Source: Bacillota bacterium | GTDB taxonomy: Bacteria > Bacillota > Sulfobacillia > JAMDAP01 > JAJYMS01 | Direction of reading: 5' to 3' | Length of the DNA stretch: 47,211 nucleotides | Assembly: GCA_021786825.1 (NCBI GenBank) | Contig: JAJYMS010000236.1 | Span: 1-47,211 of the forward strand | Part shown: piece by piece, positions 1 through 47,211 of the stretch | Position numbering within the stretch: position 1 is the first letter of the stretch | Layout of the letters: each line of letters opens with the position of its first letter | Program-made: the position numbers and the translations under genes | The notes under the pieces: model-generated | What the model was told of the DNA's origin: nothing | The model's input: the letters and a program-made list of their open reading frames with translations, nothing else | The model's database searches: none

Positions 1-245
1 AGGAGGCCGGCGGTAACCTCTCCAACCTCGCGCAACCCTTGCCGCGCGAGGTCCACCTGAACCAGCTCGGAGGCGATGTTGGTGGCCGTCGCCGGCCGCA
101 GGCCAAGCCACGGCACACCCGCCAACGCAACCTGCTCCAGCAGTTGCTGTCCCGCCGACAGGTTCGGTACGACCAACACCTTCTCGGCCGTCGGGTAGTC
201 CCGGATGGTCTGGGCTAACTCGAAAACCAGGCGGTTGGGGTGCAT
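1..245 (-). CDS. AddB-like helicase/nuclease-family protein, N-terminal part (runs off window)
   Basis: Only the first 81 residues are visible; the gene continues beyond base 1. The ATG at 245 is preceded by a strong AGGAGGT ribosome binding site and lies 9 bases after the stop of the upstream helicase gene, so it is the last visible member of that operon. The segment KVLVVPNLSAGQQLLEQV followed by WLGLRPATATNIASEL resembles the start of inactivated-helicase/PD-(D/E)XK (AddB-type) proteins, where a beta strand and a degenerate nucleotide-binding loop are followed by a conserved W-x-x-hydrophobic turn. The assignment is by pattern only. The nuclease domain, if present, lies outside the window. 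Because it is cotranscribed with a helicase and a PLD protein, a DNA-processing role is likely. Confidence 0.5.
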   Translation of the reverse strand, partial: MHPNRLVFELAQTIRDYPTAEKVLVVPNLSAGQQLLEQVALAGVPWLGLRPATATNIASELVQVDLARQGLREVGEVTAGL

Positions 246-254
246 GGAGACCTC

Positions 255-2792
255 CTATGGGACAAGGTTGAACATGATCGCCTGCTGCTCTTCCTGGGTG
301 ATGCGCCCCATGTCCACCAATCCGAACTCTTCCATTGGGTTTTCGTCCTCGTCGCGGTTGTCCAGCAGGTCCTCCGATTTGCCCAGCTCGCGCTTGGTCG
401 AGCCGAGGAGAACCTGAAACCACAGATCCCGCTCCATTACGGTGTGGAAGATGCGTTCCTCGTACGTTCCTTTGAGGAGCATAAAACGGACATCAATGTA
501 ATTCTCGTCACCCGGCACGGGCGTGCGCCGGTCCAGCCATCCCACGCGGTCAACCCGCCCTTCGCGCTGCTCCATCTTCGCCGGGTTCCATTCGAGGTCG
601 TAGTGGACGATGTAGCGGCAGTGCCGCTGCAGATCGATTCCCTCTTCACCGACTTTGCTAACGATCAAAACCAAGGGGCTGTAGTAATCGTTAAAGTTGA
701 GCAGGTGCGCCTGGCGATCATCCTGGGTCGCGCCGTCAAATCGGGCCACCAGATCAGGGTTGGCCCACTGCTGGCGCAGGTGATGGAGGGTACGCGTGGC
801 TTTCTGGCGGGTCTTCGCCCTGTCCTTACCCTCCGATCCGACCCCCGAAAGGGTCTCGGCAAAGGCCTCCAATTGGCCTTCCACCCCTTCGCCCGCCCTG
901 TCCCCCTCTCCGTCGCCGCGGGCGCCTAACAACTCCCGCTTCACATACCCGTCAATGCCGTCCAGGGTCCAGGGGGAACTTCGCAGCAGAAAACGGATGA
1001 GGAACAGCTCCTGGCGGGACCGTTCCTGCAGCAGGTGCTCAAAGGGGCCGATAATGGTTCTTTTTCCGCGTAGCAAATCCCCGATCGGCGTCTTGCCCTC
1101 GGCCCCCCGTTTAAACCGCGGGGAGTCCAGGGATTCCAGGGAGTCCAGGATGGCCTCTGCATCGTAGTTGGCCGCAAGGCGGGAACCAAGTTCGCCGAGT
1201 TGACGAGAGGCGGATTGGCTCATTGCCCGCCGCAGCCGCTCCGGCTCCCTCCACGGCGTGTCACGAACCAGTTCCCGCAGCAAGTCTCGCACTCGCTTGG
1301 ATACCACGTCTTCGAGCACTGCTTTCAAATGCGGCGCGGTGCCCGCCACTAGTTTGTTGAAGACCAGGATCTTCGAGAACCACCCCTGGCGGGACTTCAG
1401 CAGCTTGTTTGCCTCAAAGTCGGTCAACTCGGCCACCAGTTGCCGCAGCGCCCGCACCTTGGGGTGGATCCTCGGCGGCTGTCCATTGGCCGGCTTGTCC
1501 CAAGCCTCGACCAGCCCGCGAAGGCGCGCGGCTTCAGGCCGTTGTAAGAGCGCCGACTTGAGCGCCTGGGGGTAGGACGAAAGGCCTTGGCGCAGATCGG
1601 TGGTGACAAAGCTCGCCTTGGCGGACGCCCCCTTCTCCTCAAAGGTCGCCTGGATGAGTTCGCGAAGCTCCAGGTAGAACAGTTCGTCCAAACCCTGGAA
1701 AGGCAGCAGCGGACTGCCGGAGACAAGCCCGCGCAGATCTTCGTATTTGCTGAACTCACGAACCCCAAGGCGATCGTCGACCTGCTCCACGAAGGAGTAC
1801 CGCCGGCGGTCTCCGTCCTTGACGTTACGCACCAGGTACTTTCGGAGCAGAACCTCCAGGCCCGGGAACTCAGACTTCGTGGCGCCGTCAACTCCGCGTA
1901 GGCCTTGCAACTTGTCGACCAACCGCCGCCTCTCGTCGTGCGGGGGCGGCAAGTTACGCGCGGCGTAAAAACGCTTGAGGACCTTCTCGTAGCGTTTTAA
2001 CTTCTGCAGGATCAACTCCACATCGTTCTCATCCGCCCAGATGATCCGCAGTAGGTTGACCATCTGCTCCGGGTCGAGCTCGAAGGGGGTAGCGGTCAGC
2101 AAGAGGATGCGCCGGAACTGAAGCCCCCGGGCCAGGTCCTGGGCCTCAAAGCTGAGGTCCGGGGTGAAGACGCGAGCGCACGCGTTCTTCTTCCCATGAT
2201 GGTGAGCCTCGTCGGCAATGACCAGGTCCCACTTCGTCCGCCACAGCATTCTCAGAAGTCTGCTGTGACCCCGTCTATCCACGTCCGCCAGCAGGTTGTC
2301 GTTGACGAGCCAGATTCCTTCACTGGCCTGGTTGTGGCCGTCCTTCCGCTTGCCCCTCCCCTGGCGCGTGTCCTCCAGGTCCTTGGCCTCCGCGAGGGAT
2401 GGCACCGAGACGGACTTCAGGGAATTTCTCCCATCCAAAAGCGGGGCCCACCGGCCCTCCGGTTCACGCAGGTATTGGGGAAATCCCTTTTCTCCGGCGG
2501 CGGACTGCAGTTCGCTCTCCCACTTGGCCAGGAGTGAACTCTTACACAGGATTAGAACCCTGGGCGGCTGAGGGGGCTTTGCCTTGCCGGCCTTGCTGTG
2601 TCGCCACAAGAGGGCCATCACTGCCAGAGCCTCATAGGTCTTGCCGCAGCCCACCTCATCCGCCAGGATCATACCGGTTTGTCCAGCGTTCAGAAGCCGG
2701 TCCAGCACCCGCCGCACGGCCCGCTCCTGATGGGGATGACCCTCCCCCAACGGCAGTTGCGCCATCAGGGCATCCACTTCGATCTTTCTCAT
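255..2792 (-). CDS. SNF2/RapA-type DEAH helicase (defence-associated)
   Basis: A superfamily 2 ATPase of 845 residues. Walker A (LADEVGCGKT) lies at residues 43-52, the DEAH box (VIADEAHHHG) near 194, and motif III (LLTATPF) near 231. The C-terminal helicase lobe carries GEEGIDLQ and QREGRVDRVG near 740-750. A long helical insert separates the lobes, as in RapA and DISARM DrmD-like proteins. The ATG at 2792 is chosen because it overlaps the stop of the upstream PLD gene as ATGA; longer in-frame starts would run through that gene. Predicted to translocate on DNA using ATP. The tight coupling to the PLD protein suggests they work as one complex. It could be related to DrmD, but no DUF1998 (DrmB) gene is visible. 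Confidence 0.85.
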   Translation of the reverse strand: MRKIEVDALMAQLPLGEGHPHQERAVRRVLDRLLNAGQTGMILADEVGCGKTYEALAVMALLWRHSKAGKAKPPQPPRVLILCKSSLLAKWESELQSAAGEKGFPQYLREPEGRWAPLLDGRNSLKSVSVPSLAEAKDLEDTRQGRGKRKDGHNQASEGIWLVNDNLLADVDRRGHSRLLRMLWRTKWDLVIADEAHHHGKKNACARVFTPDLSFEAQDLARGLQFRRILLLTATPFELDPEQMVNLLRIIWADENDVELILQKLKRYEKVLKRFYAARNLPPPHDERRRLVDKLQGLRGVDGATKSEFPGLEVLLRKYLVRNVKDGDRRRYSFVEQVDDRLGVREFSKYEDLRGLVSGSPLLPFQGLDELFYLELRELIQATFEEKGASAKASFVTTDLRQGLSSYPQALKSALLQRPEAARLRGLVEAWDKPANGQPPRIHPKVRALRQLVAELTDFEANKLLKSRQGWFSKILVFNKLVAGTAPHLKAVLEDVVSKRVRDLLRELVRDTPWREPERLRRAMSQSASRQLGELGSRLAANYDAEAILDSLESLDSPRFKRGAEGKTPIGDLLRGKRTIIGPFEHLLQERSRQELFLIRFLLRSSPWTLDGIDGYVKRELLGARGDGEGDRAGEGVEGQLEAFAETLSGVGSEGKDRAKTRQKATRTLHHLRQQWANPDLVARFDGATQDDRQAHLLNFNDYYSPLVLIVSKVGEEGIDLQRHCRYIVHYDLEWNPAKMEQREGRVDRVGWLDRRTPVPGDENYIDVRFMLLKGTYEERIFHTVMERDLWFQVLLGSTKRELGKSEDLLDNRDEDENPMEEFGLVDMGRITQEEQQAIMFNLVP

Positions 2793-4915
2793 GGGGCGCT
2801 CACCGCCTGCCGTCCCGCCGGCTGCCATTCTGCCGCCAGGTCCCGAAGCCGCCTCGCGCGCGGGATTAGGTTCGCGTCGTACGCCTGGAGGAGGTCTCCG
2901 AGCCCTTCGCCGGCCAGGGCCAACTCTCCCGCCCACTTCTCCAGCACCTCCCAGGGACAGGCAGACCTGATGCCCTGGGCTACGTCCCCATGGCGAGGGT
3001 TCAGAAAAACCCCCGCCAACTCTTCGGTGATCCGCCTGGTGACGTACACCCACCGCGCCTCCCCCGTGCCACCCGCGGCCAACAGGCGGCCGACCGCGTC
3101 GTCGCCCCAGCCGATCAACTCGCGAACGTAACGGTAAAGAGCGTGGGAAGCAAAACCACTCAGGTCCAAACGGCGTCGCCAGACCCGGAATCCACGGTCA
3201 ACCTGCTTGAAGAAACTGTCGAGGTCAGCCTTGTGACGGGGAAGAACCCCCGTTCCGGACGCCTCTCCCCGGCTCCTTCGTTCAAGGCTTCGGACCTCCG
3301 CCAGTTGTCTCTCGTAAGTCGACTTCAAACTCAGACCGGACTGAAAGATGCGTTCTTCCAGGCTCGCCGCCTCCCACTCGACGTCCTCCACGAAGCGCTC
3401 CGGGAAGTCCACGTTGAAGGGTGGATAGGCCTCGGCCAGAGCCCGGCCCGCCTGATCCAGGGCGACGAGCCGCAGCCGCTTGAGGCGCAGGCGGTGGCGG
3501 CCCTCCAGGGCGTCGTCCGGCACAAAGGCAGCCGCGGCGTCCGTGGTGCCTACGATCAGCGGCTGACCAATCCATGCCGGCCACTCCGCAAGGAGTCGCT
3601 CCCCGTCGTCCATGGTGCCGAAGAGTTGCACCCGGTCGGGTTGGGCTCCGCAGACGCTGAACCAGACCCGCAGTTCCCGGTTCGCGCACGAGTAAAGGGC
3701 GCAGGGTGCGGCAAACCGCGTGCCCGCTTCGGCGGCCGGGGCGGGCTCGGCCTGTTCCAACCCCTCCGCGTTGCGCCGCGCAAACTTTCCGGGCAGTCCC
3801 AGAAACGCGGCTACGGCATCCGCTCCCAGGCCACGGTCCGAGGTGAGGAGGCAACCGACCTCCGCGTTCCCTCCGTTCGAGGGTCCGCGAAGCATGGCTG
3901 AAGGCGTGAAGTTGGCCGAACCCTGGTAGAGCGTCAGGCGTCTCGGCCGACCCCGTTTCCCTTCGCATTCGATGACCACGGTTTTGGCGTGCAGCCGCCG
4001 TTCCGCCTCCTCCACCGCCGAGTCCCCGTGCGCCCATATCGCCGCCAACCGGCCAAAGTGCCTGACGCGGGCAAGAGGCAGCGCCGTGCGGTCGCCATCG
4101 GTCTGCACGTAGAAGTGGACCGGGGCTTCCGCCCCGTGCGCAAAGCCCAGCCCCATCAGCTGGTCAATCAAGGAGCCGTCAGACGGCTCATTTTCGGGGT
4201 CGAGGTCGGCCTCCTGGTCTCCCCGCCCGCCGCCGGCCGGAAGCTCGAAAAAAGGGGACACGACAAGCGCCCGCCGGACCGGTTGATCCGGAGGCAGGGT
4301 CGCGCTCAACCGCTCCCACAGTGGTCGCCTGTAGTTGTGGACGAATCGGCAGACGGGGCCACCCGCGGGCTCCACCTCCGAAGATTCCAGGAGGAATCTC
4401 AGGTCCCGGGCCATGCGGGCGAGGCTATCAGCACCGCCCCGATCCCCGGACGCCAACTCCCGGGGGAGGCAATCTGAGGCAGACAGGTATTCGTGGAGGT
4501 CCCGGAAGAAGGCCACCTGCCCCCCGCCAGGACTCAGGCTCACCGGCGTGACAAGTTCCAGATTGCTTTCCAGGCCGCCGCGGGAGAGGTTGCACGACCC
4601 GACCAACGCCAGGGCTTCCGCTTCGCCAATCAGCAGAACCAGTTTGCTGTGAAAGGTCTTGCGGGTGTAGCCAGCCGTCGCCACGCGATACTCCAGGTGC
4701 AGACGGGGCGCCGCGGGCCGCAAGACCGCCTGGGGGCTCCCGTCGTGGATCACCAGGATGTTGGCCCGATTGGGTCCCCGGAGGACCAGGGGCAGAAGGC
4801 GTTCTTCGAACAGGGGGGCGTCAAAGGTGTAGGTGAGGAACAGCGCGTGCGCGACGGAGTCCCGCCCGACGAATTCCTCAACGGTCTCCACCAGGTTGAT
4901 TCGCGCGTCCAGCAT
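2789..4915 (-). CDS. Phospholipase D-like (two HKD motifs) nuclease-type protein
   Basis: 708 residues with two HKD-type half-sites: H89-x-K91 followed by GSCN at 106-109, and H309-x-K311 followed by GSANFT at 332-337. Two half-sites in one chain can form the PLD active site, which in prokaryotic defence proteins (DrmC, DpdK, Nuc-like enzymes) usually cuts nucleic acid through a phosphohistidine intermediate. The C-terminal half (about 400-708) has no domain I recognise and is rich in charged helices near 560-640. The ATG at 4915 has an upstream GGGAGG. The start overlaps the preceding gene by about 38 bases and the end overlaps the helicase start by four, indicating translational coupling. 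No signal peptide is visible, so a cytoplasmic role is likely. Confidence 0.8.
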   Translation of the reverse strand: MLDARINLVETVEEFVGRDSVAHALFLTYTFDAPLFEERLLPLVLRGPNRANILVIHDGSPQAVLRPAAPRLHLEYRVATAGYTRKTFHSKLVLLIGEAEALALVGSCNLSRGGLESNLELVTPVSLSPGGGQVAFFRDLHEYLSASDCLPRELASGDRGGADSLARMARDLRFLLESSEVEPAGGPVCRFVHNYRRPLWERLSATLPPDQPVRRALVVSPFFELPAGGGRGDQEADLDPENEPSDGSLIDQLMGLGFAHGAEAPVHFYVQTDGDRTALPLARVRHFGRLAAIWAHGDSAVEEAERRLHAKTVVIECEGKRGRPRRLTLYQGSANFTPSAMLRGPSNGGNAEVGCLLTSDRGLGADAVAAFLGLPGKFARRNAEGLEQAEPAPAAEAGTRFAAPCALYSCANRELRVWFSVCGAQPDRVQLFGTMDDGERLLAEWPAWIGQPLIVGTTDAAAAFVPDDALEGRHRLRLKRLRLVALDQAGRALAEAYPPFNVDFPERFVEDVEWEAASLEERIFQSGLSLKSTYERQLAEVRSLERRSRGEASGTGVLPRHKADLDSFFKQVDRGFRVWRRRLDLSGFASHALYRYVRELIGWGDDAVGRLLAAGGTGEARWVYVTRRITEELAGVFLNPRHGDVAQGIRSACPWEVLEKWAGELALAGEGLGDLLQAYDANLIPRARRLRDLAAEWQPAGRQAVSAP

Positions 4916-7001
4916 CCGACAAGTCCTCCCGAGTCAGCTTCACATCCCTGCACAGGCTAAGCAACTGCGGAAAACGGTAGCTGTGGATGCCGACGGTGAA
5001 GTCGTGCAAGTCCCCGCAAACTATCTCTTCGCCCTCCAGCCGCAGCCAGGCCTCCTTGCCTTTGTCGTCCGATACCGATCGGTGCCAGGCCACCAGTTCC
5101 ACCAGGAGTTTTCGGGTGGCGTCGGGCGCGGGCCGGTTCAGCAGGTCTTGGACCACATCGGTCAAGTGGGCGATGCCGCCATCCGGTCTTATTTCGCTGT
5201 GGATCAGCTCCCGGTTGCGGCGCCTCGTCAAAACCTTGGCCAGGGTCATCCAGGCCAAGACGGCGGCCCGCCCCCGGTCCGAGCGAGCCGCGGAGGGCTC
5301 TCGGACCAGCAGCTCCCCGACGCACTCGGCCTCCGACCGCTTCTCGCGCCGGCCCAGTTCCTGGGGAGTCTGGGGGGGCAGGTGGAGCCACGCCACCAAG
5401 TCTGTCGCGATCCAACGCTTGCGTTCGGTCCGGAAGGCGTCCAGGGCACTGGCCCAGATAGTGTTTAGAGCGCAAGCCACGAACTCGTGAACCGCCGCCG
5501 CGCGGCCAGTGCGGAGCCAACCTTCCCTGACCGGGCCGTCAACCGCCTTCAGGGAGTAGAAATGGACGAGTACGTCCAGATTCCCCGGCCCAGAGGTCTG
5601 TTCGGCCAACTCCAAGTCCAGGACCGCCAGGGATTGCGGTTCATCCAACAGGTTGGTTGCCGGCCGCGAACCGTTCGTTCCCGCGGAGCATGATGTTTCG
5701 GGGTCCAAGAACCCCGCCCCCTCAAGAGCCGTGGCGGTTTCCCAGCGCCTGTAAGCCTCTTCCTGGGCTTCGCCGCCAGGACCACCCGCCTTCAACAGGC
5801 CCCGCAGGAAAGGCCCTCGAACACCGTGATTGCCCCTCCGTGCGATACCGCCAAGGCACAGGGTGCTTCCCCAATCGCGAACGTTCCCGACCTCTCGGCC
5901 ACCAGCCCGCCGGGCCCAGTCCAGGAGGTGCTCCGTCGCCTCCCCCCCGTACGTCTTAAACCGGTCCGCCAGGGCTTTCCCCAGCTCCGTGTTTCGGTAG
6001 GGCACCCCCCCACCCGCGCCGCGTTCATCGTCTTCCTCCCAAAGACCGAGGGAGACCATCGAGCTGGAGTAGAGCCGAAGGCAGCCGCTGGCCGCCTGGT
6101 TGCGCACCAACCTTTCCGGCAGCGGCACCCGCCCGTCTCGCGCCGACGATAGGATTGGGCCGCGCCGCCGCGACCCGATGATGGCGCATGGCTGGTTGTC
6201 CGCGTCGCGGTCGTGGTGGAAGAACTCGCACGTTGCCAGCGCTCGCTCCAAACGATAGATCAGGTCGGGCTGCCGCCATTCGCCAGCGCCCTTATGTAGG
6301 GCCTGCGCGTGGTCCAGGGCCCACGCCAGAAAGCCGTAGTATCCGGCCCTTTGGGTGAAGACCGTGAGCCCGGGCAACAGTCGGTCCGCCAAGACGGCCG
6401 CCCCGCTCTGAAACCCCAGCGGGTCCCGTGACGAGGGTGGGCGCGCCACCCTTTCCGTCCACCGCGGCAGCAGTTCCGCCCAGGCGCCGGGAATAGCGCG
6501 GGGAGTCTTGGCCTGTGCCCGGTCGACCGGCTCAGGCGTTACCCGGTCGGTCGCGTTGGGCGTCGCCCGTGGAGGCGCACTCGCCCCGACCACAAGCGTC
6601 ACCCACTCATCCGCCGACCGCGGCAGCTTGGCCTCCACCGCCGCGTCGGCCAGAGCCTTTTCTATTGTCTGGCGCCGAGCCAGGCGGATTCGTTGATAGT
6701 CGCGCGGCCCGAAAAACCATCCCAGCACAGTCCGAAATTTAACGGTCCATTTGCGCCGCGCACTGTTCCGCGCCACCACGTTCCGCAGGGGTACCAGGTC
6801 TTGGGCGTCAGAGGCCGGAACCCGGACCTCAACGCCGTCGAAGAGGCGCACGAGGTACCCGGTGGAAGCGACCGCCTCGATTTGACCCAGGCATACGTGA
6901 CCGGGGGACGGTTCGTGCCAGACGACCTGGCCCTTTTGCAGAATGCGCGTAGGGCGATGCTTGGGTTGCGGGGCGGTCCGGGTGGAAGTTTTTTGCGGCA
7001 T
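4878..7001 (-). CDS. Unknown 707-residue protein, first gene of helicase/PLD cluster
   Basis: I cannot assign this to a named family with confidence. Residues about 20-75 (KGQVVWHEPSPGHVCLGQIE, then VRLFDGVEVRVP) look like a small beta-barrel of Tudor/KOW type. A variable proline-rich linker follows near 140-175. Residues 207-228 contain LLPGLTVFTQRAGYYGFLAW, similar to a motif I associate with DUF6361-like proteins of defence islands. Many Trp, Arg and His residues are spread through the C-terminal half, but no Walker or nuclease motif is seen. The ATG at 7001 begins the intact cluster; its end overlaps the PLD gene. It may be the sensor or specificity subunit, but this is inference from position only. 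No transmembrane segments are apparent. Confidence 0.75.
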   Translation of the reverse strand: MPQKTSTRTAPQPKHRPTRILQKGQVVWHEPSPGHVCLGQIEAVASTGYLVRLFDGVEVRVPASDAQDLVPLRNVVARNSARRKWTVKFRTVLGWFFGPRDYQRIRLARRQTIEKALADAAVEAKLPRSADEWVTLVVGASAPPRATPNATDRVTPEPVDRAQAKTPRAIPGAWAELLPRWTERVARPPSSRDPLGFQSGAAVLADRLLPGLTVFTQRAGYYGFLAWALDHAQALHKGAGEWRQPDLIYRLERALATCEFFHHDRDADNQPCAIIGSRRRGPILSSARDGRVPLPERLVRNQAASGCLRLYSSSMVSLGLWEEDDERGAGGGVPYRNTELGKALADRFKTYGGEATEHLLDWARRAGGREVGNVRDWGSTLCLGGIARRGNHGVRGPFLRGLLKAGGPGGEAQEEAYRRWETATALEGAGFLDPETSCSAGTNGSRPATNLLDEPQSLAVLDLELAEQTSGPGNLDVLVHFYSLKAVDGPVREGWLRTGRAAAVHEFVACALNTIWASALDAFRTERKRWIATDLVAWLHLPPQTPQELGRREKRSEAECVGELLVREPSAARSDRGRAAVLAWMTLAKVLTRRRNRELIHSEIRPDGGIAHLTDVVQDLLNRPAPDATRKLLVELVAWHRSVSDDKGKEAWLRLEGEEIVCGDLHDFTVGIHSYRFPQLLSLCRDVKLTREDLSDAGRANQPGGDR

Positions 7002-7042
7002 GTAGCCTCCGGTGGGCGGAATAGGACTGAATGATACCTTCG

Positions 7043-7420
7043 TCAGACCATACCGACCTTCATTTCGCTGCCAACGCGAGGGCCAGGTAAGGCAGATCCG
7101 TGACGCTCCAGCTCATTGCTAGCCGGCCTCAGGGACCTAGTGATAGTTCCCCAAAGGTCGTCTGGGTCATCAAGGATGTCCTCCGCTAAACGGCGGGCGT
7201 TATCCCCAACTTTTTAGGCAGGTATCTGGTAGTCCAAGATAGATGCCAACAAGAACTTGTTTGCACTCATTTTGTCAAGACGTTTCCCTTTACGGTCGTT
7301 GAGCCAGCCCCAATACATTTCAGGTTTACTCCGAAAGCTAAGCAACATCTTCGTGACACGGTTGAGATGCTCAGAGGAGACTCTTAGGCCAGGATCGGTA
7401 TTGTGTGCAATACTAATCAT
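7043..7420 (-). pseudogene. Small unknown gene interrupted by an in-frame TAA
   Basis: The ATG at 7420 has a good GGAGGGGCGAGG ribosome binding site. The frame codes 68 residues (containing MYWGWLNDRKGKRLDKMSAN) and stops at TAA 7214-7216. The same frame then continues with credible coding sequence (KVGDNARRLAEDILDDPDDL) to a stop at 7043. A single base change would explain the TAA, so I read this as a nonsense mutation. The protein looks like a conserved hypothetical from defence-type neighbourhoods; I cannot name a function. It belongs to the decayed block 7.0-12.1 kb. A genuine 68-residue product is possible but less likely. Confidence 0.5.
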
Positions 7421-7450
7421 ATCCTCGCCCCTCCGCTTAGAACTCCCACA

Positions 7451-7665
7451 CTATTGCCGCTGCACTGGGTTGCAAAGCTGGTCCAATGCCTCCAAGAACT
7501 GCAACAGCCTAATCAGCTTTTCGCGTGCAAGGTTAGTTGTAACGACTATCTTATCGGCCACCGTCTGCCCCACCTCCAACCGGGACGTCACCCAGAGCGG
7601 CTTCGATGCTGCGTAACCCTGCTTCGGTCAGCTCGAAGGCCGATGACCCTTTCTCGCGTCGACAC
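7451..7665 (-). pseudogene. Frameshifted small gene remnant
   Basis: Two short coding-like stretches in different minus-strand frames join near 7590. The first reads EKGSSAFELTEAGLRSIEAA; the second reads VTSRLEVGQTVADKIVVTTN and ends EALDQLCNPVQRQ at a TAG at 7451. Each alone is too short and lacks a proper start, but together they look like the C-terminal part of a small helical protein broken by a frameshift. Function unknown. It sits between the phosphoribosyltransferase remnant and the interrupted small gene, all on the same strand, consistent with an old operon. Confidence 0.35.
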
Positions 7666-7678
7666 TACTTGGTTCTTT

Positions 7679-8095
7679 CTAGGGCCAGAGTGGCAATGGT
7701 GCAAGAAGAACAGCCGTGTTCATCGCTAGCTGCAACGCTTCAAGCGTCGCTCCGCTGGTAGTTATGTCGTCGAAGATCAGCACATTATGTAGTTGAAGGC
7801 GCAGGGGTTCATTGACGAGGTAAGCGTCCCGAACATTCTCCAACCGTTTCCGGTAGTTGAACTGGGTATGCTGAGGATAGATGCGCCGCTTGAAACCGAA
7901 GGCGCCCTCAACAACCGGTAACTCAAGTACGCGCCCGGCCACGGAAGCAATAAGTGCGTATTGATTACAACCTCGCTTCCGCAATCCACTTGAACTCGTT
8001 GGAGAAGGCGCCAAAACAGTGACCTTGCAGAAAACCTTCTTTCTTCTCCGCAAGAAGCCGGCTAGAAGGGTCTCCAAGGGCTCGGCTGCTGATTT
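7679..8095 (-). pseudogene. ComF-like phosphoribosyltransferase remnant fused to methylase remnant
   Basis: The C-terminal part of the frame starting at 8266 is a phosphoribosyltransferase-type sequence: VTVLAPSPTSSSGLRKRG, then VLIFDDITTSGATLEAL, which is the PRPP-binding loop with two acidic residues followed by the TSGAT turn. A run of R/Q/N residues between them matches ComF-like proteins. Its N-terminus is missing: near 8095 the sequence switches without a stop from the methyltransferase motif-I region. The simplest reading is a deletion that fused two genes in frame. Any product would be a non-functional hybrid. PRTases of this class are also found next to DNA-processing genes. Confidence 0.55.
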
Positions 8096-8579
8096 GTCAC
8101 CACACAGTTGGGCAGCCAGCCCGGTCATTCCTGTTCCACAAAACCCGTCAAAGACGACATCCCCAGGCTCTGTGAAATGCAAGATGTACCGCATGATGGC
8201 TTTATGCGGCACCTTGGTGTGGAAGGAGTGGGCGTTGCAAATCGGGTCGTTCTTTCCCTCGCTCACATCCGCCGCGAAAGGCTCGCGACTGTAGGGCTTG
8301 CTCGGGTCGTAGGGCTTGCGGTAGTGCTTGATGAAGTCCGCGATGAACGGGTCCGGGAAGGCGGTGTAGTACGGCGGGTCGGATAGCGACAGGATGTCCT
8401 GAGCCGATGGGGAACCCCTCGATCTTGCGGAACTCGGGGGCCTTCAACTTCTCACTGAGCTTCTCCAGGAAATACTTCCGCCGCTCCTCGTCGTTAGGGA
8501 AGGCCCATGCAGAGACATTCCACCGGACCGGTCGGCGCTGGTTTCGGTTCCAATTGAGAAGGTCACCCATTGGCGTCAT
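8096..8579 (-). pseudogene. Adenine-specific DNA methyltransferase remnant (PglXI-like), frameshifted and truncated
   Basis: The start (MTPMGDLLNWNRNQRRPVRW) overlaps the stop of the OLD nuclease gene as ATGA. It is read to about base 8400, where one extra base shifts the frame. In the corrected frame the catalytic motif DPPYYTAFPDPF appears, followed by KPYDPSKPYSREPF and then, in the frame open from 8266, HTKVPHKAIMRYILHF and the SAM-binding motif GDVVFDGFCGTGMTGLAA. These are the N6_N4-methyltransferase motifs in beta-class order. The combination DPPYYTAFPDPF and HTKVPHKAI is like PglXI of type 3 BREX as I remember it. The rest of the protein is deleted. It cannot encode an active enzyme as written unless the frameshift is a sequencing error, and the downstream deletion would still remove most of it. 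Confidence 0.65.
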
Positions 8580-10588
8580 TCCTCAACTTCCGCCATGGAC
8601 GCAGCCCCTTTTTCTTTGAGACAGCTCTGTTTCCACTTCACCGTGACCGCCTTTTCGATAATCGTCTTAAGACTTGGGGGAACGACAGCCGGATCGCGGG
8701 CTATGAGTTTCCTGGCAATGTATCGAGCAATCAGCGGCTTGCCGCTATCATTCTCAGGGTTTAGTCCAAGCTCTTTTCTGGCTTCCCTCGCCAACGTATC
8801 GGCGTCGGGGATTTCGTCCTTCAAGTCCAATTCCCATTTCTTGGGAAAGCAGGCAACGCCATCAGCAACGAAAACGGATGGTGGTGCGCCTTCGCTTTCA
8901 CCAGCCAAGGCAAGAAGCTCTTTGGATTTATCGATGATGTCTTTGTTCAAGTTGCCACTGTCGTAGTCGAAAAGGATGTAGCAGGGAATGTGGAATTCAT
9001 TGAATATCCTGAAAAGCCGATCCATCGAACCCTTTCCGCCACATTCGATGACGCTGATGCCCTGAGGGTCGAAGGCGCAGTTTGGAATCGCGTCGGCATA
9101 AATCGGGAGGCTGTATTCCTCAGTAAGTCCCTCGACAAGGATGATTTTGGATGCGAAGAACCCTTCGTTGCGCCGTGGATTGTAGGCATGGTAATACAGG
9201 TCGCGCATGGATCTAGGAATGATTTTGCCCTTCAAGCTCGGAAGCCTGGTCTCAAGGTCCTCGATCATTCGGGCCATAAGCAACTGCCATGCCCAACTTG
9301 CCCTTGTCTTCTTGCCGTCGATTGTCTCGAAATTGGCTTCCAGCCGGATGATTTCGTCGAAATAGGCCACGTCCACAAGAAGGGATGAGTGGGTTGAGAA
9401 GAGCACCTGGTCTCCGCCTTCGGCAATTTTCCGAAATACGCGCCGGATGGTGCGTTGCGCTTGCGGGTGCATGTAGAGTTCCGGCTCCTCTACGGCGAGG
9501 ATGAGATTTCGCTTCTTTCCATCGGGCGCAGATGTCATGTATTCCGCGTAGCGCCGCAGAATGGTGAAGATGACCGCCCTTTGCAGTCCGTGGCCTTTGT
9601 TCTCAACAGCATTCCTGAAGCCATCATTGACGTAGACTTTCGGCGCGCTGAGAAGGACTTCCAATGTCGGTGTCTCGAATTCAATCTCCAAATCGCAACC
9701 GGCGAAGAAATCGTTCAGCAGCGTGTTGAGTTGCTCCTCCGTTTCGGCGATCAGGGAAACCCGTTCGTCCCCGCCAACACGGTTCATCTGCTTTGCGACT
9801 TCGCCGAGAATGCCCTCGATCTTCGCTCTCTTCTCCTGCGTGACCGTGTCCAGAATCGCGAATAGCAGCTTCCCGAAGGGGCTGCTCTTGGTTCCTTTGG
9901 ATTCTTCGATTACGTCGCGAACGGCGGGGACGAGGACGAAGAAGGGCAGTGTGCCCTTCAAGACGTTGGCATAGCCCTTAGGATTATCAGTCCATGGATC
10001 TTGCATCGGAACCTTGTCCGTATGGGTCGCCACGAACTCCTTCGCCTTGTCCTTCCAATCTCCCACGGTGGGCGCTTTGGTTCCGCCGAGAAATTCAGCA
10101 AAACTCACGCCGCCTACAGTCAACTGGTCCTTGTTCTCCCACCATTCGTTTACATTCTTGCCGTTGATGCTGGACTCCCGAAGCCATTCGGACTCAGGTA
10201 CGGGTTTCCTGTAATGTTGCCCTATCACTATTTTGTCTTCGCCCTGTTCCGAATCGGATTCGGATTCGCCGCTCTTCACGCCCATTCTTGCGGAACGAGC
10301 CATGTGGAACGTTCCGTCTGCCTTCAGGTAAGTACCCAATGCTTCCTTCTCCTTCAAGGTAAGATCGGAGAAGATCGCTTCAACGCGGATTTCGAGGCTC
10401 GTGTCCTTGTTCCAGAAAGATTCCTCGTTCAGGGATTTGGTGCTCGGGTTGAAGAGGAAATCCAAGGCCCGGAGAACCGATGATTTGCCTGCATTGTTCG
10501 CTCCAACCAAGGCGTGCATTCCGCCAAGTTCGAGGGTGACATCGCGGCATGACCGGAAGTTCTGAATGTGAAGATGCGTGAGCCTCAT
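8576..10588 (-). CDS. OLD-family ATPase/TOPRIM nuclease
   Basis: 670 residues. Walker A GANNAGKSS lies at residues 29-37 and an ABC-type Walker B (AVEEPELYMHPQAQ) in the middle. The C-terminal TOPRIM domain has ILVEGLTEEYSLP with the catalytic Glu, an ECGGKGS turn, and LFDYDSG supplying the acidic pair. This is the layout of OLD family nucleases, several of which act in phage defence (for example GajA). The ATG at 10588 is chosen because AAGGAGGG stands nine bases upstream and MRLTHLHIQNFRS is the usual OLD N-terminus. The open frame extends further upstream only because a BrxF remnant happens to be in frame. No small partner such as GajB (UvrD-like) is next to it. It is the only apparently intact gene of the decayed block. 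Confidence 0.85.
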   Translation of the reverse strand: MRLTHLHIQNFRSCRDVTLELGGMHALVGANNAGKSSVLRALDFLFNPSTKSLNEESFWNKDTSLEIRVEAIFSDLTLKEKEALGTYLKADGTFHMARSARMGVKSGESESDSEQGEDKIVIGQHYRKPVPESEWLRESSINGKNVNEWWENKDQLTVGGVSFAEFLGGTKAPTVGDWKDKAKEFVATHTDKVPMQDPWTDNPKGYANVLKGTLPFFVLVPAVRDVIEESKGTKSSPFGKLLFAILDTVTQEKRAKIEGILGEVAKQMNRVGGDERVSLIAETEEQLNTLLNDFFAGCDLEIEFETPTLEVLLSAPKVYVNDGFRNAVENKGHGLQRAVIFTILRRYAEYMTSAPDGKKRNLILAVEEPELYMHPQAQRTIRRVFRKIAEGGDQVLFSTHSSLLVDVAYFDEIIRLEANFETIDGKKTRASWAWQLLMARMIEDLETRLPSLKGKIIPRSMRDLYYHAYNPRRNEGFFASKIILVEGLTEEYSLPIYADAIPNCAFDPQGISVIECGGKGSMDRLFRIFNEFHIPCYILFDYDSGNLNKDIIDKSKELLALAGESEGAPPSVFVADGVACFPKKWELDLKDEIPDADTLAREARKELGLNPENDSGKPLIARYIARKLIARDPAVVPPSLKTIIEKAVTVKWKQSCLKEKGAASMAEVEE

Positions 10589-10660
10589 ATGATTTCCCTC
10601 CTTTTTACTTGTGCACTGACCAAGTAATAGGACGGGCGCGGGAACTGGGTGTGTAACCTG

Positions 10661-10846
10661 GTCAGTCGAGCTGTGGACATGTTCAAGCAAACGGCGGCTC
10701 AGTTGCAAGTTGACATTGATGCAAGGGTAGCCCGTTCTGCTAGCCACATCCTGAAGAGCCGCCATCTTTCCACCGCCTGATGGGACGACGACTACGATGA
10801 GGCGGTGATACAGTCCAGCGGCTTCCTCAGATCTTGCCGATAATGT
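10661..10846 (-). pseudogene. BrxF-like (type 3 BREX) ATPase remnant
   Basis: The stretch SARSEEAAGLYHRLIVVV, a P-loop-like PSGGGKMAAL, then RTGYPCINVNLQLSRRLLE matches the N-terminal half of BrxF, the small P-loop protein of type 3 BREX, as I know the family. The P-loop is damaged: the Lys is followed by Met instead of Ser/Thr. The similarity stops abruptly after SRRLLE and the rest of the gene is missing. The sequence then runs in frame into the OLD gene leader. It has no start of its own that I trust. It indicates that a type 3 BREX locus once stood here. Confidence 0.55.
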
Positions 10847-10870
10847 GGTCAGATAGCGACCCGGTCCCAA

Positions 10871-11337
10871 TCAATGACTGGACCCCTCCCGTGACGGCTT
10901 GCCAGGCAGGCCCTGCGGCGCCCTGAGCTTGTCCTGGTTCTTCTTGGCCTCAACGAAGAAAGCTTCGTTCGGCGCATAAACAAAGAGGTCGGGCTGCTCG
11001 ATGCGATACCCGGCTTGTCGCACCGCGCAAAGGCCATTGCGTAGCCGGGCATACCCCATGTTCCCGAGACAGCTTCCACACGCCGGTTGTTCGCGCCGTA
11101 CTTGGACTTCTCGGCAAACAAGTCATAGTTCGTATTCAGGACCTCAAAGCTCCGGCTGCGGAGTTGCCGCTCGGAGACAAACTCTGAATAGCCATAGCCG
11201 CCCGACAATCCGGGGCCTTTCCAATCCAGGACGTCGGACGGAACCACGGCCGGGTCAGCGGACTTCCACTGACGCAGCTCCTTGGGGTCGTAGTGGATGA
11301 GGAATTGTGGGATCTCTACCCGGTAGTCCCGATCCAA
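10871..11337 (-). pseudogene. PD-(D/E)XK (VRR-NUC-like) nuclease, frameshifted
   Basis: A TTG start at 11337 follows GGAGGTGAGGACTC. The first frame reads about 100 sensible residues including SFEVLNTNYDLFAEKSKYG and NNRRVEAVSG. Near 11020-11050 it shifts to another minus-strand frame that gives GYRIEQPDLFVYAPNEAFFV followed by EAKK. The D...(E)AK spacing with a hydrophobic strand is the PD-(D/E)XK nuclease core, in the style of VRR-NUC proteins. The frameshift removes the catalytic residues from the first frame, so the gene is broken. The end is at about 10871. Neighbours are the WYL regulator remnant upstream and the BrxF remnant downstream. Confidence 0.5.
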
Positions 11338-11413
11338 GAGTCCTCACCTCCGAACCCATCTCACCGCAAGTGGAATAGAAGCGCCAAGAGTCACTTCCGA
11401 TCACTGCTGTTCG

Positions 11414-11857
11414 CCCCTCCGCCGCCGCCTCGGCCACGCGCACCGCCTCCGCACCCACGTCGTCGGGCTCCACCACCACCTGGGACTCGTGCCATTTGGC
11501 CTCGCGGACGAGGGGTGCGACCTTGGGGCTGAAGCGGAGCTTCACCGTCAGCGGTTCGCCCCGCTCGACCTCCCTCCTGCTTCCGGAGCGCCTAGGCCGC
11601 CACGGTCAGGGCCACCCCCTCGGGATGTCAGTTGGACAGGCGGCAAAAAGAAACCCTCGCCACCCGGTGACCGTTGTCGCAGTAAACCGGGATTCCGCTT
11701 TCGCACAGGGTTTCGATATCGCGGTACGGTAGCCATGGATCAGCGTCAGGATGCCGAGCAGTCGCAGGAGCTTGGCGCCGGCCTTCTTGTCCCGGCTCTG
11801 ACCTACGGCCGCGACCTCCGCCAATGCCTCCCGCACGGAATCTCCAGGATGTGCCAT
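11414..11857 (-). pseudogene. WYL-domain transcriptional regulator (BrxR-like), heavily decayed
   Basis: Pieces of one WYL regulator appear in order but in several frames. A leader helix region includes KLLRLLGILTLIHG at 11732-11773. An HTH recognition-helix end PYRDIETLCESGIPVYCDNG follows in another frame, then FFLPPVQLT in a third. Finally LTVKLRFSPKVAPLVREAKW, then HESQVV joined to VEPDDVGAEAVRVAEAAAEG, is the WYL/WCX end with an internal deletion. The tail is close to the tail of the intact WYL protein at the right edge of the window (LEPDDVRAEVVRVAEAAARG), so the two are paralogues. WYL proteins of this type (BrxR) repress BREX operons. At least two frameshifts and two deletions make it non-functional. 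Confidence 0.6.
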
Positions 11858-11936
11858 TTGGCCCCCTCCATTGCCAGACTTCGGCAAAGTTTTCCCCAAC
11901 TCCTGCTACTTTTCCCCCGGCAGTGTGGCGCCGGCG

Positions 11937-11988
11937 CCCTCGCACGACGCCCTCGCACGACGCCCTCGCACGACGCCCTCGCACGACG
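11937..11988. repeat. Four exact tandem copies of a 13-bp unit
   Basis: CCCTCGCACGACG is repeated four times without a gap at 11937-11949, 11950-11962, 11963-11975 and 11976-11988, with a partial fifth start after it. The unit length is not a multiple of three, so copy-number change would shift any frame through it. It lies between the decayed WYL gene and its presumed promoter. There are no spacers, so it is not a CRISPR array. Confidence 0.9.
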
Positions 11989-12083
11989 CCACCCCGGGCG
12001 CCACCAGTTGCAGCAGCAAGCAGCCGTACGTTCAAACAACAACACCCTTGTAGGCCGAATACTTTCATTCTAGCCGACAAGGG

Positions 12084-12099
12084 TGACAGCGTTTTGTCA
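12084..12099. promoter_or_regulatory. Candidate operator TGACAGCGTTTTGTCA
   Basis: An inverted repeat TGACA-N6-TGTCA. It differs by one base from the site at 44837-44852 upstream of the intact BREX operon. It lies upstream of the decayed WYL regulator and therefore looks like the original control site of the dead operon. WYL/BrxR dimers bind palindromes of this size; the link is inference. Confidence 0.5.
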
Positions 12100-12170
12100 G
12101 TAAACAGATGTTCGGTCTCCAGAACCTTCAGGCCTTCAGTAACTTAGGAGGTCTTCCGGACCCGTTCGTT

Positions 12171-13855
12171 TCAGGAACAGGAATGCCCGAGGTCGCTCTG
12201 AGAAGGCGCCAGCAACATTTCCTTAGCGGGCTCACCGGTGATGCGAGTACAGAGCAGAAATGGCCTCACAACCCCTGGCGGCCACCGGACACAGGCTTGC
12301 CCTCGGACACCGGACCCAGGTTTGCCCTCTCTGGAGACGTCTACCTCCAGCTTGAAACCCCGCACCAAACCATGCAGGGTATCGGCCAGCCTGGCCATCT
12401 CCGCCGCCGAGGAGGAAAGCTCCTGCGCGGCACCGGCGCTGCGCCGGGTGACGTCCTTCATCTCTTCCGAGCCGGCGGCGATTTCCTCGGCGCTGGCTGA
12501 CTGTTCCTGCATCGTCGTGGCGATTTCCCGGGTCAGGTTCTTGAGGAGGTCGGTGGCCTTCACGATCTCACCGGTGGTGTTGGCCTGCTGCCTGGCCGCC
12601 CCGGAGATCTGATCGATCAGCCGGGCGGTGTTCTCCGCCGCCTGGACGATCTTCCCAATCGCCTGGCCCGCCTCTTCAGCCAGAGTCACGCCCTCCTCCA
12701 CCTGGCGGATATTCTCTTCGTTGCCGCTGACGGCGTTCTTGGTTTCGCGCTGTACGCCATCGATTAGCTGGACAATCTCCTTGGCGGAAGCCGAGACCCG
12801 CTCCGCCAGCTTGCGGACCTCGTCGGCCACCACGGCAAAGCCCTTGCCCTGGTCGCCCGCGCGAGCCGCCTAGATCGCCGCGTTTAGAGCCAGCAGGTTG
12901 GTCTGCTCGGCGATGTCGGAGATGGTAGCCACGATGTTGCCGATGGCCTCCGACTTCTGCCCCAGGCCCTGGATCACCGAGGCCATGTCCATGGTCGCCC
13001 GGGCGATTCCCTTCATTCCCTCGGCGGTCTTGGCGACCGAGACCCCGCCCGGGCCTGGGCCAGGGCTTCTCGGCCCAGCTTGTTCACCACCTCGGCACTG
13101 CCGGCCACCTGCTGGATGGCCGCCGACACCTCCTGCACCGCCAGGTCCACCCGGTCTACCGCTTGCGCCTGGTCTTGCACATTTTGCGCCGTCTGCTGGA
13201 TGCGACTCGCCATCTCGTTCATCGCCGCGGAGGCGTCCTGCAAGAGAAGCGCCTTCCGCTGCACCCCCTCGGCAATGTCGTGGCTCTTGCCGGCCACCTG
13301 ATCACTGCCGGCCGCCACCCCCGCCGCCGAGTCGCGCACCTGGCTGACAATCTGCCGCAGGTTGGCGATCATGCGGGAATAGGCGTGTCCCAGTTCATCT
13401 TTTTCCGAGTATGGTTCGACCTGGCGGGTCAGATCGCCGTCGGCGATGAGGCGAGCTATCTTGGAAAGGCCCTTCAGGTTGCGGATCATCCGGCGAAAGG
13501 CCTCCGCCATGCGGTGGATCTCCCCCTCGGCGGCAAATTCCAGGCCTACCCCAAAGTCTCCCTCGGAGATCCTGACCGCACCTTCAGCCATTTGCGACAC
13601 CGGGCGCATAACCCGGTTCACGAGGTACCAGTCGATGGCCACCCACAATAACAAGCTGAGTCCCGCCGCCAGCAGCACCAGCACCCGCAACCACGCGACG
13701 CTGGCCAGCATTGCTTCCCCGCCCGGCGAGAGTCGCAAAGACATCGATACCTTGCCCAGCATCACCCACCCTGCCGCCGCCATCGTCACCTGGGCCAGGC
13801 AGAAGACCCCGAAGATGACCCCCACCTTCTTCATGCCCATGCGGCCCTTCAGCAC
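12171..13855 (-). pseudogene. Methyl-accepting chemotaxis protein, disrupted
   Basis: Read from 13855, the protein has an N-terminal membrane segment (GVIFGVFCLAQVTMAAAGWV), a second one near residues 50-70, a HAMP region (MAEGAVRISEGDFGVGLEF) and the coiled-coil signalling domain. Near 13030-13060, after NKLGREALAQA, the frame is lost. It resumes in another frame as GVSVAKTAEGMKGIARAT. The conserved hairpin tip then reads NAAI-stop-AARAGDQGKGFAVVAD: the Glu codon of the family's NAAIEAARAG is TAG at 12870-12872. The C-terminal methylation helix follows normally to 12171. Two independent lesions mean no full receptor can be made. The periplasmic part is very short (about 25 residues), so the ligand cannot be guessed. 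Confidence 0.8.
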
Positions 13856-13879
13856 AACCCGCCACCCCCCCCTCTGAAT

Positions 13880-14114
13880 GCTTGTAAGCTTGGCCCCCTC
13901 TACCCATAAATTAGCATAGCAAAAAGATGACTAGCAAGTTCGAAATGTGGCGCCGCGGTGCGCGGTGCAGTTTCTCTTTCAGGTATGATGCAGGTGGACG
14001 GCCTCGAGTTGCCCCCGCAAGTCGGATGTCGGTGGCGTAGCAGGCGCAGCTTGGGGCATCATTTCGGAACTCGCTTATTCGGCGACCTGCTGGGTTGATG
14101 TCTTTAAAGTAGAA
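13880..14114. other. Intergenic, no gene seen
   Basis: Between the chemotaxis receptor start and the hairpin at 14115 I see no open frame with family-like sequence on either strand. The base composition is mixed. It may contain the old receptor promoter, but no convincing -35/-10 pair was found. Confidence 0.5.
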
Positions 14115-14144
14115 CCGCCCTTCTGCTCTTTGGCGAAAGGGCGG
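14115..14144 (-). terminator. Hairpin, possible terminator of the PTS operon
   Basis: CCGCCCTT at 14115-14122 pairs with AAGGGCGG at 14137-14144, with a 14-base loop. On the minus strand the stem is followed by TTCTACTTT, a broken T-tract. It stands about 220 bases beyond the ptsI stop, so it could end the PTS transcript. The interrupted T-run makes this tentative. Confidence 0.4.
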
Positions 14145-14172
14145 CCCTTCTTAGATGGGGTTGTGGTTAGCG

Positions 14173-14336
14173 GACGACCGGAAGACCAATGCTGTCTTGA
14201 AGAGCGGGTCGTCAGCCAATCGCCGTAAGGGCCAGGTACACAAGCCGATCTACGAAGAGCCAGTCAAAGAAGCCTTGAGGCTCTAGACATGGTCGACGCG
14301 GCCACCCAATGGACCGAAACCGTCGCTGGGTGGTAG
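14173..14336 (+). pseudogene. Integrase-core transposase remnant (ISNCY-like)
   Basis: This is the only plus-strand coding remnant recognised. One frame gives KTNAVLKSGSSANRRKGQ followed by KPIYEEPVKEALRL and a stop at 14284. A second frame from 14289 gives MVDAATQWTETVAGW and a stop. These resemble the region before the DDE core and the 'TDVATGWTET' segment of ISNCY-type transposases, with the intervening part deleted. No terminal inverted repeats were found. It shows that an insertion element once sat next to the PTS operon end. Confidence 0.4.
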
Positions 14337-14363
14337 CGCGCTGCAGCGCAAGCCACCGGCTAG

Positions 14364-16100
14364 CTATAACCCCTTCCTTCCCACCGCCTCCGCCAACGCC
14401 CGCACTTCTTCCGCCGAGCCGGCCTTGAGGGCCTCATCGGCCGCGGCTCGGCATTCGCTATAGGAGACGTTCCGTATCAGGTGTTTCACCCTGGGAACAG
14501 ACCCCGGATTCATGCTCAACTCGTCCAGGCCCAGGCCCAGTAGAATGGGAACGTACTCGATGCTGCCGGCCATCTCGCCGCATATGCCAACCCATTTCCC
14601 GTGTCGATGGGCAGCTATCACCGTGGCGTGGATAAGGCGCAGAACCGCGGGGTGAAGCGGCTGATACAAACCGGCGACTTTTTGGTTGACCCGATCGACA
14701 GCCAGCGTGTACTGGATGAGGTCGTTGGAGCCGATGCTGAAGAAGTCCACCTCCGGTGCCAGTTCCTCGGCGATGAGGGCTGCCGAAGGGACTTCAATCA
14801 TTACACCGACCTTGACGGCGGAGGCAACCGTCTGTCGTTCCGCGAGCAATTCCAGCCTGGCCTCGTCCAGCAAGGCCTTGGCGCGACGAACCTCCTCCCG
14901 AACGCTCACCATTGGGAACATGATCAGCAGGTTCCCATGGGACCCCGCCCGCCATAGGGCCCGCAACTGAACCTTGAACAGATCGGGCTGGTCCAGCCAA
15001 ACCCGCAACCCCCTCCACCCAAGAAAGGGATTGGCCTCCACGGAGGTGGGCAGATAAGGGATTTTCTTGTCGCCGCCAATGTCGGCGGTGCGAATGATGA
15101 CGGGCCGCCCTTGCATTGGCTCCAGCACAGTCCGGTAAGCCTCATACTGCACCTGTTCGGACGGCGCCTGGTCGCCCTGCATGAACAGAAACTCCGTCCG
15201 GTACAAGCCGACCCCGTCGGCGCCGACGGCCAGGGCGGCTTTCGCCTCCTGCGGGCCGGCGATGTTGGCCGCCAGTTTCACCCGGCGTCCATCCGTGGTT
15301 CGCGCCCGCAACCGCGGTTGCACAGGCACATCCTCCCGCGCGGCCCGGGTCTGCCTGGCTCGACGGTCGTAGTCCCTCAGAACCTCGGCCGCCACATTGA
15401 CCAGCACCATGCCGGTATCACCATCGAGGACCATTGTTTCGCCTTCCCCAACGGCGGCGAGCAGGCCCTCCGCCCCCATCACGGCGGGAATCCCCAGAGA
15501 GCGTGCCAAGATTGCTGCGTGGGAGGTCGGGCCCCCCACCTCGGTCGCCACACCAAGCACATCCTTCGGGTCCAGGGCTGCCATGTCGGAGGGAGTCAAA
15601 TCGTATGTCACCACGATCCGCGGTTCCGGCAGTCGGAGGTGCCGTTCCTCTCCCATCCCCCGGAGGTGCCGGAGCAGCCGCCGTGCCACGTCTTCCACGT
15701 CCGCCGCGCGCTCCCGAAGGTATTGATCCTCCACGTTGCGTAAGGTTGCCGTGAGCCGAGCGGTGACCTCCCGGACCGCTTCGTCAGCCGCCTTTCCGCT
15801 CTGGATGGCTTCGGTCAAACCTTCTTTCAAGACCGGGTCGTCCAACATCAGGAGCTGCGCCTCGAAGATCGCCGCCTCTTTCGGTCCCATGCGCTTTGCG
15901 GCATCGGCCCTGATCCCTTCGAGTTCCTGCCTGCCGGCCGCGATGGCCCGGGCGAGAGCCTCTTGCTCCACCATCGGCTCAACCTGCCTGCCCGGTGCGG
16001 CTGATGTGTCCTCTTGCCCGGCTCGAGCAGCTTCGGGCCTGGAAAGTACAAGCACCTTGCCCACGGCGACACCCGGGGCAACACCGATCCCCCGTAGCAA
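14364..16100 (-). CDS. ptsI: PTS enzyme I (phosphoenolpyruvate-protein phosphotransferase)
   Basis: Enzyme I takes phosphate from PEP and passes it to HPr in the cytoplasm. At 578 residues it is the usual family size. The phosphorylated His lies in GGPTSHAAIL (about residue 195). The PEP-binding C-terminal barrel has GLYRTEFLFM, the FSIGSNDLIQYTLA signature and the GICGEMAG motif with its Cys. The TTG at 16100 (LLRGIGVAPG) is preferred because an AAGGGAG ribosome binding site lies upstream and it matches the family N-terminus. A GTG at 16133, overlapping the HPr stop, is the alternative. It is the last gene of the PTS operon, giving the operon its own general PTS proteins. Confidence 0.93.
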   Translation of the reverse strand: MLRGIGVAPGVAVGKVLVLSRPEAARAGQEDTSAAPGRQVEPMVEQEALARAIAAGRQELEGIRADAAKRMGPKEAAIFEAQLLMLDDPVLKEGLTEAIQSGKAADEAVREVTARLTATLRNVEDQYLRERAADVEDVARRLLRHLRGMGEERHLRLPEPRIVVTYDLTPSDMAALDPKDVLGVATEVGGPTSHAAILARSLGIPAVMGAEGLLAAVGEGETMVLDGDTGMVLVNVAAEVLRDYDRRARQTRAAREDVPVQPRLRARTTDGRRVKLAANIAGPQEAKAALAVGADGVGLYRTEFLFMQGDQAPSEQVQYEAYRTVLEPMQGRPVIIRTADIGGDKKIPYLPTSVEANPFLGWRGLRVWLDQPDLFKVQLRALWRAGSHGNLLIMFPMVSVREEVRRAKALLDEARLELLAERQTVASAVKVGVMIEVPSAALIAEELAPEVDFFSIGSNDLIQYTLAVDRVNQKVAGLYQPLHPAVLRLIHATVIAAHRHGKWVGICGEMAGSIEYVPILLGLGLDELSMNPGSVPRVKHLIRNVSYSECRAAADEALKAGSAEEVRALAEAVGRKGL

Positions 16101-16122
16101 TGGTTCCGCTCCCTTCCCCCTG

Positions 16123-16392
16123 TTAGACCTCACCAAATCCGCTGGCCAGCAATCGGGCCAACATTTCGACAGCCTCCCGCTCTTGCGGACCTTCGGCGCG
16201 TAGCCTGACAGTATGGCCCTGCCGGATCCCCAACGCCATGATCGCCAGGATGCTCTTGGCTTCCGCCTCCCGGCCATCTTTGATGACTTTGATGGTGGTA
16301 CCCTGGTAACCGGCCGCGGCCTTGACGAACTCCGCCGCGGGGCGCGCGTGCAGACCGGACGGGTTGACGATGGTGGCCGTGACTTCTACCAA
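16123..16392 (-). CDS. ptsH: PTS phosphocarrier protein HPr
   Basis: 89 residues, a normal HPr length. The phosphorylated His is in NPSGLHARPAAEFVKAA. The regulatory serine is present in EAKSILAIMALGI, the Firmicute Ser-46 site that HPr kinase/phosphorylase modifies, so this HPr could take part in CcpA-type catabolite control. The TTG start at 16392 is chosen because GGAGG stands eight bases upstream and MVEVTATIVNPSG is the family N-terminus. The start overlaps the pfkB stop (ttggtag), so translation is coupled. An ATG at 16407 would add five residues but has no ribosome binding site. Confidence 0.92.
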   Translation of the reverse strand: MVEVTATIVNPSGLHARPAAEFVKAAAGYQGTTIKVIKDGREAEAKSILAIMALGIRQGHTVRLRAEGPQEREAVEMLARLLASGFGEV

Positions 16393-17438
16393 GACGATCG
16401 CCTCCATGGTGTTACGGTAGTTCCCCTCAGCAACTCCCGATAATCGTCCGGGTGGTAGCCTCCGGCCACCGGGTAACGCACGGCCGCGGCAGACACCGCC
16501 GCCGCCCGGGCAAGCCGCTCTTCCCACGGTCGGCCGTTCGCCATGCCCGCCGCCAAGGCTGCCACGGCTGCGTCCCCAGCGCCAACCGGGTTGCCGCTCA
16601 CCTTCGGTGGAACGGCGCGCCAAGTGCCTTCCGGGGTTATCGCCAGCAAGCCTCCAAACCCCATTGATACCACCACGCTCACTGCTCCGCCAGAGCGCAG
16701 TCTGGCCGCGGCGCGCAGCACATCCTCCAATTCGGTGTTGCCGGCGCTTCCAACTGCAGCCAGGTCGCTGGGTACCTCGCCCTCCAATTCCGCCACGGCG
16801 GCAAACACTTCCCTGAGATTCGGCTTGACGACGGTCGGATGGCCGGCCAGACCGACCAAGAGTGCCGGCCCGCTGGTGTCCAGGAGGGTAGGAACCCCAG
16901 CGGTAGCAGCGATGGAGCAAAGTTGGGCATAGGCGTCCCCCGGTACTCCGGGCGGAAGACTGCCCGCAAAGACCGCCACCCGGGCCGTTGGCGCCAGTTC
17001 CCTGAAAGAGGTCAGGAGCCTGGACCACTCCTCTGGTCCCACGGCCGGCCCGGGTTCGATGAACTCGGTAGCCTCGGCGTCGCCGACCGAAAAGGCGGTA
17101 ATCGTCCGGCGAGACTCGCCGGCGATGAGCAGCAGGTGCTCCCTTATCCCTGACGTGCGCAGGTCGTCGCGGATCGCGGTTCCAGTGGTTCCCCCCGCCA
17201 GTCCGGTGGCGATTACCGCCTGGCCCATCTGCTGCAGAACCCTGGCCACGTTGATGCCCTTGCCTCCCGCGCGCGCGTGTACCAAGGCCACCCGGTTTGA
17301 TTCTCCCCACATGAACCGGTCTGCCGAATAGGTGATGTCGAGGGCAGGGTTTAACGTAACCGTGACGATCAGGTGCGCATCCCTCCCCGTTGGTGCCGTC
17401 TCGCGGCCGCGTTTATCTGCGCCCGTTAAGCTCGGCAT
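16386..17438 (-). CDS. PfkB-family sugar-phosphate kinase (1-phosphofructokinase / tagatose-6-phosphate kinase type)
   Basis: A ribokinase-fold kinase of the FruK/LacC/AgaZ group. IVTVTLNPALDITY at the N-terminus, the ARAGGKGINVARVL substrate loop, and the C-terminal GNPVGAGDAAVAALAAG motif with the catalytic Asp are all present. In this operon the likely substrate is tagatose 6-phosphate made by the AgaS-like enzyme; fructose 1-phosphate is the alternative. The start is uncertain. The ATG at 17438 lies inside the upstream gene with no ribosome binding site. A CTG at 17372, directly before IVTVTLNP, has GGGGAGGG eight bases upstream and gives the family-length protein. Confidence 0.88.
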   Translation of the reverse strand: MPSLTGADKRGRETAPTGRDAHLIVTVTLNPALDITYSADRFMWGESNRVALVHARAGGKGINVARVLQQMGQAVIATGLAGGTTGTAIRDDLRTSGIREHLLLIAGESRRTITAFSVGDAEATEFIEPGPAVGPEEWSRLLTSFRELAPTARVAVFAGSLPPGVPGDAYAQLCSIAATAGVPTLLDTSGPALLVGLAGHPTVVKPNLREVFAAVAELEGEVPSDLAAVGSAGNTELEDVLRAAARLRSGGAVSVVVSMGFGGLLAITPEGTWRAVPPKVSGNPVGAGDAAVAALAAGMANGRPWEERLARAAAVSAAAVRYPVAGGYHPDDYRELLRGTTVTPWRRSSW

Positions 17439-18468
17439 CTTGCAGGTGTACCACTCTGGACAAGTTCCGGGGCCGGTCCGGATCCAGGCCCAGCACAGAC
17501 GAGCGGTGGACGGCCAGCAGTTGCGGGAAAGGCAGGTAAAGGGCGGCCCTGGCCCAATCGCCTAGGTCGGTTCCCTGGGCGAGGGCAATATCGGCCCCGG
17601 TTGTTCCCACGCGAAGGACTCGGGCGCCGCGGGCGGCCACGTCGGCCAGAACGTCGGCCTCCGCCGCGGCCCGGTCCCGGGCGAAGAGAATGGCCAGCAG
17701 GCCGCTGGTGACCGTGGAGATGGGACCGTGGCGGAACTCCAGGGGGTGATAGGCCTCCGCCGGCGCCTGAGACGTCTCCTTCAGCTTCAGGGCCGCCTCG
17801 TTGGCGAGACCATAGTAGGCTCCCGTCCCGAAGAAGACGGCGGACGACCAGGTCCGGTCGGCAGCCAGGGTCTCCGCCAGGCGGTCCCAGGCTGGCAGTC
17901 CCTCCCGCGCCAGACGGGGCAGGGCGGTCAGCTCATCGCCGGTCGCCGGAAAGTCGCCCACCGCGGCGGACCATGCTTGCATTCCCAGCAGCATATTCGT
18001 GAAGGACTGGGTCATCACGATGCTCGAGTCATCGGCCCAGGGCAGTTCAATGGCCGCATCAGCATGGGCGACCATCGCTCCGCCCCGGTGGCAGGTGACC
18101 GCCACGGCGGTGGCCCCGAAGCGTCGCCGGGCCATTTCCAGGGCCTGGACGGTTTCGGTGGTTTCCCCAGAGCGCGAGAAGCCGACCACGAGCGTGCGCC
18201 TGCCAGGATGAAGTACCTCTTCGGGTGTCAGAAGCAAACTGCCCGCAGGATAGGCGCGGGCAGGCAAACCGGTCGCCGCTTCCCAGAGTCCCGCCGCAGC
18301 CGTGCTCAGGTAATAGGACGAGCCGCAACCGATGCAGACGAGTTCCTCCCGGTTGTCCACAAGACGGGTAAGGGGAAGTGCGTTGCCCGTTACCGCAGCG
18401 ACGGTCTGGGCCCAACTATCGGGCTGGTTCATGATTTCGCGATAAGTCTGGGTGGAACGCGGGTTCAC
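17413..18468 (-). CDS. agaS: SIS-domain sugar isomerase/deaminase, AgaS-like
   Basis: 351 residues with two SIS domains, like the isomerase half of GlmS and AgaS. The first has CIGCGSSYYLSTAAAGLWEA and VGFSRSGETTETVQALEMA, the sugar-phosphate loops. The second has FFGTGAYYGLANEAALKLKE and AEAYHPLEFRHGPIS, with the Glu and His that act in ring opening. There is no glutaminase domain. AgaS deaminates galactosamine 6-phosphate to tagatose 6-phosphate, which fits the adjacent deacetylase and PfkB kinase. FrlB- or GlmD-like activity on another amino sugar is possible. It follows nagA by a few bases in the same operon. Confidence 0.8.
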   Translation of the reverse strand: MNPRSTQTYREIMNQPDSWAQTVAAVTGNALPLTRLVDNREELVCIGCGSSYYLSTAAAGLWEAATGLPARAYPAGSLLLTPEEVLHPGRRTLVVGFSRSGETTETVQALEMARRRFGATAVAVTCHRGGAMVAHADAAIELPWADDSSIVMTQSFTNMLLGMQAWSAAVGDFPATGDELTALPRLAREGLPAWDRLAETLAADRTWSSAVFFGTGAYYGLANEAALKLKETSQAPAEAYHPLEFRHGPISTVTSGLLAILFARDRAAAEADVLADVAARGARVLRVGTTGADIALAQGTDLGDWARAALYLPFPQLLAVHRSSVLGLDPDRPRNLSRVVHLQDAELNGRR

Positions 18469-18474
18469 GCCGGA

Positions 18475-19701
18475 TCACTCCTCAACAGGTATGCAGTCTC
18501 CCTGCTCATAGACACTCTCCCCGGCCACGAGGGTTTGGACCACTCTCAGATCCTGGTTCAACAGTACCAGGTCGGCCCGGAGACCAATGGCCAAGCGTCC
18601 GCGGTCGCCGGCCAGTCCCAGGACCCGAGCCGGAGTCAAGGTTGCCATGGTAACGGCTTCCTCCAGGCTGGTGTGCATGAATCGCATGGCGTTGCGCAGG
18701 GCCAGGTTCATGTCCAGCCCTGACCCGGCCAGGCTTCCACCACCCGTGAGGCGCGGCGCCACACCGTCGAAGTCGACCTGCCTCCCCCACCATTCATAGC
18801 GTCCCGCTGCCAAACCGGCGACCGATGAGGCATCTGTAACCAGATAGATACCGTCCGGCCCCTTGGCGCGGAAGAGGACCCGCAGCGCAGCAGGGTGAAC
18901 GTGCACGCCGTCGGCAATTATCCCACAGGGCAGTCCGTCGCTGGCCAGGAGCGCCCCGACGACACCAGGCTCCCGATGGTGAAAACCGCGCATGCCGTTA
19001 AACGCGTGCGTGGCGCAACTGGCCCCTGCCGCCACTGCAGCCAGCGTCTGTTCGTAGGTCGCGTCGGTGTGTCCCACCGCCACCGAGACGCCGCTGCCAA
19101 CAAGGTGTGGGATCGCTTGAAGGTTCTGGGGCACTTCCGGGGCCAGGGTCACCATGCGGATGGTGCGGGCGACCGTGAGGAATTCGGCCCATTCGGCGTG
19201 GTCAAAGGGGCGGATGTGGGCCGGGTCATGTGCCCCCTTGCGTTCGTGAGAAATGTACGGCCCCTCCAGGTGAATGCCCAACAGAGCGGCAGCCCGGCGG
19301 TGCGCCAGCAGCGCCTCCCCGCCCCTGGCCAGGGCGGAGAGGGCCTGGATGATGAGCGGCCGGGCAGCAGTGCCCACCGTGGCCAGGAAACCGGTGACCC
19401 CATAACGGGGAAGCATCGCCGCAACCGCCACAAGGGCGGCGGAATCACCGGACATGAAGTCGTGGCCGCCCGAACCGTTGACCTGCAGGTCCAGAAATCC
19501 GGGCAATACATACATCCCGTTCGCGTCAATCTCCCGCTCCCACCGCCCCGAGGGTCGCCCGGGGCCGACGTAGACAATTCGTCCCCGGTGCACCCCCACG
19601 CTCCCCCCCTCGATCCGCTCCAAAGGGGTGATCAGGGTACCGTCATGGACCAGGAGAGATTCCGACGCATTAGCCAACGTAGTACTTGACACGGCCGGCA
19701 T
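18475..19701 (-). CDS. nagA: N-acetylglucosamine/galactosamine-6-phosphate deacetylase
   Basis: An amidohydrolase-fold deacetylase of about 408 residues that removes acetate from N-acetylhexosamine 6-phosphate. Visible motifs are VLPGFLDLQVNGSGGHDF, LLGIHLEGPYIS with the metal Glu, SVAVGHTDATYEQ, CATHAFNGMRGFHHREPG, GIIADGVHVHP and YLVTDASS with the catalytic Asp. The ATG at 19701 overlaps the upstream SIS gene; a TTG at 19677 is an alternative, and neither has a clear ribosome binding site. Much longer starts are excluded because they would run through that gene. With AgaS and PfkB it would form a GalNAc or GlcNAc degradation route. Confidence 0.92.
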   Translation of the reverse strand: MPAVSSTTLANASESLLVHDGTLITPLERIEGGSVGVHRGRIVYVGPGRPSGRWEREIDANGMYVLPGFLDLQVNGSGGHDFMSGDSAALVAVAAMLPRYGVTGFLATVGTAARPLIIQALSALARGGEALLAHRRAAALLGIHLEGPYISHERKGAHDPAHIRPFDHAEWAEFLTVARTIRMVTLAPEVPQNLQAIPHLVGSGVSVAVGHTDATYEQTLAAVAAGASCATHAFNGMRGFHHREPGVVGALLASDGLPCGIIADGVHVHPAALRVLFRAKGPDGIYLVTDASSVAGLAAGRYEWWGRQVDFDGVAPRLTGGGSLAGSGLDMNLALRNAMRFMHTSLEEAVTMATLTPARVLGLAGDRGRLAIGLRADLVLLNQDLRVVQTLVAGESVYEQGDCIPVEE

Positions 19702-20422
19702 ACCGTGCGGCGTAGGACAGGTTGGGGCTGGCATCCCGGTCCATATTAACGCTGGTGAAAACCGGCGGCTCAATTCCCTGCTGGTGCAGGGCGAAATCGA
19801 CTTCAAGGAATATCGCCCCCAGCAGGGCCGCGTTGGTAATCGTGGTGATCGGCGCAGCCCGACGGCCGTCGGGCAGCGCGATGCTGGCGTCCCCCGCCGG
19901 TCCGGCGTTGTCGAGTACGATGTCGGCCAACTCGTGGAGGCGTTTCCCGGAGGCGTGCCTCGACGGTACCGTGGTGGCATAATCCATGGAGGTGACCGCC
20001 ACGATTTGGAGGCCCCGTTCCTTGAAGTTTAACGCCACCTCAATGGGTGCCGGGTTGCGCCCCGAATTGGAGATGATGATCGCCACCTCCCCCGGCTGGA
20101 CGTCATGGTGGCGAGCGAGCAGGGTGCCGTAACCTGGCAGACGCTCCAGCTCAGTTCCCTTGAGGGGTGCGTTCTGAGGCCATAGGCCCGGGTCAAAAAC
20201 CGGGCTGATGAAAGCCGGCTGACCTGCCCGGTACCAGACCTCCAGTGCCAGCATCTGCGTATGGCCGCAACCGAAGATGTGTACTACACCTCCCCGGGCG
20301 ACGGACTGGGTGATGGCAGTTACCGCTCTTGTCAGCGGCTCGGGTTGGGACGACGCAATCCGGTCGAGGACAGCGTGCAGGTTTGCGAAGTATTCCGCAG
20401 CGTGCTTCATGGTTGGCTTCAA
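19670..20422 (-). CDS. SIS-domain protein, UPF0309 family
   Basis: 250 residues with one SIS domain. VVHIFGCGHTQMLALEVWYR and VAIIISNSGRNPAPIEVALN are the two sugar-phosphate binding loops. An N-terminal helical extension and ALPDGRRAAPITTITNAALL near the middle match UPF0309/YcgN-type proteins, which sit in PTS and amino-sugar operons. The reaction is not known to me; isomerisation or sensing of a phosphosugar is likely from the fold. The end overlaps nagA, implying translational coupling. A role as the true isomerase of the pathway, with the two-SIS protein as deaminase, is possible. Confidence 0.75.
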   Translation of the reverse strand: MKPTMKHAAEYFANLHAVLDRIASSQPEPLTRAVTAITQSVARGGVVHIFGCGHTQMLALEVWYRAGQPAFISPVFDPGLWPQNAPLKGTELERLPGYGTLLARHHDVQPGEVAIIISNSGRNPAPIEVALNFKERGLQIVAVTSMDYATTVPSRHASGKRLHELADIVLDNAGPAGDASIALPDGRRAAPITTITNAALLGAIFLEVDFALHQQGIEPPVFTSVNMDRDASPNLSYAARYAGRVKYYVG

Positions 20423-20515
20423 ACCCCCTTGCCGTGCAATTCAGGCCCCCTGCCACCGGCCGGACACCGCCCAGCCGGTGGCAGACAGCCCCTGAAGCAT
20501 CGGGAAGCGTTCGGT

Positions 20516-21799
20516 TCAGCCGCCGAAACCGACGACCCTTAGAACGAGCTTGACGACTGCGGCGATCACGATCGCGTCCGGCACCACGAAGCCTACCCCC
20601 TTGGCCCCCAGGGCCGATAAGTCGCCGAAGAGGTGTGATTGGTAGGCCCAGGATGAAAGCAAGAAGCCCGCGAAGGACCAGAAGAACCCGCCGAAGTAGG
20701 CCCCGCGCCGGCCGGCCAGGGCGTTGCCGAAAATGGCCCCGGTTCCGCTGGCGAAGAAGGCCACGATCATGCTGGGGATCGGAACCGGCCACTTGAGGAC
20801 CACGATGAGCAAGATGGCGATCACCTGGGCAATGGTCCCGGTGATCAGACCGATCATCAGGGAAGTCGGAGCGTACGGGTAGATCACTGGGCAGTCCAGG
20901 GCCGGACGGGCACCGGGCACAATTTTCTCCGCGATTCCCTGGAAAGCGGGGACCATTTCGGCAATGAACATCCGCACCCCTTGCAGCAGGACCAGGACGC
21001 CGCCGGTGAAGCCGAGCGCTCTCAACAAGGAGAAAATCAACCAGTTCTGGCCGCCGGATAGTTCCTTCTCGACATAGGCGCCACCGGCGAAGACCGCCGC
21101 CGCCAGGGTCACGATCAGCATGATGAGGGACATCGAAACAGCCATGTCGCGGAAAAATGACCACCTGTCCGAGATCTGCGCCTGCTCGGCGGTGTCGTTG
21201 GGCTTGCCCCAGGGCTTCGCCAGGTAAGCGCCCACTACCGCCAGCAGGGTTTGGCCATGGCCAAAAGCGATTGAATCGTTCCCAATCACCTTCCGCATGA
21301 TCGGTTGGGCCAGGGCAGGGAAGAAGGTCGTATACAGGCCTTGTAGAATGGCACCAACCGCAACGTTGGCGGCGCCGGTGATCCCCATCGAATGCAACAG
21401 GATCGCCCACGCGCCGGCGTGAATCCAGAGCATGTGCCCCGTCAGGTAGATGTACTTCCAGGGCGTGATGCGCGCCAGCACCACGTTGAGCAGAAAACCA
21501 AAAGCGAGAATGAGCGCCGTTTCCCGCCCCAGTTGCGCCGCCACACCGGCGACGACCAACTCGTCGAAGGGCACGAAACCTTGCAGCTTGAATGCCTGCA
21601 GGAACATCTTCTGGATCGGGTCCAGAGCTCCGACGATGGCCCCGGCACCAACACCGATAATCAGGAAGCCAAGGGTGGCCTTGAGCGTCCCGGTTACCAC
21701 TTCAGCGACAGCCTTCTTCTGGACGAGCAGTCCGATCAGGGCGACGAGCGCAATGACAATAGCCGGAGTAGAGAAGAAGTCCACAACGATCTTGAGCAT
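20516..21799 (-). CDS. PTS ascorbate-type permease, IIC component (UlaA-like)
   Basis: 427 residues with about ten to eleven hydrophobic segments and no soluble domain, so an inner-membrane transporter. The N-terminus (LKIVVDFFSTPAIVIALVAL) and KATLGFLIIGVGAGAIVGAL, then TPWKYIYLTGHMLWIHAGA, are typical of the UlaA/SgaT family, which moves and phosphorylates ascorbate or other sugars together with a IIB. The final segments carry FASGTGAIFGNALAGRRGA and SSWAYQSHLFGDLSALG. The neighbours are amino-sugar enzymes rather than ascorbate enzymes, so the substrate here is probably an N-acetylated hexosamine. Paired with the IIB gene immediately upstream. Confidence 0.88.
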   Translation of the reverse strand: MLKIVVDFFSTPAIVIALVALIGLLVQKKAVAEVVTGTLKATLGFLIIGVGAGAIVGALDPIQKMFLQAFKLQGFVPFDELVVAGVAAQLGRETALILAFGFLLNVVLARITPWKYIYLTGHMLWIHAGAWAILLHSMGITGAANVAVGAILQGLYTTFFPALAQPIMRKVIGNDSIAFGHGQTLLAVVGAYLAKPWGKPNDTAEQAQISDRWSFFRDMAVSMSLIMLIVTLAAAVFAGGAYVEKELSGGQNWLIFSLLRALGFTGGVLVLLQGVRMFIAEMVPAFQGIAEKIVPGARPALDCPVIYPYAPTSLMIGLITGTIAQVIAILLIVVLKWPVPIPSMIVAFFASGTGAIFGNALAGRRGAYFGGFFWSFAGFLLSSWAYQSHLFGDLSALGAKGVGFVVPDAIVIAAVVKLVLRVVGFGG

Positions 21800-21848
21800 C
21801 GGTCTCGCTCCTTTCCTGGTCCTTTCCCGGTCTCGCGTGGTTCAGTTC

Positions 21849-22139
21849 TTACGCCCGACCAGCCGCCTGAAGTTCGCGGATGACCGGCAAGAGCTTGGCC
21901 TCAATCGCTGCCTTGTCGGTCAGGTTATCCACCAGTACGACGTGAGCCGTAAACGATCGGAGATGACTTTCCATATCGCGGGGAGCCACCACGATGTCTG
22001 CCGGTTGGCCCTTGGCACTCCCCAGGTCCCAGGCCAGCAGTTCGGCTCTCAGGCCGTGTTTCCTCAAGATGGCGTCGATGGCCATTTTCAGGATGAGACT
22101 GGTCCCGAAGCCCATGCCGCACAAGGTGACAATGCGCAC
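21849..22139 (-). CDS. PTS IIB component (UlaB/lactose-ascorbate type)
   Basis: A 96-residue soluble protein. The phosphorylated Cys is residue 7 in TLCGMGFGTSLILK, the P-loop of the UlaB/GatB class. It carries phosphate from a IIA domain to the sugar bound in the IIC. The ATG at 22139 follows the regulator stop by four bases. No free-standing IIA gene is seen in the operon; the IIA domain at the end of the regulator next door is the obvious candidate donor. Confidence 0.9.
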   Translation of the reverse strand: MRIVTLCGMGFGTSLILKMAIDAILRKHGLRAELLAWDLGSAKGQPADIVVAPRDMESHLRSFTAHVVLVDNLTDKAAIEAKLLPVIRELQAAGRA

Positions 22140-22143
22140 TACC

Positions 22144-24174
22144 TCACCCCCTTTCTCCTTGCGGGATCATCCAGGTCAGAACGTCGAGCGCCTCGTCGGG
22201 CGATGCTGCGCGCCTGAGCGCCTCCACCCTGGCCTGGTCACCTAGGAATTCAGACAACTGCACAATAGCCGTGAGGTGCGCCTCGCTGTCCACGGCCGCC
22301 AGGGCGAAAACCAAATCGACAGGATCGTTGGCCTGGTGGCCAAACGCTACGGGAGTAGACAACCGGACCATGCTGATGGCCACCTCGATCGAACCATCCT
22401 CGGGGCGGGCGTGCGGCATAGCCACTCCCGGGGCAATGACAATGTAAGGTCCGATCTCGCGCACATTACGAACCATCGCCTCGATGTATTCCGAAGTGGC
22501 GGCCCCTGTCTGCACCAGCAGGTCGCCAGACGCGCGTACCGCCTCCTCCCAATCGCTCGCCCGCACATCAAGCGCAATCCGGTCGGCTGTCAATAGTTGC
22601 GTCAACACCCGTTGGCACCCTTTCTCGTTCGTGTTGTGCTGTCCCGCGGCCAGGTCCGCCACTGCCTTGCGAAGTCTGACAGCCTCTTCATCGGTGATGA
22701 GGGGACTTGCCTCGACGACGGGGACGGGCATGTCCCGCAGGGGCACCGTACTCACCACCAGGTCGCAACGCTCCTGGGCCAACCTGGCTGCCACGTTGAA
22801 GACCGACGTGACCCCGACCACCACCGCTTCCGGCACCTGAACGCCCAAGCGGGCGGCCAGCAGGCGGGCAGTGCCTAACCCCTGTCCACACACCGCCAGG
22901 ACCTTGCAGCGACCGGCCGTGCGCACCCGTGTTCGCTCCAGCGCCGCGCCGAAGTGAATGGCGATGAAGCCGACCTCCGCCGGCGGTATCGGGAGATGCC
23001 ACTCGGCTTGCAGCACCCGCGCCGTTTCATTGGCAACCCGCCACACTGCAGGGTACTTCGCCTTGACGTCTTCCAGCAGCGGGTTGTCCGTGGTGACTCC
23101 CTGTTGAAGCCGCGTGAACAGCGGGCGCAAGTGCAAAGCCAAGGCTTGAACCAGTTCCCGGTCTTCGAGGAGCGGGAGACCGAGTAGCGCTCCCGCCCGA
23201 CCTGTGAGGGTAGCGGCAAGGGTCAGCTCCTCCGCGGCGCCTTCCACGGCAGGGGCGGGACGCGCATTCTCTACCCAGAGGGGCGCTCCGGCCAAATCGG
23301 TGGCCAATGCGCCCACTTCCGCCCCAGGCAGGGCAACTCCGGTCGCCACCTCCACCTCCGCCGCAATGGTCACCGCGACCCGCCACCCCTGGAGGGCTTC
23401 ACCAGGAGGCTCGCTTCGGGACTGATCAGCAAGCTGAAATCCCAGTTGCAAACGCCTCACCGCTACGGCCAGTCGGATGACCAGCCGCAAGAACGCCCCG
23501 TCGGCCACCTGCAGTTGCAGAATCTCACCCGCCCGGCGGGCCGCCCGGGCGACCGCCGTGATGATGTTGGCCGGGACCAGTTCCCCCGCCCAGCCCTGGT
23601 CCCAAGCCGGGTGCGACTGTCCGCGGAGCAGTTGCGCCAACCCGCCAGGATCCAGGATCTTGGCCAGCGCATCGCCGGCTGCCCGCCGCCAGGCCGATTC
23701 TGCACCCGTGACACGCACCCCAGCATTGGGGCGACGTTGCAGCACCAGTCCCCGGTTTGCCAGCCACTCGTCCAATTCATCCAGGTCCTTATATAGGGTA
23801 GCGCGGCTTACGAAGAGGAAAGCGGCAAGTTCCTGGATCGCCAACCAGCCGTTCCGGTTAAGGAGGCGGCCGACGATGATCTGTTGTCGCTCTACGGGAG
23901 AGAGCACGTATTCATACCGCACGAGCGGCTGCCTGCCGTTTTCTTCTATCCCCGCAGCCCGCAAGGCCTTCGGGGTCAGTCCCTCCAGCAGAACACCCCG
24001 GCCGCGCTGCCGGATGAGGTGGCCGCCGTTCCTGGCCGCCCAGTCCTCGATGGCCGATAGATCATAGCGCACCCAGCGCGGATCAAGTCCGAGTTTCTTG
24101 CCGAGGTCGGTGATGTGAATGTGCCCTGGCTCCCGGACCAGTTGGTGCAGGATACGTTGTCGGCGAGCGTTCAG
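22144..24174 (-). CDS. PRD-containing transcriptional regulator with PTS IIB and IIA domains (MtlR/LicR type)
   Basis: About 676 residues if started at CTG 24174. An N-terminal DeoR/BglG-type helix-turn-helix (RRQRILHQLVREPGHIHITD, then RWVRYDLSAIEDWAARN) is followed by a second HTH near 80-130, two PRD regions, a IIB-like domain (VCGQGLGTARLLAA, about residue 425) and a IIA domain with the phospho-His in IAPGVAMPHARPEDG (about 585). Such proteins activate their PTS operon and are tuned by phosphorylation. An in-frame TAG lies just before ACC-ACG-CTG, so no ATG/GTG/TTG includes the whole first HTH; the CTG has GGGGGGAT upstream. A GTG inside the HTH would give a protein lacking DNA contacts. 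As first gene of the operon it probably controls the whole of it. Confidence 0.82.
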   Translation of the reverse strand: MNARRQRILHQLVREPGHIHITDLGKKLGLDPRWVRYDLSAIEDWAARNGGHLIRQRGRGVLLEGLTPKALRAAGIEENGRQPLVRYEYVLSPVERQQIIVGRLLNRNGWLAIQELAAFLFVSRATLYKDLDELDEWLANRGLVLQRRPNAGVRVTGAESAWRRAAGDALAKILDPGGLAQLLRGQSHPAWDQGWAGELVPANIITAVARAARRAGEILQLQVADGAFLRLVIRLAVAVRRLQLGFQLADQSRSEPPGEALQGWRVAVTIAAEVEVATGVALPGAEVGALATDLAGAPLWVENARPAPAVEGAAEELTLAATLTGRAGALLGLPLLEDRELVQALALHLRPLFTRLQQGVTTDNPLLEDVKAKYPAVWRVANETARVLQAEWHLPIPPAEVGFIAIHFGAALERTRVRTAGRCKVLAVCGQGLGTARLLAARLGVQVPEAVVVGVTSVFNVAARLAQERCDLVVSTVPLRDMPVPVVEASPLITDEEAVRLRKAVADLAAGQHNTNEKGCQRVLTQLLTADRIALDVRASDWEEAVRASGDLLVQTGAATSEYIEAMVRNVREIGPYIVIAPGVAMPHARPEDGSIEVAISMVRLSTPVAFGHQANDPVDLVFALAAVDSEAHLTAIVQLSEFLGDQARVEALRRAASPDEALDVLTWMIPQGERG

Positions 24175-24693
24175 CGTGGTCTATCCCCCCGACCGGCTTG
24201 GTGGCTATTCGATTCTCGGTCACGTGCTCGGCTACCTCTTGGCAAAAGTCAGATTTGTTGTCATTCCGAACCGACAAGACCTGACAGGCCGCCTTGAACG
24301 AAGGCAAAGGTAGCAGTGCCACTGGGAGAAAACTGCTCGATCATGTCCCCGGAAGCGGTGCAATGTTATGTTCCCTTGGCGTGATAGCGATTGGTCTGAG
24401 AAAGTCAGGTTATGGCTACGGGATAACCTGAATATCCACGTGCAAGACGTTGATTCCCCAGGGATAAACCAGGTGGCTGAAACTATCCCCAAAGGGCCCC
24501 GGGCTCATTGAAAGGCCGAACCCCTGTGAGAGTGCCTGCAGGGTGCGGGCCGCCACTTTTTAGGCGTTGTTTGGCCGAGATCCTGACTCCGTTCATGGAT
24601 ACCAGCCGGGCATACCTATCTGCCATCGTCGCTGGTGTTGCCGATGAGGATTGGCCGGCGATCAGCGGTTGGATCGAGAATATATTCCCTCGA
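24175..24693. promoter_or_regulatory. Intergenic leader/promoter region of the PTS operon
   Basis: No gene is seen. The sequence is lower in GC than its neighbours, as expected for a promoter region. Several imperfect repeats occur, but no convincing sigma-A pair, catabolite-response element or RNA antiterminator hairpin was identified by eye. The operon promoter should lie here because the regulator is the first gene and a terminator for the previous unit sits at 24694-24729. Confidence 0.4.
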
Positions 24694-24729
24694 CAAAACT
24701 GGGGGCCGCACTACGACCAATGCGGCCCC
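24694..24729 (-). terminator. Rho-independent terminator after the sigma/unknown gene pair
   Basis: GGGGCCGCA at 24702-24710 pairs perfectly with TGCGGCCCC at 24721-24729, with a ten-base loop. On the minus strand the stem is followed by CAGTTTTG. It stands about 25 bases after the stop of the 171-residue gene. Confidence 0.8.
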
Positions 24730-24753
24730 GAGTCCAACGTACCCCGCCGACAG

Positions 24754-25269
24754 CTAATAGCGGTACCGGACGGTGATCAGCGGGTCCCGGCGGAAAACCC
24801 AGGCCAGGGCAAGCCGACCCGCCAGGCTTATCTTGTTGTACTCTGCAACGGGGGTAGCCTCCGGACCGGTATCGACGGTCGGTTCTTCCGCCAGTTGCGC
24901 CCCGCGGGGCAGGTGGATAACCAGTCCAATGTTGATCGCGTTGGCCGCCTTGAAGCTCATGAGCGGGGCCAGGAGCTTGAACTCAAAGACGCCATCCCCC
25001 CGGTCGGCCACCCGTTTCTGTTGGAAGAACTTAAGTTCCTGGTCCTGAGCCTTGACGAACAACCTATCCACCGCAAAGGCCTCCGCGAGGCGCTGCAGCG
25101 TGTCCCACTTCTGCTTCTGCTCCTCGATCAGAGGTGCGAGAAGAGCCTGGGCCTGCTGCGGCAGGTCCTCGACCTTGAACGGTGCCTTGAACTCCACCCG
25201 TCGATCGGCATCATCGAGGACGCGAAGCCAAGCCGTCTGCGGGTTGGTGTCGTCAGCGGGCAGTCCCAA
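24754..25269 (-). CDS. Hypothetical protein, 171 residues
   Basis: I do not recognise a family. The sequence is mostly soluble: a charged helical region near residues 35-60 (PLIEEQKQKWDTLQRLAEAF), beta-rich segments including VFEFKLLAPLMSFKAANAIN, and GLVIHLPRGAQL. The end, WVFRRDPLITVRYRY, looks complete. The TTG start at 25269 has a poor ribosome binding site; the frame stays open a little further upstream (GRLATGEAQDIVLG), so the gene may begin inside the sigma fragment or be a truncated 3' part of a longer gene. It directly follows the ECF sigma fragment, so it could have been its target or anti-sigma partner. Confidence 0.5.
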   Translation of the reverse strand: MGLPADDTNPQTAWLRVLDDADRRVEFKAPFKVEDLPQQAQALLAPLIEEQKQKWDTLQRLAEAFAVDRLFVKAQDQELKFFQQKRVADRGDGVFEFKLLAPLMSFKAANAINIGLVIHLPRGAQLAEEPTVDTGPEATPVAEYNKISLAGRLALAWVFRRDPLITVRYRY

Positions 25270-25285
25270 GACAATGTCTTGAGCC

Positions 25286-25807
25286 TCACCTGTTGCGAGC
25301 CTTCCTAGGCAGACTCCTGTCGTCGGCAGGAAGCGTCAGGGTACTTAGGGCATTAGTTTCGTCGGAGCCCATCCAAGTGTCCTCATCGTCCACCTTGCGG
25401 ATAATGCGTTTTTCGGCCTGGTCGGCACCACTCAATTGATCGCCGGAGCGATCGTTGTTGCCGGGGATCTGGTACATCGCGTCGAGGCTTTGGACGTTCT
25501 CGCTGTGCCAACGGTTTGACGGTTTGTTCAAGAAGTCCAGTGCTCGGTTCTTAGCGATCTCAAAAAGCCAGGTGTTGAAGCCCCCCTTGCCAGAATGGTA
25601 GCTGTCCAGCTTGTCCATGGCCTTGTAGATCGCCTCGGCCGCCAAATCCTCTGCGTCATGGTAGTTATGGATGCCGATGCTCATCAGATAGCGAATGAGC
25701 GGAGGTCCGTAGTGCTCAAGAAGCTCATTGACGGCCTCTTCATCATGAACCTTCAGGCGCTCCACCAATTTCGCGTCATAAGTCCGTTTGGATGCAAGTT
25801 GGTCCAC
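25286..25807 (-). CDS. ECF-type sigma factor lacking region 4 (truncated)
   Basis: 173 residues. Region 2 is clear: an N-terminal helix, LEHYGPPLIRYLMSIG, the DAEDLAAEAIYKAMDKL core-binding helix, and GGFNTWLFEIAKNRALDFL for -10 melting. After a linker (about residue 100) region 4 (the LP..xR.V..L HTH) should follow, but the sequence instead becomes polar and ends LPADDRSLPRKARNR. So the -35 reading domain is missing, by deletion or by origin. The GTG at 25807 has a G-rich ribosome binding site and an upstream run of nine Gs. It may be non-functional as a sigma factor, or may act as a region-2-only regulator. Confidence 0.7.
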   Translation of the reverse strand: MDQLASKRTYDAKLVERLKVHDEEAVNELLEHYGPPLIRYLMSIGIHNYHDAEDLAAEAIYKAMDKLDSYHSGKGGFNTWLFEIAKNRALDFLNKPSNRWHSENVQSLDAMYQIPGNNDRSGDQLSGADQAEKRIIRKVDDEDTWMGSDETNALSTLTLPADDRSLPRKARNR

Positions 25808-25990
25808 CTTCTCACCCCCCTCCCCCCCCCGTGTAGCGGGCCGCGTCCCTACCCTCCCGCTAGTTATACGAGACGCCCTTGCAAACTGTCAGAGCACTGT
25901 GCTGCTCTACTGCCCCACCCGACGTGGATCATTGGCGAGTCATCACTTTTCTTGACGCCCGCGGTCCAGCACCTGCATTCTTGGTGAGAA

Positions 25991-26021
25991 GAAGCCTCCA
26001 GCCGTTGCTACTGGAGGCTTC
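25991..26021 (-). terminator. Terminator after the HD/YwgA-like operon
   Basis: GAAGCCTCCAG at 25991-26001 pairs perfectly (11 bp) with CTGGAGGCTTC at 26011-26021, with a nine-base loop. On the minus strand TTCTTCTC follows. It lies about 80 bases past the YwgA-like stop. Confidence 0.75.
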
Positions 26022-26101
26022 CTCGCGCCACCGGAAGGTTATGTTAGAACCATATCGACCTAGGAGCTACCACGCCCGCTATCTTGAGAACCGGCCACTT
26101 G

Positions 26102-26653
26102 TTAATGCGGTGCCTCGAGCCGCAACTCATCAACAGCCTTGATCGCCGCAAGCGCTTCCTCGATTGAAACATGTGGCTTCAACTCGTGAAGGCGAAGCGC
26201 ACGGCCTTTTTCCGCCTGGTCAACGCCCTCCTCTTCTTCAGTCACGTAAAGGGCAGTGGCAAGTCGTTCCAATTCCGCTACTCCCTTTGGCGATAACTGC
26301 TTGGCAACAAACTCTATCCCTTGCTGATAATCGCGAAGTGTTTTTCGAAAACGATCCATCAAGGCTGCAGCTAAGGCACCCGGTGAGAGCGAAGGTCCGT
26401 AGATGTTTGACCTGACTTGAAGCTCGATCAGGGAATCGACGCGCATGGCTGTAAGTTCGTCGCGAAGTTCGAAGGAAAAGGGACCGTGCTTATACAAGAT
26501 GAATCCGAACTCAGTTGGAACATAGAGCATCTCCTGCAGGAAGTACATGCATTTCTGGACATGCGTTTCCCCACACCAACTTCCCTCCTCCTTCATGTTG
26601 CTCAGGAGGGACAGGACCACAGCCTTTCGCTTCAGTTCCTCCACCTTTCTCAA
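26102..26653 (-). CDS. YwgA-like protein (partner of HD hydrolase)
   Basis: 183 residues. The N-terminal part (LKRKAVVLSLLSNMKEEGSW, CGETHVQKCMYFLQEML, FGFILYKHGPFSFELRDEL) has the pattern of the YwgA family, which is related to the Panacea/SocA-type antitoxin-like fold in having a small helical body that meets a partner protein. In Bacillus subtilis ywgA lies beside ywfO, an HD-domain gene, and the same order occurs here. The TTG start overlaps the stop of the HD gene by four bases, so the two are translationally coupled. Function unknown; regulation or inhibition of the HD enzyme is a fair inference. Confidence 0.7.
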   Translation of the reverse strand: MRKVEELKRKAVVLSLLSNMKEEGSWCGETHVQKCMYFLQEMLYVPTEFGFILYKHGPFSFELRDELTAMRVDSLIELQVRSNIYGPSLSPGALAAALMDRFRKTLRDYQQGIEFVAKQLSPKGVAELERLATALYVTEEEEGVDQAEKGRALRLHELKPHVSIEEALAAIKAVDELRLEAPH

Positions 26654-27963
26654 TCCTCCCCCGCGGCGAATTGTCGCAAAGTCGCTTCTCGGTTCTCCTT
26701 AAGCCATATTTCAGCCTCTTTGTGCTTGGCAGGCGAGATGAAAAGGTAATCCACCGCCACAACCGGCAGGTTTGTCAACGCATCTGACATGATGAGGGAA
26801 GAGGAAATCCTCTTGTCCCCGCACAGCACAGGGAAGTCCGGGGCACCACCCTCTTGAACATACTTGTCCCACCTAATGTTCTGTTTACCAAACTTCTCCT
26901 GGGCAGCGGCATACAGCACACGGCCGGGTTCTGGGTGAAGCTTGATGTCACCGGGGTTCCGCTCATAAGCGACCCTGAAGTGCTCGCGGCACACAATACG
27001 CCGGGCATGGTCGTGCCCGGGAAGCGACGAATCTCGGGCTGCAGCCCTGATGCCTGCCATGATCTCATTGTCGGTGGTCTTCAAATGCTCATCAAGACTA
27101 GTGGGGAACTTGCCATCCGGTAGCCACTCCACAAGAAAATCCTTCAAATGAATGTCATAAGATCTTCGAATTCGATGGAAATAGACCTGGGTGTACATGA
27201 AGTAGCGGGCCAGAAGCAACGCCTCCGCAGCGTGCAGGCCCCCCTCCTCCACTCCCAGGGCAGGTTCCTGCGAATCACCGGCCTCCCGTGGTAAGATCCT
27301 TAATGTATCGATGAGACGGTAGTGGTCGAACTTGCCGTAGGCCACACCTGCGTGGTGCGAATCGCGTAATAGGTAGTCGATGCGATCCACACCAAATGCG
27401 TCTCCTACTATGATCTCAGAAAGAATAGCCTCCCAGTCTGTAAACGGCGCCTCCCTGAAGTACTTGGGGCCGACGGCAAGTTTGGCAATATGTTCAATGC
27501 GAACGGGAGGATTCACCTTGTCCCAAATAGGCTTCATGTGATCACTAAGGATCAGTTCTTTGGTAAGACGTTCGTGTTTCCAACCGTCTGGCAGCAAATC
27601 CTTCTCAGCTGCATGCGAGAAAGGGAGGTGCCCAATATCATGACAAAGGGCAGCTATCCGAAGGACGTTTCGCCAATAGCCGACTTCATGTTCCCTAAGT
27701 TCTGGGATCAGGTCTTTGATTTTCTCGTGGACGTTATCCGGGTGGGTCACCACATCAAAGACGCGTCCGGCAAGTTCCATCACCCCCAGTGAATGTTCGA
27801 AACGCCGGTGAGTAGCACCGGGATACACCAAGTACGAAAGGGCCAATTGGTGAATGTGACGTAGCCTCTGAAACGGTTCCGAGTCAAGTACCAACCGTTC
27901 AGAAGAGTCAAGACGAATGAAGCCGTGAATCGGGTCTCTAATCTCGTGACTACTTTTCACCAT
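26650..27963 (-). CDS. HD-superfamily phosphohydrolase (YwfO/dNTPase-like)
   Basis: 437 residues with the HD signature: RFEHSLGVMELA supplies the first His (about residue 55), ALCHDIGHLPFSHA the His-Asp pair (about 108), and IVGDAFGVDRIDYLLRDSHH the final Asp. RDPIHGFIRLDSSERLVLDS is the YwfO/SAMHD1-like N-terminus. Relatives hydrolyse dNTPs, and YwfO can also act on (p)ppGpp-like or nucleotide substrates; the substrate here is not known. The ATG at 27963 with an AAGGAC ribosome binding site is preferred over a GTG ten codons earlier. It lies downstream of the BREX operon, and dNTP depletion is a known antiviral strategy, but the housekeeping pairing in Bacillus argues for caution. Confidence 0.85.
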   Translation of the reverse strand: MVKSSHEIRDPIHGFIRLDSSERLVLDSEPFQRLRHIHQLALSYLVYPGATHRRFEHSLGVMELAGRVFDVVTHPDNVHEKIKDLIPELREHEVGYWRNVLRIAALCHDIGHLPFSHAAEKDLLPDGWKHERLTKELILSDHMKPIWDKVNPPVRIEHIAKLAVGPKYFREAPFTDWEAILSEIIVGDAFGVDRIDYLLRDSHHAGVAYGKFDHYRLIDTLRILPREAGDSQEPALGVEEGGLHAAEALLLARYFMYTQVYFHRIRRSYDIHLKDFLVEWLPDGKFPTSLDEHLKTTDNEIMAGIRAAARDSSLPGHDHARRIVCREHFRVAYERNPGDIKLHPEPGRVLYAAAQEKFGKQNIRWDKYVQEGGAPDFPVLCGDKRISSSLIMSDALTNLPVVAVDYLFISPAKHKEAEIWLKENREATLRQFAAGED

Positions 27964-28061
27964 GATCTGTCCTTTCCCCTTCGGAATTCTCACGCCTCCG
28001 ACGGATTTATCCCGAATCCATTCTACTCCATGGGCGAACTTATGTTCGTCATGTCGGCTTC

Positions 28062-28091
28062 ATTATAGTTCTAGTTAACGTCTCCGCGCAA
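28062..28091 (-). promoter_or_regulatory. Predicted sigma-A promoter of the HD gene
   Basis: On the minus strand TTGCGC (28086-28091) and a perfect TATAAT (28062-28067) are 18 bases apart. The -10 is about 100 bases upstream of the HD gene ATG. Confidence 0.6.
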
Positions 28092-28411
28092 GGCGAACAG
28101 AGGAAGTTATTGGAGTTATGAAGCAGGGCCTACGCCACAGCGGCTGAAACGGCCTCATGGTTACTCTTGCGTAACCTATCTACCGTGGACGTTGGGGTCA
28201 TATAGTAGCACACGGCGCCTGTCGACTAGTCGGGACGCTCGCCTGCCAGCCGTGGAATCTGCCTCTCCGGGTAGTTGACCCGTCCCGGAGTATTGACATA
28301 ACAAAAACTGGTTCCAGGATTGGAGTCTGGATACCGTTAAAGTATCACTCATTGATTTGATTTGAGCGTTGCTGCTCCCCCCCAAAGACCGCACTGCATC
28401 CGTAACAAAAA
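28092..28411. other. Intergenic after brxL, one hairpin, no gene seen
   Basis: CTCCGGG at 28265-28271 pairs with CCCGGAG at 28284-28290, which could end the BREX transcript, but no T-run follows. No open frame here has recognisable content. The sequence is less GC-rich than the operon. Confidence 0.45.
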
Positions 28412-30448
28412 TCAGTTCAACCCCAGAGCTTTCAGGGCCGCGGTCAGAGGGTCGGCGTAGAATATCGGATCGACTTTCTCCACGATCTCCCCGGAGACTT
28501 CAAGGAAGTGGCGCTTGTTCTCAAGCGGTACTAGTGCCCGCTTGGCGCCGTTGTCCATGGCCACCTGCAGCGGCTCGGCCAGGGAGCGAACGCCGCGAAG
28601 GTTCCCCTGGATCGTGAGGTCACCCAGGATCACCAGCGCCGGCAGGGCCGGCTGTCGCTTTAGGGCGGAGTAGATAGCTACGAACAAAGCCACCCCGACC
28701 TCACCCTCCACTCGGCTGTTCAGGAGATCGATGGCCTCCACGTGGAGGTCCGTCGTCTCCATGTCCCAGCCCAGGCCCAGTTCCACTTTGTGGGCCTGCA
28801 GATAGGCAAAAGCGCGGTTCAGCGAATCTCGCACCGGCCCGACAATGCCGCCGGCAGCCTTCAGCTTCCCCGTCCCGGCGGCAGTTCCCACTTCAATTCG
28901 GTACAAGGTTACGCGGCCTTCATCCCCCACGGCGGCAGTATACACAGTCCCGGGAGCCAGCGGATCCCCGGCAATCGCATTGCGGCCGCCCTCCTCCGGC
29001 ACCCCCACGAATCGCTCCTGCCGGGTCTCCTGGTCGATGTAGGAGAAGCTGGTCTGATGGAATTCAAAGGCCCCCATCTTCTTCAGTTGTTCTTTTACCC
29101 GCCTACGCCCTTCCAGGGCCAGGTCCAGGTACTCGCTCAACTGCTCTTTTCCGAAAATCCCGTTGGGATGCAAGAGCTTGAGGAAGGCGGCCACTGTCTT
29201 GCGCACCGCCTTGGCGTCACGGGCATTGAGGTGTTTGCCCAGGGCAAAGTGATGCTCCAGGGCCTCGGCGAAGTTGTGCTTGCGGAGCGCCCGCAGCGCC
29301 TCAGCCAGGTAGTCGACAACGAAACCGTAGCGGTCCGTGAAGAACTCCGCGGCCATCTTGGGGACTTCCCAGCCGGGCAGGTAGAGGTGGAAGCGATCGA
29401 TGAGAGCCATGTCCTGCATGGCCTCGGGGAGGGGCTGGAGCAGGTGGCTGGATTTGACCAGTACCTCCACCGGCTGGTTGATGTTCCCGACGAAGACGAG
29501 GGAACCCTCGGCGACGATCTCCTCCTTCCCACGGCTGAAGGAACCAGCCTCCATGTAGTCTTTCAGGATCTGCACGCCAGTTTTGTCCGAGAACTGTATC
29601 CCCGCCACCTCGTCGAAGGCCACCACGTCCCAGAGACCCACCAGGCCTACCTTGTTTGTCGCCATGTTATGGAACAGGTTGGCCACCGTCGTCTTGCCAC
29701 CGGAGACAAGGATGGCGTAGGGCGAGACCTCGCGATAGACGAAGGACTTGCCAGTCCCGCGGGGGCCCAACTCAATCAGGTTGTAGTTGCTCTCCACCAA
29801 GGGAATGAGGCGCGCAAGCAGGAGGAGCTTCAACCGTCGGGGGAAGGTAGCGGGCTCCATGCCCATACTGCGGAGGAGAAGGTCGATCCATTCGTCGGTG
29901 GTAAACTCGGCCCGCCCCCGGCAGTAGTCCGCCAGGTCGAAAGTGGCAAGCTGGATCGGCCTGAGTTCCCGGATGTAAAAGGGGCTGCGCTTGCCGGTAG
30001 CCGCGTCATCGAAACGGTAATCCATGTCTACCTGGGCCCAGACGCCGCCCTCCAGTAGCCGCTCGAACTCGCGGACATAGCGGTCCGGGATGTGCACGTG
30101 GTTATCACCGAAGTTGACCAGTTCGGCCCAGTACTTGTCGTCGCTGGCCAGGAGGCGCACCTTTACCTTGTCGATGAAGGTGTACCGCCCCTGTTCCTTG
30201 ACCCGGGACTGGGCTTTGGCCGCTTCGTCCGGGCGGACGTAGTTGCGCGCAAGCGTGTCGTTGACCACGCGGAGGCCAACGTCGATGGCCGCCGGATCGT
30301 CGGAAGCGCAGTACTTGCCCAGTAGGTACTCAAGGACATATACGGGCACGTTGGCGCCGACTTTCACCTTGCGAACTAGATCCTTGCGCACAACCTTGCC
30401 GGAGAAGACGGCGTTAGCCTTCTGATCCAGCAGATCGGGTCCCGGCAC
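28412..30448 (-). CDS. brxL: BREX protein BrxL (AAA+ / Lon-like)
   Basis: 678 residues, normal for BrxL. An N-terminal region (RKDLVRKVKVGANVPVYVLE) is typical of the family. Walker A lies in LGPRGTGKSFVYREVSP (about residue 229), Walker B in WDVVAFDEVAGIQF, and the sensor region in FVGNINQPVEVL. A C-terminal Lon-like domain follows (VALFVAIYSALKRQPALPAL, then GDLTIQGNLRGVRSLAEP). BrxL forms MCM-like rings on DNA in type 1 and 4 BREX and is needed for defence. By eye the Lon catalytic Ser and Lys positions are not conserved here. The GTG at 30448 has GGAGGTGGGG upstream. Last gene of the BREX operon. Confidence 0.92.
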   Translation of the reverse strand: MPGPDLLDQKANAVFSGKVVRKDLVRKVKVGANVPVYVLEYLLGKYCASDDPAAIDVGLRVVNDTLARNYVRPDEAAKAQSRVKEQGRYTFIDKVKVRLLASDDKYWAELVNFGDNHVHIPDRYVREFERLLEGGVWAQVDMDYRFDDAATGKRSPFYIRELRPIQLATFDLADYCRGRAEFTTDEWIDLLLRSMGMEPATFPRRLKLLLLARLIPLVESNYNLIELGPRGTGKSFVYREVSPYAILVSGGKTTVANLFHNMATNKVGLVGLWDVVAFDEVAGIQFSDKTGVQILKDYMEAGSFSRGKEEIVAEGSLVFVGNINQPVEVLVKSSHLLQPLPEAMQDMALIDRFHLYLPGWEVPKMAAEFFTDRYGFVVDYLAEALRALRKHNFAEALEHHFALGKHLNARDAKAVRKTVAAFLKLLHPNGIFGKEQLSEYLDLALEGRRRVKEQLKKMGAFEFHQTSFSYIDQETRQERFVGVPEEGGRNAIAGDPLAPGTVYTAAVGDEGRVTLYRIEVGTAAGTGKLKAAGGIVGPVRDSLNRAFAYLQAHKVELGLGWDMETTDLHVEAIDLLNSRVEGEVGVALFVAIYSALKRQPALPALVILGDLTIQGNLRGVRSLAEPLQVAMDNGAKRALVPLENKRHFLEVSGEIVEKVDPIFYADPLTAALKALGLN

Positions 30449-30574
30449 GGCCCCACCTCCACGGGTTCGCAACGCTAATGTGCGCTAATGGCCACTGTTG
30501 CTTCCGCTATTTCGCCGCCCACCTTCCACTGACCTTCCAGGCGTCTTGGAGTGATGCCCGGGGCGGTCATCCCC

Positions 30575-33109
30575 CTACATCGCCAGATCAAATTTGACGT
30601 CCCTGGACGCTAGCACGGCGCCAGTCGCCGCGTCGAGGAGCTGGATGGATAGCGTCCCTGTCCCTTCCGCACCTTGCATCATTAGGGTAATATGGTTGTC
30701 CTGGCCCGCGCTGAGGACGACCTCCTGGGTCGCTGGGTCGTATCCTTCAACCGCAGTGGCGGCAAAAGCTACCTCCTGGCCGCCAGCCACGCCTACGCAG
30801 CGCACGCGACGCTCGGATGTACTCAGGAAGGTACCCTGATCGTATCGCACCGTTACCGTGAAGATGCGGTTGGTGATACGGTCGCGGGCCGTCCGCAGGG
30901 TGAAGGCATCTTCCTTTGTGGGGTCGGGAGCCGCCGCCAGGCGGAAGGTGAGCACAGGAACCACCAGTTCCTGAAGAGACAGTCCACCGTGGAAATAGGC
31001 CTGGTTACCGCCGGCAACCTTGAAAGCGCCAAGGCCACGAGGGAAGGCGAATTCCAGGTCGCCCCCCACCCCCAGGTCCACCGCCTTGAAACGTAAGTAC
31101 TTCTCAGAAACTGCGCCGCCCCGCCCGATCCAGCACCGGCGGTGCAGTTCCACCGTGTGGCCGCCGGGGGGATCCACCTTCATGGCCTCGGAGAGTTCCT
31201 CGCCCAGCAGGTAGCCGTGGTCGGCAGCGATGACGAAACGGGAGACCCCGGCCTTTGCCAGCTTGCGGACTGTCTTTAACAGGTTGAAGAGCAGGGGAGT
31301 CATCACCTGGCGGGCCAGGTGGACGCTATCCCGCTCGCCGATGTCGTCGATCTCCTGAGAGCGCACCACGAGCAACCGCTTGCCCTCCAAGCGTGCGGCC
31401 AGGGCTTTCTGCCCCAACGAGAGGAGCGAGTCTAAGGGCATGTCCACAACGGCACCGCCAAGGGTTGCATCAAGGAACCTCATCCGCTCCGGGCTGGTGG
31501 CAAGCACCCGGCCGGCTACCTCGGCCACCGCCTTCCCACCGGCTTCTATGACAGCCATCCCCTTCTCCGCACCCCGGAGAAGAGCAGCCATGCCAATCCG
31601 GGTAATCGTGGGAGGAACGGCCACCGCCGGTCGAATGGACTGATCCTCTGCATCCGGCAACCGCTCCAGCAGATCAACGCCCATTTCGTAGCGGAGGGCA
31701 TCCACCAGAAAGAAAGCAACCGGCTCCGTTTGTAGTGCAGGCGCCACTTCGGACTGGAAGACATCGGCCTGGTGCTCGATGCGGCCGAAGTCAAACCCGT
31801 GGTCCTTGATAGCAGCCAGGAAATCTTCGGCCAGGCGCTCGCAGGCCTGGTGATGGGCCTCGCGGGCAGCCCGCACGAGATCGTCCAGGGCAACGTCCTC
31901 CTCCGACTCGGCCAGCCGCCACTCCAGCAACCGGTAAAAGGTATCGGCCAGGTACCAGGCGCCGACACCCGTTTCAGATTGGGCGTACAGGCGGACGAAA
32001 GCCTCCGGCGTCCACCTTTGCGAACGCACCTCAGCCTCTACCCACCTAGCTTCCTGCACCAGCCGCACGGCCATCCCCGCGGCCTGCCACTGGACGCCCA
32101 AATGCTGATCGTGCTTGACCCAGAAAGAAGATGCCCTGCCCTCCAGCAGCCGTAGCGCATCGCCTACCCGCCCCTGGGCAACAAGGTCGGGCAGGGCCGC
32201 GAGGATGACCTCCGCCGCAAACGGAAAGGTGTCCGAACCACCGAGGTCGGTGGCCCTGAGCCCCAGATCCCGCAGGCGATACTCCTCCTGCACCTGGCGG
32301 GCGAGGGTGATATAGGTGTCCCTCGCCGGCTCAAGAGCGCGCAAGTGGCTGGCCGCCCGCTGGCATGCCTCCACCTGCTGCGGCCTCGCCGCCAGGGCCA
32401 AACGGGACAGGGCGGGAACCTCAACTTCTGCATTCAGGCCAGCCAGGAACTCATTGACGAGGAGGTGCCGCCCAAGACGTCGCTTGAACTCCGCGTGAGT
32501 GGCCGGACCGTCCGGCGGCAGCCCGAAAGCCTCAGCCAGAAGCCGGGCCAGGTCCGGCAGTGCGCCCTTTGCATCCAAGACCTTCTCCATCTCCGGTTCG
32601 ACGAGGTAACGGACAGCAATCTCGTGAGGGGTGGTGGTCCCGAAAATCATGGGGATCACCCCGCGGCCGGCCGCCCCTGGCTCACCCAAGCGGTCCAGAT
32701 CCTCCAGGGTGAGCTTTTCGTTGGCCAGCAGGGCGTCCAACTCTGACGGGGCATAGACCGACTGCAGCGCCTGCCGCGCAACCGTCTCCAGCGTGGCGTC
32801 GAATATGCCGCCGGCCTTGGCCACGCCCAGGAGCACGTCCGAGCGCTCGTCCAGCCGCGGCGCTGGGACGTAGATGAGCAGGCAGTCTAACACAGCCATG
32901 TTTTCGGTCCCATATCGGGTAAACAGGTCCTCCACCTCGCGGCGGAGGCGGAAGTAACTGCCTTGGAACCGCACCACCCGCGCGCCGCCCAGGGTCAGGT
33001 TTTCAGCGAACCCCTTAAAGGCGCAGTCCGAGTCGTACCATATGAGGACACGTTGTTCACGGAGCTTCTTCCGGATCTCCTCGATCACCCATTGGCTGAC
33101 CTTTCCCAT
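30575..33109 (-). CDS. pglZ: BREX protein PglZ
   Basis: 844 residues, the usual PglZ length. The alkaline-phosphatase-like core has FFLVDALRYEMGVDLLERL (about residue 470) and RFVIAADHGYLLGEELS (about 626), the metal-ligand segments of the PglZ domain. The N-terminal part starts VLIWYDSDCAFKGFAENL, common in type 1 PglZ. PglZ is a metal-dependent phosphodiesterase-type subunit of BREX and binds BrxB. The ATG at 33109 has AGGGGCCT upstream. The gap to the pglX C-terminal gene is about 370 bases and contains a gene remnant. Confidence 0.92.
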   Translation of the reverse strand: MGKVSQWVIEEIRKKLREQRVLIWYDSDCAFKGFAENLTLGGARVVRFQGSYFRLRREVEDLFTRYGTENMAVLDCLLIYVPAPRLDERSDVLLGVAKAGGIFDATLETVARQALQSVYAPSELDALLANEKLTLEDLDRLGEPGAAGRGVIPMIFGTTTPHEIAVRYLVEPEMEKVLDAKGALPDLARLLAEAFGLPPDGPATHAEFKRRLGRHLLVNEFLAGLNAEVEVPALSRLALAARPQQVEACQRAASHLRALEPARDTYITLARQVQEEYRLRDLGLRATDLGGSDTFPFAAEVILAALPDLVAQGRVGDALRLLEGRASSFWVKHDQHLGVQWQAAGMAVRLVQEARWVEAEVRSQRWTPEAFVRLYAQSETGVGAWYLADTFYRLLEWRLAESEEDVALDDLVRAAREAHHQACERLAEDFLAAIKDHGFDFGRIEHQADVFQSEVAPALQTEPVAFFLVDALRYEMGVDLLERLPDAEDQSIRPAVAVPPTITRIGMAALLRGAEKGMAVIEAGGKAVAEVAGRVLATSPERMRFLDATLGGAVVDMPLDSLLSLGQKALAARLEGKRLLVVRSQEIDDIGERDSVHLARQVMTPLLFNLLKTVRKLAKAGVSRFVIAADHGYLLGEELSEAMKVDPPGGHTVELHRRCWIGRGGAVSEKYLRFKAVDLGVGGDLEFAFPRGLGAFKVAGGNQAYFHGGLSLQELVVPVLTFRLAAAPDPTKEDAFTLRTARDRITNRIFTVTVRYDQGTFLSTSERRVRCVGVAGGQEVAFAATAVEGYDPATQEVVLSAGQDNHITLMMQGAEGTGTLSIQLLDAATGAVLASRDVKFDLAM

Positions 33110-33301
33110 AGGCCCCTCCTCTTGGACCGCGACGCTTAAACCAGCACCCTGGCTCGGAGCATTTGCTCAATCTGAGGTCCTCAGGCTGAATCTTCTCCAC
33201 CATCACGCGGTAAAGTTATAGGCGGCTAACCACCTGCTGCCGGTGTTCCTCCCGTTTCCGGGCGGGCTCCACCAACTCCACAGTGAGGAATTCGCGCCCC
33301 T

Positions 33302-33475
33302 TCAGAACCATCCACTTGATAGGGCGGATGCTAGGTCGCTAGCCAGGAGGTGGTGTTTCCTGGCGCGCTCCTCGCGGATGACCTCTTCCGCAACGCTGCG
33401 GAATTCGTCCCCTCCCGCTTTCGCCCCAACCTTGAAGAGCTGTCGCAACAGACGGCCCTCCGCCACCGTACTCAT
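33302..33475 (-). pseudogene. AAA-ATPase N-terminal remnant between pglX and pglZ
   Basis: The ATG at 33475 lies six bases after the pglX-C stop and has GAGAGG upstream. It gives 57 residues with EGRLLRQLFKVGAKAGGDEF, VAEEVIREERARKHHLL and ASDL. This pattern (a helix, G-D-x-x-F, then a long E-rich helix and H-x-x-LA-x-x-L) is like the N-terminus of AAA+ ATPases that pair with S8 proteases in mobile regions. A second stretch in another frame (KGREFLTVELVEPARKREEH) follows to about 33230. The rest is gone, so a two-gene insertion probably decayed here by deletion. Confidence 0.4.
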
Positions 33476-33481
33476 CCTCTC

Positions 33482-35515
33482 TCATCGTGACCGTTTACCC
33501 CCCGAAACGGCCAACCCCAGCCGTTTCGCCATCGAGGACCAGGGGTACTTGCCGGCCTGTAGTTCCTGCCAGGCCTTCGCCGCCTCTTTCCAAGGCACCA
33601 CCTGGTACAACGGGGCGATGTTCAGCAGCACACCGTCGTCCAAGTCCGGGTCATACCCCATGTGCGCCACTGTGCTGATCTGATCCCGGAACTGGCTCAA
33701 CTCCTCCAGTAACCTCTCTTGCGCCTCTGCCCGCCTGGCCAGTTCGTGTTCCTCCCGACGGTTGCCCGCCGTACGTGCGGCTGCCAGCCGTTCCTCGGTC
33801 TCCCGCGCCTTCTGCTCCTCGTACTGGATCTTCGGCTCCACGTAGGAGCGCAGCACGGTGAAGAGGGTGTCGTGGTTCAGGCGGTGGTAGTAGAGCCAGA
33901 CGGAGTAATTCTTGCGGCTGGAGCAAAGCTGCCAGAAAATCGGCGCCTTGCGCCGGCTCTTGCTGTACATTCTTATGTGGTAGGGGAAGAAATTGTTGCG
34001 CAGCCAGTCCCGCAAGTCCTTTACGCCGAGGAGCCGCCAGGCCTCCTCCTCGAGGGCCGCCGGGTCGCCGTCGGAGAAGAGGTGGGCGAGCACCTGCCTG
34101 ACCCGAGCCACGATATCCGCCGGGTGGCCCGGGTCGTCTACCAGGATGCCGTCCAACGGTACCCGGATGGGGTAGTCGGCAGGCGCTGCCCGCCCCAGCA
34201 GGCCGTCCCCACCCACCAGCATACCCGGCGAGCAGCGGGGCAGCGGATCGAAGGGGCCCGGCAACGGCGGCGGTTCGATGTCCCCCCTGCCAACACGCAC
34301 GTCCCAGCGGCCGAAGGCGCAGCCAACGGCGTAAGAGAGAACTGCCGCGATGAAGCCGGGATGATCCGTCGATGGTGCTTCGCTCTCATGGATGTCTTTT
34401 TCATCATCGCATTCCTCTGTCGCAGGATCGATTTTCTCCGTCGCAGATGCTTCGATAGCCCTCCGATCCTCATCACGGATCCCGTACAGGCCGTACACGA
34501 TCTTGTCGATTTCGTGCTGGCAGGCAGTTTGCTTTGCCCTCTCTTCCTGAAAAGTCATTTCCCATTGCTTGCAACGCTCAAACAGATCTTCTTTGGGCAC
34601 CCAGAAGAGCGCTGGGCGAATGAAAGAACGGCTGGGCTCGTCAGCGGTGTCAAGAGAGCGCTTCAGGTGAAAGTGGTATAAAGCCAATTTCCCTAACCGG
34701 CTGCCCTCAGATCGCGCCAGAGGCGGCAGCGGCGTCCGTTGAATGACGCCAACTTCAAAAGAACCGAAAGCCATCTGAAGAGAGATGAGTCCAGAGAAGG
34801 CTATGCTATTGGCGATTCCCAGAAACGAGCCGAGTTCTTTGACAGGAACGAAAGCGACGGGACCTTTGTCGGCAAATATACTTCCGGCACTGTAAGTGCG
34901 CATGTTGAATCCCTTCTGAGTACGCCGCGTCCACGTCAGGCCCGGGCGGAAGAAGTACTCCCTTTCCGTTTGCTTGAGCTGCCATACATTCGAGTAAAGC
35001 TTTCTCGTATTCGGATTGATTCGTGACTTTATTTCTTCGCCGTCGTCCCGCCAGTTCACCACCAGGTGGACGTCGGCGTAGTAGGGCGAATACTCCCCGC
35101 CCTTGGCAAAGGGCACCCAGTACTGCCCTCGTCGGGTGGCCTCGCGACAGACCTCCTGGTAGCGCCGCAGGGCCTCAGGGTCGCCCAGGTCCTCGGCCCG
35201 CGCCGGCACATGCAATATGCGCTCCGGTGGCACCTCCCACCAGGCGCGGACAAAGCGGAAGTCATCAGCGGTTGCGAGCCCCTGCTTAACCGTGCGCCCG
35301 CCGCCCTCGAAGCGCGGTAGTTCCCGAAACTTGCGCCGCAGGGCGTCGGAAACCCAGTAAGCGAAGGGCGAACCGGGTATAAGGCGCAAGCTGACCAGTT
35401 CGGCTGAATAGACGTTCCCATTGGCCTGTCCTGCGTTCAGGTCCTGAACTGTTTGGCGCAACGCCGGTTCCTTGTCTTCGACTCCCAACAGGCGAACGAA
35501 CAGGGACGTGGCCAT
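33482..35515 (-). CDS. pglX: PglX C-terminal polypeptide (recognition and C-terminal domains)
   Basis: 677 residues matching the second half of type 1 PglX. It begins with TSLFVRLLGVEDKEPALRQT, which in ordinary PglX follows directly after the methyltransferase core. Next come FRFVRAWWEVPP, YWVPFAKGGEYSPYYADVHL, the recognition region, and the C-terminal DYPIRVPLDGILVDD, WLRNNFFPYHIRMYSKSRRK, APIFWQL and QISTVAHMGYDPDLDDGV. The ATG at 35515 overlaps the stop of the embedded nuclease gene (TGATG) and has its own GGAGGGGCGGG, so it can be translated as a separate chain. Positions about 34350-35030 are more AT-rich than the flanks, suggesting an exchanged recognition domain. Confidence 0.9.
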   Translation of the reverse strand: MATSLFVRLLGVEDKEPALRQTVQDLNAGQANGNVYSAELVSLRLIPGSPFAYWVSDALRRKFRELPRFEGGGRTVKQGLATADDFRFVRAWWEVPPERILHVPARAEDLGDPEALRRYQEVCREATRRGQYWVPFAKGGEYSPYYADVHLVVNWRDDGEEIKSRINPNTRKLYSNVWQLKQTEREYFFRPGLTWTRRTQKGFNMRTYSAGSIFADKGPVAFVPVKELGSFLGIANSIAFSGLISLQMAFGSFEVGVIQRTPLPPLARSEGSRLGKLALYHFHLKRSLDTADEPSRSFIRPALFWVPKEDLFERCKQWEMTFQEERAKQTACQHEIDKIVYGLYGIRDEDRRAIEASATEKIDPATEECDDEKDIHESEAPSTDHPGFIAAVLSYAVGCAFGRWDVRVGRGDIEPPPLPGPFDPLPRCSPGMLVGGDGLLGRAAPADYPIRVPLDGILVDDPGHPADIVARVRQVLAHLFSDGDPAALEEEAWRLLGVKDLRDWLRNNFFPYHIRMYSKSRRKAPIFWQLCSSRKNYSVWLYYHRLNHDTLFTVLRSYVEPKIQYEEQKARETEERLAAARTAGNRREEHELARRAEAQERLLEELSQFRDQISTVAHMGYDPDLDDGVLLNIAPLYQVVPWKEAAKAWQELQAGKYPWSSMAKRLGLAVSGGKRSR

Positions 35516-36123
35516 CACATCCCGCCCCTCCATGCCAAGTATTGAATCAGTGGATCGGGAAAGAAAAGCCTGTCGGATCTCTTCGGATCCTTATACCGGG
35601 CTATTCGGTCTTGGATAAACCGATCAACATGCCTCAACGTCAAGCTCAGCCATGGGCCATCAAGCTTTCGCTCAGTGATAGTCATCTTCGATACAACGAG
35701 TCCCTCCCAGGCGACGGTCGCTTGGCGTCGTAATGCTTCAGCCAGCGGGCAGGCCTGATCTCTAGGAACTACACCCACGCGTAAAACAGCAGTTTGAAGC
35801 CTTGGAAGGGCGAATACACTTTGCTCCAATTCTCTGCGTAACGTCCCCGGACTTTGGGTACCCGTCTTGACCTCGACGATGACGACAGTAGTCCGTTGCA
35901 ATATCCCAAGGTTATCCAAAAGAAATGGGTCCCAATCGGATGCGAGTCCGCCGACCTCCTCATATACGTGGGGGAACCTCACCGCCAAGATGTCGGTATC
36001 AGCTGACGAGCCGCCGCGATTTCCAGCAGCGCGCAAATCTTCGTGGTGCAAAACGAAATTGGGCAACGGGAAAAAACCGTTCAAACGGAAATACCAGTAA
36101 GCAATTACTTCCCCGTAATTCAT
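35515..36123 (-). CDS. PD-(D/E)XK-like nuclease embedded in split pglX
   Basis: 202 residues. ADTDILAVRFPHVYEE supplies the acidic residue after a glycine/serine-rich loop, and TTVVIVEVKTG supplies the E-x-K on the next strand, about 60 residues later. With the N-terminal helix (MNYGEVIAYWYFRLNGFFP) this is the PD-(D/E)XK core arrangement. Predicted to cut or bind nucleic acid; the exact family is not recognised. The ATG at 36123 has GAAGGAGC upstream. Its stop overlaps the pglX-C start. The codon use and lower GC differ from the BREX genes on both sides, so it was probably acquired as cargo. Confidence 0.65.
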   Translation of the reverse strand: MNYGEVIAYWYFRLNGFFPLPNFVLHHEDLRAAGNRGGSSADTDILAVRFPHVYEEVGGLASDWDPFLLDNLGILQRTTVVIVEVKTGTQSPGTLRRELEQSVFALPRLQTAVLRVGVVPRDQACPLAEALRRQATVAWEGLVVSKMTITERKLDGPWLSLTLRHVDRFIQDRIARYKDPKRSDRLFFPDPLIQYLAWRGGM

Positions 36124-36443
36124 GCTCCTTCACCCCATGCGGTAAAGTATGGGCACCCGACTCCGGTCAAGAGGCGATCAACCTGTTCCCCTCACCCGGA
36201 CGCCGCCGAACAGGGCGACACACCTTCTCACCAAACTGCCCTTTGTCTCATACTGAAGCTGACCAGCGCGGACTCGTAGCCAACCTCCCAAGCTTTCCCG
36301 CCGAGGGTCCACCCACCTCGCGGTTCAGCCGCTGCACAATTAACGAAGGGCATCGAGGTCGCGTTCCGGTGTGATGGTTTCTCACGCGATCGCGACCTTT
36401 CAACACCGCATGTACCCGCTTGACACAGACCTTAGGCCCCAAT
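36124..36443 (-). other. Gap between the two embedded genes, with a nested hairpin
   Basis: About 320 bases without a convincing gene. AGGTCGCG at 36356-36363 pairs with CGCGACCT at 36391-36398, enclosing a smaller GTGA/TCAC stem. A smaller GCGG/CCGC stem lies just below. No T-tract follows the main stem on the minus strand, so this is not a standard terminator. A structured RNA or the decayed end of another gene is possible. Confidence 0.35.
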
Positions 36444-37274
36444 CTACGGCTCATCAATCCAGTCACTGACGCCCTTGAACCACATATCCGGCAGTAACTC
36501 CAAAGCCCAGTCTTTTCGCTTAAGAAGGAGCTTCGAGGACCCTAGGGCGTTTCCCAACTCAGAAATCTTATCACGAAGGCTGTTGACATCAGGATTCCGC
36601 CCGAATGCCAAGAGAAGGCGGCCTATCACCCAGCAAAACAGTCCAAATAATAACGTAATCCGAGAAGCTTTGAGCGGATCACAGGTTTGAGGACCTATGA
36701 GCACCGTCCCGATATAGCCGTCGCCTGTGGCTTTGGGGGCAGAGAGGTACGCAAGCTGCCACCCCTGAAGCTGCGGCGAATAGTGGGCATAGGGTTGAAC
36801 CGCCCGCGATAAGTTAGAGAAGAACTCTGTCCAAGGTTCATCCCACAGTCCACAGCCATACCGAGGCCAAACCTCTTGTTCCAGAAATGCTCGCACATCA
36901 CCGTTCGTAAGTCTACCATCTTTCCACTGCCTGAGAACCTCTGCCACAAGGCCTTGGTCCTGAAGCCCTACGTCAACAAGGGTCATGGCTTCAATGCACT
37001 GTCGAAGAAGCGAAACCGCTACGGCATGCCTTCCTTCCCTATTCGCGTTCATACTCTCCACAAGACAGTCCACCAAATGGTGCATGGCGCAAATGGGGAC
37101 CGTCCCAAGATCGGGGTCCTGCGGGAACGCCTCTTTCAACACGTTCATGCCCATTGAGACCAGTGGCGGTAGCAGGTGCTCGGCCAGTTTCAGCCATCTG
37201 GGAGTGCTGTATGCATCCGCACGGGATCGTCCCGTCAAGGCCTCCACCTCCTGGAATTCGGCGAAGCTGAGCAT
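36444..37274 (-). CDS. Unknown helical protein embedded in split pglX (HEPN-like?)
   Basis: 276 residues with no family I can name. Mostly alpha-helical: LKLAEHLLPPLVSMGMNVLK, HAVAVSLLRQCIEAMTLVDV, and a hydrophobic stretch ITLLFGLFCWVIGRLLLAFG near the C-terminus that could be buried or a single membrane helix. The LLRQCIEAM helix is reminiscent of DUF5677/HEPN-type proteins, but the diagnostic R-x4-6-H is not evident. The ATG at 37274 follows the pglX-N stop by a few bases with AGGTG upstream. The gene is clearly lower in GC than brxC and pglX-N. Together with the nuclease it forms a two-gene cassette. Confidence 0.6.
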   Translation of the reverse strand: MLSFAEFQEVEALTGRSRADAYSTPRWLKLAEHLLPPLVSMGMNVLKEAFPQDPDLGTVPICAMHHLVDCLVESMNANREGRHAVAVSLLRQCIEAMTLVDVGLQDQGLVAEVLRQWKDGRLTNGDVRAFLEQEVWPRYGCGLWDEPWTEFFSNLSRAVQPYAHYSPQLQGWQLAYLSAPKATGDGYIGTVLIGPQTCDPLKASRITLLFGLFCWVIGRLLLAFGRNPDVNSLRDKISELGNALGSSKLLLKRKDWALELLPDMWFKGVSDWIDEP

Positions 37275-37278
37275 GCCA

Positions 37279-39117
37279 TTACACCTGAACGCACCCGTTG
37301 CGCGCCACATACGCCGCCGTCTCCACCATGGCCGTGTCCAGCACCCCGGCCCCCAGATCCGCTAGAATGGTTAATTCCGCCTTTTTTAGAATAACCTCCT
37401 CCCGCCACTTCTGGAAAGAGGACAGGAAGAATCCTGTTCGCGACGTGATGGCGCCCAGGTAGCCGCCCGGCTCCAGCAGTTCCAGGCCCCGTTCCACGAA
37501 AACGGCGTAGACGTCGTTCTTGGTGAGAGGATAGTCCTCCTCCAGATACTGCTTTGCCCGCGGGGTCGGGTCGCCGAAGGGGGGATTCATCACCACCACG
37601 TCATAGGGTTGCCGGAGGAGGTCGATAAAGTGGAGACCCTGCTCTACATCCCCGGCAAAGAGCCGGCGAAGATACCCACGTCCGTTCTCCACCTGTTGCA
37701 CGTACGCACGGAGGGCCATTATCACCTTTTCTTCCGCCCGTGCCCAGAAGCCCTCTCGCAACGGCGCGATGGTGGGAAGGTCGGCGCCCTCGCGGTGCAT
37801 AGCTTCCCGGATGGCCTTGTCGATCTGGCTTTCTGCCCGCAAGAGAGAACCCAGCTCGCCGGCGCCGCGCAGAGCCTCGAACGCCCTCTGGATCACCGGT
37901 CGCAGCTCTGACGGCTCGAAGCCGGCAACGAATTCGGCCCGCAGGTCGGCCTCCCCCGGCATCGGCTCGGCGCACACAACGTTCACGCGGCGGACGGGAG
38001 CTTCCGGGCGGTGCTTCTTTGCCTTGAGGTAGAGGGTCAAGGCCGCGATCTGTACCGCCCGCAGGTCGATGTCGATGCCGTAGAGGTTGTGCTCCAGGAT
38101 CAGGCCGGGGATGGCGCGGCGGAAGTCGTCTTCCAAGGGGAAGTCAAGGCGCAGTGCCTCGCCCTCCTCGGGATCGGCGTAGGTCTCCTCGTAGATGATG
38201 GCCAGCAGGTCAAAGGAGTAAAGCAGGAAGTGACCGCTGCCGCAGGCCGGGTCTAGGACGCGGATCTGCCGTGGATCCTTCCGTTCCCTTTTCCGCACTG
38301 CCTCCCCGGGCCGGCGCACCATGTAGGCGCACGTGTCGACCAGCCGCGTGTCGCGGTGCATCTCGTACCACAGTCGGCCCAGGGTGTTGTCGACCAGGAA
38401 CCGTACGACGTAGTCCGGGGTGTAGAACTGGTTGCGAAACGCCATCTCCTCGGCGTTGCGCGGCGCCGGGCTCTCCTTCCGCGCCTTCTCCCGCTGCTCC
38501 TTGGGCGTGAAGTACTGGTAGATCCAGCCCAGGGTCTCGTCCTCGCCCCAGATGCCGGCCAGCTTCTCATCATTCAGCAGGCGCAGGGTCTCCCCGAGCG
38601 TTGCCGGCCGCGGAAAGATGTGCGAGTGGGGCAGGCTGCGGTCGAAGAGCGGGCGCAGTTCCATCGCTGCATCATCGCAGAGCAACTCCAGGTAACGCCG
38701 GTAACCGCCGTCGGGGTAACTGCGGCAGACCTCCTCGCAGGCGCGCTGGAAAGCCTTGAACCCGCCCGAATCCGGACCGCGGGCCACCGACTCGCGAATC
38801 AGGCCACGGGCCTCCATCATCCGTAGGGCTGCCAGCCGGTTGAGCCAGGTAAAGGCCGTTTCCCGCACGAACCGTTCCACGGCCTCCCGCAGCGGGACAC
38901 CGCCCGCCCACTCGTGCTTAAGGGCCGCCTCGATCTCCCTGCGGCGCCGTCCTAGGACTGGGTCAGCGCGCAGGGTGGCCATGGTCTCCGCCGGCTGAAT
39001 GGAGCCATCGTCCGAGATGCCGTAAGCCCCCTCCAGTTGCCGGCGGATGTCCTCCTCCAACACCCGGCGGGTCGCCGCCACCATTTTTCGAATCTCGTTG
39101 CGAACCGCCTTGTCCAT
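37279..39117 (-). CDS. pglX: PglX N-terminal polypeptide (adenine methyltransferase core)
   Basis: 612 residues, about half the length of a normal type 1 PglX. An N-terminal helical domain is followed by MAFRNQFYTPDYVVRFLVDN, the SAM motif VLDPACGSGHFLLYSFDLL (about residue 291), YGIDIDLRAVQIAALTLYLK and the catalytic VVMNPPFGDP (about 511). It then reads ADLGAGVLDTAMVETAAYVA and stops at TAA 37279, exactly where the recognition half should begin. PglX methylates host DNA at the N6 of adenine. The ATG at 39117 shares one base with the brxC stop (TGATG). All catalytic motifs are intact, so activity together with the separate C-terminal chain is possible. Confidence 0.92.
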   Translation of the reverse strand: MDKAVRNEIRKMVAATRRVLEEDIRRQLEGAYGISDDGSIQPAETMATLRADPVLGRRRREIEAALKHEWAGGVPLREAVERFVRETAFTWLNRLAALRMMEARGLIRESVARGPDSGGFKAFQRACEEVCRSYPDGGYRRYLELLCDDAAMELRPLFDRSLPHSHIFPRPATLGETLRLLNDEKLAGIWGEDETLGWIYQYFTPKEQREKARKESPAPRNAEEMAFRNQFYTPDYVVRFLVDNTLGRLWYEMHRDTRLVDTCAYMVRRPGEAVRKRERKDPRQIRVLDPACGSGHFLLYSFDLLAIIYEETYADPEEGEALRLDFPLEDDFRRAIPGLILEHNLYGIDIDLRAVQIAALTLYLKAKKHRPEAPVRRVNVVCAEPMPGEADLRAEFVAGFEPSELRPVIQRAFEALRGAGELGSLLRAESQIDKAIREAMHREGADLPTIAPLREGFWARAEEKVIMALRAYVQQVENGRGYLRRLFAGDVEQGLHFIDLLRQPYDVVVMNPPFGDPTPRAKQYLEEDYPLTKNDVYAVFVERGLELLEPGGYLGAITSRTGFFLSSFQKWREEVILKKAELTILADLGAGVLDTAMVETAAYVARNGCVQV

Positions 39118-42100
39118 CACTCGATGACCACTCGCGCGCCCTCGCTCAGAAGCTTCAGGCAGTGCTCTCGCAGCCGGGCCAGGGCCTCCTCCAGGTCCAC
39201 GGACGAGGTGATCGAACCGTCGAAGAACCGCCGTGCCACCACGCGCTCCACCCGCTCTTGCGGCGCCGCCAGCCGCTCCAACTCGGCCAGCGCCTGGCGG
39301 AGCAACCCGTCCACCGCCGCCAGGTCCGCTTCCATCTGGTCGATGGACGGCTGGAAAGCGAGGTCGCCTGTCGCGGACGCTGCCCCCTCTTCCCCGACGC
39401 GGGCTTCCAGCGGGGTGATGACCCGCCGCCGCGCCTCTTCGGACAGGCCCTCCCACTCCGGGCGGCCCTGAGCCTCGTCGATGGCCCGGCGGTAGGCTTC
39501 GGAACGGCGTTGGTGCAACTCCGCATAGAACCGGCGGTAGGCAGTCTCTACCGCCTGCAGGTCGGCGGCGATCTCAGGCAGGCGATCATAAAAGGTCGCG
39601 GCCTCCAGGTTCGCCCCCAGCCGGTCTGCCGTTTCGTGCACAGGATCATCCGGGGCCAGGCGTCGGGCCAGGGCTGGCCAAGCCTGTACGAAAGCCCGCC
39701 GTGCTCGACGGAGTGTCTCCAGGTTGCCCTCCGACGTCGCCGCCTGCAGCCGGTCGGCCTCCCGCAGGCCCGCGATGATCGCCTCTCCCTGTTCGGCGAA
39801 GGTCTTTACAGCGTCGTCGGATGTGCTTTCAGCGATGCCCCGGAGCGTGGCCAGCAACTCACCCACGGGTTCGGCCCGGGGCAGCCGGTGGGCGGTCAGC
39901 CGCTCCCTAAGAGAGGCCAGGCGTTCCCGCTCCCGCTCGAAGCAGCGGCGCAAGGCGTCGGCGATGGCCCCCTCCTCGGGCAGATCAAGCCGCTCGCCGC
40001 TCAACTGCTCGTAGAGCCGCACTGCCCGCGTCAGGTCCTTCAACATGGTCCCCTGGCGCGGTCGGAAGGTTGCCGCCCTGAAGGCCGGGACCTTGCCAAA
40101 GGCCTCCCGTGCCCCCGGGTCTGATTGACTGCGAGCGCGCCTCCCTTGCAGGGACAACTCCAGCGCTCCACCCCGGAAGAGAGCCGCGGTGATGAGTATC
40201 AGCACGTCCGCCTCCCAGCCGTAGCCGAAGCCCCTGAACCGGTTCTCCAGTTGCTTGCCCGTGACGCTGTCGCCGTAAGCGTCCTGCTGCCTGATGAACT
40301 CGAGCACCTCCCGGGCCGGAGCCGCGTCGAGGGCGATGGTAGACTGGCCCCCCTGCTGCACCACCAGGCCCAGCCGCCCCTCCCCCTCGTAGCAAACTGG
40401 GGGAAGACCGTTCAGGTTGGCGGCGGCCAGCAGCGCCTCCGCCTCGTTTCCCCTCACCCGCACCGCTGCCAGGTCGAATTTGGGGTAGACCTCTGGTACT
40501 ACAATCTCCAGCAGTCGCCGCACCACCTCGGGCAGTTCACGGCCGAGGCCCGCTGCGGGGCGCTCCACTCCCCGGAAGTACGTCTTCCCGGCCAGCAGGA
40601 CATCGCGCAAGCGGACGCGCAAGTCCCGGCGGAGATTGTCCCGGCGGAGCTTTTCGTCCCCCAGGAGCCGCGGATCAACCAGCCGGGTGCTGTCCCGTTC
40701 GTAGCGCTGGACCATCATCTCCGACCGGTGGTACTCCCGCCCAAGGCGCTCGACCTCGTCGGTCGCCTCGGCCACCCAGTAGATGTGCTGCTCTTTCGTC
40801 CGGCTCTCCTCGCGAACCCTCCGGCAGGCTTCCTCGAACGCGGCCCGCTCGTCCTCCAACACCACGAACAGGGGAATATCCCCCTCCCTGCCCGTCGCCT
40901 CGCCGTTGACGTTCAGGGCGGCGCTGAAGTTGCGCACGTCGCGGTGGCGATAGGCGGGCAGGTCGCCAAACAGTTGCCCGGCAACCTCCCGCAAGAGGCG
41001 GAACTTCTCGGCCGGCTTTGGCTCGGGCAATCTTTGACGCTCCGTCTCCCATTGTTTGCCTTCGACGGACAGTAACGTATAACCCTTTTCCGTCAGCTTG
41101 GCCCGCTGGTTGTCCACCAAGATACCCAGGGCCTCACCAACCTCCGCCAGCAGCGACGGCGAGGCGACCCGCGGGTAGAGGACGGCGGCAACGTTCTCAG
41201 CGCTCCGCGGTAGCTTGTCCTCGAACTCCAACAGGCAAAGAGCCTTGGCCACCTTGGGCACCAGCGGCTTCTCCGCACCCCAAACGCCCTCGATCTCCCC
41301 GATGTCTCGACGCCGCTCCGAAGCCACGTTGGTGTCCAGTAAGTCGTATACCCGATCCAGGGTGACAAGGGTGCCAATCTCCTGCTCCCCAAGGGCAACC
41401 TTAGGGTGGATGATCATCTGCTGGGCCAGCTTGATAATCGTTCGGTTGCTTCCTCCAACGTGGCGGCTGGCCCCCGGCTGCCGGCGCAGCCCAGAGACGA
41501 CGTCGATGACGAGGTCCACCTGATAGGGCAGGAACGGGTACAAGCGGGCGAAGGAGTCCGCATCCAGTTCTCCCGGCCGGCGGGGACCGCGGGTGTGGGT
41601 GTGGGTTGCCAGGGCCCCTTTGTAAGCATCGTACAGTTTCCGCAGCTCGGCTTCCGCCTCCGGCTTCTTGAGCAGGACGCGCCTGGACGCAACGTCGGAG
41701 ATGTCGGCGGGGGACATATCGATCTGGGTGGCGAAACGGTCCTTCAGGCGGGCCAGTTCGATGGCCCGGCCCTCCAGGCTGTCCACCACCTCGTCCAGCT
41801 TCTCCTGGGAGGTGACGACTAGCCAGGCCCATCCCTTCCCCGCCCGGCCCAAGGCTTCAACAACCCCCTGCAGGTCCAGCATTTTCCGCACGCTGCGGGA
41901 GACGTATTGCCCCACCTCGTCGACAACAAAGACGATCCGCCGCCCGGGCCGCCGCCGGTGCACCAGCTCCAGTACCCGCTCCGCAAAGCGGTTGGCCGTG
42001 ATGTCGATGCGTCGCGGCGTTTTAGCCCAGCTATCCGGCTGAGGATAGGTGGACGGGTCGATCTCGTGCATGACAGCGCTGGCCTCGTTGAGGACCAGGG

Positions 42101-42713
42101 CGGGCCCCAGCCGTTTGCGCTGATCCCAGTCCTGCCGGTAGCGGACTTGGAATCGCTCCATGAATTCCCCCAGCCGCTTATCCGCCTCCAGGCTGATTTC
42201 CAGTTCGGCCAGCTCCAGGTCGTCGGAGTACCCCAGTTCCCTCAAAAAGGCCCGGTACATGATCTCCGTGAGCATCTCCGAACCGCTCTTGACCCCCCGG
42301 TCCTTGGCTACGTCAAAAATGACCGCGGTCGTGGGAATGCGCTGGTGGATGACGCCCAGCAGGGCGCGGATGCGGTCGTCGGCAGCCCGTGCGGCGAAGA
42401 TGTCCGCCGCGGGGCGTCCCTTCACCGACCGGTTCTCCAAGATGTAGCCCAGGGTCTTGGAGAAGCTGGACTTGCCCGATCCAAAGAAGCCCGAAACCCA
42501 GACGCCGATCCCCTCGTGGGGCTTGTTTGGCGTCTCCGCGTAAAGCTCCAGCACCTCGCGGTACCCTTCCACCAGGGATGGCGTGACGACGTATTCGCTC
42601 AGTTCGGCAAGAACGTCGTCTTCGTTGGTCTGGTCGACCTTGACGATCTCCTCTATCCGGCGTCCGATGTCCCCCTGGAAAAGGTCGCGAATCCGGGTTA
42701 ACGCCTTCGCCAT
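39117..42713 (-). CDS. brxC: BREX protein BrxC (large P-loop ATPase)
   Basis: 1198 residues, the typical size. IEEIVKVDQTNEDDVLAELS at the N-terminus, Walker A in VWVSGFFGSGKSSFSKTLGY (about residues 75-82) and Walker B in RRIVFVVDEVGQYVSRSVRK (about 265) define BrxC/PglY. A long C-terminal half is rich in charged coiled-coil-like helices. BrxC is an ORC/Cdc6-like ATPase essential for type 1 BREX. The ATG at 42713 has AGGAGGAC upstream; an earlier in-frame start would overlap brxB more deeply and is less likely. Confidence 0.95.
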   Translation of the reverse strand: MAKALTRIRDLFQGDIGRRIEEIVKVDQTNEDDVLAELSEYVVTPSLVEGYREVLELYAETPNKPHEGIGVWVSGFFGSGKSSFSKTLGYILENRSVKGRPAADIFAARAADDRIRALLGVIHQRIPTTAVIFDVAKDRGVKSGSEMLTEIMYRAFLRELGYSDDLELAELEISLEADKRLGEFMERFQVRYRQDWDQRKRLGPALVLNEASAVMHEIDPSTYPQPDSWAKTPRRIDITANRFAERVLELVHRRRPGRRIVFVVDEVGQYVSRSVRKMLDLQGVVEALGRAGKGWAWLVVTSQEKLDEVVDSLEGRAIELARLKDRFATQIDMSPADISDVASRRVLLKKPEAEAELRKLYDAYKGALATHTHTRGPRRPGELDADSFARLYPFLPYQVDLVIDVVSGLRRQPGASRHVGGSNRTIIKLAQQMIIHPKVALGEQEIGTLVTLDRVYDLLDTNVASERRRDIGEIEGVWGAEKPLVPKVAKALCLLEFEDKLPRSAENVAAVLYPRVASPSLLAEVGEALGILVDNQRAKLTEKGYTLLSVEGKQWETERQRLPEPKPAEKFRLLREVAGQLFGDLPAYRHRDVRNFSAALNVNGEATGREGDIPLFVVLEDERAAFEEACRRVREESRTKEQHIYWVAEATDEVERLGREYHRSEMMVQRYERDSTRLVDPRLLGDEKLRRDNLRRDLRVRLRDVLLAGKTYFRGVERPAAGLGRELPEVVRRLLEIVVPEVYPKFDLAAVRVRGNEAEALLAAANLNGLPPVCYEGEGRLGLVVQQGGQSTIALDAAPAREVLEFIRQQDAYGDSVTGKQLENRFRGFGYGWEADVLILITAALFRGGALELSLQGRRARSQSDPGAREAFGKVPAFRAATFRPRQGTMLKDLTRAVRLYEQLSGERLDLPEEGAIADALRRCFERERERLASLRERLTAHRLPRAEPVGELLATLRGIAESTSDDAVKTFAEQGEAIIAGLREADRLQAATSEGNLETLRRARRAFVQAWPALARRLAPDDPVHETADRLGANLEAATFYDRLPEIAADLQAVETAYRRFYAELHQRRSEAYRRAIDEAQGRPEWEGLSEEARRRVITPLEARVGEEGAASATGDLAFQPSIDQMEADLAAVDGLLRQALAELERLAAPQERVERVVARRFFDGSITSSVDLEEALARLREHCLKLLSEGARVVIE

Positions 42714-42741
42714 CCCGCCGTCCTCCTCAGCCGCTTCTTCC

Positions 42742-43296
42742 TCAGTAGATCTTGGGGCGGTAATTGTGCTCGGCCTCACAGACCGCCATGAACCGTAGGC
42801 CCACGGCGCCCTCCAGCGTCCCGGGATAGAAGAGCACGATGGGCACGTCCAGCCGGCCCATCAGGTTCTCCAGCAGCGCCGACGTCCGGAAGACCGGGAA
42901 GAGGTCGCCGGCACGGGTGAGCAATCCAACCGAATTCTTCGGGTCAAGGCCGATCAGCCGCTCAAACACCTTCTCGTCCAGCGGTCGGACCTCGGTAAGA
43001 ATGCGATGAACGGTGTCGATGGCTCGCTCGACGCCGTGCTCCTCCTCGGCTCTGAACAACCCCTGCAGGCCCTCCTCACCACCGAGGACCTCCTCGAGCG
43101 CCTCGAACATCAAGGAGACAAGGGACACCTCCCGCACCTGCCGTCCCTGCCGCCCCAGCCGGGTGGTCAGCGCCCGGATCTCCGCCCGCATTTCGAATTC
43201 CTCTTCCGGGTTATACCGAAAGATGGCGAAAGGCATGTCATGATAGGCGCTGATCCGCAGCTCGGGCGAGAGCAGGTGGGTTTCAAGCTCCTGCAT
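42742..43296 (-). CDS. brxB: BREX protein BrxB (DUF1788)
   Basis: About 184 residues. LETHLLSPELRISAYHDMPF, AIFRYNPEEEFEMRAEI, then LRFMAVCEAEHNYRPKIY at the end fit DUF1788, the BrxB family, whose C-terminal Y-R-x-K-I-x-end is characteristic. BrxB bridges PglZ and other subunits in type 1 BREX. The ATG at 43296 is chosen for agreement with the family N-terminus; starts up to 43353 would add 19 residues. It overlaps the end of brxA. Confidence 0.9.
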   Translation of the reverse strand: MQELETHLLSPELRISAYHDMPFAIFRYNPEEEFEMRAEIRALTTRLGRQGRQVREVSLVSLMFEALEEVLGGEEGLQGLFRAEEEHGVERAIDTVHRILTEVRPLDEKVFERLIGLDPKNSVGLLTRAGDLFPVFRTSALLENLMGRLDVPIVLFYPGTLEGAVGLRFMAVCEAEHNYRPKIY

Positions 43297-44104
43297 CCGC
43301 TCTTTCAACGAGCGCGTCAACGGCTTCGCAAAGGTCGGCGTATCGCCAGTCAATGCGTTTCACCCCCCCGGCTGTGTAATAACCCAGGTATTCCCGCTGG
43401 TGGGCGTCCAGGAACGAGCGCTCCACCGCCTCCTCGTTCAGAAGGAAGAGGCGCCAATCGGGATGTTCAACCACCCTGGCGCTGGACGCCACCTTGCCCT
43501 TAAGGTGGTAGGCGACATAGATAAACACGGCGAAGGGCAGGTGGACGGGCGCGAACCGCTTCTTCGCCGCCCCCTGCAGCAGGCCCCCCTCCCGGCAGAC
43601 CGTCAGCAAACCGCGACCCACCTTGGTACGCGCACAAGATGTCCATTCCCCGGGGATGGGCCCCTGACTCACCAGTCTCTCCACATAAGCCTCGCCGTCC
43701 GCCGTACCCACTTGATAACGCCCGCTTCGCCAAAGGTCATACAGACGTTCGGTAACGAAGTCGTAGAGCAGATCGTCTCCAAGCGCTGTGTGGTAGAAAA
43801 CGATCCGGTTCATGACCCCCTCCGGCGCGCCGGCCACGAGCAACTTGCGGGCACACTCCGCTTGTGGCACCTCGGGCGAAAAGAACCGGGCCATGAACGC
43901 CCGCCTCATAACATCCGCCGCCCGCGCCCTGGTTACCTTACCCAGCAGGTTCCCCTCAACGGCCTGGCGGCGGAAATCATCCGGATCCGTGCCGGGCTGC
44001 CACTCTCGTAACAGCGCCCGGCATTCCTCAAACATGGCGCCCTTGGTGATGTTCCGGGTATAGCGGCGCAAACCCGGTCTCTTATCCCTTTCCCTGGGCT
44101 CCAC
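43283..44104 (-). CDS. brxA: BREX protein BrxA (DUF1819)
   Basis: About 273 residues from the GTG at 44104, which follows the brxE stop by one base; a TTG at 44071 (MRRYTRNITKG) is an alternative. YTRNITKGAMFEECRALLRE at the start, VTRARAADVMRRAFMARFFS and ALGDDLLYDFVTERLYDLW match DUF1819/BrxA, a small DNA-binding winged-helix protein related to NusB in fold. It is part of the ordered brxA-brxB-brxC module. Confidence 0.9.
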   Translation of the reverse strand: MEPRERDKRPGLRRYTRNITKGAMFEECRALLREWQPGTDPDDFRRQAVEGNLLGKVTRARAADVMRRAFMARFFSPEVPQAECARKLLVAGAPEGVMNRIVFYHTALGDDLLYDFVTERLYDLWRSGRYQVGTADGEAYVERLVSQGPIPGEWTSCARTKVGRGLLTVCREGGLLQGAAKKRFAPVHLPFAVFIYVAYHLKGKVASSARVVEHPDWRLFLLNEEAVERSFLDAHQREYLGYYTAGGVKRIDWRYADLCEAVDALVERADAGA

Positions 44105-44105
44105 T

Positions 44106-44675
44106 TCAGCGATCCTTGAGCCGGTAATAGGGCACCACCAGCTTTCGCGGCCCGCTGAAGCAGTACGCTGCCGCCAACCTCTGGACGATCGACTGGATCG
44201 CCTCGGCAGACTCAAGACCCTCGGCGACTACCTCGCCCAGGCAGACGTTGCGCTCGCCGAGGCCCATGGCACTGCTTCGCAGGCGATCGATAGCCGCCCG
44301 GGACGCAATCCCCATGGCTACCAGCATCTCGGCTACACTGTCCTTAACTTGCGGTAGTGATGGCAGATCCTCATCTGCCATTGCTTCGCCGACAATTTTT
44401 CGCCGGAATAGCAGCTCATCCGCGGCTGCGTCGACCTCTCCGGTGAGGTTGAAGAGGGTGATAACAGGTATACCCGGCAAGAAGGTTGCATGCCGGGCCC
44501 TGGCCGCCTCGATGGCCATCTCCAGCCCGGCCCAATGATAAGTGCGCGGGAACAGACGCTGGAACCAAAAAGCACCGTCTACACTGGCCGCGTCACTTTC
44601 CCACCACTGAAATGCGTCTCGCTCGCCGAGGCGAGCAACACCAACGCAGCACCTGAGGACTCTCTCGATCGACAT
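44106..44675 (-). CDS. brxE: BREX protein BrxE-like
   Basis: 189 residues, first gene of the BREX operon. The layout, CVGVARLGERDAFQWWESDA, then FPRTYHWAGLEMAIEAARA and HATFLPGIPVITLFNLTGEV, followed by a helical C-terminus, matches my memory of BrxE, the small protein that begins type 6 BREX operons before brxA. Its biochemical role is unknown. The ATG at 44675 has GGGGTGAG upstream. It ends one base before brxA. A different small BREX accessory protein is possible but less likely given size and position. Confidence 0.7.
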   Translation of the reverse strand: MSIERVLRCCVGVARLGERDAFQWWESDAASVDGAFWFQRLFPRTYHWAGLEMAIEAARARHATFLPGIPVITLFNLTGEVDAAADELLFRRKIVGEAMADEDLPSLPQVKDSVAEMLVAMGIASRAAIDRLRSSAMGLGERNVCLGEVVAEGLESAEAIQSIVQRLAAAYCFSGPRKLVVPYYRLKDR

Positions 44676-44809
44676 CGCTCACCCCGAACGTTCCTAGACC
44701 TGTTTTTGTACTTCGACGTTCGAGTAAACCGCACCTTCGAGTCCAGTAAGAACCAAACACAGCAAGAGGGAAACGCCGCCACACCCCGCTACCCCCCATT
44801 CCCCGAACT

Positions 44810-44826
44810 CTATGACTTCATCATAG
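44810..44826. promoter_or_regulatory. Palindrome CTATGA-N5-TCATAG
   Basis: A perfect 6-bp inverted repeat with a five-base spacer, about 10 bases from the TGACAG operator at 44837 and about 135 bases upstream of the brxE start. TATGAT on the minus strand inside it could be a -10 box, though no good -35 is at the right distance. Confidence 0.4.
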
Positions 44827-44836
44827 CCGGCGGGGC

Positions 44837-44852
44837 TGACAGCATTTTGTCA
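44837..44852. promoter_or_regulatory. Candidate operator TGACAGCATTTTGTCA
   Basis: Inverted repeat TGACA-N6-TGTCA upstream of the BREX operon. It matches the site at 12084 except for one base. A related site lies in the opposite orientation at 44930-44947. It is a likely binding site for the WYL regulator encoded at the right edge. Confidence 0.6.
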
Positions 44853-44929
44853 CCGAACGGGTGTCCGCACGTCCGGCGTGACAACCCGGCCGCTTACCAG
44901 CGGTGGAATACCATTCCTTGAGCCATTCG

Positions 44930-44947
44930 TGACAGGAAATGCTGTCC
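44930..44947. promoter_or_regulatory. Second operator, opposite orientation
   Basis: Reading the minus strand, GGACAGCATTTCCTGTCA shares GACAGCATTT and TGTCA with the 44837 site. The two sites are 93 bases apart and inverted, an arrangement that suits cooperative binding of a dimeric repressor between the AlbA_2 gene end and brxE. Confidence 0.5.
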
Positions 44948-45035
44948 CAATGGCGCGCGCGCAATTATTGATGCAATTCCGCCCTAATGGCACACATAAT
45001 TGCTCATCGCGTACGGGCGATTCTTATTTGTCTTC

Positions 45036-46745
45036 CTACAGCCAGTAATAACGGGCTCCCGCCCCATGACCGCTGGCATGGACCTGGGGCACTTCCTTTC
45101 CAAGTTCGTGCAGCATCCGCGTGACTTGATTGCGATTGAAGTGAGTCAACTGACGAATCTCCTTGTTGGATAGCCCCTCTTCTCCTCGCTCCGCGCGCTG
45201 TTTCAGGACACTCAACACCCGGGTCTTGGCCGCTTCCCAGTCAATGCGCCGATCCCGATCCGAATCACCAGGGGCCGACAGCCGCCGGTGCGGGTCATGC
45301 CGCAGCGCCCAATAGGTGCCCCGGCCGGCCCCGCCGCGCTCCAGGTATCCCAGATCCATTTCCATGGCGCTCAAGGTTTCCCGCGCCTCCCGTTCGTTCT
45401 GCTGGGTAATGTTCGCGGCGGCAGGAGTGTCGATTTCCGGATGACGGAGCAGGTATTGCAGGATCAGCAGGTACTCCACGGAAAGGATTCGGCCTGCGTC
45501 CGCTTCTTCAGCCACGAACGTGCGGAACGGCACGGAAAGGTCGCTGGCACGAAAGATGACCCGGACCGCTTCTCCCTCGTCGAGGATGAGAGGGGGCTCT
45601 TTGCCCTCGATGAGGAGAGCCTGAAACATGCGGCGTATACCCAGATTGCTACGGTTGACCAGGCGCAGTCGGGTCAGGGCGTCCACGAGGGCCGGGTTTC
45701 TGGAAACCGGCTCGTGGCGGAGGATGTTCTCAGGCGTGATGCCGCCGGGAAGTCCGCCGGGATTACTTATTTCCAGCCGAGTCGGGAATTGCTTGACCAT
45801 GATCGGACCGGCGATGCGATAGTCGGCATGGCTGAAGGCGTTGAGCAATGCCTCCCGCAGGGCAAGTTCTGGATAGGTGCGGATCTCGAAGTGAAAGAAA
45901 CCTTGCGGTACGGTAGTGATGGGGTTGTCGGCCATCACCCGGTCCAGGATACGCTCCAGGGCTACGGGCAGCGCGTCCCGGCCGTCCGCGCGGCCCGAGT
46001 AATTGATGTCGCCGGACATGCGCAAGTGCGTCCAGACATAGCGGGGGAAATGCTCCTGAATAGCAGCTTCTGTTCCGGCCAGGAGCACGCCGGCTCGAAG
46101 CAGTTGTCCATTATGAACCAGACCGAGGGCGGCGAGCAGATCCTGATCAGTCTTGCTCAGCAGGTCATCCGGCGCGTTTTCGCGGCGCGCCGCTTCCCGC
46201 AGACGCTCCATAGCCGCCGAGGAAATCAGCGACTCAGGCCGTCCCCGCACTTCGACCGCAGTGAAATCAGTTTCTCCCGTTTCCACCATGATGCGCCGGC
46301 GCAGGGTGCCGGTAAGTGGCTGACAGTCCTTACCGACCCGGATCTTTCCACGCCCGGATGTATCGGTGTAGGGAGGCAGGCCCGGGTACACCTGCATGAT
46401 CAAGAGACGGCCTGTGCCCTCTGGAACGCTCGTTTCTTCAAAAACAGGAGTGAGCTTGGGGTCGGTCAAGTCGTAAACGGCCTTCTTCAACCGGTTGACA
46501 TCCACTTCCGGAGGCACACCAAGGATCGCACTCCGGCGTCCCACCGCCTTGTCGTCGACACCAAACACGACCGTGCCGCCGCCACCATTGGCCATACAAA
46601 TGGCCATCTCGACGACCAGTGACACGGCATCGGCCATGCTGCGCGTATTCCATTCCTTGAAGTCGAGATCCTGATCTTCCAGAGCGTCGGCCGGTTGACG
46701 CTCCAGGTCATCAAGGATCGTGCGAATATCACCAAGATACCTCAT
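45036..46745 (-). CDS. AlbA_2 / HATPase_c_4 domain protein (RecG-C-terminal-like)
   Basis: 569 residues. An N-terminal AlbA_2 (Schlafen-like) domain: DLDFKEWNTRSMADAVSLVV, then MANGGGGTVVFGVDDKA. A GHKL-type ATP-binding C-terminal region: ELALREALLNAFSHADYRIA, then TRLEISNPGGLPGGITPEN. The final winged helix ends NKEIRQLTHFNRNQVTRMLH. Members are often annotated as ATP-binding or transcriptional regulators and are common beside BREX and other defence genes. The role is probably nucleic-acid-dependent regulation, not helicase activity, because no helicase motifs are present. It stands between the WYL gene and the BREX operon. Confidence 0.8.
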   Translation of the reverse strand: MRYLGDIRTILDDLERQPADALEDQDLDFKEWNTRSMADAVSLVVEMAICMANGGGGTVVFGVDDKAVGRRSAILGVPPEVDVNRLKKAVYDLTDPKLTPVFEETSVPEGTGRLLIMQVYPGLPPYTDTSGRGKIRVGKDCQPLTGTLRRRIMVETGETDFTAVEVRGRPESLISSAAMERLREAARRENAPDDLLSKTDQDLLAALGLVHNGQLLRAGVLLAGTEAAIQEHFPRYVWTHLRMSGDINYSGRADGRDALPVALERILDRVMADNPITTVPQGFFHFEIRTYPELALREALLNAFSHADYRIAGPIMVKQFPTRLEISNPGGLPGGITPENILRHEPVSRNPALVDALTRLRLVNRSNLGIRRMFQALLIEGKEPPLILDEGEAVRVIFRASDLSVPFRTFVAEEADAGRILSVEYLLILQYLLRHPEIDTPAAANITQQNEREARETLSAMEMDLGYLERGGAGRGTYWALRHDPHRRLSAPGDSDRDRRIDWEAAKTRVLSVLKQRAERGEEGLSNKEIRQLTHFNRNQVTRMLHELGKEVPQVHASGHGAGARYYWL

Positions 46746-47024
46746 GGTTACTCCACCACGTTTCGCCGCGCTTTGCGCCGGTGTTTGTCACCAACATTTC
46801 GAGGACATCGTTCGATCCCGGCCATTACCTGCGACAGCGGGCGGAGGCGTCTCCCCCGAAGCGGCGGCGGGCAGGGTGGGCGCGTCCCACCAGGTAGAAG
46901 GCGCCGGCCACCTTCAGCCACTGATCGCGCAGCACGCGCACGCCTGATTCCTGCAGGTGGTCCGGCACGAACCGTGTGTCGCTCCCCCTCTTCTGCGATC
47001 CCTTATGCATGGATCCCTGGGGCC

Positions 47025-47211
47025 TTACCGCCCCCCATTCCCCCGCGCCGCCGCCTCCGCCACCCGGACCACCTCCGCCCGCACGTCGTCGGGCTCCAGC
47101 ACCACCGCCTCGCCGCCGAAGCCGACGACCCAGCGCGCCAACTCGTGGAGGCCGCCGGTGGTGACGGTCACCAAGGCCGAGCCGTCGGGCTGGTCAACCA
47201 CCACCTGCGTT
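47025..47211 (-). CDS. WYL-domain regulator (BrxR-like), C-terminal part (runs off window)
   Basis: The last 61 residues of a WYL/WCX protein: VVVDQPDGSALVTVTTGGLH, then ELARWVVGFGGEAVVLEPDD and VRAEVVRVAEAAARGNGGR before a TAA at 47025. The W-x-x-G-F-G-G-E-A turn is typical of the WCX end of BrxR-like repressors. It is upstream of the BREX operon on the same strand, the usual place for brxR. The WYL core and HTH lie outside the window. Confidence 0.8.
   Translation of the reverse strand, partial: TQVVVDQPDGSALVTVTTGGLHELARWVVGFGGEAVVLEPDDVRAEVVRVAEAAARGNGGR

Follow-up and report, generated by a model that had tools for sequence, protein, structure and literature searches.

A probable two-chain PglX with accessory genes at its junction in a type 1-like BREX locus

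The window examined here, a 47,211-nucleotide contig (C14) of a Bacillota draft genome (2.94 Mb, 274 contigs, 7.7% estimated contamination), carries pglX as two separate open reading frames (ORFs) with two further genes between them. This raises the question of whether the gene is broken, was invaded by a mobile cassette or encodes a working enzyme made of two chains. On the minus strand the genes run in the order brxE-brxA-brxB-brxC-pglX-pglZ-brxL, and all were found intact in searches with Pfam, PADLOC and NCBIfam profiles (Table 1).

Table 1. Features of the BREX operon in the window.
Feature	Coordinates	Strand	Basis
brxE-family gene, 189 aa	44106..44675	-	NCBIfam BrxE_fam 98 bits, over cut-off
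brxA ORF, 310 aa; true start internal, match begins at residue 50	43283..44215	-	PADLOC BrxA, E 2e-35
brxB, 203 aa	42742..43353	-	Pfam BrxB; PADLOC BrxB, E 3e-44
brxC, 1220-aa ORF	39117..42779	-	NCBIfam BREX_BrxC 744 bits
pglX-N: N-terminal bundle and adenine methyltransferase half	37279..39117	-	PDLC02527 3-658; 8c45 residues 4-611
ORF of 276-288 codons, family not found	36444..37274	-	homologue on Phaeobacter plasmids, 33% identity
Non-coding gap, 320 bp	36124..36443	.	modest hairpin 36356-36398
PD-(D/E)XK-like gene, 202 aa	35515..36123	-	D42/D44, E84-V-K86; homologue within split pglX of G042
pglX-C: target recognition domain, spacer, C-terminal region	33482..35515	-	PDLC02527 664-1265; 8c45 residues 647-1212
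pglZ, 844 aa	30575..33109	-	Pfam PglZ; PADLOC E 1e-144
brxL, 686 aa	28412..30472	-	TIGR02653 1035 bits

By profile searches, the type 1 BREX gene set (brxA, brxB, brxC, pglX, pglZ and brxL) is complete. BrxE is the mark of BREX-6 and BrxL that of type 1. Type 1 calls for the absence of BrxE, whereas BrxE_fam scores over its cut-off in the window operon; PglZ falls under every NCBIfam cut-off, with BREX-6 as its best match, and the pglX halves reach 342 and 415 bits, where the type 1 cut-off for a whole protein is 500 (NCBIfam). Hence, judged by these profiles, the system is a type 1-like relative with BrxL rather than textbook type 1. With BrxE and BrxL together, the operon (28412-44675, minus strand) is a poor fit to either NCBIfam subtype.

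Other genes of note in the window also lie on the minus strand. A three-gene run at 255-7001 resembles a DISARM- or Zac-like defence operon and encodes an SNF2 helicase, a PLD-like protein of the ZacB/DrmC kind and a 707-aa protein with no family match. An OLD/Gabija GajA-like ATPase with a TOPRIM domain (8576-10870) is probably another defence gene, and beside it an N6_N4 DNA methyltransferase lies in broken pieces (7679-8579). Directly 3' of brxL are a dGTPase-like HD phosphohydrolase and then a short gene with a match to part of DarG (26102-27993), and upstream of the BREX operon is a Schlafen AlbA_2 and RecG-C-like protein (45036-46745).

The interrupted region consists of four ORFs on the minus strand (37279-39456, 36444-37310, 35515-36123 and 33482-35533), with likely starts at 39117 for pglX-N, 37274 for the 288-codon ORF and 35515 for pglX-C; the first 113 codons of the pglX-N ORF overlap brxC. 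The PDLC02527 matches run on from one outer ORF to the other (Table 1), and NCBIfam BREX_1_MTaseX likewise covers pglX-N at 1-610 and pglX-C at 646-1209. The two ORFs are therefore consecutive parts of one PglX, as the initial annotation had proposed, and it was also right that two same-strand genes separate them. The motifs DPACGSGHF and NPPF are found in pglX-N, which ends in ETAAYVARNGCVQV followed by its stop codon, and pglX-C begins MATSLFVRLL. Taken across both halves, the N6 adenine methyltransferase motifs, the PglX target recognition domain (TRD) and the C-terminal region are all present; PglX is not a single polypeptide in the window or in nine related loci of its clade. The interruption falls where the methyltransferase domain ends, and alignment to structures placed it at residue ~611 of solved PglX, shortly N-terminal of the hinge (residues 638-675 in E. 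coli BrxX, PMC11842806; 654-659 in Salmonella PglX, PMC11341690). The isolated C-terminal domain of Salmonella PglX, from a construct cut at another point, could not be expressed (PMC11341690).

The first inner gene, the 288-codon ORF, gave no matches in Pfam, PADLOC, NCBIfam or PHROGs, and no homologues were found in viral contigs or phage records. Its model was all-helical with low confidence, the single-sequence prediction (pLDDT 44) being too poor to use. The second encodes a putative nuclease. Across 24 family sequences D44 and K86 are invariant and E84 is conserved in at least 90%, giving the D...(D/E)xK pattern, and the predicted structure (pLDDT 86.5) places it on the core sheet, with strands at 42-49 and 78-85. 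The best Foldseek matches of this model were restriction enzymes (BspD6I small subunit, MspJI and FokI), all weak (E at least 0.03, TM ~0.3), and a homology search of PDB sequences gave no match. The family is spread across Bacillota, Bacteroidota, Pseudomonadota, archaea and others. In one locus (L011, 2195-6615), a homologue lies 20 bp 3' of an Eco57I/MmeI-type methyltransferase-TRD gene with a helicase adjoining. Between the two inner genes, no sigma-70-like promoter was found in 36124-36443. The expression of pglX-C is uncertain because of this 320-bp gap and the lack of a recognised promoter.

To explain the arrangement, the initial annotation had proposed that a cassette entered pglX, leaving either a split enzyme or methylation that is blocked unless the cassette leaves. 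On the cassette account a mobile two-gene element interrupted a one-chain gene, which excision would restore. The inner genes do have a lower G+C content (0.55 and 0.52) than their neighbours (0.61-0.66), fused relatives exist, and an in-frame join can be drawn. The join suggested, CAG to GATGTG, keeps the frame; it is weak evidence because a join picked at will would do so one time in three, and in most relatives without genes between the halves (cargo-free) the two meet out of frame, at an ATGA overlap. Around the window pglX there were no flanking repeats beyond chance, no target duplication and no integrase, transposase or recombinase, and the genome holds no second copy; an 11-bp inverted repeat is no more than chance would give in 2.2 kb. 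With terminal repeats, target duplication, recombinase and other copies all absent, a mobile-element identity was rejected. It had also been stated that every junction overlaps or is a few bases wide, which fits the TGATGG overlap joining the nuclease-gene stop to the pglX-C start but not the 320 bp that separate the inner genes. The two genes, moreover, travel apart, since another locus (G042) has the nuclease only, and seven sampled cargo-free loci are split at the same point. Entry of a cassette into an intact pglX thus appears unlikely. A block on methylation until the cassette leaves is unsupported, as no excision signature was found and the split is recurrent.

The search for further genomes with the same split, which the initial annotation had suggested, was productive. 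Among the PglX loci sampled, ten from one clade are split, and so are two (G412 and G525) from its sister clade. Seven of the ten are cargo-free: L127, L128, L129, L130 and L138 (IMG/VR), and G602 and G600 (Acidobacteriota). The other three, which are the fully resolved cargo-bearing loci (n = 3), are the window, G042 and a Thioflavicoccus mobilis plasmid. G042, from another family of the same class, has pglX-N, a 212-codon nuclease homologue (46% identical to the window nuclease), pglX-C, pglZ and brxL, with a 4-bp ATGA overlap at both inner junctions. In the complete plasmid pTHIMO01 of T. mobilis, pglX-N is followed by a UvrD-like ATPase gene, then by a DUF2290 gene and pglX-C; the two pglX halves are annotated "DNA methyltransferase" and "hypothetical protein". 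Cargo-free halves meet in a 4-bp ATGA overlap in four loci, one of ~10 bp in L138 and TGATG in G602; in G600 they are ~155 bp apart, and the spacer (L148, 6718-6874) consists mostly of ~27-30 bp tandem and inverted repeats.

The break is common to all: pglX-N ends in VE[TA]AAY and a few residues, and pglX-C starts just before [FL]xRLL. In G412 it lies ~35 residues further on, and both sister-clade loci were kept apart from the main clade. Two loci were left out of the counts: G1085, whose halves overlap with missing sequence, probably through a frameshift, and G1221, whose contig ends before the other pglX half. In the latter (L155, reverse strand), a Schlafen AlbA_2 gene overlaps the start of a separate pglX-C. 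No close relative turned up for the locus in the window itself. Across a plain 399-genome sample of the phylum to which the window belongs, PglX proteins other than these were almost always fused; the two-chain form is thus a trait of certain lineages. The arrangement, called unusual for BREX in the initial annotation, is indeed so against the literature, but it is not unique.

The division of the genome into 274 contigs and its estimated contamination would allow for a chimeric assembly of this metagenome-assembled genome. G042 nevertheless has the same arrangement, and the complete plasmid one much like it. Since independent genomes show the identical break, it is not an assembly artefact, and a chimera is exceedingly improbable.

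Decay of the locus, with a dead pglX and a BREX system that is inactive or independent of methylation, would be in keeping with how common broken genes are and with the fragmentary N6_N4 methyltransferase on the same contig. Against this, the BREX genes are all intact, and both pglX halves are free of internal stop codons and keep the methyltransferase motifs. Pairs of cargo-free split loci gave dN/dS values of 0.06-0.09 for the N half and 0.12-0.14 for the C half; hence the same split is maintained under purifying selection in relatives. Decay is accordingly rated as quite improbable. Selection in the split relatives together with the intact window halves and motifs argues for a working two-chain enzyme, and the split PglX, which is recurrent, is probably functional. 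This agrees with the split enzyme that had been suggested as one outcome.

A tree of 34 PglX proteins was used to place these loci, although recombination in the same gene compromises its inference. The split loci fall in a 21-row clade (support 100/99) of 10 split and 11 fused rows, which interleave, and at least six changes between the forms are forced by the starred branches over the 34-protein tree. G042 and the window branch first in the clade, and the sister pair is also split. The split may therefore be ancestral and the fusions later, the direction of change being uncertain because of the recombination. Nor does the split depend on the presence of cargo. The cargo-free splits, together with the split state of the deepest branches and of the sister clade, make it more likely that the inner genes entered a junction that already existed.

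The nuclease might instead be an integral third subunit of PglX, ancestral to the clade and later lost. It lies between the pglX halves of the window and of G042, the first two lineages to branch off, a homologue is found directly 3' of a fused pglX in L029 (Pyrinomonadaceae), and a single clade of BREX nucleases is not rejected (p-AU 0.056). In the nuclease tree, however, the three BREX copies are not grouped, most inspected members of the family are lone genes at unrelated sites, and most of the PglX clade is without the nuclease. A third subunit is thus held to have only a small chance of being right, and the nuclease tree is compatible with one recruitment or with several.

Exchange within pglX was observed in relatives of the window locus rather than at the window locus itself. 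L127 and L129, both split, are 93% identical in the N half and 66% in the C half. Comparison of viral-contig operons with 96-98% identical BrxC showed a PglX identity of ~90% towards either end and of ~25% over residues ~550-1050, a segment that includes the junction and the recognition domain. On a nearly identical operon backbone, L133 is split and L136 and L137 are fused. With alike flanking genes and exchanged central PglX segments, L132, L133, L136 and L137 (IMG/VR) form a natural specificity-swap series. It looks as though the central segment with junction and recognition domain has been replaced between related operons. The TRD was the most variable part of PglX in a published conservation analysis (PMC11842806).

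Taken together, the data probably reflect a two-chain PglX whose junction is older than the inner genes, lies within a recombining segment and accepts accessory genes. pglX-N would be the methyltransferase subunit and pglX-C the specificity subunit, translated from adjacent genes, and the chains would assemble into the equivalent of a one-chain PglX and, we infer, methylate DNA. The break (~611) precedes residue 650, given as the last of the methyltransferase domain in E. coli BrxX. The chains must accordingly have a fold element in common, which counts against the two-chain reading; on that reading the methyltransferase fold should be completed by the specificity chain, which would lock the two together. 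The junction would predate the genes that it now holds and would not depend on them. Lying in the segment that is exchanged when recognition domains swap, it would there flip between fused and split, and it would take up accessory genes: nuclease and helical protein, nuclease alone, or UvrD-like ATPase and DUF2290 protein. These are probably auxiliary effectors co-expressed with BREX. More tentatively, and less likely than not, two-chain PglX may act as an exchange port. Flanks conserved in the methyltransferase and the C-terminal region would allow the stretch between them to move as one piece, with the methyltransferase-specificity junction, the recognition domain and whatever accessory genes the junction has taken in, so that one recombination changes both specificity and auxiliary weapon.

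A recurrent two-chain PglX would offer a natural means of assigning the contacts with BrxB, BrxC and PglZ to one half or the other, and of exchanging specificity. The pglX junction is a spot in which to seek further defence genes, and gene finders that need one long PglX will miss or mislabel split systems. Irregular pglX genes were reportedly noted by Goldfarb in 2015. A two-chain PglX was not found in the accessible published accounts, which treat PglX as one chain, and the words split and fission are absent from a recent BREX survey (PMC12839542). The half-length PADLOC profiles PDLC02526 (640 aa) and PDLC02532 (682 aa) match the window halves and are not described as subunits of one enzyme, which suggests that split PglX members are already in databases, unremarked.

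Accessory genes within BREX operons are known from the auxiliary effectors GmrSD/BrxU, PARIS and PD-(D/E)XK, the last being the commonest kind in a 2026 survey (PMC12839542). The Salmonella pair of an ATPase and a DUF4435 protein sits between the core genes pglX and pglZ (PMC9009780), whereas the window's accessory genes are inside pglX. Compared with one-chain PglX/BrxX of type 1 BREX (E. coli HS and Salmonella; 9ewz, 8c45), the window PglX has the same domain order, with profiles spanning both halves, but forms two chains, broken at the equivalent of ~611 with genes between. BREX is usually contrasted with type I systems by having its recognition domain within the methyltransferase chain. 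The recurrence of two-chain PglX indicates that this contrast is not absolute. As with HsdM and HsdS of type I systems, the methyltransferase and specificity parts of the split PglX each have a gene of their own, the two genes often overlapping by 4 bp, and the putative specificity part exchanges faster; the likeness is one of gene arrangement. Unlike type I restriction-modification, the family in the window is PglX, with BREX partners, no HsdR, and a PglX-type TRD and spacer.
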